Below are positions 1 to 45,145 of a stretch of DNA of 45,145 bases, in pieces. Every line of letters begins with the position of its first letter. Position 1 is the first letter of the stretch. The notes under the pieces are model-generated. The model was not told where the DNA came from. It saw only the letters and a list, made by a program, of their open reading frames with translations, and made no database searches. The stretch is from positions 20,373 to 65,517 of the forward strand of contig PLYM01000152.1 in the NCBI GenBank assembly GCA_003153375.1. The letters run 5' to 3'. The position numbers and the translations under genes were made by a program. Source of the stretch: Planctomycetaceae bacterium (GTDB taxonomy: Bacteria; Planctomycetota; Planctomycetia; Pirellulales; PALSA-1355).

Positions 1-549
1 GAAGGCACCTATCCCCTGCCCGAGGCCCAGCAAGACCGGTTCATGTTCAAGGTGTTCGTCAATTATCCGAGCTTCAGCGAAGAGTTCGAGATCGCGCGTC
101 GCACGACCACCACGGCCACGGACCATATCGAACCGGTGTTGACCGCCGAGGAGATTCTCGATCTGCAACGGATCGTCCGCGAGGTGCCGATCACCGACCA
201 CTTGATCCGCTATGCCCTGACCTTGATCCGACAGACGCGCGTCGGCGAAGCGGGCGCGCCGGACTTTGTCGCCGACCAGTTGAGCTGGGGCGCCGGTCCG
301 CGGGCGGTGCAGTTTCTGATCCTGGGATCGAAGGCGCGAGCCCTGCTCCACGGCCGGACACACGTCGCGACCGAGGACATCCAGGCGCTGATCAAGCCGG
401 TGCTGCGGCATCGGCTGGTGGTGAATTTTTCGGCCGAGAGCGAGGGGGTCACGTCCGACGACATCGTCGACCGGCTGCTGGCAATTACTCCGACCAAAGA
501 GGACGAGCTGACGAGCGATGCCCGCTTCCAAAAGATTTTTGCATCCTGA
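1..549 (+). CDS. MoxR-family AAA+ ATPase, C-terminal part (5' truncated by window edge)
   Basis: The reading frame is open from base 1 and encodes about 182 residues. It opens with [17 protein letters not shown], the strongly conserved MoxR stretch that follows sensor 1, and continues through the C-terminal helical lid domain. The Walker A and B motifs lie outside the window. MoxR ATPases (known family role) act as chaperone-like partners of von Willebrand A (vWA) proteins, inserting cofactors or remodelling complexes. That fits the DUF58 and two vWA genes that follow. Its 3' end overlaps the DUF58 gene by 32 bases, which suggests translational coupling. The internal ATG at base 43 is not the real start, because conserved sequence extends upstream of it. 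Confidence 0.93.
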
Positions 550-1417
550 AGCGATCGGTCGCATCTCGCGGCTCGACTTGCGCGCTCGCCACATCGTGGA
601 AGGGTTCTTGTCTGGAATCCACCGCAGTCCGTATTTCGGGCAGTCGGTCGAGTTCCTGCAGCACCGCGAGTACACGCCCGGTGACGATCTGCGCCACGTC
701 GACTGGAAAGTCTGGGCCAAGCAGGATCGCTACTACGTCAAGCAGTTCGAGGAAGACACGAACCTGCGGGCGACGCTCTTGGTTGACGTCTCGGGCAGCA
801 TGCGTTACGGCTCGGGCCCGCTCGATAAATACGAATACGGCTGCACGATCGCCGCGTCGTTGGCCTATTTGCTGCTCAGGCAGCAGGACGCGGTCGGCTG
901 CGTCGCGTTCGACGACGCGGTCCGCGTCAAGGTTCCGCAGCGCACCAAGCGCAGCCACTTGAACTCGATCGTGCAGGCCCTGGCAGCCAGCGAGCCGCGC
1001 GAAAAAACCGAAATGCTCTCGCTGCTGCGGGCCGCGGTCGAAGCCTATCCGCGGCGCGGCCTGATGATCCTGGTGTCCGACCTGCTGGTCGAGCGCACGG
1101 GTTTGTTCAAGGGCCTGAAGTTGTTGCGGCAGCACGGCCACGACGTGATCGTGTTTCACGTGATGGATGATCAGGAGCTCGATTTTTCATTCAACGGGCC
1201 CACGCGGTTCGAGGGCTTGGAGCTGTCCGAGCGCCTGGCCTGCAACCCGCGGGCGCTGCGAGAGGGATATTTGCAAGCTTTGGGAGCGTATCTCGACGAA
1301 GTGCGCCGGGGGTGCGCGCGAGACGGCGTCGATTACGTGCAATTGCGCACGAGCCAACCGCTCGATGCCGCGTTGGCCGCGTTTCTGAGTTCCCGGCAAG
1401 GCAGGCTACGCGACTAA
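518..1417 (+). CDS. DUF58 domain protein with vWA fold
   Basis: This 299-residue protein carries the DUF58 signature [17 protein letters not shown] at about residues 51-67. A vWA metal-ion-dependent adhesion (MIDAS) motif DVSGS follows at residues 90-94. It has no signal peptide or membrane segment, so it is probably cytoplasmic. DUF58 proteins are almost always encoded directly after moxR (established context) and are thought to be its partner or substrate. The start lies inside the moxR 3' end with a purine-rich AAGAGGA stretch upstream. The next gene begins five bases after the stop. The biochemical activity of DUF58 proteins is not known in detail. Confidence 0.93.
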
Positions 1418-1422
1418 TCGAT

Positions 1423-3723
1423 ATGCCTAGTTTCGTCAACGAATCCTTTCTCTGGTGGGGCTTGCCGCTGGTCGGCGTGCCGGTGCTGATCCACCTCATC
1501 AACCTGATGCGCCATCGGCGCGTCCCGTGGGCCGCCATGGAGTTTCTGTTGGCGAGCCAGAAGCGGCACCAGAAATCGATTCTGTTCAAGCAATTGCTGC
1601 TGTTATTGCTGCGCATGTTGGCCGTGGCGGCCGTGGTGTTGATGGTCGCCCAGCCGCTGGTGCGCAACCAATGGGGCGCCTTATTCGGCGGCAGCAAGAC
1701 GCACCATATCGTGCTCCTGGACGACAGCTTTTCGATGTCCGATCATTGGGCCGACACCAGCGCGTTCGATCAGGCCCGAGCCGTGGTCACGCGGTTGGCC
1801 GCCCAGGCCGCGCATCAGGACACCCCGCAGATTTTCACCCTGTTCCGCTTCTCTCGCGCTCGCCGCTTGTCGCGCGGCACACAGCCCGACCTGCTCGGTG
1901 TTGCTCTCGACGCGGACTTCACGGCGCATCTGGAAAAGGTGCTCGGCCCCCTGACCCCCTCGCAAACGGCAGCCGACCCGCAAGACGCTCTCGACGCGGT
2001 CGATCGTTTGCCCCCCAAGCCGGCCGACGAGGACCGCATCATTTATCTGGTTTCCGACTTTCGCGCCAACCAGTGGCAGGAACCGACCGGGCTGCGCAAG
2101 AGCTTGCACCAGCTCGACGAGGCGGGCGCCCAGATTCATCTGATCAATTGCGTTGACGCCGTCCACGAAAACCTGGCCATTGCCTCGCTGCGCCCTGGCT
2201 CGGGAACGCGCGCTGCCGGCGTGCCGCTGCTGGCCGAAGTGTCGGTGCGCAATTTCGGCGCCTCCGACGCCCGGGGCGTATCGGTATCGCTCGAGGAAGA
2301 CGGCCACGCGCGACCGGCGATCGTGTTCGAGGAATTGCCCGCCGGCAAGCTGATCACACGCCGCTTTCCGGTGTTGTTTGCCACGGCCGGCGAGCACGAG
2401 ATCGTGGCCCGCCTGCAAACCGATGCGGTGACCGCCGACAATGCCCGCTCGCTGGTGCTCGAAGTGCCCAAGACGGTCGACGTGTTGATCGTCGACGGCG
2501 AAGCCAAGGCCCAGGATGCGTTCTTCTTGAGCACAGCGTTGGCGCCCGGCGGAAAGGTCACCAGCGGATTGCGGCCCCAGGTCGAGTCGCCGCGCTATTT
2601 GCGAGATCATGCACTCGACGGCTTCGAATCGATCTATCTGCTCAACATCGCGCGGCTTGAGCCGGCGGAAATCGGTGCGCTCGAGAGCTACGTCAAGGCT
2701 GGCGGCGGCTTGGGAATTTTCATGGGCGAGTTGTCGCGCGCCGATTTTTTCAACGAGCAACTGTATCGCGGCGGCGAGGGGCTTTTTCCGTTGCCCCTGG
2801 CCGGCCCCGCCGAGTTGGTCGTCGATCGGCTGGAAAAAGCGCCCGACCTGGAAGTGACCGATCATCCCATCTTCGCGGTGTTCGCCGGCGAAAGGAACAG
2901 CTTTCTCAACACCGTGACGGTCAGCCGTTATTTTGCTGCACAGAAGGATTGGAACCCCGCGCCCGACTCGAGCACGCGCGTGATTGCCAGGCTGCGCAAC
3001 AAGGCGCCCTTCGCTGTCGAACATAAGTTTGGCGAGGGACACGTCGTGGCAGTGCTCACGAAGGCCTCGCCGCTCGAGACGTCGCTGGGAAGCTGGAACA
3101 ACTGGGGCCGCGACAATCCGAGCTACGTCGTGGCCATGCTCGAAATGCAATCGTATCTGTCCAGCTCGCGCCATCCCGATACTTCGCGCCTGGTGGGCAC
3201 ACCGCTCGACGTGCCGGTTGACGAAGCCAAGTTCCTTCCGCAGGTCCGCTTTGTCCTGCCACGCGATGCTGGCGGCGGCACGCTGACCGTGGACGCGACC
3301 ACGACCACCAATCCAGCACAAGCGCCAGTTACTCATCCGCCAGCCGCCAACGACACCGCCACGGCACCGGTCGAGCCGCGGGCGGACCACAACGCCGTGC
3401 TGGCCGACACCGACGCCAGCGGCATCTACCAGGCGCAATTGACTGGCACCGACGGCTCCCAGCGCATCGAACGATTCGCCTTCAACGTCGTGAGCGAGGA
3501 GGGTGACCTGCACAAGCTCGACGCCGAACAGTTGGCCAGCCGTTTGGAAGGCGTTCGCTATGAGTTTCACCAGGCGGCCGACATCGACTACAACCCCCAG
3601 CAACTGGCCGGCTTCAATCTCAGCGAGAGCCTGCTCTATTGTCTGATCGCGATCCTGCTGGGCGAACAGGTGTTGGCCTATGCGTGCAGTTATCACCCCT
3701 CGGCCAAGGGGAGCACACGCTGA
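1423..3723 (+). CDS. BatA-like membrane-anchored vWA domain protein
   Basis: Starting at ATG 1423 the protein has 766 residues. The frame is open further upstream, but the DUF58 stop and the N-terminal membrane domain favour this start. Residues 6-28 and 57-78 are hydrophobic helices typical of the BatA N-terminal double-transmembrane domain. A vWA domain follows with an intact MIDAS motif (D100, S102, S104). The middle of the protein resembles the beta-sandwich plus glutamine-amidotransferase-like fold seen in other planctomycete vWA proteins. A further hydrophobic helix lies near the C-terminus (about 735-757). The stop overlaps the next start as TGATG. In other bacteria such proteins form envelope complexes linked to MoxR. 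The exact role here is unknown. Confidence 0.88.
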   Translation: MPSFVNESFLWWGLPLVGVPVLIHLINLMRHRRVPWAAMEFLLASQKRHQKSILFKQLLLLLLRMLAVAAVVLMVAQPLVRNQWGALFGGSKTHHIVLLDDSFSMSDHWADTSAFDQARAVVTRLAAQAAHQDTPQIFTLFRFSRARRLSRGTQPDLLGVALDADFTAHLEKVLGPLTPSQTAADPQDALDAVDRLPPKPADEDRIIYLVSDFRANQWQEPTGLRKSLHQLDEAGAQIHLINCVDAVHENLAIASLRPGSGTRAAGVPLLAEVSVRNFGASDARGVSVSLEEDGHARPAIVFEELPAGKLITRRFPVLFATAGEHEIVARLQTDAVTADNARSLVLEVPKTVDVLIVDGEAKAQDAFFLSTALAPGGKVTSGLRPQVESPRYLRDHALDGFESIYLLNIARLEPAEIGALESYVKAGGGLGIFMGELSRADFFNEQLYRGGEGLFPLPLAGPAELVVDRLEKAPDLEVTDHPIFAVFAGERNSFLNTVTVSRYFAAQKDWNPAPDSSTRVIARLRNKAPFAVEHKFGEGHVVAVLTKASPLETSLGSWNNWGRDNPSYVVAMLEMQSYLSSSRHPDTSRLVGTPLDVPVDEAKFLPQVRFVLPRDAGGGTLTVDATTTTNPAQAPVTHPPAANDTATAPVEPRADHNAVLADTDASGIYQAQLTGTDGSQRIERFAFNVVSEEGDLHKLDAEQLASRLEGVRYEFHQAADIDYNPQQLAGFNLSESLLYCLIAILLGEQVLAYACSYHPSAKGSTR

Positions 3724-6200
3724 TGGGAACCTGGCCCTTGATCGCTCAGACGACAACGCGAACCACCTATGAGCTGGCCCGGGTGCAAGCCTTTGGGGAG
3801 CGTTGGCATTACCTTGTGCTGGCCCTGATTTGCCTGGCCATCGTGGGGTTGGCCGCGTGGATGGTGCGCCGCGACAGCATCGAACTGCCGCGTGGCGTGG
3901 CGTGGCTGCTGATGCTGATGCGAGTTTCGGCGCTGCTGGGCCTGCTGGTGTTCTATCTGCACTTGGAAAAGCGGACCGAGCGCAAGGTCGTACACAATTC
4001 CCGAGTGCTGATGCTGGTCGATACCAGCTTGAGCATGGGACTGCACGATGCCACGGCATCGGCCGTGCCGGCCACTCCGAATCGCGTCGACCAGGTCGTG
4101 GCGCTGCTGGGCGAGGGTGGATTGATCGACAGGTTGCGCGGCCAGCACGAAGTCGTCGTCAATCGCTTTGATGCCGACCTGAGCCGTGTGGCATCCTTCG
4201 CCAAATCCGTGCCGCCAACCGACCAGACTCCGCCAGACGCGGCGGCCGCCACGAAGGGTCCGACAGCGAGCACGTCGGAAAAGGAAAAGTCGGCGCCCGA
4301 TCTGAAAGCCGCGCTGGTTCCGCAAGGCATCGAGACCCGCTTGGGCCAGTCGCTGCGCCAGCTGATCAACGACGAGCGCTCAACGCCCGTGTCGGGCGTG
4401 GTGCTGTTCAGTGACGGCGGGCAGAACTCGGGCATCGATCCCTCGGCGGCCATCGCCACGGCCCGCGATGCCAAGATTCCAATCTTCACAGTCGGCATCG
4501 GCACCGACCGCCGGCCGGCCAATGTGCGAGTCAGCGATCTGGTGGCCCCGGCCCGGGCCTATCCGGGCGACAGCTTCAAGATCACAGGCTATCTGCAAGC
4601 CGAGGGACTGGCCGATCGCACCGTGTCGGTCGACCTGATGTCGAACGTCGCGGGCGAAGCCAGCAAAGCCCAGGACGGCAAGGTCGAGAACAGCCAACGC
4701 GTCACGCTCGGTGGCCGCGGCGAGGTGGTGGCGGTCAATTTCGACATTACACCTCCAGAGAAGGGCCGCCGCGTCTATCGATTGCGCGTCAAGGCTCCGC
4801 CTGAGGACAGCAATCCGAACGACGACCAGCAGGAAGTCGACATCGAAATCGTCGATCGCAAGACCAAGGTGCTGCTGATCGCCAGCGGGCCCACGCGCGA
4901 ATACATTTTCCTGCGCAACCAATTGCAGCGCGACAAGGAAACCGTGGTCGACGTCTGGCTGCAATCGGCGCCCGAGGGGATCTCGCAGGACGCCCACAAG
5001 ATTCTCACCGCCCTGCCCAGCACGCCGCAGGAATTGTTCGAATACGATTGCATCGTGGCGTTTGATCCCGATTGGAAAGAGCTCGACTCGACACAGGTCG
5101 ACTTGCTCGAGCGGTGGGTAGCCGAGAAAGCCGGCGGACTGATCGTCGTGGCCGGGCCGGTGCAGATGGACCGCTGGATTCAGGATCCCAAGCTCGTCAA
5201 GTTGCGGGGGTTGTATCCGGTCGAGTTCAATCGTCGCTTGTCCGTGATGGAAGAGGGCCGCTTTGGCTCGACCGTGCCCTGGCCGGTCGACTTTTCGCGC
5301 GAAGGGCTCGAAGCTGAGTTCCTGTGGTTGGCCGACAGCGCGGCTCGCAGCCAGCAGATCTGGTTGACGTTTCCCGGCGTGTTTGGCTATTACAGCGTCC
5401 GCGGCCCGAAGCCCGGCGCTACGGTCTTCGGCCGCTATTCGGATCCCGAGGCTCAAATCGGCGAGCAGCGACCGGCTTACATGGCTGGCCAGTTTTACGG
5501 CGCCGGTCGCGTGTTCTATCTGGGCAGCGGCGAGATGTGGCGGCTGCGGGCATTGAGCGACAATTACTTCGAGCAGTTCTACACCAAGCTCATTCGCCAC
5601 GTTTCGCAAGGCCGCCTGCTGCTCGGATCGAGCCGCGGTATGCTCCTGGTTGATCGCGACCGCTATTTGCTCGGCAACACCGTGGTGGTGCGGGCCCAAT
5701 TGAGCAATGTGCAATTCGAGCCGCTCGATGTTCCCAGCGTGACGCTGCAAGTCATTCGGCCCGACAGCACCAGCGAAGCCTTGCAGCTCACCGCCGATCC
5801 CTCGCGCATGGGAATGTACGTCGGCCAGTTCACGGCGCTGGTCGAAGGCACCTATCGTCTCGAGATGGGCGTGCCCGACAGCGACGCTGAGCAGCTTTCG
5901 CGCCGCATTCAGGTCAAAGTGCCCGACCTGGAGCGCGAAAATCCGGAGCGCAACGATGCCCTGCTGAGTGAAATCGCCAAGCGCACCGGCGGGCTCTACT
6001 ACGTCGGCGCCGAGGCCGTGCTGGGCTCGCAAGGCGTGCCGCCCCTGGCCAATCAATTGCACGATCGCACCGAAGTCACCTACCTGGCGGGCGTCACCGA
6101 CCGGGAGTTCGAACACAACTGGCTGCAAGGCTTGTTGATCGTAATTTGCTCCTTGTTGTTCCTGGAGTGGTTAATCCGTCGTCTTTCGAAACTCGCTTAA
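3723..6200 (+). CDS. second large membrane-anchored vWA domain protein
   Basis: This is an 825-residue protein starting at ATG 3723, inside the TGATG overlap with the previous gene. Hydrophobic helices lie at about 29-48 and 58-79. A vWA domain follows with MIDAS residues D100, S102 and S104 (motif DTSLS). A Pro/Thr/Lys-rich insert at about 160-195 interrupts the vWA domain. The second half carries a glutamine-amidotransferase-like region beginning KVLLIASGPTREYI. A C-terminal membrane helix runs from about 799 to 820. It appears to be a paralogue of the preceding vWA protein in architecture, though not closely in sequence. Both probably sit in the cytoplasmic membrane with most of the chain on one side, and the pair may form one complex. 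Confidence 0.88.
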   Translation: MGTWPLIAQTTTRTTYELARVQAFGERWHYLVLALICLAIVGLAAWMVRRDSIELPRGVAWLLMLMRVSALLGLLVFYLHLEKRTERKVVHNSRVLMLVDTSLSMGLHDATASAVPATPNRVDQVVALLGEGGLIDRLRGQHEVVVNRFDADLSRVASFAKSVPPTDQTPPDAAAATKGPTASTSEKEKSAPDLKAALVPQGIETRLGQSLRQLINDERSTPVSGVVLFSDGGQNSGIDPSAAIATARDAKIPIFTVGIGTDRRPANVRVSDLVAPARAYPGDSFKITGYLQAEGLADRTVSVDLMSNVAGEASKAQDGKVENSQRVTLGGRGEVVAVNFDITPPEKGRRVYRLRVKAPPEDSNPNDDQQEVDIEIVDRKTKVLLIASGPTREYIFLRNQLQRDKETVVDVWLQSAPEGISQDAHKILTALPSTPQELFEYDCIVAFDPDWKELDSTQVDLLERWVAEKAGGLIVVAGPVQMDRWIQDPKLVKLRGLYPVEFNRRLSVMEEGRFGSTVPWPVDFSREGLEAEFLWLADSAARSQQIWLTFPGVFGYYSVRGPKPGATVFGRYSDPEAQIGEQRPAYMAGQFYGAGRVFYLGSGEMWRLRALSDNYFEQFYTKLIRHVSQGRLLLGSSRGMLLVDRDRYLLGNTVVVRAQLSNVQFEPLDVPSVTLQVIRPDSTSEALQLTADPSRMGMYVGQFTALVEGTYRLEMGVPDSDAEQLSRRIQVKVPDLERENPERNDALLSEIAKRTGGLYYVGAEAVLGSQGVPPLANQLHDRTEVTYLAGVTDREFEHNWLQGLLIVICSLLFLEWLIRRLSKLA

Positions 6201-6244
6201 CCGATTTGCAGCAGCAGATAAACAACCGTTCGGCAATTTCCGCA

Positions 6245-8488
6245 ATGGCCACGCAAGCCCCCTACAACTCGAACCACCTCGAGCCGGCCCTGGAGTCGTT
6301 GCTCGCGCGGTTGCGGCGGCGCATTCGCTCCTATATATGGGCCGATGGCCTGGCGATGGTCCTGGTCGTGTTGGCCGGCGCGTTCTGGATCAGCCTGGCG
6401 GTCGATTGGTTGTTCGAGCCGCCGCGGCTGCTGCGGATTGCCGCCCAGGTGGCCTTGGCCGGCGCGTTGGCATACGTGATCTTTCGCTTCCTGCTCGAGC
6501 GGCTGCTGGTGCGGCTCTCGAATCGCAACATGGCGCTGCTGGTCGAGCGACGTTTCGGCGCGTTCCGCGACAGTTTGCTGACGGCCGTCGAATTGACGCA
6601 AGATCCCGACCACGCCGCCGAGTTCAACGCCGACATGCTGGCCCTGACGCACCGCGACGCGTTGAACCATGCCAACGACGTCGATCTGAGCCGGATTTTC
6701 AACGTGGCTCCGTTGGCCCGCCGCGTCAGCCTGGCCGTGGCTTTGTCGGCCGCGCTGGTCGTCTTCGGCGTGGGCGCATCGAGTGCCTTTGGCACCTGGG
6801 CCCGCCGCAATCTGCTGTTGAGCGACGAGTTGTGGCCCCGCGCCACGCGGCTGTTGGTCGAAGGTTTCAACGAGCAGGGAGACGCCAAGATCGCCCGCGG
6901 ATCGGACTGGAACCTGGTGGTCAAGGCCGACGCCGCCTTGGGCCGCGACATCCCCGAAATCGTCCAGGTCCGTTACACCACGCTCGACGGTGCCCGCGGA
7001 CGCGAGAACATGAGTCGCGAAGGCGTGGTGGCGCCGGGCGAAGCTCCCTTCCAGAACTATTCGCACACGTTCAAAGGAGTCCTCGCGCCGCTCGACTTTT
7101 TCGTCAAGGGGGGCGACGACCGCGCGGGGCCCTTCCATCTCGAGGTGGTCGACAGCCCCACGATCAGCCGCATGACGTTGCACTGCGAGTATCCCCCTTA
7201 CATGCACCGTGGCCCGCGCGACTTGCCCGTGGCTGGGTTGATGCAGTTGCCGCGCGGTACTGAGATCACGATCCTGGCCGAAGCCAACAAGCCGTTGGTC
7301 TCAGTGCAGATCGACGACATGGCCGACGAGAATTCGCCGCTGACCCACCAGCTGAACTTTGCCAACGAGCCCGCCGGCGCGCAGCAGAGCTTCAGCTTCA
7401 GTGTGCCGCGATTGGCCGGCGACAAAACGCTGTTGTTCACTTTGCGCGACGTCGACGGCATTCGCAGTCGCGAGGCGGTGCGGCTATCGCTCTCGGCGAT
7501 TGTCGACGAACCGCCGCAAGTGAACGTGCAGCTCAAGGGCATCGGCACCGCGATCACGGCCCAGGCGCGGCTCCCCGCCGCCGGCGAGGTGTCGGACGAC
7601 TATGGCGTTGAGAAAATCTGGTTCGATTATCACGTCGACGAATCGCCCGCCCGGCAGCAACCGTTCGCCGCCGAGCCCGACGGGGTCGAAAAGCTGGCCG
7701 TGGCCGACGCCCTGGAAGTGCGCGATTTGAAGCTGGAACCGAAACAAAAGCTGCACTGGGCCGTGCAGGCCGCCGACACGTTCGCTCTCGACGGAGGCCC
7801 GAACGTCGGCACGAGTCAGCGCTATGTGCTCGACGTCGTGACACCCGAGCAGTTGCGGTCGATGCTCGAGGCCCGCGAGTTGATGCTTCGCCGCCGGTTC
7901 GAAACCATCGTCGAAGAACTGACCGAAACCCGCGGACTGCTGGCCAGCGTGGTCACCGGCCCCGTGAAAAAGCCCGAGGGGGGCGACGGCAAGCCGGCAA
8001 CGGAGCCGGGCGATACCGAAGCCAGGCCCGGGGGCATCCAGCCGTCGGTGCAAGTCGAACGCGTACGGCAAAATGGCGAACGCAGCGCCCACGAGACGCT
8101 CCAGGTGGCGGTGGCGTTCGACGAGATTCGCGAGGAAATGATCAATAATCGGATCGACACCGAAGAGCTGAAGACGCGGCTCAAGGAAGGCGTCGCCGGC
8201 CCCCTCAAACGGATCGCCTCGACGATGTTCCCCAAGTGGGAGGAACAACTGAAACAATTGGCCACGCAATTGGCCGACCCGCAGGCCGCCCCTGCCACTC
8301 AGGCCGCCGCCTTGGCCCAGGCGGACGCAATTCTCATCGAAATGAGGCAGGTGCTTGATAAAATGTTGGAATTGGAGACGTTCAACGAAGTGTTGGACAT
8401 GCTGCGGCAAGTCATCAGTGCGCAAGAGAAGGTGAACTCCGAAACCAAACAAAAGCAGAAGCAGAAGTTGCGCGACCTGACCGAATGA
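6245..8488 (+). CDS. DUF4175-like large membrane protein
   Basis: The protein has 747 residues from ATG 6245. An upstream in-frame ATG at 6146 would overlap the previous gene by 55 bases and adds nothing recognisable. A basic N-terminal stretch (RLRRRIRSY) precedes two hydrophobic helices at about 33-52 and 59-78. A third lies near 160-180. The rest is a long predicted extracytoplasmic region ending in helical, Lys/Gln-rich sequence. The layout resembles the DUF4175 family, commonly encoded next to moxR/vWA genes in planctomycetes and proteobacteria; that assignment is from memory of the family and not a search. No catalytic motif is visible. The stop codon sits in an ATGA, 68 bases before the most likely next start. 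Confidence 0.8.
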   Translation: MATQAPYNSNHLEPALESLLARLRRRIRSYIWADGLAMVLVVLAGAFWISLAVDWLFEPPRLLRIAAQVALAGALAYVIFRFLLERLLVRLSNRNMALLVERRFGAFRDSLLTAVELTQDPDHAAEFNADMLALTHRDALNHANDVDLSRIFNVAPLARRVSLAVALSAALVVFGVGASSAFGTWARRNLLLSDELWPRATRLLVEGFNEQGDAKIARGSDWNLVVKADAALGRDIPEIVQVRYTTLDGARGRENMSREGVVAPGEAPFQNYSHTFKGVLAPLDFFVKGGDDRAGPFHLEVVDSPTISRMTLHCEYPPYMHRGPRDLPVAGLMQLPRGTEITILAEANKPLVSVQIDDMADENSPLTHQLNFANEPAGAQQSFSFSVPRLAGDKTLLFTLRDVDGIRSREAVRLSLSAIVDEPPQVNVQLKGIGTAITAQARLPAAGEVSDDYGVEKIWFDYHVDESPARQQPFAAEPDGVEKLAVADALEVRDLKLEPKQKLHWAVQAADTFALDGGPNVGTSQRYVLDVVTPEQLRSMLEARELMLRRRFETIVEELTETRGLLASVVTGPVKKPEGGDGKPATEPGDTEARPGGIQPSVQVERVRQNGERSAHETLQVAVAFDEIREEMINNRIDTEELKTRLKEGVAGPLKRIASTMFPKWEEQLKQLATQLADPQAAPATQAAALAQADAILIEMRQVLDKMLELETFNEVLDMLRQVISAQEKVNSETKQKQKQKLRDLTE

Positions 8489-8556
8489 CGGAGCTGGGTC
8501 TGGCCTGTGTTGGGCCGAAGCCCGCGGGAGACCGAAAAGTGTTGGAGAAAGGTCTG

Positions 8557-10479
8557 ATGTCGAAAACCTGGCTCACGGCGATCGTGGTTGCCGGCCTGGC
8601 GCTGGTCCTCTGCACGAGCGCGCTGGCACAGCCAGTTCCGGCCCCTGCTGCGGAGGTCGCGGACGATGACGCTGTCCCGGTCGCAAAAGCGCCCGCTCCG
8701 GCCGAGAAGGACTCGTCAGAAGCCAAACCATCCGCCAAGCCCGAGAGAGAGGGCCTGGCCGACCATCAACAGCAAGTGGCCGAGCGGTTCCGCGAGCTCG
8801 AACGGCTGCTGTTGCGCATGGCCGAACTGACCGCCCCCACCGACCCCCGCCGCGCTGCCCTGCTGCGTCAGGCCGTGGCCCAGAGCAAGCAGCGCGACAT
8901 CGACCATCAATTCGAACAGTTGGTCGAGCTGCTCAAGCAAGAACGCCTGGCCGTGGTGGTGAAAGGCCAAAGCGAGGTGCAGCAAGATCTGGCCCGGCTG
9001 CTCGAACTCCTGATGAGCGAGGACCGCACCAAACGAATCGAATCGGAAAAAGAGCAGGTGCGGGAATATCTCAAGCGGGTCAACAAGATCATCAAGGAGC
9101 AAAAAGGCATTCAAGGCGAGACCGGCCGCGGCGGCGACCCGCGCAAACTCGCCGACCAACAAAGCGACCTGTCCGACAAGACGGGCGAATTGGCCAAGGA
9201 TCTGGACGACGATCCGTCGAAGCAAGCCCAGGCTCACGACAAACCCCAGGAGGATCCGCAGCCCCAGGAGGATCGGCAGAAGAAGCCCAAGGACGACGAC
9301 TCGAAAGAAGGCGAGCAGAAAAAGCCCGGCGACAAAGGTCAGGCAGAGGACAAGGATCAGCCGGAGGATCAAGGCAAACCGGATGACAAGTCGAAGGATG
9401 GTGGCCCCGGTGCCAAGCCGGGCGAAAAGGACAACGAGAAGAGCAAACCGAAACCCAAACCCCCGGGCGACCAGCCCGACAGTGAGCAACCGCAGGGCCA
9501 GAAAGATGACCAAGAGAAGAAGCAGCGGCAGAAGCCGCAGGATTCGCCGCCGGGCGACCAGCGAGACAAGGACTCGAAAGACCAAGACCAGCCGTCGCAG
9601 GGCAAGCCGGCGGACCAACCGCCGGGCGGCGACGTAAGTCCGCCCAGCGACGAGCCCCCCGCCAGCGAAAGTCCCGCGCAAAAGCGGCTCGAGCAGGCAC
9701 AGCAGCGCATGAAAGAAGCCCAGCAGAAGCTGGAAGAGGCCAAACGCTCGGACGCCCAGGAAAAACAGGCCGAGGCCATCAAGGAACTCGAGCAAGCCAA
9801 GGCCGACCTGGAAGAGATCCTGCGTCAGTTGCGCGAGGAGGAAGTGTCGCGCACCTTGGCCATGCTCGAAGGCCGCTTTCGCAAGATGCTCGATCAGCAG
9901 GTCGAAGTGTACGAAGGCACGAAACGCCTCGACAAGGTGCCCCAGCCCGAACGCGACCGCGACGACGAAATCGAAGCCGGTCGCCTGAGCGGCAAGGAAC
10001 GGCAGATCGCCACCGAAGCCGACAAGGCCCTGGAAGTGTTGCGCGAGGAAGGTTCGGCCGTGTCGTTTCCCGAGGCGGTCATTGAAATGCGCGACGACAT
10101 GGAATCCGTGATCAAGCGACTGGCCGAAGCCAAGGTCGGCGAACTGACGCAGGGCATCGAGAAAGACATCATCGCCGCGTTGGAAGAAATGATCGCGGCC
10201 TTGCAAAAGGCCCAGAAGGAAATGGAGAACAAGGACAAACAGGGCGAACCCCAGCAAGGCGGTCAGGAAGAGTCGCCGCTGGTCGACACGCTCTCGGAAT
10301 TGAAAATGATTCGCGCCCTGCAAATGAGGGTCAACACGCGCACCGAGCGCTATGCGGCCCTCTCCAAGAACGAGCAGACCGACACGCCCGAGTTGCTCGA
10401 AGCGCTCAAGCGTCTGGCCGAGCGCGAAGAGCGCATTCACAAGGTCACCCGCGACATCGTTTTAGGGAGGAACCGATGA
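8557..10479 (+). CDS. exported coiled-coil protein with long charged low-complexity region
   Basis: I choose ATG 8557 (640 residues) because an AAAGG ribosome-binding site precedes it and a good signal peptide starts there (MSKTWLTAIVVAGLALVLC, cleavage after TSALA). ATG 8485, overlapping the previous stop as ATGA, is the alternative. Residues about 60-185 are helical and charged. Residues about 185-375 are almost entirely Lys, Asp, Glu, Pro, Gln, Gly and Ser, a disordered alternating-charge linker. Residues about 380-640 form long predicted coiled coils rich in Glu, Lys, Gln and Leu. No enzyme motif is seen. It may act as a periplasmic scaffold for the upstream membrane proteins (inference). 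Confidence 0.85.
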   Translation: MSKTWLTAIVVAGLALVLCTSALAQPVPAPAAEVADDDAVPVAKAPAPAEKDSSEAKPSAKPEREGLADHQQQVAERFRELERLLLRMAELTAPTDPRRAALLRQAVAQSKQRDIDHQFEQLVELLKQERLAVVVKGQSEVQQDLARLLELLMSEDRTKRIESEKEQVREYLKRVNKIIKEQKGIQGETGRGGDPRKLADQQSDLSDKTGELAKDLDDDPSKQAQAHDKPQEDPQPQEDRQKKPKDDDSKEGEQKKPGDKGQAEDKDQPEDQGKPDDKSKDGGPGAKPGEKDNEKSKPKPKPPGDQPDSEQPQGQKDDQEKKQRQKPQDSPPGDQRDKDSKDQDQPSQGKPADQPPGGDVSPPSDEPPASESPAQKRLEQAQQRMKEAQQKLEEAKRSDAQEKQAEAIKELEQAKADLEEILRQLREEEVSRTLAMLEGRFRKMLDQQVEVYEGTKRLDKVPQPERDRDDEIEAGRLSGKERQIATEADKALEVLREEGSAVSFPEAVIEMRDDMESVIKRLAEAKVGELTQGIEKDIIAALEEMIAALQKAQKEMENKDKQGEPQQGGQEESPLVDTLSELKMIRALQMRVNTRTERYAALSKNEQTDTPELLEALKRLAEREERIHKVTRDIVLGRNR

Positions 10480-11549
10480 GTGTACCGCGTTCTCTGGCTT
10501 CGCTGATCGTGCTGGCGGCGCTGTGTGCCGCGCCGGCCGTGGCTTTCGACAACAAACCGAACGGCGACTTTGCCCAGAAGGCCAGTTGGAAGATTCCCAC
10601 GGCCGAAAGCGTGCGTGAACAGGCCCTGGCCTGGCTGGCCGATCGGCCGATCGACGCCCCGGCGCGCGCGCAGGTCGAAGCCCTGTGGTCCAGCGCCACG
10701 CTGCCCGGCGGCAAGGACCACTTGCTCGACGTTCTCTGCGCCACATTTGCCGCGGCCGATCCGCAAGCGCGCGATCTGGTGACGTTGTGCTCGCAGCCCC
10801 GGCGTCAGGTCACTCTGCCCGATGTCACCTGGCTGGTCGATGGCAAGACGGCCGCCATCGAGCGGCAGAATTTGCGACTGCTCTACGGCCGCTGGCTCGT
10901 GCAAGAGACGCTCTATGACGAAGCGACTGGGCAGCTGGATGGCCTGCAGCCGGAAGACGTCGCCGATCCGGCGGGGTTGTTGTTCTATCAAGCCGTGGTG
11001 CAGCAGCGCACGCTGAAGCGCGACGCCGGCCTGTCGTCGATCGCGCGGCTACTGGAAAATGAAGCCAACTTGCCCAAGCGATTCACTTCGGTGGCCCGGC
11101 TGATGCAGGCCGATCTCGATGCCCTCAAGGACGAATCGCTCGACCACATCGCGCGCCGCATGGACGACGTGCGCCGCCGACTCGACCTGGGTCGGGCCGG
11201 GCCCAAGGTGCGCGAAGTCGAGGATGGCGTGATCGCATCGCTCGACAAGCTGATCAAAGAGATGGAACAACAGCAGCAAGCGGCCGCCGCGGCTGCCGCC
11301 GCCGCCGGACGTGGCGGCACTCGCTCCACGCAGCCCGCGCGCGACAGCGTGCCGATGGAAGGCAAGGGCGCGGGCGAAGTGGCTAAGAAACCTCTCGGCG
11401 GCGAAGGCGGTTGGGGCGACTTGCCTCCCCGCCAGCGCCAGGAAGCCTTGCAGCAGATTGGCAAGGATTTTCCCGCTCACTATCGCGACGTCATCGAACA
11501 GTACTTCCGCAAACTGGCCAGTGAAAGCACTGAGCAGAGCGATAAATAG
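10476..11549 (+). CDS. exported hypothetical protein
   Basis: This 357-residue protein begins in an ATGA overlap with the preceding gene and is preceded by a strong AGGGAGGAA ribosome-binding site. The N-terminus is a signal peptide (LASLIVLAALCAAPAVA). The body is mostly alpha-helical by composition, with a Gln/Ala-rich run near residues 263-277 followed by Gly/Arg-rich sequence. I recognise no family. Position and export signal suggest it works with the neighbouring exported coiled-coil protein. A 15-base direct repeat spans its stop codon (see separate entry). Confidence 0.85.
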   Translation: MSVPRSLASLIVLAALCAAPAVAFDNKPNGDFAQKASWKIPTAESVREQALAWLADRPIDAPARAQVEALWSSATLPGGKDHLLDVLCATFAAADPQARDLVTLCSQPRRQVTLPDVTWLVDGKTAAIERQNLRLLYGRWLVQETLYDEATGQLDGLQPEDVADPAGLLFYQAVVQQRTLKRDAGLSSIARLLENEANLPKRFTSVARLMQADLDALKDESLDHIARRMDDVRRRLDLGRAGPKVREVEDGVIASLDKLIKEMEQQQQAAAAAAAAAGRGGTRSTQPARDSVPMEGKGAGEVAKKPLGGEGGWGDLPPRQRQEALQQIGKDFPAHYRDVIEQYFRKLASESTEQSDK

Positions 11550-11567
11550 GTGGCAGAGCGATAAATA
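11534..11567 (+). repeat. 15-bp direct repeat across a stop codon
   Basis: GCAGAGCGATAAATA occurs at 11534-11548 and again at 11553-11567, a 19-base period. The first copy contains most of the stop codon of the preceding gene. The second copy lies just downstream and ends in another TAA-containing sequence. It looks like a small local duplication. Confidence 0.85.
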
Positions 11568-11595
11568 AACGAGCCAAACGACAGATAAAGGAACC

Positions 11596-12807
11596 GTGCT
11601 TGTGTTGATGTGGAATCTACTGCTGAGCGTGGCGCTCGTGGGAGCGGCCGCGGACTTCGAGGCTCAATCGCTCGACGGCCAGACGGTCGCCGGTCAGATC
11701 GCTTCGTTGGACGCCCGCCAGGTGGTGCTGCGCTCCGATGACGGTGACACAACCTTGGCTCTCGGTTCGCTGGCGGCGCTCGCGCGTCGAGACCCCAACA
11801 CCGACGCCCGACGCAAAGCCAAGCTGTGGGTCGAACTGGTCGACGGCTCGGGCCTGGCGGCTGTCGACTACGCGGTCAAAGGCGACACGGCCCGGCTCAC
11901 GCTCTGCTCGGGCGTCGCGGCCGAAATGCCGTCACGCAACGTGCAGTGGGTCCGCTTCAGTGCTCCAACGGCCGACGACGAGAAGCTCGACAAGCAGTGG
12001 ACCGACATTATCGCCACCAAAGCCACGGCCGACTTGTTGGTCGTTCGCAAGAGCGGCGCCCTCGATTATCTCGAAGGCGTGCAAGGCGACGTCGACGCCG
12101 ACACGTGCAGCTTTGAGCTCGATAAGGAAGTCATTCCGGTCAAGCGGCCGAAGGTCGAGGGGATCAACTACTTCCGCCGTACCGGGGCCCAACTGCCCGA
12201 GGCCGTCGGGCAATTGGCGACAGCCGATGGCAGCCGACTGGCGCTGCGTGCGATCGAACTGAAGGAAGACGCCGTGCATCTGACAACACCGGGCGGCGTC
12301 GCGTTCGACGTGCCGTTGTCCGAAGTGGTACGATTCGATTTTTCCTTGGGCAAGATCGCATTCCTCAGTGACCTGACGGTCGAGAGCGCGACCACGGTGC
12401 CCTACCTGGATTTCAAGGAACCGCCCGCGGCGATCGCGGCCTCCTATCAATTTCGCCGCGACGCGTCGTTCGAAGGCAATCCGCTGCGGTTGGATGGCAA
12501 GGTTTATCGCAAGGGGCTGTCGCTGCAAAGCCGCAGCGTGCTCGCCTACAAGTTGCCCGGCAAGTTTCGGCTCTTCAAGTCCGTGGTTGGCATCGACGAC
12601 AGCGTGCGCGAAACCGGGGACGTGCACGTCGTGATCAAAGGAGACGGCAAAGTCCTCTGGCAAGGTGACATCACGAGCGCCGATGCCGCCCAAGAGTTGG
12701 AAGTCGACGTCGCCGGCGTCAAGCGGTTGGAACTCGTGGTCGACTATGGTGAGGATTCAAGTTTTGGCGATTGGCTCGATTTCGCTGACGCACGAGTGAC
12801 CAAATAA
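11596..12807 (+). CDS. exported NPCBM/NEW2 domain protein
   Basis: The protein has up to 403 residues. The start is uncertain among GTG 11596, GTG 11602 and ATG 11608; the AAAGGA at 11587-11592 is best spaced for 11602. A short hydrophobic N-terminus (LLLSVALVGAAA) looks like a signal peptide. The first two thirds are beta-rich and contain repeated short motifs typical of small SH3-like or Sm-like folds. The last third (about 275-400) matches the NPCBM carbohydrate-binding module found in glycosidases: an RLDGKVYRKGLSLQSRSVL stretch and a closing VDYGEDSSFGDWLDFADARV. It may bind glycans in the envelope. No glycosidase domain is attached. Confidence 0.85.
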   Translation: MLVLMWNLLLSVALVGAAADFEAQSLDGQTVAGQIASLDARQVVLRSDDGDTTLALGSLAALARRDPNTDARRKAKLWVELVDGSGLAAVDYAVKGDTARLTLCSGVAAEMPSRNVQWVRFSAPTADDEKLDKQWTDIIATKATADLLVVRKSGALDYLEGVQGDVDADTCSFELDKEVIPVKRPKVEGINYFRRTGAQLPEAVGQLATADGSRLALRAIELKEDAVHLTTPGGVAFDVPLSEVVRFDFSLGKIAFLSDLTVESATTVPYLDFKEPPAAIAASYQFRRDASFEGNPLRLDGKVYRKGLSLQSRSVLAYKLPGKFRLFKSVVGIDDSVRETGDVHVVIKGDGKVLWQGDITSADAAQELEVDVAGVKRLELVVDYGEDSSFGDWLDFADARVTK

Positions 12808-12816
12808 GGTTAAACC

Positions 12817-14637
12817 ATGCGGTTCCTGGATCATTTATTCTTGCCGGCCACGCGCGGAGCACGTCGCACGACGACGTGCGCCCCGCTTTGCGGCCTGGCC
12901 CTGGCCATTGTGTGCAGCCTGCCGGCGACGCTTTGCGCCGCGGTCGATGCGGACGTTCTCCAGGCCGAAGCGGCCCGCGTCGCGGTGGTCGATGCGGCCT
13001 GTCGTTCCACGGTGGCGATCTTTGCCAAAGGGGGCCAAGGGGGCGGATCGGGGGTCGTGATCAGCGCCGACGGCTATGCGCTCAGCAACTTCCACGTCAC
13101 GCACGAGGCCGGCACCGCGATGAAGTGCGGCATGGCCGACGGTAAGCTGTACGACGCCGTGATCGTGGGCCTCGACCCGACGGGCGACGTGGCCCTCATC
13201 AAACTGCTCGGACGCGACGATTTTCCGCACGCCGAGATGGCCGATAGCGACAAGGTGCAAGTCGGCGATTGGTGCTTTGCCATCGGCAATCCGTTCCTGC
13301 TGGCCACCGACTTTCACCCGACCGTGAGTTACGGCGTGATCTCGGGCGTACACCGCTATCAATATCCGGCCGGCTCGATCCTGGAGTACAGCGACTGCCT
13401 GCAAGCCGACGCGGCCATCAACCCGGGCAACTCGGGCGGGCCGATGTTTGACGCGGCGGGGCAACTGATCGGCATCAACGGCCGCGGCTCGTTCGAAAAG
13501 CGAGGCCGCGTGAACGTCGGCGTCGGCTATGCGATCTCGATCAATCAGATCAAGAACTTCCTCGGCCACCTGAAAAGTGGCCGATTGGTTGACCATGCCA
13601 CGCTGGGAGCCAGCGTGCGCAGCGACGAGAATCGCCGCGTGATCGTCGACGACGTGCTCGAAGAGTCCGACGCCTTTCGCCGCGGCCTGCGCTATGGCGA
13701 CGAGCTGGTCAGCTTCGCCGGACGTCCGGTCAATACCGCCAACGGGTTCAAGAACGTGCTGGGCATCTATCCCAAGGGTTGGCGCGTGGCGGTTTCCTAC
13801 CGTCGCAAGACCGAGGCCTTTGATGTGCCGGTGCGGCTGCGCGGCGTGCATCGCGATGGCGAGCTGGCCCAGCTCGTGCAATCGGCCCCGCAGGGCGAAG
13901 GCGATGAGCCGCCCAAGCCCAAGGGGGGCGAACCGCCGAAACGCGGATCGAAGCCGAAAATGAAGGCCCACGCGCATGCCAAGCCGGAGCCCATGCCTGA
14001 AATCGTCAAACAGCATTTCGTCGACAAGCCCGGCTACGTCAACTACTACTTCAACGAGTTGAACCGCGACCGGGTTTGGAAAGCCCTGGTGGCGCGGGGC
14101 GACTACAGTGCCTGGCAAGGCGCTTGGACGTTGACGGGTCAGAACTCGACGGCCGAGGAGTTCAAGCTCGAATTCTCTGACAAGCAAGCGTCGATCAAGT
14201 TGCCCAGTGGCGAATTGGCGATCGAACTCGGCGGCGAGCTGGCTAATCATCTCGAGCCGCCAGGTAGCGGCGGGTTGCTCGTGGCCTTGGCCATCTGGCG
14301 GCGGCTGCTGGTGCAGGGGCCCGCCAATTTCGGGGACGTTTACTATCTGGGCACGGCCCCGCTCGAAGGTCGCGAGAAGCTGGTCGACGTGCTCGTGGGC
14401 GGCCACGGCGACGTCGAGTGCAACTTCCAGTTCGACCCTGATAGCGGACACCTGGTAGCGATGGAATTGATTCCCGAGGAGGACACCGATCCTTGTGAGC
14501 TGTACTTCAGCGAGTATCGCGAAGTCGAGGGCCGCATGTTGCCGGGACGAATCGAAGTGCATCACGGCGACGAGTTCAAGGAAGTCTTTCAGTGCAAACA
14601 GTACACCTTCGCGGCCCCGCCCGAGAAGCAGCCATGA
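12817..14637 (+). CDS. HtrA-like trypsin-fold serine protease with PDZ domain, triad intact
   Basis: This 606-residue exported protein has a signal peptide ending near residue 42 (CSLPATLCAA). The trypsin-like domain spans about 55-250 with all three catalytic residues in place: H93 in LSNFHV, D124 in TGDVALIKL and S206 in NPGNSGGPM. A PDZ domain follows at about 260-350. A Lys/Pro/His-rich linker (about 362-395) leads to a C-terminal domain of roughly 210 residues that I do not recognise. HtrA-type proteases degrade or refold misfolded envelope proteins. The gene starts nine bases after the NPCBM gene and its stop overlaps the next start as ATGA, so it is probably co-transcribed with both. 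Confidence 0.92.
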   Translation: MRFLDHLFLPATRGARRTTTCAPLCGLALAIVCSLPATLCAAVDADVLQAEAARVAVVDAACRSTVAIFAKGGQGGGSGVVISADGYALSNFHVTHEAGTAMKCGMADGKLYDAVIVGLDPTGDVALIKLLGRDDFPHAEMADSDKVQVGDWCFAIGNPFLLATDFHPTVSYGVISGVHRYQYPAGSILEYSDCLQADAAINPGNSGGPMFDAAGQLIGINGRGSFEKRGRVNVGVGYAISINQIKNFLGHLKSGRLVDHATLGASVRSDENRRVIVDDVLEESDAFRRGLRYGDELVSFAGRPVNTANGFKNVLGIYPKGWRVAVSYRRKTEAFDVPVRLRGVHRDGELAQLVQSAPQGEGDEPPKPKGGEPPKRGSKPKMKAHAHAKPEPMPEIVKQHFVDKPGYVNYYFNELNRDRVWKALVARGDYSAWQGAWTLTGQNSTAEEFKLEFSDKQASIKLPSGELAIELGGELANHLEPPGSGGLLVALAIWRRLLVQGPANFGDVYYLGTAPLEGREKLVDVLVGGHGDVECNFQFDPDSGHLVAMELIPEEDTDPCELYFSEYREVEGRMLPGRIEVHHGDEFKEVFQCKQYTFAAPPEKQP

Positions 14638-15713
14638 GTTTTTGCTCGCATCGGTTTTCCATTCGACGGTTGGCCGTGTCGCCGGCGGCGCGGCTCGGTG
14701 CGTGCGCGCTGCTGAGCGTCTCGCTGCTTTGTGTGGCGCTCGAGGAGTCACTATCGGCGGCCGATTCGTTCGCGGCCGTGATTGCCGAAACGCAGCCCAA
14801 GATGGTCAAGATTTATGGCGCCGGCGGACCGCGCGGGCTGGAATCATATCAAAGCGGCTTCTTGATTTCCGACCAGGGACATATTGTCACCGTCTGGAGC
14901 TACGTCCTCGACACCGACTACATCACGGCCACGCTCGACGACGGGCGAAAGTTCGAGGCCAAGCTGCTGGGCGCCGATCCGCGGCTCGACCTGGCCGTGT
15001 TGAAAGTCGAAGCCAGGGAATTGCCCCACTTCGAGCTCGCCGCCGGCGTGCCGGGCGAGGCCGGCAATCGGGTACTGGCGTTCAGCAACTTGTTTGGCGT
15101 CGCCACGGGCGACGAACCGGCCAGCGTGCAGCATGGAATCATCGCCGTCAAAACGCGGCTGGATGCCCGTCGCGGCACTTTTGAAACACCCTATCACGGC
15201 TCGGTCTATGTGCTCGACGCCATGACGAACAATCCTGGCGCCGCGGGCGGAGCCCTGACGAACCTCCACGGCGAATTGCTGGCGATGCTCGGCAAGGAAC
15301 TGCGCAGTGCGCAAAACAACATCTGGCTGAACTACTCTCTGCCGATCGAGGAGTTACGCTCGTCGATCGAGCAAATCCTGCAAGGAAAATTCCGTCCTGG
15401 CGAGGACAAGACTACCACCAAGCCGGTCGACGCCATCGACCTGGCTCAGCTTGGGCTGGTGCTGGTGCCCGACGTGCTCGATCGCACGCCCCCCTACGTC
15501 GACCTGGTCCGCGCCGACTCACCCGCCGGCCTGGCGGGGGTCAAGTCCGACGACCTCGTGGTGTTTGTCGGCGACAACCTGGTCCATTCCTGCAAGGGTT
15601 TTCGCGAGGAGCTTTCGCGCATCGAGCGCGACAGCAAGTTGCGGATTGTTTTGATGCGCGACCAGGAGTTGGTCGAAGTCGAAATTCAACCGGTCGCGGA
15701 GCAGAAGAAATGA
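14634..15713 (+). CDS. HtrA-like pseudoprotease (His and Ser lost) with PDZ domain
   Basis: This is a 359-residue protein from ATG 14634 (ATGA overlap). The N-terminus carries a signal peptide (ACALLSVSLLCVALEESLSAA). The trypsin-like fold is clear, with the strand pattern GFLISDQGHIVTVWSYV and DPRLDLAVLKV. The catalytic His position reads Ser89 (VTVWSYV instead of VTNxHVV). The Asp is kept (D119). The Ser position is Ala204 (NPGAAGGAL instead of NPGNSGGPL). A C-terminal PDZ domain covers about 275-355. By the known mechanism of serine proteases it cannot be catalytic in the usual way. It is probably a binding or regulatory partner of the active protease next door (inference). Confidence 0.9.
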   Translation: MSFCSHRFSIRRLAVSPAARLGACALLSVSLLCVALEESLSAADSFAAVIAETQPKMVKIYGAGGPRGLESYQSGFLISDQGHIVTVWSYVLDTDYITATLDDGRKFEAKLLGADPRLDLAVLKVEARELPHFELAAGVPGEAGNRVLAFSNLFGVATGDEPASVQHGIIAVKTRLDARRGTFETPYHGSVYVLDAMTNNPGAAGGALTNLHGELLAMLGKELRSAQNNIWLNYSLPIEELRSSIEQILQGKFRPGEDKTTTKPVDAIDLAQLGLVLVPDVLDRTPPYVDLVRADSPAGLAGVKSDDLVVFVGDNLVHSCKGFREELSRIERDSKLRIVLMRDQELVEVEIQPVAEQKK

Positions 15714-17752
15714 GTGGTAGGCTGAAGGCTGAAGGCTGTAGGCTGAAGGTCGGAAATAGCGGCGCCGCTTGCTGGGCGCTGCTGGTTGCGACCTCGTTGA
15801 TGATGTCGGCAGGCCACGCGCTGGCGGCGGACGAATTGCAGCGGCGCGAAGAGCAGGCCATGAAGGCGGCCGTGGCGCGGGTGGCGCCATCGGTCGTGCG
15901 CATTGAGACGGTTGGCGGCCTGGAGCGCGTGGGACAGGTGCTGATCGGCACCGGGCCGACGACGGGTCTGGTCGTGTCGGCCGAGGGGCATATCGTTTCT
16001 AGCGCGTTCAACTTCGCACAAAAGCCCGATTCGATTCTGGTCACCCTCAGCGACGGCTCGCGCCATGCCGCCAAATTGGTCGCCACGGATCACAGCCGGA
16101 TGCTCGTGCTGTTGAAGATCGAGACCGAAGCCAAGCTCACCGTGCCCGAGGCGGTGCCCCTGGCTGAAATGCGCGTCGGCCAATGGTCCTTGGCCGTGGG
16201 CCGCACGTTCGACGCGGGGCAGACGAACCTTTCAGTCGGCATCGTCAGCGCGCTCGATCGAATCTGGGGCAAGGCCGTGCAAACCGACGCCAAGATTTCG
16301 CCCAATAATTACGGCGGTCCGCTCATCGATATCGCCGGCCGGGTGCTGGGCGTGCTCGTGCCCATGTCTCCCGACGGCACTGGCGAAATGGCCGGCGTTG
16401 AATGGTACGACTCGGGCATCGGCTTTGCCATTCCGCTGGCCGGCGTGGTGCAAGTGCTGCCGAAGCTTGTCCAGGGCCAGGACCTGCAACCCGGCGTGCT
16501 GGGCGTGAATCTGAAAGGCGCGGACCTGTACGGCCAGGCCACGACGCTCGCGGCCGTTCGAGCCACGGGGCCGGCGTACAAGGCCGGCTTCCGGGCAGGC
16601 GACGTGATCGTCGAGGCCGGCGGCCAACCGGTCACGCGTCCCGCCGAATTGAAACATCAGTTGGGCCGTCTCTACGCCGGCGAGAAGATCAAGCTCGTGG
16701 CCCGTCGCGGCGACGGGCGCATCGATCGCGAAGTCGAGTTGGCGGACAAGATCGAGCCGTTTGATTTTCCCTTTCTGGGCATCCTGCCGATGCGTCCGCT
16801 GGCCGGCGAAAAGGCGGCCGGACTCGTCGTGCGTTACGTCTATCCCGACAGCCCTGCGGCGACGGTTGGCATCAAGGCCGGCGATCGCATTCAAGCCGTC
16901 GGCGGAACCGAGGTTGAATCGGCCGACTCACTCGCGCAAAAGCTGCAAAACCTGGCGCCTGGCGAGCCGGTGCAAATCGAAGTCCGCCGTGGCAGCGAGA
17001 CTTTGCTGCTGCGACCCATCTTGGGCCGACTGCCCGAAAGCCTCGTCGATGAATTGCCGCCAGCGCACGCCGCCGTCGAGCCGCCCGTCGCGCCCGACAA
17101 GCCAGGCGAAACTGAGCCCGAGCAGCCCCAGGTGGGCGTGGTCGCGCTCAAGATTCCCGAATTTCAAAACGAGTGCCTGGCCTACGTGCCCGAGTCCTAT
17201 GATCCGCGGGTCGCGTACGGCGTTGTGGTCTGGCTCCACGCGCCCGGAGGTCTCAAGCAGGATGAATTGATCGAGCTTTGGAAGCCGCTTTGCCAACAGC
17301 ACGATTTCATTCTCGTGGCGCCCAAGGCGACCGATCGCACCAAGTGGCAACCGACCGAGGGGCGTTTCGTGCGCCGAGCGCTCGACGACGTGATGAAAAA
17401 TTATACGACCGACCCTTCGCGCATCGTACTGCTGGGTCAGGAGGGGGGCGGAGCGATGGCCTACCTGGTTGGGTTGGCGAGTCCCGACGTGGTGCGAGCC
17501 GTGGCCGTGGTCGACTCTCCCATGCCCCGCCTGGTGCAGGTGCCAGAAACCGAGCCGGTGCATCGCCTGGCATTCTTCACCACGCTGGCCACGAAGAGCG
17601 AAACGACCGCGGCGGTCGAAGCGGGCATCAAACGCCTGCGGGCGATGAAGTACCCCGTCACCGTCAAGGAAGTCGGGGAGCAAGGTCGCTCGCTGTTGAC
17701 CGACGAGCTCGAAGCCCTGGTCCGCTGGTTCGATGCTCTCGACCGGCTGTGA
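15710..17752 (+). CDS. fusion of HtrA-like pseudoprotease, two PDZ domains and inactive alpha/beta-hydrolase-like domain
   Basis: The protein has 680 residues. ATG 15710 is the only plausible start, in an ATGA overlap. The first 15 codons are encoded by a heptanucleotide repeat, which supplies the basic n-region of a signal peptide whose core is CWALLVATSLMMSAGHALA. The trypsin-like domain (about 50-250) lacks all three triad residues: His becomes Phe100, Asp becomes Met131 and Ser becomes Tyr201 (SPNNYGGPL). Two PDZ domains follow at about 262-345 and 354-438. The C-terminal 200 residues resemble an esterase/dienelactone-hydrolase fold, but the nucleophile elbow reads GQEGG with Glu578 where Ser is expected. 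No terminal His motif is seen. It is likely a non-enzymatic scaffold or binding protein. Confidence 0.88.
   Translation: MSGRLKAEGCRLKVGNSGAACWALLVATSLMMSAGHALAADELQRREEQAMKAAVARVAPSVVRIETVGGLERVGQVLIGTGPTTGLVVSAEGHIVSSAFNFAQKPDSILVTLSDGSRHAAKLVATDHSRMLVLLKIETEAKLTVPEAVPLAEMRVGQWSLAVGRTFDAGQTNLSVGIVSALDRIWGKAVQTDAKISPNNYGGPLIDIAGRVLGVLVPMSPDGTGEMAGVEWYDSGIGFAIPLAGVVQVLPKLVQGQDLQPGVLGVNLKGADLYGQATTLAAVRATGPAYKAGFRAGDVIVEAGGQPVTRPAELKHQLGRLYAGEKIKLVARRGDGRIDREVELADKIEPFDFPFLGILPMRPLAGEKAAGLVVRYVYPDSPAATVGIKAGDRIQAVGGTEVESADSLAQKLQNLAPGEPVQIEVRRGSETLLLRPILGRLPESLVDELPPAHAAVEPPVAPDKPGETEPEQPQVGVVALKIPEFQNECLAYVPESYDPRVAYGVVVWLHAPGGLKQDELIELWKPLCQQHDFILVAPKATDRTKWQPTEGRFVRRALDDVMKNYTTDPSRIVLLGQEGGGAMAYLVGLASPDVVRAVAVVDSPMPRLVQVPETEPVHRLAFFTTLATKSETTAAVEAGIKRLRAMKYPVTVKEVGEQGRSLLTDELEALVRWFDALDRL
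15720..15747 (+). repeat. heptanucleotide tandem repeat (GGCTGAA)x4, translated
   Basis: Four 7-base units lie head to tail: GGCTGAA, GGCTGAA, GGCTGTA, GGCTGAA. They are inside the 5' end of the pseudoprotease-hydrolase gene and are read as the basic peptide RLKAEGCRLK. Confidence 0.95.
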
Positions 17753-17827
17753 TTCGTCCGGATCGGTCGTGACGTGTCGGTGCCACGCCTTGTGCCGCGC
17801 CAAGGGTCGCGAGCATAATCGACCGTC

Positions 17828-18118
17828 ATGCACCGACCGACCATCGCGCTGATCACCGTTGTCCTGTTGGCCGTCGGCGTCTACGCGCACTCGCAAACCG
17901 ATTCGGGCCTGTCGGCCGCCTGCCTGCGGGTCGGCACGGTGATGGCCATCCTCTGGTTCGCCCAACCGCAACTCCAAAACGTCCCCCGTTGGCTCATCGG
18001 AGTCGTGGGCGTCGCGCTGCTTATCGCGACCCGCTGGCCCAAAGTCTTGCTCCTTGCCCTGCCCGTGGGCTTCGTGCTGTGGATCCTGAGCCCCGGGAAG
18101 AAGAAGGATGAAGGATGA
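17828..18118 (+). CDS. small hypothetical membrane protein
   Basis: This 96-residue protein has three hydrophobic segments (about 5-20, 32-46 and 54-88, the last long enough for two helices) and a basic tail KKKDEG. It follows the eleven-gene array by 75 bases on the same strand and could be its last member or a separate gene. The last codons and the TGA stop are made by a GGATGAA x2 heptad. No family is recognised. The hydrophobic pattern supports a real gene, but a chance reading frame is possible. Confidence 0.6.
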   Translation: MHRPTIALITVVLLAVGVYAHSQTDSGLSAACLRVGTVMAILWFAQPQLQNVPRWLIGVVGVALLIATRWPKVLLLALPVGFVLWILSPGKKKDEG

Positions 18119-18119
18119 A
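18106..18119 (+). repeat. heptanucleotide repeat (GGATGAA)x2 at a gene end
   Basis: Two GGATGAA units contain the stop codon of the small membrane protein gene. The unit differs by one base from the GGCTGAA heptad found elsewhere in this window. Confidence 0.7.
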
Positions 18120-18175
18120 AACAAAGGAAGGACGGGACGTTCCGGCTGACGCGGCCTGGCGGCTTGCTCGTTTCC

Positions 18176-18203
18176 TTCAGTCTTCAGCCTTCCGCCTTCA
18201 GCC
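18176..18203 (-). repeat. heptanucleotide tandem repeat (TTCAGCC)x4, 3' end of TIM-barrel gene
   Basis: Four units on the + strand read TTCAGTC, TTCAGCC, TTCCGCC, TTCAGCC. Read on the minus strand they encode the last residues RLKAEG and the stop codon of the TIM-barrel gene. They form an inverted pair with the repeat at 19058-19085 (26 of 28 positions match). Confidence 0.95.
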
Positions 18204-19035
18204 TGCTCTTAACATCCCTCAGCAGCTTCAGCGCTCTGCCGATTTCGGCTTTCTGGCGCACTGGATCCTGGGGAATTTCGCGCTCGATGGTGAGTGGACC
18301 GTGGTAGCCGATTTTGTCGAGGGTGCGCAGATACAGCTCCATGTTCACGTCGCCGTCACCGAGAGCAACTTCAGAGCCCCACTCCTGTCCCACTCGGGCG
18401 GCCCACTTGGCGTCCTTGCAGTGCACGCTGCGCACGTAGCGGCCCAGTTGCTCGAGGGCCTCGATCGGCTGGCCCGAGCCGTAGAGGATCATGTTGGCCG
18501 GGTCAAAGTTGATGAACAGATTGTTGCGCTCGGTGTCGCCGATGAACCGCAACAGCGCGTCGGCCGGCTCCTGCCCGGTTTCCAGGTGCAAGGCCTGTCC
18601 CTGGGCGCGGCAATGGTCGCAAATGTCGCGGGTCACGCCCAGCACCTCACGATACAAGGGGTCGCCGCTGTCGTGCGGCACGAAGCCCAGGTGCAAAGCC
18701 ACGACGTCGACGCCCAGCAATCGGGCAAAGTCGGCAATCTCTTTCATTTCGCGCGTCCGCTCGGCGCGCGTGGCCGGCGGCACGAGGCCCACGGTGCGCG
18801 TCACAGTCGGAATGTCGGCATAGCTCTCACCCTCGAAGCCGCCGAACACGGCCGTAATGCGAATGCCCATCGTCGCCAGCCGATCCAGGAAGCGTCGAGC
18901 GTGCTCGGGCGTGCGCGTGGCCTTGGCCGGGGCGTGCAGTTGAATGGTCGGAACGCCCAGCTCATGGGCCACTTCCAGCTTCACCCCCAAACCCGCGTCG
19001 CTGCTGGCGAATACGCCGAGAGGCCATTTTTCCAC
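18184..19035 (-). CDS. sugar phosphate isomerase/epimerase-like TIM barrel protein
   Basis: This 283-residue protein starts at GTG 19035, with GGAG about nine bases upstream. It belongs to the xylose-isomerase-like TIM barrel (AP endonuclease 2) superfamily. Likely metal ligands are the Glu in LHLETGQE, the Asp in NFDPANM, the His in SVHCKDA and the Glu in LTIERE. Members isomerise or epimerise sugars and inositol derivatives; the substrate here cannot be told. It lies 136 bases downstream of a Tat-exported Gfo/Idh oxidoreductase and DoxX on the same strand, a common planctomycete carbohydrate context. The C-terminal RLKAEG comes from a heptad repeat, and a second repeat lies upstream of the start. 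Confidence 0.9.
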   Translation of the reverse strand: MEKWPLGVFASSDAGLGVKLEVAHELGVPTIQLHAPAKATRTPEHARRFLDRLATMGIRITAVFGGFEGESYADIPTVTRTVGLVPPATRAERTREMKEIADFARLLGVDVVALHLGFVPHDSGDPLYREVLGVTRDICDHCRAQGQALHLETGQEPADALLRFIGDTERNNLFINFDPANMILYGSGQPIEALEQLGRYVRSVHCKDAKWAARVGQEWGSEVALGDGDVNMELYLRTLDKIGYHGPLTIEREIPQDPVRQKAEIGRALKLLRDVKSRLKAEG

Positions 19036-19057
19036 GCTGAAGCTCCGGGAGGGAATA

Positions 19058-19085
19058 GGCTGAAGGCTGAAGACTGAAGACTGAA
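19058..19085 (+). repeat. heptanucleotide tandem repeat (GGCTGAA)x4 upstream of TIM-barrel gene
   Basis: The units read GGCTGAA, GGCTGAA, GACTGAA, GACTGAA. They lie 23 bases upstream of the TIM-barrel start on the opposite strand sense, and are complementary to the repeat at that gene's 3' end. Confidence 0.95.
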
Positions 19086-19145
19086 GGTGCGTAATGCAAC
19101 GGGGCAGGCGCGAAAATGGGCGCGCTGCCCGATCACAGTGGGCTC

Positions 19146-19175
19146 ATGATAGGGCAGAGTGCGGCCGAGGTTCAA
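19146..19175 (-). promoter_or_regulatory. possible sigma70-type promoter for TIM-barrel gene
   Basis: On the minus strand TTGAAC (19170-19175) is followed after 18 bases by TATCAT (19146-19151). It overlaps the last codons of the upstream oxidoreductase gene. The predicted transcript would carry the heptad repeat in its 5' leader. Evidence is the hexamer match only. Confidence 0.35.
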
Positions 19176-20908
19176 GCGTTGTAGCGAGAGAGATCGGGCT
19201 TGACGCCTTCGGGCGTTTCATCGCTATCGATCTCGAACCACTCGTGCTTGAACTCGATGCGGCGGTTCTCGCGGATGGCGATGTTGGTCGTCAGCGCGAT
19301 CACGGCATCGCCCAACGCCACCTTGGGTTGGCAGCGCGGCATGTTCTTGGGGTCGGGATTGCGGATGCACCAGGCCCAATGCTCGATTTCCTCGGTATAG
19401 CCACGGCTTACCGGACCTTCGAGGGCCTTCTTGCCGATGGCCGCCGCTTCGCCGCCGCCACTTTGGGTCGTGTCGAGCGCTGGTCCCTTGCCCTTGGTCG
19501 AAACCGTGATGCTGGTCGTGGCCGGAGCACTGTTGCTGAACAGCATCACTTCCTGCTCGCGCTCCAGGATCAACGTTCCCTTGGTGCCCATCACGTTCTC
19601 GCCGTAGCCGCCAAAGCCGTTGCCATTGATCGACGAGTAGGTGACGCCGATTTTCTTGTTGGGGTCCTGCTCATAGCCCGGGCCGGGGAACTCATAGACG
19701 CAGTAGACGTGGTCCTCGCAATCGCGATCCAACGGGAACAGCGAGCGGATGCCGACGGCCGACACGGTCAGCGGCAGGGCCTTCTGGCCGTCCTCGCGCA
19801 AGCCGCTGATGAAGATGCCCGCGGCGTCCATCTGATGGCTGCCCAGTTCGGCCATCAAGCCGCCGCCCGTGCGATTCCACAGCCGCCAGCGAACGAGCTC
19901 TTCCATCGCCGAGCGTTTCTTGCCGTCGGCCAACGTGATGTCCTGATAGCCATAGTTCTCGGCCTTGACCGTGCTGTCCAGATATTGCAGCGTGAGCTGA
20001 TTGATCTCGTGTTCCAACCCGGCCATGGCGTCGGCGCGGGCCGCTTCATAGTCCCGTTTCAGCGAAGCCAGTTTGACGATCTCCTTGTTCAGCTTGTCGA
20101 TTGCCAGGCCCTTGGCGGTTTCCAGGTCTTTTTGCAGGCGAGCCAGGCGTTGTCCCATCTTGTCGTCGGGCAACGGCTGCGACCAGCTGTCGTGGCCCGG
20201 CAGATTGTCGCGGTGCCACTGGGCGCGAATGCTGTGGATGTCGCCGATCAAACCGCGGCGGATCGTGTCGACGGCGTTGTCATACAGAATGCTGTAATGC
20301 CGCTGGTGGCCCGTGGCCAGAATCTTGTTGAACTGTTGCGAGAAACGGGCCATCTCCTTGCACTCGTGTACGCTGTGCCCCATCAGCTTCTCGGTCAGCA
20401 CGTGCTTGCCGGCCCGCATGGCCTCGACGGCCACCGGGGCGTGCAGGTGCAGCGGCAGCGCGATGATCACGGCCTCGACGTCCGGATCCTTCAGCAGATC
20501 GTGGTAGTCCTGGTCATAAACCTTGACGTGCTTGCGCGCTTCGTCCTCGGTCTGCCAGCCATATTTCTTCATCAACCCGCAGCGAACCTTGAGCGTGTTT
20601 TCCGAGGCATGATCGCCGTGGAACGCGCGGTGAATGTTATAGGGCCGGATGTCGGCGATGGCCATGACCTGCACATAGCTGGGCGTGACGGCTCCCAGCA
20701 GCACGTTACCTTCGTCGCCGGTGCCGATCACGCCCACGCGCAGCGGATTGCCGACGGCCGCTTCGTAGCCGAAGTAGGCGGCGCCCAGGCCCGCGCCCGA
20801 AACGGCGCCGGCGGCGATGCTGGTCTTCAAAAAGTCGCGCCGCGTGACGCCGATGGCGTTTTGGAAATTTGCCTGGCCGACGGCTTTTTCTTCAGGTTTT
20901 AGGTACAT
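19172..20908 (-). CDS. Tat-exported Gfo/Idh/MocA oxidoreductase with helical insertion
   Basis: This 578-residue protein carries a twin-arginine signal (VTRRDFLKTS, R23-R24). A Rossmann motif follows at LRVGVIGTGDEG (about 56-67), then the Gfo/Idh active-site motif as TEKLM with K174 (usually EKP). Residues about 250-315 form a charged helical insertion, not usual in the family, between the Rossmann part and the C-terminal beta-sheet domain. Family members reduce or oxidise sugars and inositols with NAD(P); Tat export suggests it folds with cofactor before translocation. An AAAGG site precedes the ATG. Its start overlaps the end of the doxX gene by 17 bases, so the two are probably translated together. 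Confidence 0.92.
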   Translation of the reverse strand: MYLKPEEKAVGQANFQNAIGVTRRDFLKTSIAAGAVSGAGLGAAYFGYEAAVGNPLRVGVIGTGDEGNVLLGAVTPSYVQVMAIADIRPYNIHRAFHGDHASENTLKVRCGLMKKYGWQTEDEARKHVKVYDQDYHDLLKDPDVEAVIIALPLHLHAPVAVEAMRAGKHVLTEKLMGHSVHECKEMARFSQQFNKILATGHQRHYSILYDNAVDTIRRGLIGDIHSIRAQWHRDNLPGHDSWSQPLPDDKMGQRLARLQKDLETAKGLAIDKLNKEIVKLASLKRDYEAARADAMAGLEHEINQLTLQYLDSTVKAENYGYQDITLADGKKRSAMEELVRWRLWNRTGGGLMAELGSHQMDAAGIFISGLREDGQKALPLTVSAVGIRSLFPLDRDCEDHVYCVYEFPGPGYEQDPNKKIGVTYSSINGNGFGGYGENVMGTKGTLILEREQEVMLFSNSAPATTSITVSTKGKGPALDTTQSGGGEAAAIGKKALEGPVSRGYTEEIEHWAWCIRNPDPKNMPRCQPKVALGDAVIALTTNIAIRENRRIEFKHEWFEIDSDETPEGVKPDLSRYNA

Positions 20909-21833
20909 CGGTCTGACCTTTCGTCGAAGACGACCCCCAGAATAGATTTGTCAGAAAGAAATCGAGCCCGGCCCAGCGGCCCACCGGAGTGGTGGCCAGG
21001 GTGAGCAGCGCGAACATCTCGACCCATTGGTTATACGTAGGCACCGCGTCGCTGACCCAAAACGGCTGCATCATCACGACCGACGCCAGAAACAGGGCCC
21101 CGGCCACGCAGGCCAATCGCGTGAACAGCCCCAGCAGCAACAGTCCGCCAATGGCCAGAATACCATAAGTCATGGCCACATCGACCGCCTCGATTGACTT
21201 GGGGCGACGCGGAAACGGCCGCTCGGTGCGGGCTTCTTCGCCAACCAGGTCGTTCAGCGAATCCTCGAATTTCCGCTCCATCGTCTTCAGTTCGGCTGAC
21301 CAGCCGTTGGCCTCGCCGGTCAGCTGGCCCTGCCTTTCCGCGGTCCGCTTCTTTTGAAACGGCATATCACTGGACGGCACCTGGCGGCCGGCTTCCTTGC
21401 GCTGCCACTGGTGGATGTGCGTGGCCACGGCTTCTTCGTTCGCGGCCACCCAACTGTTGAGCTTGGTTTTATAATCTTCCAGCGCCTGGTTGGCTTGGTG
21501 CTGCTGCTCTTCGCTCAAGCTGAAGTGTCGGCCAAATTCCTGGCGCTCCGCATCCCAATCCTTCTGGACGGTCTTGTTCCAATTCTCCAGCGGATGCGAG
21601 TCACCCGCGACGCCATCGCCGTGCAGGAGCCGCTCAAAGCCGTGAAAGTCGGACAAATAGGCGTGGTACATCGGCGCCAGCGGGCCGCGCGCCGCCCGCA
21701 ACACCGGCTCCGAGGTCCATTGCGGATCGGCGTAGTGCTTCACGCCTTCGCTGAAAAAATGCCAGCCAATGTTCACCCGCAACAGCACAAGCATCACCAC
21801 CGTGGCGACGCCAATGGAAAATCGATGAGGCAC
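20892..21833 (-). CDS. DoxX family membrane protein
   Basis: This 313-residue protein starts at GTG 21833. A first hydrophobic helix lies at about 5-22. A long soluble loop of about 190 residues follows, with Glu/Lys/Gln-rich helical sequence. Then come two close helices (from about 225, GILAIGGLLLLGLF, to LASVVMM) and a final one near the C-terminus (MFALLTLATTPVGRWAGLD). The C-terminal portion is typical of DoxX/DoxD-like membrane proteins; the large inserted loop is longer than in standard DoxX. It is the first gene of a likely minus-strand operon with the Tat-exported oxidoreductase. A role as membrane electron-transfer partner is inference. Confidence 0.85.
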   Translation of the reverse strand: MPHRFSIGVATVVMLVLLRVNIGWHFFSEGVKHYADPQWTSEPVLRAARGPLAPMYHAYLSDFHGFERLLHGDGVAGDSHPLENWNKTVQKDWDAERQEFGRHFSLSEEQQHQANQALEDYKTKLNSWVAANEEAVATHIHQWQRKEAGRQVPSSDMPFQKKRTAERQGQLTGEANGWSAELKTMERKFEDSLNDLVGEEARTERPFPRRPKSIEAVDVAMTYGILAIGGLLLLGLFTRLACVAGALFLASVVMMQPFWVSDAVPTYNQWVEMFALLTLATTPVGRWAGLDFFLTNLFWGSSSTKGQTDVPKT

Positions 21834-22107
21834 CCTTCGAGATCTCCGGGAATGGCAGGCGGGCAGTTAGTCGAATCGCGGGCAATCGTGTGCGGATCAG
21901 GCGGGGCCAGCCAGCGGGCGGCCCCAGGGCCCAAACCCCCATTCTAAACTGCGACGGCGGAGCCAAGCTAGCCTCCCCCCGCCGACATTTCTGGCAACTA
22001 GGCCATGGTCGCGCTAGTCCTCTGCTCGAGTTGAAGTTTCCCGCCGATTGGCCAGACGATACGATTGACCCAGCGAACCTCTTCAGGCGGCACCTTGGCG
22101 GATCTCC

Positions 22108-23082
22108 ATGCGAATTGTTCTTTGCTACCCGGTCGAAAAGCGGCACTACGATCAGATTGCCGCCGTGGCTCCCCAAGCGGAACTGATCGATGCTGGCCAA
22201 CATCGGATCGCCGAGGAGATTATGGCGGCCGACATTTTCTGCGGCCACGCCAAGGTGCCCATGGATTGGCCGGCCGTGGTGCGAGCCGGGCGGTTGCGAT
22301 GGATTCAGTCCTCGGCCGCGGGGCTCGATCACTGCCTGGTCCCCTCGGTCGTCGAGTCGGACATCACAGTCACCAGCGCTTCGGGCGTCCTAGCCGACCA
22401 GGTTGCCGAACACGCCATGGCACTGATCTGCGGAATCACGCGCAGCTTGCCTGTCTTTTTTCGGGCCCAACAAGCCCGCGAGTTTGTTCGCCGCCCCACG
22501 CGCGACCTGCACCATGCAACCGTCGGTATCGTGGGCTTGGGCGGAGTGGGCCGTCGGATCGCCGAGGTCGTGAGTCCCTTCAAGACGCGTATCCTGGCGG
22601 TCGATGTCTTTCCGGTCGACAAGCCGTCGCACGTCGAGGAGCTATGGCCCGTCGAACGCCTGGACGAAATGCTCCGCCAGGTGGAGGTGCTGTTCCTCGC
22701 GGCGCCGCTAACCCCCTGGTCTCGCGGCATGATCGACGCCGCGAAGCTGGCCCTGCTTCCGCCCGGCGCGATTCTGATCAACGTTGCGCGGGGACCACTG
22801 GTAGTCGAGGCCGACCTGGTGGCGGCGTTGCGCGCCGGTCATCTGGCCGCCGCGGGCTTGGACGTCACGGAAGAAGAGCCGCTGCCGACCGTGAGCCCGC
22901 TTTGGGATTTCGAGAATGTCATCATCACACCGCACGTTGGCGGTCAGAGCCGGCTGCGCATCGATCAAATGACCGATTTTTTCTGCGCCAATTTAGCGCG
23001 CTACCTGGCGGGCCAACCGTTGGCAAATCTGGTCGATAAGCGGCTCGGATTTCCGATCCGCGTGGCGAAGACGGCGCGCTAG
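22108..23082 (+). CDS. D-2-hydroxyacid dehydrogenase family protein
   Basis: The protein has 324 residues, a usual length. The NAD-binding motif GLGGVG is at 143-148. The three catalytic positions of the family are present: R228 (NVARGPLV), E257 (DVTEEEPLP) and H276 (TPHVGG). Such enzymes reduce 2-keto acids to D-2-hydroxy acids with NAD(P)H, for example glyoxylate, hydroxypyruvate or phosphoglycerate; the substrate is not evident here. It is cytoplasmic and divergent from doxX, with a 274-base intergenic region in which I see no clear promoter. It stands alone, with the kinase gene 131 bases downstream. Confidence 0.93.
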   Translation: MRIVLCYPVEKRHYDQIAAVAPQAELIDAGQHRIAEEIMAADIFCGHAKVPMDWPAVVRAGRLRWIQSSAAGLDHCLVPSVVESDITVTSASGVLADQVAEHAMALICGITRSLPVFFRAQQAREFVRRPTRDLHHATVGIVGLGGVGRRIAEVVSPFKTRILAVDVFPVDKPSHVEELWPVERLDEMLRQVEVLFLAAPLTPWSRGMIDAAKLALLPPGAILINVARGPLVVEADLVAALRAGHLAAAGLDVTEEEPLPTVSPLWDFENVIITPHVGGQSRLRIDQMTDFFCANLARYLAGQPLANLVDKRLGFPIRVAKTAR

Positions 23083-23213
23083 CTCGGTGCCGCGACGGGA
23101 GCGTGCTAGCGCCCCCCTCGCCTGAGTATAGGGCTGGACGTGTCAAGTGAAATCGGCCTAAGATGGATCGCGCCACCGAAGTCGTCACCTTCAGGATGTA
23201 GGAGGCAGCACGT

Positions 23214-24317
23214 ATGTCGACCACGACGTTTCAGCAGGGCACGCCGACCCTGACTTACGAGGGGCAGCCCGCGGCCCATTGCTCGGACGAGTTGCTCGAG
23301 CGCTACGAAGGCTTGATTGCCGCACAGCGGATGAGTTGGACCGAGCACTTGCACCTGACCCGGCGGCTCGGCTCGGGCGGACAGGGCGTCGTTTACCTCA
23401 GCGAGCGGCGCGGCACCGACAATTTCACGCTGCCGGTTGCGCTCAAAATCTTCTCGCCCGCCCGCTACGAAGATGCGCGGAGCTACGACGAGGCCATGGC
23501 GCGGATCGCGCAGGTCGCGGCCCGCGTGGCCCAGATTCAGCAGGATAACTTGCTGGATGTTCACAACTTCGTCGATCGCGATCGCATTCGCATCATGGAG
23601 ATGGAGTGGATCGACGGCTACGACCTTGGCCGGCTGTTAACGCGCGAAATGCTCGAGCGCAGCCGTGAACGCGTCAGCAATCGCCGCTGGGAGCACTTAA
23701 ACGACGTGATCGTCACGGCCGGTCCCGTGCAGCCGCGTTTGAAACCCGGTATCGCCATTTCGATCGTTCGCGAGTGCCTGGCGGGGCTGGCGGCGCTGCA
23801 CCGCGAGGGGATCGTGCACGGCGACCTCAAGCCATCGAACATTATGCTCAAGCGAACGGGCAACGCGAAGATCGTCGACATCGGCTCGGCCTTCGAAATG
23901 ACCAACGCGCCCGTCCAGCGCACCTGCACGCCGACTTACTCGGCCCCCGAAGTGCTGGATCGTGGCGATTGTTCGCCGCGCTCCGATCTGGCCAGCCTGG
24001 GCTACGTGCTGATCGAGATTCTGGCCGGCCGCCCGGCGTTTCCCGGCCGACCGTCGTTCCACGAGCTTCTGGAAGCCAAGCGCAACCTGGCCAATCGCTT
24101 GCACGAGATTCTGCCGCGAGAGGTCGTCTGCAACGAACTGTTGATGAATTTCTGCCGTGGTCTGATCGCTCCCGATCCGATGCGCCGCTTCCCCAGTGCC
24201 GAGGCCGCCGAAATGGTCAAGGAAGGCGCTGCCAGCTTCCATCGCCAGCTGATCAAGGGCGACCTGGCAAGCGAATACGAAAACGAAATTCGTCTCTGGT
24301 TGGAAGAGCTCGAATAG
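23214..24317 (+). CDS. Hanks-type Ser/Thr protein kinase (soluble, non-RD)
   Basis: This 367-residue kinase has a glycine-rich loop GSGGQG at 53-58, ATP-binding K78, the catalytic loop HGDLKPSN at 202-209 (D204) and a magnesium motif VDIGSA (D222). HGD in place of HRD makes it a non-RD kinase, and DIG replaces DFG, but all essential residues are kept, so it is probably active. There is no transmembrane segment. An insert of about 30 residues (about 147-176) lies between the hinge region and the C-lobe. GGAGG lies eight bases before the start. The gene is monocistronic and convergent with a Gfo/Idh gene; the target is unknown. Confidence 0.92.
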   Translation: MSTTTFQQGTPTLTYEGQPAAHCSDELLERYEGLIAAQRMSWTEHLHLTRRLGSGGQGVVYLSERRGTDNFTLPVALKIFSPARYEDARSYDEAMARIAQVAARVAQIQQDNLLDVHNFVDRDRIRIMEMEWIDGYDLGRLLTREMLERSRERVSNRRWEHLNDVIVTAGPVQPRLKPGIAISIVRECLAGLAALHREGIVHGDLKPSNIMLKRTGNAKIVDIGSAFEMTNAPVQRTCTPTYSAPEVLDRGDCSPRSDLASLGYVLIEILAGRPAFPGRPSFHELLEAKRNLANRLHEILPREVVCNELLMNFCRGLIAPDPMRRFPSAEAAEMVKEGAASFHRQLIKGDLASEYENEIRLWLEELE

Positions 24318-24353
24318 CGACGCGCCGCCCGATCGCGACGACTGCTGGGGCGT

Positions 24354-25373
24354 CTACTGCGCTTCGAGCGAAATGCGGCAGCCTTCCGCGTGGCTGCGAT
24401 GCGCCTGTTGCACGATCTGCATCGCCCGATAGGCGTCTTCCAAGCCGCTGGTGTTGCGCACCAGGCTGGTGACCGACCGGTGGAAGTGCGACAGCATTTG
24501 CTCGCCCACGGGTCGTTCGCTGTCGAGCGACTCCATGTGCCGTCCTGCTTTGTCGAACCAGACCAAGGTTGACGGCAGATCGATGAACGCGATGCCCTCC
24601 TCGCAGGCAACTTGCAGCGCTGCCGGCGGGCGATAGGCCACGGCCTCGGGCCAGCAGGCCGGCATATAGCGACCCGAGCTGATTTGGGCCGTGATCCGTG
24701 TGCCGGGGCCACTGGGACCGGAAAAGTCGAGACTCATCATCTCGTAGTCGATTTCTTCCGGGTCTGCCTGCGTCACATGCGATAGGCCCAGCACCGAAGT
24801 CGGTTCGCCCCCCACGACATATCGGCACCAGTCGACCAGCTCGACCAGGTCGTGCGTGCGCGAAACGCCGGCTTTTGGCAGCGTGCGCGGACCCGATTGG
24901 CCTTCGGTGGGCACGCGTTGGTGACAAAACAGCAGCCGGGGACTTCCCAGCCGAGTGGCGATCAACTCCTTGAGCCTGAGCGTGGCCGGGGCCTGCCGAC
25001 GCGGGAACTCGGCCATGAATGCCACGCCCGATGCCTCGACCCGTTCCTTGATTTGTCGGGCTTGTTCAGGATCGAAGTCCAGCGCCGCGGCACAGTACAC
25101 CGCCTTGCCAGCATCGCAGGCTGCCAGGATTGGCAGCGCGCCGTACCATTGGCCCGAGAGCACGAGCACGATGTCTACGTCCTCGCGCTCAGTCAGCACA
25201 CGAAAGCCGTCGACGGCCGTGGCACCGAAGTCCTTGGCCGCGATTTCCGCGCGGTGAGCCACCGGCTCGCAGACCGCTCGCACTTCGAAGCGATCGCTGA
25301 GCGCGCGCAGAGCGGGACGGTGTCTGACTTCCCAGGCATTGCCCAGGCCCACAAGACCGACGCGTAACTTCAT
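24354..25373 (-). CDS. Gfo/Idh/MocA family protein lacking the EKP active-site motif
   Basis: From ATG 25373 the protein has 339 residues; an upstream in-frame start at 25427 adds sequence without family similarity. The Rossmann motif is VGLVGLGNAW (5-14). Where family members carry EKP with the catalytic lysine, this protein reads YCAAALD (about 93-99), so the usual catalytic Lys is missing. The C-terminal domain is otherwise typical. It may bind NAD(P) without oxidoreductase activity or use another residue (inference). A good promoter lies about 110 bases upstream. Confidence 0.85.
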   Translation of the reverse strand: MKLRVGLVGLGNAWEVRHRPALRALSDRFEVRAVCEPVAHRAEIAAKDFGATAVDGFRVLTEREDVDIVLVLSGQWYGALPILAACDAGKAVYCAAALDFDPEQARQIKERVEASGVAFMAEFPRRQAPATLRLKELIATRLGSPRLLFCHQRVPTEGQSGPRTLPKAGVSRTHDLVELVDWCRYVVGGEPTSVLGLSHVTQADPEEIDYEMMSLDFSGPSGPGTRITAQISSGRYMPACWPEAVAYRPPAALQVACEEGIAFIDLPSTLVWFDKAGRHMESLDSERPVGEQMLSHFHRSVTSLVRNTSGLEDAYRAMQIVQQAHRSHAEGCRISLEAQ

Positions 25374-25908
25374 GAGAAAGATTGCTTTAGAGGTGCGCCA
25401 GCACGTCAACTCCTTGCGTGCGGCCATTTTGAGACGAACCTGTGTCTCGCTCGGTCGTCGTGATTATAGCGGCGCGCAAGCCTAACTCAATTCAATTCTT
25501 GTTTGTCGCAACCAACTTCCGTCGTTTTTTGGTGCTAGAAACGGCGACTTGGGCCGCCGCGATTTCTTTCGCGTTGGCAATGGTGGGCCATCCCACCCAG
25601 TAGTATGCCACCCCAATGGGTCGTTAAGGTTTGCTCAATTTATGGTTGCATATAAAGTCGACCCAGATAGACTAAACGCTCGCTTTTGGGTATCCGCTTT
25701 TTTTCGTCCCGCCAATTCGGGGTCTAAGCCAGTTTGCCATGGAGGGTCACTCGCGACCTCTCTCCCGGGCGTGCCTGTCTTGCTCCCTCAGTGATGTGCT
25801 TGTCCCAAGCATGCACGTTATCGGCCGACGACGAGAGACCGGTGCCTAAGGCAATGGAGCAAACGGGGCAAAACGAGTCGTGATGTCTAACTTGAAGGAG
25901 CAATTCTG
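25374..25908. other. 535-base intergenic region with lower GC
   Basis: This divergent gap separates a Gfo/Idh gene (minus) and a thioredoxin-like gene (plus). It holds the minus-strand promoter at 25463-25490 and, near its right end, the AAGGAG site of the thioredoxin-like gene. The middle (about 25480-25720) is visibly richer in A and T than the neighbouring coding DNA. An 81-codon frame at 25549-25794 has no recognisable features and no good ribosome-binding site. I see no RNA gene. Confidence 0.5.
25463..25490 (-). promoter_or_regulatory. sigma70-type promoter for the Gfo/Idh gene
   Basis: On the minus strand TTGAGT (25485-25490) and a perfect TATAAT (25463-25468) are separated by 16 bases, pointing to the Gfo/Idh gene that starts at 25373. 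The predicted leader is about 80 bases. Confidence 0.6.
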
Positions 25909-26334
25909 ATGATGATGCAACTTACGCTCAGCATCCTGCTGCAATCGGCGGTCTTGACCGCGGGTGCCAATGACTACGCCAGCGCCTACAACCAATCGGT
26001 CGAAACCGGTCGCCCCCTGGTCGTGCTGCTCGGGGCCGACTGGTGCCCGGGCTGCCAGCGGATGAAGAGCGGAGCGATTCCGGAAGTGGAACGGCAAGGT
26101 GGGCTCAACAAGGTCGCCTTTGCCCAGGTCAACACCGACCATCAACGGGACTTGGCCGGCCAGCTCATGCAGGGCAGCTCGATTCCCCAACTGGTTATGT
26201 TCTATAAGACTGACACAGGTTGGAAACGTCGGCAGCTGACGGGTGCTCGCAGTGCTAGCGACATCCGGGCGTTCTTGGATCGCCCGCTGGAAGGCCAGGC
26301 GACGGCCAGCGAACTGAGCAGCAGCAACCGCTAG
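25909..26334 (+). CDS. exported thioredoxin-like protein
   Basis: This 141-residue protein has a short signal-like N-terminus (LTLSILLQSAVLTAGA) and a thioredoxin-fold active site WCPGC with C46 and C49. A cis-proline region follows as SSIPQLVMF. The length fits a single thioredoxin domain. It probably acts as a periplasmic thiol-disulfide reductase or oxidase; redox direction cannot be told from sequence. AAGGAG lies eight bases before the first of three consecutive ATG codons. It is a single-gene unit that converges on another Gfo/Idh gene. Confidence 0.9.
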   Translation: MMMQLTLSILLQSAVLTAGANDYASAYNQSVETGRPLVVLLGADWCPGCQRMKSGAIPEVERQGGLNKVAFAQVNTDHQRDLAGQLMQGSSIPQLVMFYKTDTGWKRRQLTGARSASDIRAFLDRPLEGQATASELSSSNR

Positions 26335-26369
26335 CCACCCCCTTTGTGAACCTCAACACGCCGTGCTCC

Positions 26370-26410
26370 CCGGGTGCCTTGGTGCCCGGCGGGGCTCGGC
26401 TGTGTTTTTT
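26370..26410 (+). terminator. possible terminator after thioredoxin-like gene
   Basis: CCGGG (26370-26374) can pair with CCCGG (26385-26389), and a run of six T follows at 26405-26410. The distance between stem and T run is longer than normal, so the call is weak. Confidence 0.3.
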
Positions 26411-26464
26411 GGCCGGCCCCCGGTTTCGCACGCGACCTGGGCGGGGCCGTCACGGCAAGCGCCG

Positions 26465-27562
26465 TCACAGCAGGCTCAGTGGGTTCTCGCGAGTCTTCAG
26501 CGGCAGAGCAACCGGCCCACCCACGCGTTGGGACTCGAACACGGCGGCGACCATCTCGACGGCCGCGCGGGCGTCGTAGATGCTTCCCTCGGGCTGGCGA
26601 TTCTCGCGGATGGCCTTGAGCAGCTCCAACACGGCCGCCCGGTTGCCCGCATTCTTGTCGTCGACCAGAGGCTCCTTCTTGCCGAGCCCGGCGCTAGAGA
26701 CGGCCTCCCATTTGGCACCGCTTTGTCCGGGTGACCAACTGGGATCGGCCAGATACTTCACACTGGGCAGATAGCCCGTCGTGATTTCCAGGATGCCATC
26801 GGACCCCAGGATTTGCAGCGCAAAGCGAGGCCGCTTTCCAGACGTCGCCCGTTGGGAACCGAAATAGGCCGTCGCGCCCTTGGGCATGCCATACATGGCC
26901 GTGATGCCATCACCGGCCAAGGGACCATAACCCTCGTTACCCTCGGCGACATCGGCCTTGGTGATTGGCTGGCCGTCTTTGGTAACTTGGGCAAAGCACC
27001 AGGTCGGATCGCCGCCGAACAGCCGGATCAGGTCCATGATGTGCGTGCCCAGCACCCACAGATCCTCGCCGCCTCCGCGCGTGTCCTCTTTGCCGCGCCC
27101 GCGCAGTTCCAGGATGCGGCCGATCTTGCCGCTGGCCAGCATCTCCTTCATGGGAGCAATGCGGGGGCTATAGCGCGTCGTGTGGGCGATGGCCAGCTTG
27201 GCGTGCGTGGCCTCGCAGGCCGCCACCATGGCATCGGCTTCGGCCAAGGTGCGACAGAGCGGCTTCTCCAGATACATGTGAATGCCGCGTTGGGCTGCCT
27301 CGACGACCACCTCGCGGTGCTGATCGACCCAGCGGGGCGCGATGCAGACGACCTCGGGCTTCACTTCGTCGAGCATTTGCCGATAGTCGGCAAACGCCTT
27401 GTCGACTTTGAGCTTTTTGGCGGCCGCCGCGAGGCCCGTTTTGTTGTCGTCGGCCACGGCGACGAGCTCCACGCCCTCGACCGTGCCCCACACATCGTCC
27501 AGGCCGTGGCCATAATCGCCCCGCCCCGTGCGTCCAATGACCGCCACTCGCACATTCGCCAT
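26465..27562 (-). CDS. Gfo/Idh/MocA family oxidoreductase
   Basis: The protein has 365 residues and is probably cytoplasmic. A Rossmann motif is at the N-terminus (VRVAVIGRTGRGD). The family active-site motif LEKP is intact with K100. The C-terminal substrate domain includes GTHIMDLIRLFGGDP with the conserved Asp/His pair. It likely oxidises or reduces a sugar or cyclitol with NAD(P). It is the most canonical of the three members in this window. The stop lies 130 bases from the convergent thioredoxin-like gene. Confidence 0.93.
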   Translation of the reverse strand: MANVRVAVIGRTGRGDYGHGLDDVWGTVEGVELVAVADDNKTGLAAAAKKLKVDKAFADYRQMLDEVKPEVVCIAPRWVDQHREVVVEAAQRGIHMYLEKPLCRTLAEADAMVAACEATHAKLAIAHTTRYSPRIAPMKEMLASGKIGRILELRGRGKEDTRGGGEDLWVLGTHIMDLIRLFGGDPTWCFAQVTKDGQPITKADVAEGNEGYGPLAGDGITAMYGMPKGATAYFGSQRATSGKRPRFALQILGSDGILEITTGYLPSVKYLADPSWSPGQSGAKWEAVSSAGLGKKEPLVDDKNAGNRAAVLELLKAIRENRQPEGSIYDARAAVEMVAAVFESQRVGGPVALPLKTRENPLSLL

Positions 27563-27679
27563 CGCAACCCTCCCCGATTGATCCCCGCTGCGGCACCATC
27601 GCCGTGCGTGGACTTAGTCTAACGCGCGCGGAAACGCCGGGCGACAGTCGGGAGCGGAATGGCCGAGCGGTGAAACGCG

Positions 27680-29698
27680 TCAAGGCGCGGCGCGACGGCG
27701 CTCTTCGACCAGCTCGTAGCGGCGAATCTTGCGATCGAGCGTCGTCCGCTCGATGCCCAGCAGGGCCGCCGTCTGGCTCTTGTTCCAGTTGGTGCTGTTC
27801 AACGTGGCCAGGATATGCTGCCGCTCCATGTCCGCTAGCGAAGTGGGCCGGAACTGGGGTTGCGGCGTGACCGCTTCGCCCGTGTCGCCGGCCGTCGCCA
27901 ATTGCGACAGCGTCAGGTCCTCGCGTTCGATGAACTCACCGCGAGCCAGCACCACGGCCCGCTCGACGACATTCTTCAACTCGCGCACGTTGCCCGGCCA
28001 GCGATACTTTCGCATCTGCTCCATCGCGGTCGGCGAGTAGCCGCGCAGCTTGCGGCCGGTCTCGGCGTTGAACTTCTGCAGAAAGTGATGCGCCAACTCG
28101 GGAATGTCCTCAATCCGTTTGCGCAGCGGCGGCACGAGGATCTCGAGCACGCGCAGTCGAAAATACAAGTCGCGGCGAAAGCGGCCTTCCGAGACGTCCC
28201 GCTCCAAGTCGCGGTTCGTGGCCGCGATCACGCGCACGTCGACCCTCACCGTTTCGGTGCCACCGACCCGCTCGAACGGATGGCCTTCCAAAACCCGCAG
28301 AAACTTGGCCTGAATCGCCGGGCTCATTTCGCCGATTTCGTCCAGCATCAACGTGCCGGTGTTCGACGCCTCGAATTTGCCGATCTTGCGTTGCGTTGCG
28401 CCAGTGAAAGCGCCCTGCTCGTGGCCAAACAACTCGCTGGCCAACAAGCTGCGCGACAAGGCCGCGCAGTTGAGGCACACGAACGGTCCCTTGCGGCGCG
28501 GGCTCGAATAATGGGCCGCGCGGGCCACCAGTTCCTTGCCGACCCCGCTTTCGCCGCGGATCAGCACCGTGGCGCGGCTCGGGGCCGCGCGAGCGATTTC
28601 TTGCGCCACCTTGGCCATCGCGATGCTGCTGCCGACGATCTCGCTCTGCACGCCCAGCCGCTCGCGCAATTGCAAGTTCTCGTCCTGGATCTGACTCAGG
28701 TTCTCGGCCAACTCTTCACGGCGGCCCAGATTATCGAGCGCCACGGCCAACGTGTCGGCCACGGCCAGCGTGTATTCGAGATCGTCGGGATCGGGCACGC
28801 GATTGTCGTTGGTCGAGTACAAGTGCAGGATGCCCAACACGCGCTTGCCGCGGCGAATCGGCGCGCAGATCACACTCGTTGCATCGACCACGCCTTTGCT
28901 GTCGCGGCTGCCCAGGGTGCTGTCGCCCATCACATTGCGGGCCAACACGGCTTCGCCTTCGCGAAGCACGGTCTGGGCCAAAAAGTTCGAAACCCGGTGA
29001 TAGGGCAGCGAAGAGCCGGTGCGGGCCGCCACCATTTCAAGATCGATCGAGTTGGGCTCGCCCTCATAATTTCGGGGCAGCACCAACAGCGCCCCCGAAT
29101 CGACCTGCGTGGCCTCGAACACGCCGGCCAACGCCAGGTCGGCGATCGTCACGATGTCCGGCGCCTGCGCCAACTCGAAGGCCAGACGACACAAGTTGGC
29201 CGCGGCGCGGCCCAGCTTGGGCAGCGAGGTCTCGTCGGGCTCGTGGGGTTCGAGAAATCGTGTCTGCCCACGACGATGCGTGATCGTGGCCGGCTCGTGC
29301 ATCGACAGCACGCTCGAGTCGTCGAGGTTGCCGGAAAAGGCTTCGTCGTCGCCCAGTTCGTCGGTGATCGCCGGCAGGTTTTGTTCGGTGAAGGCTTTTG
29401 ACAGATCGTGCACGAACCGCAACTGCGATTGGCCGATGCGCACGATGTCGCCCGGGTTGAGCGAATAATCACCGCGGACGCGCGTCTTGCCGACCGCCGT
29501 GCCGTTGCGACTGTCCAGGTCGCGCAGGATCCATTGCTCTTCGGAAAAGAAGATTTCAGCGTGGCAGCGGCTGCAGCGCTCGTCCTTGATGACGATCTGG
29601 TTCGTGGGTGCGCGACCGATGGTCACGGCTTGGCCGGGGACCAGGCGGAAGACATCGGCCCATTTCGAGCCTTCGCGAATTACCAGATATGCCAGCAT
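27680..29698 (-). CDS. sigma54-dependent transcriptional activator with FHA and GAF domains
   Basis: This 672-residue regulator has an N-terminal FHA domain (about 20-95) with the motif SRNGT, which recognises phosphothreonine. A GAF sensor domain follows at about 170-335. The AAA+ sigma54-interaction domain spans about 355-590: Walker A GESGVGKE near 386, the sigma54 contact loop GAFTGA near 430 and LMLDEIGEM as Walker B. A Fis-type helix-turn-helix closes the chain (about 630-665). It activates RNA polymerase with sigma54 at unknown promoters. An FHA domain in place of a response-regulator receiver suggests control by Ser/Thr kinases, two of which are encoded in this window (inference). Confidence 0.94.
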
Positions 29699-29941
29699 TG
29701 GCCGAAGCCCTTTGTGCCGCCCGAGCGGCCAGCCCCGCGACCGGATCGTGGCGGGGCGAAGACGTGTTTGCGAATTCGCTCTCTTCCACCTTATCGTGGC
29801 TCGGGGGCCAACCGCAAGATGCGGTGCCGGGGCGATCGCTTCGCCGCCCCCTACGCCTTCCTCAACCTGCCTCGGCGGGTCCGGTTATACCCATAAATCC
29901 GGAATTCCGGGGGCTTGGGCACTTCACCCGCCGCCGTGCTC

Positions 29942-30541
29942 CTAGACGGCAGCCAGCATCTCGGCGAGCAGTTCCAGCGGCAGCCCAACGACGTTCGACT
30001 CACTTCCCTCGACAATGTGCAGCCAACCGGCGCGGTCCTGGTAGCCGAACGCCCCGGCTTTGGCCTCCCACAAATCGCTGTCGAGATAGTCTTCGATCTG
30101 GGCCGCGTCGAGCGGATCCATGCGCAGGGTCGTGCGCGCCACGCGCACCTGGCGCTCGCCCGCGGACAAGGGCCAGACACAAAGTCCGCTATAGACCCGG
30201 TGCTCCTGTCCGCTCAGCGACCGCAGCATCTGCCGGGCATGCTCGCGATTGCTGGGCTTGCCGAGCACCTGCCCCTGGCATTCACAAACGGTGTCGCAGG
30301 CCACGAGGATCTCGCCGCCAGGCGGCCCGTTGGGTTCGGTCTGCAGGCGACTCAGCACGTCGGCGGCCTTTTGGCGGGCCAGCCGAGCCACCATTTCGCC
30401 CGGTGACTCGCGGCTGCAAACGCCACACTCGGCCCCCGGATCGGGGACGAGAACTCGAAACCGGTAGCCGGCTTCCTCGAGCAGGAGCTTGCGCTGGGGC
30501 GAGCCGCTGGCCAGAATAAGGCTGTATTCGCGATCGTGCAT
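29942..30541 (-). CDS. maf: Maf-family nucleoside triphosphate pyrophosphatase
   Basis: This 199-residue protein opens with the Maf signature LILASGSPQRKLLLEEAG. The central motif LVACDTV contains the presumed catalytic Asp (D83), and the C-terminal region carries DYLDSDLWEAKAGAFGYQD. Maf enzymes hydrolyse non-canonical or canonical dNTPs/NTPs to monophosphates in the cytoplasm and are linked to cell division arrest in some bacteria. Length is normal. The gene is divergent from the pseudouridine synthase gene with only 56 bases between starts. Confidence 0.94.
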   Translation of the reverse strand: MHDREYSLILASGSPQRKLLLEEAGYRFRVLVPDPGAECGVCSRESPGEMVARLARQKAADVLSRLQTEPNGPPGGEILVACDTVCECQGQVLGKPSNREHARQMLRSLSGQEHRVYSGLCVWPLSAGERQVRVARTTLRMDPLDAAQIEDYLDSDLWEAKAGAFGYQDRAGWLHIVEGSESNVVGLPLELLAEMLAAV

Positions 30542-30585
30542 GATCTCAGGCGGCCCGTTCCCGTGTCTCTCGTCGTCCCGCGCGG

Positions 30586-30591
30586 TACACT
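30586..30591 (+). promoter_or_regulatory. possible -10 element giving a leaderless mRNA
   Basis: TACACT ends seven bases before the ATG at 30598, so transcription would begin at or within a base of the start codon. There is no Shine-Dalgarno sequence in between. The -35 region is not convincing. Confidence 0.35.
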
Positions 30592-30597
30592 AGCTCC

Positions 30598-31278
30598 ATG
30601 TACAGCGGCCCCTTTCCCATCTTGTACGAGGACAATCACCTGCTGGCCGTCAACAAGCCCGCGGGCTTGCCGACGATGGGCGTTGCGCCCGACGAGCCCA
30701 GCGTGGTCTCGCTCGCCCGGCAGTATATCAAACACCGCTATCAAAAGCCGGGCAACGTCTACCTCGGCGTCGTCAGCCGGCTCGACGCCTCCACTTCAGG
30801 CGTGTTGCTGTTGGCGCGCACCTCGAAGGCCGCCGCCCGCCTGACCGCTCAATTTCGCGGACGCGAGGTCGAGAAAACCTATTGGGCGATCGTCTCTGGC
30901 CGCCTCGAACCGCCTACCGGCGAATTGACCGATTGGGTCCGCAAGGACGAAGCCCAGCAGCGGATGGTGCTGGCCTCCCCGGGTAGCGCGGCGGCCAAAG
31001 AGGCACGACTTCGCTATCGCCGTTTGCGCTTCCTTGGCCAGGGTTCGCTGGTCGAGATTGAACTGCTGACCGGTCGGAAACATCAAATTCGCTTGCAGTT
31101 CGCCGAGCGGGGCTTTCCGCTATGGGGTGAACGCAAATATGGGCGTGGTCAGCCGTTTGCAGCGGGGACCGCCTTGCACTCCCTCCGGCTCAGCTTGACG
31201 CATCCGGTACGCCAGGAGCGGATTGACCTGTTTGCGCCTCTCGGCAAAGCATGGCAAGACCTGGGCGTGGATGGCTGA
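30598..31278 (+). CDS. RluA-family pseudouridine synthase
   Basis: This 226-residue enzyme has the catalytic motif SRLDASTSG with D63 and the further family motif GRKHQIRLQ. It converts uridine to pseudouridine in rRNA or tRNA. No S4 RNA-binding domain precedes the catalytic domain, so it is the short form of the family, as in RluA or TruC. The target site is not predictable. The start lacks a visible ribosome-binding site and may be leaderless (see the -10 entry). Confidence 0.92.
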   Translation: MYSGPFPILYEDNHLLAVNKPAGLPTMGVAPDEPSVVSLARQYIKHRYQKPGNVYLGVVSRLDASTSGVLLLARTSKAAARLTAQFRGREVEKTYWAIVSGRLEPPTGELTDWVRKDEAQQRMVLASPGSAAAKEARLRYRRLRFLGQGSLVEIELLTGRKHQIRLQFAERGFPLWGERKYGRGQPFAAGTALHSLRLSLTHPVRQERIDLFAPLGKAWQDLGVDG

Positions 31279-31468
31279 TTTTTCCGGCCGAAACGGTCGC
31301 GACGTCCAGTCCGAGAATGGACGATCTTAGCGGCGGGGAGTATGCTTGGGAGAGCGCTCCAGGTTGCCGGAATCCAATCGTTTGCCGTCGATTTGGCAAT
31401 AAAATCGTTGAACGTTAGCGAATCTGATTCTTCAGAGCCCTGCTGGATCGTTTCGCGTCGGAGTTTTC

Positions 31469-32821
31469 GTGGATCGTCTGCCGCTCACCGTCTTTCGCCG
31501 TTCGGCGCTGGCCAGTGGTTTGCTCACCGTCGAGCAAATTCTCGAGGCCGAGGCTGAACTGCGCGCCGCCGGTGGCGGGGCCGTGGGCACCTGGACCGGG
31601 GTGGGTGACGAACGGCTGGCGGCCAAATTGGTCGAGAGAGGTCAGCTCAATCGTTGGCAGGCCGAGCAGCTGAAAGTCGGCCGCTCGAAATTCACGCTCG
31701 GACCCTATGTGGTCATCGATTCGATCGGCCAGGGCGGCATGGGGCAGGTCTTCAAGGCCGAGCACCGGCTGATGGGCCGCGTCGTGGCCGTCAAGGTGTT
31801 GCCGCGGCACCGCTCGACGCCCGAGGCCATCGCCAGCTTCACGCGCGAAATTCGTGCCCAAGCGCAATTCGATCACGACAACCTCGTGCGGGCGTATGAC
31901 GCCGGCCATGAGGGCAAAGTCTATTTTCTGGTCACCGAGTTCGTGCCCGGAACCGATCTGCGCAAGCTCGTGCGGGCCCGGGGCAAATTGTCGATGCAGG
32001 ATGCGGCCACGATCATCTCGCAGGCTGCACGCGGACTGGGTCATGCCCACAGCCGCGGACTCGTACACCGCGACGTCAAACCCGGCAACCTGCTCGTGAC
32101 TCCCACCGGGCAGACCAAGGTATCGGATCTCGGTCTGGCCGGCTTTCTGGGCGTCGAAGATCCCGACGACCCGCGGGCCGGGCGCATCGTGGGCACGGCC
32201 GATTACTTATCGCCTGAACATATCATGACGCCGTCGAAGCTGACGGCGGCCAGCGACATCTATTCTCTCGGTTGTTCGCTCTATTACGCCGTGACCGGCA
32301 AAGTGCCGTTCCCCGGCGGCACCAGCCGCGACAAGGCTCGCCGCCATTGTGAAGACACGCCGCTCAATCCGCGGCGTTTCAATCTGGAATTGACCGACGA
32401 CTTCATCGACGTCATTGCCCTGATGATGGACAAGGAACCCGCGCGGCGGCTGCAAACCGCCACGCAGGTCATCACGCGGCTGGCTCCCTGGGCGACCGAC
32501 GCGGTGCCGACCGATGACCTGTCGCCCCCGACCGCCGCCGGCGGACCGTTGCGGCCGATCCTGCCCTCGCTCAGCGATACGCAGCCCGGGCTGTTCGACG
32601 ATCTGCCCTTGGGACACGACGACAGCGCCAGCCAGATTTCTCAGCGCACCGATCCCGTGGCCTCGTCCGGTCACGAAACCATTCCCGATCTCGTGCCGAA
32701 TCTCGACGTACCCGCCAGCGAGCCGCAGTATTCGTGGCCCCTAGTAATCGCCGTGCTGGTGCCGCTGTTGGCCGCCGCGGGTCTGTTGCTGGCCAGCGTG
32801 GCACTCAAGGCGCTGGTCTGA
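31469..32821 (+). CDS. membrane-anchored Hanks-type Ser/Thr protein kinase
   Basis: This 450-residue protein starts at GTG 31469 with GGAG upstream. Residues 1-75 form a helical N-terminal region ending LVERGQLNRWQAEQL, a feature common in planctomycete kinases. The kinase domain runs from about 80 to 345: GQGGMG loop at 87-92, K109, E127, HRDVKPGN at 200-207 and DLG at 220-222. All catalytic residues are present. A Pro/Asp/Ser-rich linker follows, then one transmembrane helix at about 422-446 and almost no external domain. It therefore lies on the cytoplasmic face of the membrane. Substrates are unknown; the FHA-containing sigma54 activator encoded nearby is a candidate partner (inference). 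Confidence 0.93.
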   Translation: MDRLPLTVFRRSALASGLLTVEQILEAEAELRAAGGGAVGTWTGVGDERLAAKLVERGQLNRWQAEQLKVGRSKFTLGPYVVIDSIGQGGMGQVFKAEHRLMGRVVAVKVLPRHRSTPEAIASFTREIRAQAQFDHDNLVRAYDAGHEGKVYFLVTEFVPGTDLRKLVRARGKLSMQDAATIISQAARGLGHAHSRGLVHRDVKPGNLLVTPTGQTKVSDLGLAGFLGVEDPDDPRAGRIVGTADYLSPEHIMTPSKLTAASDIYSLGCSLYYAVTGKVPFPGGTSRDKARRHCEDTPLNPRRFNLELTDDFIDVIALMMDKEPARRLQTATQVITRLAPWATDAVPTDDLSPPTAAGGPLRPILPSLSDTQPGLFDDLPLGHDDSASQISQRTDPVASSGHETIPDLVPNLDVPASEPQYSWPLVIAVLVPLLAAAGLLLASVALKALV

Positions 32822-32887
32822 GCCGGAGTTTCCCTCCGCCCGACGTTTCCGCGTACGACTCTTCGCGCCCGGCCCGGCAAACTGCTC

Positions 32888-32918
32888 TTGCCATGCCTCG
32901 AAGTTTGAGGGGTATAAG
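32888..32918 (+). promoter_or_regulatory. promoter of the padR operon
   Basis: TTGCCA (32888-32893) and TATAAG (32913-32918) are separated by 19 bases upstream of the padR start. The palindromic repeats at 32896-32933 lie within and just after this promoter. Confidence 0.5.
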
Positions 32919-32933
32919 CCTCGAACTATGAGG
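32896..32933 (+). promoter_or_regulatory. paired palindromic operator, probably bound by PadR
   Basis: CCTCGAAGTTTGAGG (32896-32910) and CCTCGAACTATGAGG (32919-32933) are two near-identical imperfect palindromes 23 bases apart, each followed by a GTAT. One sits between the promoter hexamers and the other over the expected transcription start. This placement fits autorepression by the PadR protein encoded next. Confidence 0.6.
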
Positions 32934-32941
32934 TATCAAGC

Positions 32942-33304
32942 ATGACAACGCGCAGAAAATCGAACCCGGCGTTTTTGAATGGCGTGCCCGAGATGCTGAT
33001 CTTGCGGCTCTTGAGCCAGCGGCCAATGTACGGCTATGAGTTGGTGCAGGCGATCCGCCGCTCGACCCACGAGGGGCTGGAGTTTGGCGAGGGCTGCGTC
33101 TATCCGATCCTGCACCGCCTGGAAGCCGAGTCGCTGCTGAAGTCGCGGCGCGAGAGCGTCGCGGGCCGCGAGCGGGTGGTCTATCAGGTCACGGCCAAGG
33201 GCCGGGCCGAATTGACCGAGACCGTGGCCAGTTGGCGGCAGGTGGTCGAATCGATCAACCACGCTTTGCAAGGAGGCGAACGTGGAAATCGAGCGCTGGC
33301 TTGA
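32942..33304 (+). CDS. PadR family transcriptional regulator
   Basis: This 120-residue protein is a typical PadR winged helix: LILRLLSQRPMYGYELVQAI at the N-terminus, then VYPILHRLEAESLL and a wing ending RVVYQVTAKGRAEL. PadR proteins repress their own operon and derepress on binding a ligand. Two palindromic repeats overlap its promoter. The gene overlaps the next by 23 bases, and the pair probably forms a regulator/membrane-protein unit. Confidence 0.94.
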   Translation: MTTRRKSNPAFLNGVPEMLILRLLSQRPMYGYELVQAIRRSTHEGLEFGEGCVYPILHRLEAESLLKSRRESVAGRERVVYQVTAKGRAELTETVASWRQVVESINHALQGGERGNRALA

Positions 33305-34055
33305 CCAACTGCGGCAAGAACTCGAGCGCCAGCGCGTGCCGCGGCGCTACATCAATCGACTCGTGGGGGAGTTGTCGGATCATTTCACCGATTTCATGGA
33401 GGATTCAATGAACAAGGATGTTCAAGAATCAACGTGTGTGATCGATCGTCTGGGAGAACCCGGCCCCTTGGCCGAGCGCGCGGCCGAAGAGTATCGCCGC
33501 GGTCGTTTCGCGGCCCGCCACCCCTGGCTGATGTTCGGCGCGCTGTCGCCGCTCATGCTGCTAGCGCTCTGGATCGGCTTCGTGGCGCTGGCACTGGGGT
33601 TTGCCTGGATGGCCGAAGCCTTGGGAGTCTCAATCAGCAAGCCGGCTCCACTCGGGGTAAAGCTCGTGCTCGCCACGCTGTTTTTCACGGTCTTCGAACT
33701 GCCCATTGTGCTCACGGCGGCGCACGTTTGCCGCGCTGCCGCCAGGTCGGGCCTGAGCTGGAAATGGCCCTTGTTCGGTTGCCTGCTCGTGTCGCTGATC
33801 GCGATCCAGGTTTGTCCGCGGGCGTTCACGTCGTCCAAGGACGGGTCCTGGTTCGCTGCCGTCGCCTTTCCCTACGTGGAACTGGCCTACGCGGAATTGG
33901 CCTGGAAGCAGTTCCACCCCGAGTACGTTGCTTCGCTCAAGGCCCCCATTGGCCAGTTGGTGCAATTCTCCATGCCGCTGCTGGTGGCGACTTGGTCGCT
34001 GCAGCGACACTACTGGCCGCTGGGCTCTGCCAGTCAGTCCTGGTCGGCCGGGTGA
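33282..34055 (+). CDS. PadR-associated membrane protein
   Basis: This 257-residue protein starts at GTG 33282, with AAGGAGG ending five bases earlier inside padR. Residues 1-75 are a charged helical domain (ERWLDQLRQELERQRV) like the N-terminal domain of many PadR-linked membrane proteins (HAAS/permease-prefix type). Four to five hydrophobic helices follow (about 85-111, 125-150, 160-180, 190-205 and 225-240). No transporter or enzyme motif is seen. It is likely the effector or sensor partner controlled by the adjacent PadR. Confidence 0.85.
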   Translation: MEIERWLDQLRQELERQRVPRRYINRLVGELSDHFTDFMEDSMNKDVQESTCVIDRLGEPGPLAERAAEEYRRGRFAARHPWLMFGALSPLMLLALWIGFVALALGFAWMAEALGVSISKPAPLGVKLVLATLFFTVFELPIVLTAAHVCRAAARSGLSWKWPLFGCLLVSLIAIQVCPRAFTSSKDGSWFAAVAFPYVELAYAELAWKQFHPEYVASLKAPIGQLVQFSMPLLVATWSLQRHYWPLGSASQSWSAG

Positions 34056-34095
34056 TTGTCGAACCGGCATTCGACGATAGAACGGTAGACTTGCG

Positions 34096-34135
34096 GAACA
34101 CGGCGGCCCGGCCCAGAGTCGGCGCCGCCGTGTTC
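34096..34135 (+). terminator. strong hairpin between convergent genes
   Basis: A perfect 12-base stem, GAACACGGCGGC (34096-34107) with GCCGCCGTGTTC (34124-34135), lies between the ends of two convergent genes. There is no real T run on either strand, so it may act as a stem that stops or protects both transcripts. Confidence 0.5.
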
Positions 34136-34140
34136 TTGCC

Positions 34141-34776
34141 TTATGCGGCGTCGACGATCGCCGTCAGGGCAATCTGCGACCAGGTTTCAAAGCGGGACTG
34201 GTCCTTGAGAATCTCGTCCAGTGGCCGAAAGCCGGCTTCTCTGATGTCATCTTCCATGGGGCGAACGTGCGGCTGCTCGACGTCGAACAGGTGGACCACG
34301 CCGAGGTGGACTTTGCCGACTTCGGACTCATCATCGTTGATCAGCCCCAAGCAGCGTTCGGTATAGGGCGTGTCGATGGCCACTTCCTCGGCCAATTCGC
34401 GACGCATCCCTTCCTGATAGGCGTCCGTCGCCAGGCCCTCGCCGGCAGCGCCCACGTCCTCGGCCGAGATGTGCCCGCCGATGCCGATGCTCTTCTTGCT
34501 GTGCAGCCGGTTTTCCCCCTGCCCTTTGCCGCGCGTGTATTGAAACAGATGCACGCGCCCCTGAGGATCGGTGTAGCGAAAAACGACGTAGGGAATCAGT
34601 TGCTTGAAGCCGGGGTCTTCCTCGACCTCGTGACGAGGGCGGTAACTCGTGTGCGCGGGGCTAAACAGCTCGCCCAGGTAGCGATCCATCTCGGCCGAAA
34701 AGCCTTGAAAGTGGCCCAGGCGATGGAACAACGCGGTCGGCACGACCAGCACGCACTCAGTTTGCACCTGCGTCAC
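34141..34776 (-). CDS. Nudix-fold phosphoesterase-like protein
   Basis: This 211-residue protein starts at GTG 34776 after a GAAAGGA site. A Nudix box is seen in IGIGGHISAEDVG followed by AYQEGMRRELAEEV, matching G-x5-E-x7-REUxEE with a lengthened first part. The layout fits the predicted MutT-family phosphoesterases of the COG4112 type (from memory). Nudix enzymes hydrolyse nucleoside diphosphates linked to another group; the substrate is unknown. It is cytoplasmic. The gene lies 90 bases upstream of the end of the PadR operon on the opposite strand, and 91 bases from queA. Confidence 0.85.
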   Translation of the reverse strand: MTQVQTECVLVVPTALFHRLGHFQGFSAEMDRYLGELFSPAHTSYRPRHEVEEDPGFKQLIPYVVFRYTDPQGRVHLFQYTRGKGQGENRLHSKKSIGIGGHISAEDVGAAGEGLATDAYQEGMRRELAEEVAIDTPYTERCLGLINDDESEVGKVHLGVVHLFDVEQPHVRPMEDDIREAGFRPLDEILKDQSRFETWSQIALTAIVDAA

Positions 34777-34866
34777 GGCAGAATCCTTTCTCGCTGTCTG
34801 ACCGGGGAAGACCCCACGAGCCTGATTGTATCAGAGCCGTGCTAGGTGGCCAGCGGCCCCGGGCCT

Positions 34867-35913
34867 TCAGAGAATCAGCATCGCATCGCCGTAGCTATAG
34901 AAGCGATATTCTTCCTCGATGGCAGCCTGATAGGCGCGCCGGATGAGCGCGTCGCCGCCGAAAGCCCGCACTAACACCAGCAGGGTCGTGCGCGGCAGGT
35001 GAAAATTGGTCAGCAACCCATCGACCGCGCGAAACGTGTACGGGGGCCGGATGAATAAGTTGGTTGGACCCGTAAAGGGCGCCAGCGTGCCCGCTTGGGC
35101 GGCCGTTTCGAGCACCCGCACCGACGTCGTGCCGACGGCAATCGTGCGCCCGCCGGCCTGCTCGGCCGCCGCGATGGTCGCCACGGCCTCAGGCGTGATC
35201 TGGCACCATTCGCTGTGCATTTGGTGATCTTCCAGCACGTCGACCGTCGGCGGGCGAAACGTATCGAGACCCACGTGCAGCGTGACGCGCGCGGTGCTCA
35301 CGCCGGCGGCGGCCAGTTGCTGGAGCAGCTCGTCGGTAAAGTGCAGTCCGGCCGTCGGCGCGGCGACCGCACCCGGCGACTGGGCATAAACCGTCTGATA
35401 CCGCTCGCGGTCGGCGGCCACCATTTCGCCCTCGCGAATATAGGGCGGCAGCGGCACCCGGCCGACCTGATCCAACAGGGCCGGCCAGTCGCCGGTCGTT
35501 TCGGGCCGGGCGATCCAGGCTCCGTCAGGCTCCCGAAGCAGCAGGCGCAGCGAGAAGATTTCCTGCAATCGCTCGTTGAGCAATCCGATGTGCTCGCCCG
35601 GCTGGACTTTGCCGCGCGTTTTCGCGAGCAATCGCCAGTTGCCCTGCTCGTCGTCCGAAAGAAACAGGCCTTCCCAGCGTCCGCCAGTCGCGGTCCGCAG
35701 GCCGACCAGGCGGGCCGCGATCACGCGCGTATCGTTAATCACCAGGCAATCGTGCGGACGCAGCAAGCCGGGCAAATCGCGAATATGATAGTGCTGGAGG
35801 CTGCCTGAGGCTCGTTCAACCACCAACAGCCGCGCATCCGTCCTCCGCGCCGGGGGATTCTGAGCGATCAAGCCCCGCGGTAGCTCATAGTCATAGTCCG
35901 AAAGCAACGTCAT
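34867..35913 (-). CDS. queA: S-adenosylmethionine:tRNA ribosyltransferase-isomerase
   Basis: From ATG 35913 the protein has 348 residues, a normal QueA length; GTG 35922 is an alternative. The N-terminus (DYDYELPRGLIAQNP) and the motifs HDCLVINDTRVIAARL, GAVAAPTAGLHFT and NFHLPRTTLLVLVRAFGG are diagnostic. QueA transfers and isomerises the ribosyl group of SAM to preQ1 at tRNA position 34, forming epoxyqueuosine. No other queuosine gene is next to it. Cytoplasmic, apparently a single-gene unit. Confidence 0.96.
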   Translation of the reverse strand: MTLLSDYDYELPRGLIAQNPPARRTDARLLVVERASGSLQHYHIRDLPGLLRPHDCLVINDTRVIAARLVGLRTATGGRWEGLFLSDDEQGNWRLLAKTRGKVQPGEHIGLLNERLQEIFSLRLLLREPDGAWIARPETTGDWPALLDQVGRVPLPPYIREGEMVAADRERYQTVYAQSPGAVAAPTAGLHFTDELLQQLAAAGVSTARVTLHVGLDTFRPPTVDVLEDHQMHSEWCQITPEAVATIAAAEQAGGRTIAVGTTSVRVLETAAQAGTLAPFTGPTNLFIRPPYTFRAVDGLLTNFHLPRTTLLVLVRAFGGDALIRRAYQAAIEEEYRFYSYGDAMLIL

Positions 35914-35981
35914 GAGCCACAATTCTCAAAGGATGACTACTGCCCGCGCCTGTCTCGTGGGCGTATTCTTCGTTTCCGTCC

Positions 35982-36009
35982 TTCAGCCTTCAGCCTTCAG
36001 CCTTCAGCC
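35982..36009 (+). repeat. heptanucleotide tandem repeat (TTCAGCC)x4 directly before a glycosyltransferase
   Basis: Four perfect TTCAGCC units are followed by a degenerate fifth (TTGAACC, 36010-36016), which contains the apparent TTG start codon of the glycosyltransferase gene. The stretch before the repeat (CGTTTCC) is shared with the repeat at 18176. Confidence 0.95.
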
Positions 36010-37149
36010 TTGAACCTTCCCGCCCCCCGCCGCCTCGCCTTTTGCATCACCGAGCTCCATCCCGGTGGCGCCGAGCGTTGCCTCGTGGAATTGGTAACGC
36101 GGTTGGATCGCGACCGCTTCGAGCCCGTGGTCTATTGTCTCGGGCCACGCCCACTCGGCAATCCCAGCTCGCTGGCCGATGTCTTGGAAGAGGCCGGCGT
36201 TACGGTTCACTTCTTTGGCGCCCAGCGGGCCTGGTCGTTGCCCCGGATCTTGATTCAATTGCGCCGACGACTCGCGGTCGATCGTCCGTGTCTCGTGCAA
36301 TCGTTCCTATTCCACGCCAACATCGTAGCGGCCGTCGCCGCGCGTCGGGCCGGCGTGGCGCACGTCGTCAGCGGCATTCGCGTCGCCGAACGCGGCCGCG
36401 GCTGGCACTTGCGAATGGCCCGCTGGACCGATCGTTGGGTCCAACGCCACGTTTGCGTCAGTCAATCGGTTTGCGATTTCAGTGCGCGCGAAGGGGGACT
36501 ACCCGCGCGGAAGTTGGTGGTGATTCCCAATGGCGTCGACTCGGCGCGATTCGCAGCCGCGGTCCCCTGCCCTTTGACTGCGTTCCGCGTCGCGCCTGAG
36601 CGGAAGCTGCTGCTGTACATTGGCCGACTCGACGAGCAAAAGCAGTTGCCGTGGCTGTTCGAGTTGTTGCCGACGATTTTCGAGCGTCTTCCCAATCACG
36701 ATTTGCTGGTCGTCGGCACAGGACCCCAGCGGGCGCTCCTGGAGCGCATGACCGCGGAGCGGCACCTCGCTCATCGTGTCCACTTTGCAGGCTTCCGGTC
36801 CGACGTCGCCGAGATTCTGGCGGCCAGCGAACTGCTGCTGTTGCCCTCGCGGTGGGAGGGAATGCCCAACGTGATTCTCGAAGCCATGGCCAGCGGCAAG
36901 CCGGTCGTGGCCACGGCGGTCGAAGGCGTCGTCGAACTGTTGGGGACCGACGGAGCCAGCTTACAAAGCGTCTCGCCAGGCGACTCGGAAACCTTTGTCA
37001 GTAAAGTGGTTGCGATTGCGAGTAACGGCACTCTCGCCGCCCGATTGGGGCAACAAAATCGCGATCGGGCGGTCCAGAAATTCAGCTTCGACTCGATGGT
37101 CGCAGCCTACATGGGGCTGTACGACACGCTTCTGGACGAGCGCTCCTAG
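36010..37149 (+). CDS. family 4 glycosyltransferase
   Basis: The protein has about 379 residues. The N-terminus LAFCITELHPGGAERCLVE with the GGAE motif and the C-terminal EGMPNVILEAMASGKPVVAT are typical of GT4 retaining glycosyltransferases with a GT-B fold. They transfer sugars from nucleotide-sugar donors to lipids or polysaccharides on the cytoplasmic face. No ATG or GTG start is available near the conserved N-terminus; TTG 36010, inside a degenerate heptad unit, is the best start and has no clear ribosome-binding site. So the start is uncertain. Confidence 0.9.
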   Translation: MNLPAPRRLAFCITELHPGGAERCLVELVTRLDRDRFEPVVYCLGPRPLGNPSSLADVLEEAGVTVHFFGAQRAWSLPRILIQLRRRLAVDRPCLVQSFLFHANIVAAVAARRAGVAHVVSGIRVAERGRGWHLRMARWTDRWVQRHVCVSQSVCDFSAREGGLPARKLVVIPNGVDSARFAAAVPCPLTAFRVAPERKLLLYIGRLDEQKQLPWLFELLPTIFERLPNHDLLVVGTGPQRALLERMTAERHLAHRVHFAGFRSDVAEILAASELLLLPSRWEGMPNVILEAMASGKPVVATAVEGVVELLGTDGASLQSVSPGDSETFVSKVVAIASNGTLAARLGQQNRDRAVQKFSFDSMVAAYMGLYDTLLDERS

Positions 37150-37257
37150 CGTCGAAAAAAAATTTCTGGCGAGATGTTGTTTTGGCAAAGTCGCCTGCTC
37201 TCCAAGACTTGCGGCAAGCGCTGCGTGCCGCGTGCGACGACTCGCGAAAAAGCGCGC

Positions 37258-37285
37258 TTGACGCATCGGCCGAAAGGGCTATGTT
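37258..37285 (+). promoter_or_regulatory. mraZ promoter
   Basis: TTGACG (37258-37263) and TATGTT (37280-37285) are separated by 16 bases. The predicted start of transcription falls within the first MraZ boxes. This is the clearest promoter in the right half of the window. Confidence 0.7.
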
Positions 37286-37320
37286 TGGGTCCCAGTGGTG
37301 GTGAATGGGGATTCGTGGTG
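37286..37320 (+). promoter_or_regulatory. four MraZ-binding boxes with exact 10-bp phasing
   Basis: TGGGT, TGGTG, TGGGG and TGGTG begin at 37286, 37296, 37306 and 37316, each separated by five bases. The mraZ ATG follows at 37326. MraZ of E. coli is known to bind TGGGN direct repeats with 5-base spacers upstream of its own gene, so autoregulation is likely. Confidence 0.8.
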
Positions 37321-37325
37321 GAAAC

Positions 37326-37775
37326 ATGCTGCTGACGGGCACGTTCAGCCGAGCGGTCGACGAAAAGCAGCGGATCGCGATCCCCAAACCATTGCGTGAA
37401 ACGCTGGGCGGCCTGGCAAAGGGAATCTTGTACGTCACGCCGGGCACTGACGGATCGTTGGCCATTTACACGGAGGACGCCTTAGCTCGCCTCGCCGAAC
37501 GGTTGGCCTACGCGTCGCCAAACGGTCAGGATGTGCGAGCCTTCAGCCGACTCTTTTACGCCCGGGCCCAGGCCGTCGAACTCGACGCCCAAGGGCGTGT
37601 GAGAATTCCACCCGAGTTGGTGCAGTTGGCGGGATTGAACAAGGAAGCGGTCTTGATCGGAGTGCAAGATCATCTGGAGCTTTGGGACCGCTTGCGTTGG
37701 GAACAGTACGTCGCCGGAAAGCAGCAGCAGTACGACGAGATCGCGGAGTCGGCCTTCGAAAAGCCCTCGCCGTGA
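37326..37775 (+). CDS. mraZ: transcriptional regulator MraZ
   Basis: From ATG 37326 the protein has 149 residues; an ATG at 37305 lies inside the operator and is unlikely. It shows the two AbrB-like MraZ half domains: MLLTGTFSRAVDEKQRIAIP and RAQAVELDAQGRVRIPPEL. MraZ forms ring-shaped oligomers that bind repeats upstream of the division and cell wall (dcw) cluster. GGTGGA lies just before the start. Here it is followed by a structured non-coding region and then rsmH. Confidence 0.95.
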   Translation: MLLTGTFSRAVDEKQRIAIPKPLRETLGGLAKGILYVTPGTDGSLAIYTEDALARLAERLAYASPNGQDVRAFSRLFYARAQAVELDAQGRVRIPPELVQLAGLNKEAVLIGVQDHLELWDRLRWEQYVAGKQQQYDEIAESAFEKPSP

Positions 37776-37819
37776 AACACGTGTGACCTTCCGCGGTTCT
37801 CCTGAATCAACTGACCTCG

Positions 37820-38033
37820 AACAACAAAACATCGTCGAAGCGTCCGTCCGATGTTCGCCCCGTGCGAAGGCTGAGCGGTCAGTCAAAGGCCACCGACTGA
37901 CCGCTTTGCTTCGCAAGCCCGAAAGCAAGGATTGCCGTCGGGTTGCGAACCGCGGATCGTGGGCCCTGTACCACGACTCCGCAACCGCCGACCTAATCGG
38001 GCACAAGGAAGTGCCCGGGTAGGGCGGTTTTTT
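37820..38033 (+). ncRNA. structured RNA or attenuator between mraZ and rsmH
   Basis: Several strong stems lie in a row. AACATCG pairs with CGATGTT (37828-37834/37849-37855). TGCGAAG pairs with CTTCGCA (37863-37869/37909-37915) and encloses a perfect 11-base stem AGCGGTCAGTC/GACTGACCGCT (37874-37884/37895-37905). GGTTGCG pairs with CGCAACC (37941-37947/37980-37986) and encloses CGTGG/CCACG (37958-37962/37971-37975). A terminator hairpin with T6 closes the region. TCGGG at 37938-37942 can pair either upstream (CCCGA, 37918-37922) or, shifted by a base, downstream (CCGAC, 37988-37992), so alternative folds are possible. I cannot match it to a known RNA family. It may be a small RNA or a leader controlling rsmH. 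Confidence 0.65.
37985..38033 (+). terminator. intrinsic terminator before rsmH
   Basis: CCGCC (37985-37989) pairs with GGCGG (38023-38027), CTA with TAG, and CGGGCAC (37998-38004) with GTGCCCG (38011-38017). The loop is AAGGAA and six T follow at 38028-38033. It stands between mraZ and rsmH, genes normally co-transcribed. Confidence 0.75.
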
Positions 38034-38109
38034 ATCACGCGTCGGCTCTTTATCATGCGTTGGCGCGAACACGCCTGAAGAACGCTTCTGTGGCTCGACG
38101 GCCTGCTTG

Positions 38110-38997
38110 ATGGAAAGATCTCCGCCGATCCACGTCCCGGTCCTGCTGACGGAAATCGTCGATTGGCTCGCCCCGGCTCCCGGCAAAGTTCTTGTCGATG
38201 GCACCCTCGGTGGTGGTGGCCACACCCGAGCTCTAGCCGAGCGCGTTGGCGCGACGGGCCTGGTCATCGCCCTCGACCGCGATCCAGTGGCCCGCGCAGC
38301 GGCCGAGCAGAATCTGGCCGGCATGAGCGTGCAGCTCGTAGCCGCCAGTTTTCGGGAATTGCCCAAGGTGCTGGAACAACTCGAAACTCCGGCAGTCGAT
38401 GGCGTGGTGCTCGACCTGGGCCTCTCCAGTGATCAATTGGCCGATGCCGCGCGGGGCTTCAGCTTCGACTCCGACGGCCCGCTCGACTTGCGGTTTGACA
38501 CGACCGAGGGGGAGCCGGCCTGGCGGCTGATCGAACGCTTGGACGCCACGGAACTGGCCAACTTGATTTACGAGTTTGGCGAGGAGCGGCACAGCCGGCG
38601 CATTGCCCGCAACCTGATCGCGGCCCGCGAGCAGGCGCCCGTTCGCACCGCGCGGCAAGTGGCCGAAATCGTGCGTCGCAGCGTGCCGCGCACGCGCGAC
38701 AGCCAGCGCATTGACCCGGCCACGCGGACGTTTCAGGCATTGCGGATCGGGGTCAACGATGAACTGGGAGCCTTGGCCGACGCCCTGCGCGATATCCCCG
38801 GCTGTCTCAAGAACGGCGGACGGTTGGCCATCATTAGCTTTCACTCGCTGGAAGATCGGCTGGTCAAGCAAGCATTTCGCGACGATCCGCGACTGACAGC
38901 ACTGACCCGCAAGCCCCAACAGCCATCAGAAGCAGAGATTCGGCGAAATCCACGGGCCCGCAGCGCCAAACTTCGGGTTGCCGAACGGGTCGCGTAA
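38110..38997 (+). CDS. rsmH: 16S rRNA (cytosine(1402)-N4)-methyltransferase
   Basis: The protein has 295 residues from ATG 38110, a normal RsmH (MraW) length. Motifs include the opening HVPVLLTEIVDWLAP, the SAM-binding GTLGGGGHT (about 32-40), DLGLSSDQLADAARGFSF and RTFQALRIGVNDELGAL, with SFHSLEDRLVKQAF near the end. It methylates N4 of C1402 in 16S rRNA using SAM. In most bacteria ftsL and ftsI follow; here a LysM protein gene follows instead, in line with the reduced division gene cluster of planctomycetes. Confidence 0.96.
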   Translation: MERSPPIHVPVLLTEIVDWLAPAPGKVLVDGTLGGGGHTRALAERVGATGLVIALDRDPVARAAAEQNLAGMSVQLVAASFRELPKVLEQLETPAVDGVVLDLGLSSDQLADAARGFSFDSDGPLDLRFDTTEGEPAWRLIERLDATELANLIYEFGEERHSRRIARNLIAAREQAPVRTARQVAEIVRRSVPRTRDSQRIDPATRTFQALRIGVNDELGALADALRDIPGCLKNGGRLAIISFHSLEDRLVKQAFRDDPRLTALTRKPQQPSEAEIRRNPRARSAKLRVAERVA

Positions 38998-39071
38998 CGC
39001 AAGAATAGCCACCCACCAAAACGCAACCCCGCAGCCATTGACGGCGCTTGTACCTCAAGGAGGAGGGATTC

Positions 39072-40388
39072 ATGGGCAGAGAGATTAAAATCGGGTTGGC
39101 CTTTCTGGGCATCCTGGGCATCGTCTTCGGAGCACTGCTGTTTCGCCGGCTCACGGCGAGCGACACCGACAGCAGCAGTCCCGCCAACGAAGTGACCGCA
39201 TCGATTCCGCCCGCGGCCGCCGACCATCCGCCCGGACGTGGCATCGGTATCGGCCTGAACAATCATCGGCCGGAGGCTGGCGAAGCCGCGTCACCGAAGG
39301 AGCTGCCCAAGCACCACGCCCAGCCGCCGGCCCGCCTGGCCGCGGCCATCGAGCCGACGCCGGTGGAGTCCTCGGCCGGTCCGAATCCGTTTCAGCGGGG
39401 CGCGCCCCTGGGCGACATCAACGAATCGCCCACCGAAGCCGCGCCGCCGCGCCGCTTGCGCGACCTGCAAGGCGAACCGGTTCGGCTCGATGGCCAGGAC
39501 GAACAACCGCAGCCCGCCAGGCCCCGCAATCCGTTGCGTCGGGTGAGCGCCGAGGAACCCCTCGCGGAAGTGCCAACCAGCGTCGATCCGGTACCCGAGG
39601 ATAACTCGATTCCCGATGCCGGCAATCTATCGAACGCTCCCGTCCAATTTGGTACGCCGACCGAGCCCGGCAGCCCTGACGAGCCTCAGCCGCGTGCCCT
39701 CGATGCCGGTCCGACCGAGGCAGTGGAAGTCTCGCCGCGCATGGTTGAAGCTCGCGAGGAAGAGGAAGCCCCGGCCGAGACGCCCCGCGAGCCCGAGCCC
39801 CGGCAGCCGATCGTGCAGGCTCAAGTGCCCCGCGATCGCTATGCCGATTCGCGACCCGTGGCGGCCGCCGTCGAGCCGGTCGTGACCGAAAACGGCAAGT
39901 ACACCGTGCAGCCCGGCGACAGCCTGTCGTCGATTTCAGAAAAGGTCTATGGCAACAGCCGTTACTTCAAGGCCCTCTACGAGCACAACCGCACGAAGCT
40001 TCCGCACGCCGACCGCCTGACCGTTGGCACCGTGATCGCGACGCCGCCGGTGAGCCTGTTGGAGCAGAACTATCCGACCCTGTGCCCGAAGCAGCGGCAT
40101 TCGGCACTGGTTAAGAGCCGCACGCTGCCGGCCGCGGTGCAAGCGAGCACGCGTCCGGCGTCACGCGGCGACAACGTCTATGTCGTCGAGGAAGGCGACA
40201 CGTTGTTCGACATCGCCCGGCATGAGCTGGGCAAGGCTTCGCGTTGGGCCGAGATCTACTCGCTGAATCGCGAGACACTTGGCAACGACTTCGACTACTT
40301 GCAACCGGGCACCGAACTGGTGATGCCGGCCAAGGCGTCTGGCGGGGACTCGATGACCCGGCAAGCCGACGATCGCTACCAACGCTAG
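39072..40388 (+). CDS. membrane-anchored protein with two LysM domains
   Basis: This 438-residue protein starts at ATG 39072 behind a very strong AAGGAGGAGGG site. A single N-terminal transmembrane helix (about 7-26, LAFLGILGIVFGALLF) is followed by a long Pro/Glu/Ala-rich, probably disordered region (about 30-280). Two LysM domains are at the C-terminus: YTVQPGDSLSSISEKVYG (from about 278) and YVVEEGDTLFDIARHELG (from about 368). LysM binds N-acetylglucosamine polymers such as peptidoglycan. It occupies the place of ftsL/ftsI behind rsmH, so a role in the cell wall or division is plausible (inference). Confidence 0.92.
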   Translation: MGREIKIGLAFLGILGIVFGALLFRRLTASDTDSSSPANEVTASIPPAAADHPPGRGIGIGLNNHRPEAGEAASPKELPKHHAQPPARLAAAIEPTPVESSAGPNPFQRGAPLGDINESPTEAAPPRRLRDLQGEPVRLDGQDEQPQPARPRNPLRRVSAEEPLAEVPTSVDPVPEDNSIPDAGNLSNAPVQFGTPTEPGSPDEPQPRALDAGPTEAVEVSPRMVEAREEEEAPAETPREPEPRQPIVQAQVPRDRYADSRPVAAAVEPVVTENGKYTVQPGDSLSSISEKVYGNSRYFKALYEHNRTKLPHADRLTVGTVIATPPVSLLEQNYPTLCPKQRHSALVKSRTLPAAVQASTRPASRGDNVYVVEEGDTLFDIARHELGKASRWAEIYSLNRETLGNDFDYLQPGTELVMPAKASGGDSMTRQADDRYQR

Positions 40389-40420
40389 CGCGTCGCGGGG
40401 CCACGAACTCGAGAAACGAA

Positions 40421-40466
40421 CAGGGCCGCCGGCATCCAGCAGGATACCGGCGGCCCTGATTTTATT
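40421..40466 (+). terminator. bidirectional terminator between LysM and DUF1571 genes
   Basis: A perfect 12-base stem, CAGGGCCGCCGG (40421-40432) with CCGGCGGCCCTG (40447-40458), has an inner ATCC/GGAT extension. ATTTTATT follows on the + strand, and T-rich sequence also follows on the minus strand. It separates two convergent genes. Confidence 0.85.
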
Positions 40467-40486
40467 GACGGTAACCCAAGCCGTTC

Positions 40487-41419
40487 TTAGTGGAAGCGGT
40501 AGTTGGGGTTGTTCTCGTCGAAGTCGGCGTCGGTGAAGCCGTTGTTCAACTTGATGTCGGTGTAGGTGTACTCCTCGAGCAACTGCGGAGGGCCACCCGG
40601 CTTTTCCGGCCAGTCGTACGATTCGTAACGCACCGGAATCTTCAGCTCGTCGTCCACGAAGATGCGGGCGACGTTGAAGCGGAAGTTCTTGCGGGGCACG
40701 GGGTGCACCACCTCGATGCCGGTCACCGCACGCTTGACGTTGCCGACGTTGATCTTCGCGCCGCGGAAGAATTTGACGTCGCACTCGCCGAACTTCATGT
40801 CCTGCTCGCCCACTTCGACCAACCGTCGGGTCAGCATATAGATGCCGATCTCGGTGATCGGATACCGCTGGCCGGCCATGGCCATGGCGCCGGTGGGTTG
40901 CAAGGGCACGGTGCCGGCAATTTTCTTGATGCCCACGCCGTGGCCCAGCAGGTTGCCGTTGTTCTTGCCCTCGACATACAGCACCTCCTGGCCCTTCAAT
41001 TTGTCGGGGCCGAGGAAGTACATGTAGACGCTGAACGGCTCATGGCGGACCTTGATGAACATGTACTCCGGATCGTTCAGCTTGCCGCTGATCCGTTCGT
41101 GCTTGATCATCGTGGCCGAGTAGTCTTTGATGTCGTTGCGAATATGATTGATCGCCTCATAGGCCATTTGCATGGCAGGCATGAGGGGATGGGTTTGCGG
41201 AATCTCGCCCTGCGGCTGCGTCGGCAACGGATTGCCCGTATTGGCGGCCACGGCCGGCGAGCCAGCCGGTTGCTGCGCGACGCGATAGATCGGCCGCTGC
41301 AACTGGTCGCGATCGCCGCGCGCCGGACCTTGCGGTGCCTGTGCCATCAGCGGAACCGCGGCGGATGCCAGGGTTCCCAGGGCCAACGCCGTATGAGAAA
41401 GCCATCGCCGAGAGGCCAT
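40487..41419 (-). CDS. exported DUF1571 protein
   Basis: This 310-residue protein has a signal peptide (LSHTALALGTLASAAVPLMA), a Pro/Gln-rich spacer to about residue 75, and then the DUF1571 domain, recognisable by IKDYSATMIKHERISGKL and the repeated beta-strand pattern to the C-terminus (YTDIKLNNGFTDADFD). DUF1571 is common in planctomycetes and resembles outer-membrane lipoprotein-carrier folds in layout; its function is unknown. The gene is convergent with the LysM gene and divergent from the hydrolase gene. Confidence 0.88.
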   Translation of the reverse strand: MASRRWLSHTALALGTLASAAVPLMAQAPQGPARGDRDQLQRPIYRVAQQPAGSPAVAANTGNPLPTQPQGEIPQTHPLMPAMQMAYEAINHIRNDIKDYSATMIKHERISGKLNDPEYMFIKVRHEPFSVYMYFLGPDKLKGQEVLYVEGKNNGNLLGHGVGIKKIAGTVPLQPTGAMAMAGQRYPITEIGIYMLTRRLVEVGEQDMKFGECDVKFFRGAKINVGNVKRAVTGIEVVHPVPRKNFRFNVARIFVDDELKIPVRYESYDWPEKPGGPPQLLEEYTYTDIKLNNGFTDADFDENNPNYRFH

Positions 41420-41803
41420 CGTGTTCTCCCTGACCGTTTGTCCGTCCCCCCGCGCGACTCCGTACCATCGGGGTCGCCGCCGCGGTGGGTAATTTCAATT
41501 CAGCAGCCCAAAAACCGTGTCGCCAGCCCAACCCCGTGCAAGGCAAGGCTCCACACGGTCACTTGAAAATGGCGTCTGGAGACGCGTTCCATCGCGGTGT
41601 TGCGGAAGGCAGGTCAGCGGTCGCACGGTTTTTCGCCGACGGCTGCGTTCTGGTTTGTTATCGCCCAAGCAAACCGGCATCGATTACAATGCTTCCTGCA
41701 AACGGCCCGGTTTGCCACACGGATCGGCCGGCCTGCCAGGAGCAGCCCGCAAAAGTTTCCCAAGTTTACTCGCTTCTACGCATTTCAGGAAAGGGGAGTT
41801 CGC
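41420..41803. other. 384-base intergenic region between divergent genes
   Basis: This gap separates the starts of the DUF1571 gene (minus) and the metallo-beta-lactamase-fold gene (plus). A -10-like TACAAT lies at 41685-41690 without a convincing -35. The AAGGGGAG site of the hydrolase gene is at its right end. The frame of the hydrolase stays open through much of this gap, but the sequence there looks non-coding. I see no RNA gene. Confidence 0.5.
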
Positions 41804-42475
41804 TTGCACTCCGCCACTGCCCGCGTGGGCGTCGTCGTCTCAGCTCCTTTCAGCGAAAACACTTACATCGCTCACTTGGAGGGGCGCCAGGATTGCTTGG
41901 TGATCGATCCAGGCCTGGAGCCCGACGAAATTGTCCGCTATCTGGAAGAGCACGAACTGACGCCGGCGGCCATCCTGATCACGCACGGGCACAGCGATCA
42001 CATCGCCGGCAATGCCTACTTGAAAGAGCGCTATCCCGACTGCCCGATCGTGGTCAGCGAGCTCGACGCTCCGAAGCTCACCGATCCGGCGCTCAACTTG
42101 TCGGCCGCTTTTGGCGTCGCGCTTTACAGCCCGCCGGGCGAGGTGATCGTGCGCGAGGGGGACACTTACAGCGCCGCCGGCTTCGATCTCGAAGTGCAAG
42201 CCATTCCCGGCCACTCGATTGGCCATGTGGTGTTCATCTGGCGCGGGGCCCAACCCATCGTCGTGTTCGGGGGCGATGTGCTGTTCTCGGGCAGCATCGG
42301 CCGTACTGATTTTCCCGACGGCAGTTTCGAGCAACTCGAGGAGGGCATCCACCACAAGCTCTTCACCCTGCCTGACAACACGCAAATCCTGCCCGGCCAC
42401 GGCCCCGCCACCACCATCGGCGCCGAAAAACGCGGCAACCCCTTTGTCGGCATGCCGGCCGGATATCGACCGTAG
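41804..42475 (+). CDS. metallo-beta-lactamase-fold hydrolase, glyoxalase II type
   Basis: I choose TTG 41804 (223 residues) because AAGGGGAG ends five bases upstream and family similarity begins right after it; the frame is open to 41597 but the extra sequence is unlike a protein. The metal site THGHSDH is at 60-66 (H61, H63, D65, H66). Further ligand regions are PGHSIGH and the GGDVLF and LPGHG motifs. Enzymes of this group hydrolyse thioesters such as S-lactoylglutathione, or related substrates, with two metal ions; the exact substrate is unknown. The glycosyltransferase pair follows 20 bases later on the same strand. Confidence 0.9.
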   Translation: MHSATARVGVVVSAPFSENTYIAHLEGRQDCLVIDPGLEPDEIVRYLEEHELTPAAILITHGHSDHIAGNAYLKERYPDCPIVVSELDAPKLTDPALNLSAAFGVALYSPPGEVIVREGDTYSAAGFDLEVQAIPGHSIGHVVFIWRGAQPIVVFGGDVLFSGSIGRTDFPDGSFEQLEEGIHHKLFTLPDNTQILPGHGPATTIGAEKRGNPFVGMPAGYRP

Positions 42476-42495
42476 CCGAGCGAGCGAATCGAATC

Positions 42496-43572
42496 ATGAA
42501 CCTGAATTTGATGGCGACGCTATTTCCAACGGGCTATGGCATCGTCGGCTATCACGTCTTCAAGGGCTTGTGCGATCGCGGCGTCAACGTGTCGTTGTTC
42601 ATGATGGGCAACGGCGCGGTTCCCTGGGCCGACAATGCCGCCATCGACGCGGCACGCCGCAACTCGGCGCTGTTCGACCCCCAGGCCCCCTGTCTCAAGA
42701 TCTGGCACCAATTCAGCCTGGCCGATCGAGTTGGCAGAGGCAAGTTCATCGCGTTTCCGATTTTCGAGCTCGATCCACTTTCGAAAGTCGACGTCCACCA
42801 CATGAACAGCACCGACCAGATCCTGGTGGCTTCACACTGGGCCAAAGCGGTATGCGAGCGATCGGGCGTGACGGTGCCCATCTCCGTGGTGCCGTTGGGC
42901 GCCGACCCTGCGGTGTTCTACCCTGCCCCGCCGCGGCCGCCGGGAGGGCCGTGCATTTTTCTGAACGTTGGCAAGTGGGAAGTGCGCAAGGGGCACGACG
43001 TCCTGGTGGGGGCGTTCAACGCGACCTTCAGCGAAGCGGATCAGGTCGAATTGTGGCTGCTACCCGAGAATTTTCCGCACTCTGCGCAAGAAAAAAACGC
43101 CTGGCGCGATCTTTACTTGAACTCGAAGTTGGGCCGGGCCGGCAAGATCAAGATTTGCAATCCCGCCGAATCGCACGTCGGCCTGGCCGACATCATGCGC
43201 CAGGCCACCTGTGGCGTGTTTCCATCGCGAGCCGAAGGTTTCAACCTGGGTTTGCTCGAGATGATGGCTTGCGGCAAGCCGGTCATCGCCACGAACTACT
43301 CGGCGCACACTGAGTATTGCGACGCCAAGAATTGTCTGTTGATTGAAGGCTCGCGCCTGGTGCCGGCCAAGGACGGCCGCTGGTTCGACGGCACGCGGGG
43401 CAATTGGCTCGCCTGGGAGGATGCCCAAACGCAGCAGCTCTGCCAGCACATGCGGCATGTCTACGATCACCGCCAAACCGGCGAAAACATCAACCAAGCC
43501 GGCATTGCAACCGCCCGCCGCCTGACGTGGGATCAGACCGTCGCGACCATCATCCAAGCGGCGCTGGCTTGA
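42496..43572 (+). CDS. glycosyltransferase, first of a tandem pair
   Basis: This 358-residue protein has a GT-B architecture. The N-terminal domain starts MNLNLMATLFPTGYGIVGYH. Domain two carries FLNVGKWEVRKGHD and the donor-site motif SRAEGFNLGLLEMMACGKPV, typical of GT4 enzymes. The acceptor-side N-terminal domain is unlike that of the other GT4 enzyme at 36010. Donor and acceptor are unknown. It begins 20 bases after the hydrolase gene and is about 80% identical to the next gene along its full length without gaps. Confidence 0.9.
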   Translation: MNLNLMATLFPTGYGIVGYHVFKGLCDRGVNVSLFMMGNGAVPWADNAAIDAARRNSALFDPQAPCLKIWHQFSLADRVGRGKFIAFPIFELDPLSKVDVHHMNSTDQILVASHWAKAVCERSGVTVPISVVPLGADPAVFYPAPPRPPGGPCIFLNVGKWEVRKGHDVLVGAFNATFSEADQVELWLLPENFPHSAQEKNAWRDLYLNSKLGRAGKIKICNPAESHVGLADIMRQATCGVFPSRAEGFNLGLLEMMACGKPVIATNYSAHTEYCDAKNCLLIEGSRLVPAKDGRWFDGTRGNWLAWEDAQTQQLCQHMRHVYDHRQTGENINQAGIATARRLTWDQTVATIIQAALA

Positions 43573-43626
43573 GGACGACGGCGGTCGGCGGCCTATCGAC
43601 CCCGAGCGGAGCAAGCGAGTCGAACG

Positions 43627-44703
43627 ATGAACCTGAACTTGATGGCCACGCTCTGTCCGACGGGTTACGGGATCTTTGGCTACCACGTCTTCAAGGGCTT
43701 GTACGACCGCGGCATCAACCTGTCGCTGTTCATGATGGGCGAGGACGCGGTCCCTTGGGTCGACCAGGCGGCCGTGCTGGCAGCGCGGCGCAACACGAGG
43801 TTCTTCGACCCCCAGGCCCCGTGTCTCAAGATCTGGCAGCAATTCGCCCTGGCGGACCGGATTGGCCGAGGGAAGTTCGTCGCCTTTCCCATCTTCGAGC
43901 TCGATCCGCTCTCGAAGGTCGACGTGCACCACATGAACAGCACCGATCAAATCCTCGTGGCTTCGCACTGGGCGAAGGAGGTTTGCCAACGCTCAGGAGT
44001 GACCGTGCCCATCTTCGTGGTGCCGTTGGGAGTCGACCCCGCGGTGTTCTATCCCACCGCGCCCCCGCCGCAGGGCGGCCCGTGCATTTTTCTGAACGTC
44101 GGCAAGTGGGAAATGCGCAAGGGGCACGACTTGCTGCTGGCGACGTTCAACGCGACCTTTAGCGAGGCCGACCACGTCGAGTTGTGGATGATGCCCGAGC
44201 ACTATCCGCACTCCCCGCAGGAAAAGAGCCTCTGGCGCGACCTGGCTCTCAACTCCAAATTGGGCCGCGCCGGCAAGATCAAGATTCTCGATCCCGTCGA
44301 GTCGCACGTGGCTCTGGCCCAGATCATGCGCCAGGTCACCTGCGGCGTCTTCCCCTCCCGCGCTGAAGGCTTTAATTTGGGATTGCTCGAGATGATGGCC
44401 TGCGGCAAACCGGTCATCGCCACCAACTACTCAGCGCACACCGAATTCTGCAACGCGAAGAACTGCCTGCTGATCGAAGGCTCCCGCCTGACACCGGCCA
44501 ACGACGGCCGCTGGTTCGACGGCACCCGCGGCAATTGGCTCGCCTGGGACGACGCCCAAACCGAACAGCTTTTCCGCCACCTGCGCCACGTCTACGAACA
44601 CCGCGCCAGCAGCGAAAACATCAACCACGCCGGCCTCGAAACCGCCCGGCGACTGACGTGGGAACGGACGGTCACGGCGATTATCAACACGGCGCTGGTT
44701 TGA
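43627..44703 (+). CDS. glycosyltransferase, second of a tandem pair
   Basis: This 358-residue paralogue of the preceding gene has the same length. By hand alignment there are roughly 70 differences in 358 positions. The donor-site segment (SRAEGFNLGLLEMMACGKPV) is identical in both. Differences cluster in the C-terminal 60 residues and around residues 39-59 and 168-205, so the pair may differ in acceptor preference (inference). The 30 bases before its start resemble those before the first copy, including a relic of the end of the hydrolase gene (TATCGACC), which supports tandem duplication from left to right. Confidence 0.9.
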   Translation: MNLNLMATLCPTGYGIFGYHVFKGLYDRGINLSLFMMGEDAVPWVDQAAVLAARRNTRFFDPQAPCLKIWQQFALADRIGRGKFVAFPIFELDPLSKVDVHHMNSTDQILVASHWAKEVCQRSGVTVPIFVVPLGVDPAVFYPTAPPPQGGPCIFLNVGKWEMRKGHDLLLATFNATFSEADHVELWMMPEHYPHSPQEKSLWRDLALNSKLGRAGKIKILDPVESHVALAQIMRQVTCGVFPSRAEGFNLGLLEMMACGKPVIATNYSAHTEFCNAKNCLLIEGSRLTPANDGRWFDGTRGNWLAWDDAQTEQLFRHLRHVYEHRASSENINHAGLETARRLTWERTVTAIINTALV

Positions 44704-44743
44704 GACGAGAATTGGGCGTTCTGCCCCCCTTTCACGCCGGAGC

Positions 44744-45109
44744 TTATCTGCGCGTGGCCAATTGAGAATGCGCTTGGGGAAACCACTTCTCCCCTGCGAT
44801 CTTTAACTTGAACCTCTGGCAGTTACCGCAATTCTGGCATTCCAAAAACACCATTTGCTCGTCGCCAGTATTGCCCTCATCGTATCCCATGTTGCGAGAC
44901 TTCATCTCACCGCTGATCCCTACCTCCTCGTATTGCCCGGTGCCGCAGAATACGCAATTGTACGTTTGTGGAACTCCTGCTAATGGCAGGCGTTCATCTA
45001 TATTCTTTCGCGCCATCGCGATAAGCTCCTTAAGTATTCCGGCTTCTGTAATACGAATTGATTGATCGTCAGTAGCAGCAAGGTCGATTATTCGGGAGAT
45101 ACCCTCCAT
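44744..45109 (-). CDS. hypothetical protein with two CxxC zinc-ribbon-like motifs
   Basis: This 121-residue protein has CVFC (about 52-55) and CQNC (about 91-94), a likely zinc ribbon. The first 40 residues are helical. An in-frame TGA lies 24 bases upstream of the ATG at 45109, so the start is well bounded. GC content is clearly lower than in the neighbouring genes, with many A/T-ending codons, suggesting recent acquisition. No family is recognised; similarity to phage or defence-island zinc-ribbon proteins is only an impression. Confidence 0.7.
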   Translation of the reverse strand: MEGISRIIDLAATDDQSIRITEAGILKELIAMARKNIDERLPLAGVPQTYNCVFCGTGQYEEVGISGEMKSRNMGYDEGNTGDEQMVFLECQNCGNCQRFKLKIAGEKWFPQAHSQLATRR

Positions 45110-45145
45110 GTGTGGGTTGTTTAGAACAAGTCTTCAAACGTTGTT

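Follow-up and report, generated by a model that had tools for sequence, protein, structure and literature searches.

The closest known system is the MamE/MamO pair, in which an active HtrA protease and a separately encoded HtrA-like pseudoprotease belong to one gene cluster (PMC4794232). MamO is required for MamE-dependent proteolysis whether or not it has its triad histidine (PMC4794232). In plant Deg7, an active and a degenerate protease domain are joined with PDZ domains in one chain, a layout that resembles the L251 and L256 fusions described below, and the inactive domain of AtDeg7 has been reported to be involved in trimerisation (PMC3473262).

The locus described here encodes three HtrA-like proteins, the catalytic P1 and the pseudoproteases P2 and P3. 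As in the case of MamO, degenerate triads are found in the same cluster as an active HtrA protein, but P2 and P3 are not MamO orthologs, since each scored 29.9 bits against the NCBIfam MamO model, whose cut-off is 800. The TauE-like C-terminal domain, a feature of MamO, had no Pfam match in P2 or P3. Differently from MamE/MamO, the trio has two pseudoproteases, both with PDZ domains, is part of a MoxR/Bat operon and spans a large part of a phylum; moreover, the pairing has several origins in magnetotactic Proteobacteria, whereas P2 and P3 form one old clade each. Deg7 is eukaryotic and has all its domains, four PDZ among them, in one polypeptide, whereas the trio consists of separate chains in most genomes and also includes P3. 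With DegP, DegQ and DegS (MEROPS S1C, HtrA/Do) the trio shares the fold, the PDZ architecture and the triad of P1; it differs in the missing triad of P2 and P3, in the extra C-terminal domain of P1 and in the dead hydrolase domain of P3. In the literature on HtrA pseudoproteases in Planctomycetes nothing was found on this trio, and the literature searched gave neither a phylum-spanning version with two pseudoproteases nor a second dead enzyme domain such as that of P3. The main text of the paper on essential genes of Planctopirus limnophila names no HtrA, PDZ or MoxR gene (PMC10632474).

Organisation of the locus

In the window, i.e. the whole 45,145-nucleotide stretch of DNA that was analysed, the trio is the end of an operon of the MoxR-DUF58-BatA-VWA type, whose upstream gene order is conserved (Table 1). 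The MoxR AAA+, DUF58, BatA-type and VWA genes are found together, as in the Bat (aerotolerance) and MoxR-VWA operons of Bacteroides, Borrelia, Leptospira and Rhizobium, whereas the Bat operon members named in the excerpted part of that source include neither the HtrA trio nor the NPCBM protein, U10, H6 or H5 (PMC5700661). The open reading frames and coordinates of the three HtrA-like genes, as well as the ATGA at both junctions, were the same as in the initial annotation. The signal peptides of P1, P2 and P3 are putative, as judged by eye only.

Table 1. Features of the HtrA trio and of the upstream operon (positions in the window).
Feature	Positions	Strand	Basis or remark
MoxR AAA+ ATPase gene, 3' end (AAA lid)	43..549	+	5' part outside the window, across a scaffold gap immediately upstream
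DUF58 protein of MoxR/Bat operon	518..1417	+	Pfam
BatA-type protein (aerotolerance regulator N-terminal domain)	1312..3723	+	Pfam
Large VWA-domain membrane protein, Bat/MoxR type	3639..6200	+	Weak VWA match
U10, conserved neighbour without Pfam family	6146..8488	+	Pfam, conserved gene order
H6, conserved neighbour; coiled, charged, predicted to be exported	8485..10479	+	Conserved gene order
H5, conserved neighbour without Pfam family	10476..11549	+	Pfam, conserved gene order
NPCBM-domain protein, predicted to be secreted; conserved, directly upstream of P1	11596..12807	+	Pfam, gene order
P1, catalytic HtrA/Do-like serine protease, 606 aa	12817..14637	+	Pfam, triad residues, ortholog alignment
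P2, HtrA-like pseudoprotease, 359 aa	14634..15713	+	Pfam, ortholog alignment, predicted structure, HMM alignment
P3, HtrA part (residues 1-486): pseudoprotease domain and two PDZ domains	15710..17167	+	Pfam, ortholog alignment, predicted structure
P3, C-terminal part (residues 487-680): alpha/beta-hydrolase domain, PHB-depolymerase/esterase type	17168..17752	+	

Catalytic residues of the three proteins

Pfam Trypsin_2 and PDZ matched P1, P2 and P3, in agreement with the HtrA fold and PDZ domains initially assigned to all three, and in each protein the trypsin-like domain precedes the PDZ, which is the S1C architecture. P1 has the His-Asp-Ser triad of S1C (H93/D124/S206) in its trypsin-like domain, and the triad was intact in every ortholog read (His 121/121, Asp 121/121, Ser 123/123) and in 19 of 19 outside class Planctomycetia. 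One PDZ domain (262-339) is followed by a Pro/Lys-rich linker and by a C-terminal domain (about 398-606), for which Pfam gave no match over the cut-off and the PDB no sequence match. The sub-threshold match of this domain to DUF4292 (E 0.014) is not taken as a family assignment.

The positions of the triad are held by S89/D119/A204 in P2, which has one PDZ domain (287-351), and by F100/M131/Y201 in P3, which has the motif NNYGGP and two PDZ domains. The alignment of P2 and P3 by HMM to solved DegP-like chains placed these residues in the catalytic His, Asp and Ser columns. All nine residues reported for the three proteins were confirmed. Structure prediction, which had been proposed as a check, gave models of P2 (pLDDT 82.9) and P3 (pLDDT 91.3) that match DegQ/DegP. 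The P2 model also superposes on the MamO protease domain (5hma; Z 23.7, rmsd 2.8, 187 aligned residues). Since they fail to retain the S1C triad, P2 and P3 are, as judged from their sequences, pseudoprotease homologues of S1C rather than proteases of that family.

The replacement residues are kept deeply across orthologs. Histidine is missing from the catalytic His position in 131 of 131 P2 orthologs, and 117 of these have Ser instead; the Asp position is Glu in 93 of 131, D119 of the window being therefore a minority state, and the nucleophile position is Ala in 109 of 131 (Y/F/Q/P/D/E outside class Planctomycetia). In P3 the Ser position is Tyr in 121 of 122 orthologs and again in 19 of 19 outside the class; at the His position, 105 of 122 have Phe or Tyr and none has His. 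As they are kept over about 125-131 orthologs per gene, these replacements are far beyond chance. That the Ser of P2 and the Tyr of P3 are held as strongly as functional residues might suggest another catalytic chemistry that draws on residues located elsewhere, but P2 and P3 have no general base and the variable P2 nucleophile position also speaks against it. Catalytic residues supplied elsewhere in P2 or P3 were looked for and none were found; this reading was considered, rejected and is regarded as very improbable.

A second degenerate enzyme domain in P3

The C-terminal part of P3, a domain absent from the initial annotation, matched NF050058 (E 3e-12, 46.6 bits, below the curated cut-off of 150), TIGR01840 (E 9.5e-5, also below the curated cut-off) and the esterase LC-Est1C (E 8.8e-7). 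By sequence it is therefore similar to alpha/beta-hydrolases, and its resemblance to PHB-depolymerase-type esterases is remote only. The GxSxG nucleophile motif is replaced by GQEGGG, and the nucleophile Ser is missing in 109 of 109 orthologs, the position being occupied by Q (40), E (25), G (14), K (8) and others. On these residues, the domain is a second dead enzyme domain.

Distribution and evolution of the trio

Among 148 evenly sampled Planctomycetia genomes, P1 was found in 107, P2 in 108 and P3 in 107, and the three proteins occupy the same genomes with one exception (G051, 89% complete), in which a P2-like gene is clustered with the upstream genes without P1 or P3. The gene trio is thus present in related genomes and is not a local accident. 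In the tree, P1, P2 and P3 are three separate clades, each older than the class split and each extending into other classes of Planctomycetota, with no sign of P2 as an intermediate. The "stepwise" loss of the triad claimed initially is consequently correct as a pattern of residues and not as a course of evolution, and the earlier interpretation as a whole is partly supported. From their sequences, many Planctomycetota carry a predicted exported protease beside two relatives in which the replacement of the catalytic residues is ancient.

In four genomes (G056, G160, G053 and G142) the trio is at three separate loci, all of them kept and with the same residue patterns. Taken by itself, the loss of catalytic residues would be compatible with P2 and P3 being decaying, functionless duplicates. 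Against this stand the retention in dispersed form, the open frames in >100 genomes and a mean column identity that in the P2 and P3 alignments (56% and 50%) is close to that of P1 (54%); conservation refutes pseudogene decay, whose probability we consider negligible.

In L251 (979 aa) and L256 (1126 aa), one assembly each and known from assembly-level sequence only, P1 and P2 form one continuous in-frame ORF; no fusion involving P3 was seen. All-or-none co-occurrence, dispersed retention and these fusions give strong support to the claim that an active protease has two pseudoproteases as its dedicated partners. Joint keeping and loss, together with the fusions, suggests one machine with one working part and two silent parts. 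Pseudoenzymes that act as inhibitors are known in general, and the retained PDZ domains, together with a dead site whose bulky Tyr could plug a pocket, would also suit inhibitors or decoys that hold the substrate by the PDZ and limit P1. A covalent 1:1 P1-P2 fusion would be odd for a decoy, and MamO, the nearest studied case, promotes proteolysis rather than limiting it (PMC4794232), so that we regard this role as improbable.

With the operon mean removed, the evolutionary distances of P1, P2 and P3 gave partial r values of 0.42, 0.31 and 0.33, a covariation that is weak, without significance test and not exclusive to the trio (H5-U10 0.50, P2-H6 0.35). H6 was absent or weakly matched in the tested genomes without the trio; because the joint loss takes in H6 too, more than the trio is lost as a unit. 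This behaviour of H6, the conserved order of the upstream genes, the covariation of P2 rates with H6 and H5 and the G051 cluster are what would be expected if P2 and P3 served the MoxR/VWA membrane machine as scaffolds or chaperones and bound its proteins instead of P1, their joint presence reflecting only a shared large envelope module. On the other hand, P1-P2 fusions exist, the three proteins are homologous HtrA-type chains of an oligomerising family, and within the trio every partial correlation is positive and ranks among the higher values. We consider the scaffold role unlikely.

Proposed complex

Our preferred reading of the sequences is that P1-P3 probably form one exported HtrA-type complex, in which P1 would be the sole cutting subunit and P2 and P3 non-catalytic modulators that shape, tether or switch P1 and contribute substrate-binding PDZ domains. 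In class Planctomycetia, the dead hydrolase domain of P3 would be a further binding module. The association of P1 with P2 is well supported by the sequences; we infer the place of P3 in the same complex, the 1:1:1 trimer and the substrates. Mixed trimers would be the most likely assembly, because HtrA proteases are built from trimers, and P1 may be under allosteric control by its dead neighbours. The complex would act at the cell envelope, jointly with the MoxR/VWA membrane proteins that the upstream genes encode. More tentatively, it may be an obligate 1:1:1 mixed HtrA trimer or a larger cage made of such trimers, old in Planctomycetota and coupled to a MoxR/VWA membrane machine, in which a single active site is joined by two fixed dead sites that the structure requires; this stricter version is possible, and we would not favour it over its being wrong.

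HtrA proteases are mostly known as homo-oligomers under cross-talk between neighbouring subunits. If the proposal is true, one live and two dead subunits, present over a large part of the phylum, would open this cross-talk to genetics and structural work, for which the trio is suited since every role is encoded by a separate gene. The pairing of active and inactive HtrA units, of which magnetosomes and plant Deg7 are the cases described to date, would then be a general solution; if the mixed trimer is also true, this would be an envelope protease with specialised subunits, like ClpP/ClpR or the proteasome rings. For Planctomycetota, whose cell envelope is unusual, the results point to a conserved protease module that is predicted to be exported.

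Gene junctions

Promoter and terminator scans of 12500-18300 gave no signal above shuffled sequence. The long reverse-strand ORFs over the trio (e.g. 12835-14751) were interpreted as frames that stay open in GC-rich coding DNA and not as genes. Matched production of the three proteins through the operon, as initially proposed, is not essential, because some genomes have P1-P3 at separate loci. At the orthologous loci, the exact four-base start-stop overlap was present in 49 of 136 P1-P2 junctions and in 53 of 130 P2-P3 junctions, and is therefore common within the trio and not universal.

Sequence and predicted structure of P1, P2 and P3

The triad positions of the three consecutive HtrA-like proteins are occupied by H93/D124/S206 in P1, S89/D119/A204 in P2 and F100/M131/Y201 in P3. 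These residues and the ATGA overlaps at both junctions of the head-to-tail ORFs, read directly from the sequence, are as the initial annotation had described them. In profile alignments with solved DegP-like chains, the residues of P2 and P3 fall on the catalytic columns. The predicted structures of both (mean pLDDT 82.9 and 91.3, respectively) match DegQ/DegP. The P2 model aligned to 4ynn_B with a VIA-align Z of 26.3 and an rmsd of 15.0 over 277 residues, a high value presumably due to a differently oriented PDZ; with the protease-domain-only chain 3lh3_A, Z was 24.8 and rmsd 3.1 over 200. For P3 and 4ynn_B the values were 27.5 and 7.8 over 362. The C-terminal domain of P1 is well conserved, with invariant Trp, Gly and Cys positions, and matched no known family, giving only a sub-threshold hit to DUF4292.

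Positions of the features, in the window or, where an L number is given, in loci of relatives
Feature	Position	Strand	Description
P1	12817-14637	+	ORF, 606 aa; trypsin-like domain and PDZ (Pfam)
P2	14634-15713	+	ORF, 359 aa; trypsin-like domain and PDZ (Pfam)
P3	15710-17752	+	ORF, 680 aa; trypsin-like domain and PDZ (Pfam)
P1 C-terminal domain	13999-14637
MoxR gene	1-549; L258:9442-10545
Regulator	27680-29698	-	FHA, GAF and sigma-54-interaction domains
G051 locus	L151:9896-10960		single degenerate P2-like gene
P1-P2 fusion	L251:8141-11080		979 aa; P1 1-345, P2 596-932
P1-P2 fusion	L256:4942-8322	-	1126 aa; P1 248-594, P2 813-1126

The last ~190 residues of P3, overlooked at first, form an alpha/beta-hydrolase domain of the PHB-depolymerase/esterase type (NF050058, E 3e-12; LC-Est1C, E 9e-7), whose nucleophile elbow reads GQEGGG. 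None of the 109 orthologs carrying this domain has Ser at the nucleophile position. Since this serine is absent too, both enzyme domains of P3 are predicted to be inactive. Compared by length, P3 is shorter in most relatives from the phylum outside the class Planctomycetia.

Conservation and age of the residue patterns

Among deduplicated orthologs, the P1 triad is invariant (H 121/121, D 121/121, S 123/123), and the non-catalytic residues of P2 and P3 proved to be conserved as well. In P2, the His position is Ser in 117 of 131 (N 9, G 3, T 2), the Asp position is E in 93 and D in 26 (others 12), and the Ser position is mostly Ala (A 109, G 6, T 4, P 4, S 3, others 5). In P3, the His position is never H (F 98, Y 7, others 17), the Asp position holds M 77, N 13, K 11 and others, and Tyr replaces the serine in 121 of 122 (V 1). 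Outside the class, the P1 triad and the P3 Tyr are each found in 19/19, and all 17 separate P2 ORFs lack both the His and a Ser at the Ser position.

In a 92-row maximum-likelihood tree (quick method without bootstrap, root not inferred), P1, P2 and P3 each form one clade (SH-aLRT 100, 100 and 99) that spans several classes. The remaining planctomycete HtrAs, like DegP, DegQ and DegS of E. coli, fall outside these clades. The separation of the three predates the split of the classes. Of the proposed "stepwise loss", the graded residue pattern from P1 to P3 stands, but an evolutionary path is not borne out by three separate clades. Two genomes of one family (L107 of G011, L106 of G028) carry a second, shorter cluster copy, whose P2 reads G/Q/S where the triad would be; P1, P2 and P3 of the L107 copy all fall among sequences from other classes, which suggests a transfer or an old duplicate. 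In four genomes of family f7 (G026, G123, G144, G162; e.g. locus L092), the family profiles give low scores for P1 and P3 and mostly also for P2; L092 has long branches for all three and a short P3, and P3 is short in G009 of that family too.

Distribution and genomic context

P2 was matched at roughly E 1e-43 or better in 38 of the 39 genomes sampled from the order Pirellulales, G019 being without; in the phylum sample, 32/199 genomes match P2. Of 148 genomes sampled evenly across the class, 108 have P2 (E ≤ 1e-40), 107 have P1 (E ≤ 1e-75) and 107 have P3 (E ≤ 1e-60). The genomes listed for each are the same save G051, an exception to joint presence: there U10, H6, H5 and NPCBM precede a single degenerate P2-like gene, and neither P1 nor P3 turned up, at a genome completeness of 89%. 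Only weaker HtrA matches came from twelve genomes that lack the trio (ten of family f21, plus G019 and G043).

The trio is preceded on its own strand by MoxR, DUF58, BatA, a large VWA protein, the conserved neighbours U10, H6 and H5, and a secreted NPCBM-domain protein. MoxR/VWA operons of this type occur in Bacteroides, Borrelia, Leptospira and Rhizobium, and are credited with no definite function (PMC5700661). The arrangement VWA-U10-H6-H5-NPCBM-P1-P2-P3 is repeated within the order, within the class and partly in other classes. In the best 80 of 232 relatives from a profile scan of genome contigs, P2 always has P1, P3 or both beside it, within the limits of the contig. A stretch of N right at the start of the window breaks the MoxR gene, whose frame changes across it; this is probably a scaffold gap rather than a mutation. 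A downstream regulator adjoins GFO/IDH/MocA-type oxidoreductases. One contig labelled Candidatus Nealsonbacteria (JABMRB010000139.1, L170) carries a planctomycete trio and is most likely mis-binned.

Evidence for an association beyond the operon

In four genomes (G053, G142 and the single-contig G056 and G160), P1, P2 and P3 lie at three separate places, all present and with unchanged residue patterns; H6 and a VWA gene also occur elsewhere in these genomes. In five others (G103, G154, G146, G114, G125) P3 alone is apart. Genomes without the trio have no H6 or only a weak match to it. P1 and P2 form one continuous ORF in two genomes of different families (L251, L256); in both, the P1 triad is complete and the P2 sites are degenerate, and no signal peptide was evident by eye, as all signal peptides were assessed, before the P2 part. 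Fused genes classically point to a physical association of their products. The distances of P1, P2 and P3 covary once the mean for the rest of the operon is removed (0.42, 0.31, 0.33), as do those of some other operon gene pairs. Joint presence, retention when dispersed and the P1-P2 fusion strongly support the initial annotation of an active protease with two dedicated pseudoprotease partners.

Possible mechanism and related systems

The comparative sequence data establish that one triad is intact and two are lost, that these states are old and maintained, and that the genes are retained together, with P1 and P2 fused in two genomes. P1, P2 and P3 may form mixed oligomers in which P1 would be the sole cutting subunit, and P2 and P3 would contribute architecture, substrate binding or allosteric switching. 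Since the Tyr at the P3 Ser position is near-totally conserved, we would guess that it could fill the active-site pocket, fixing a conformation. MamE-dependent proteolysis needs the presence of MamO, not its triad, a tested precedent for a non-catalytic HtrA role such as that proposed for P2 and P3 (PMC4794232).

That no such system had been described held for the trio in the open-access papers searched, but not for the pairing of active and dead HtrAs, known from MamE/MamO (PMC4794232) and, within one chain, from plant Deg7 (PMC3473262). New with respect to these are the two distinct pseudoproteases, the phylum range, the hydrolase domain that lacks its nucleophile and the location beside MoxR/VWA genes.
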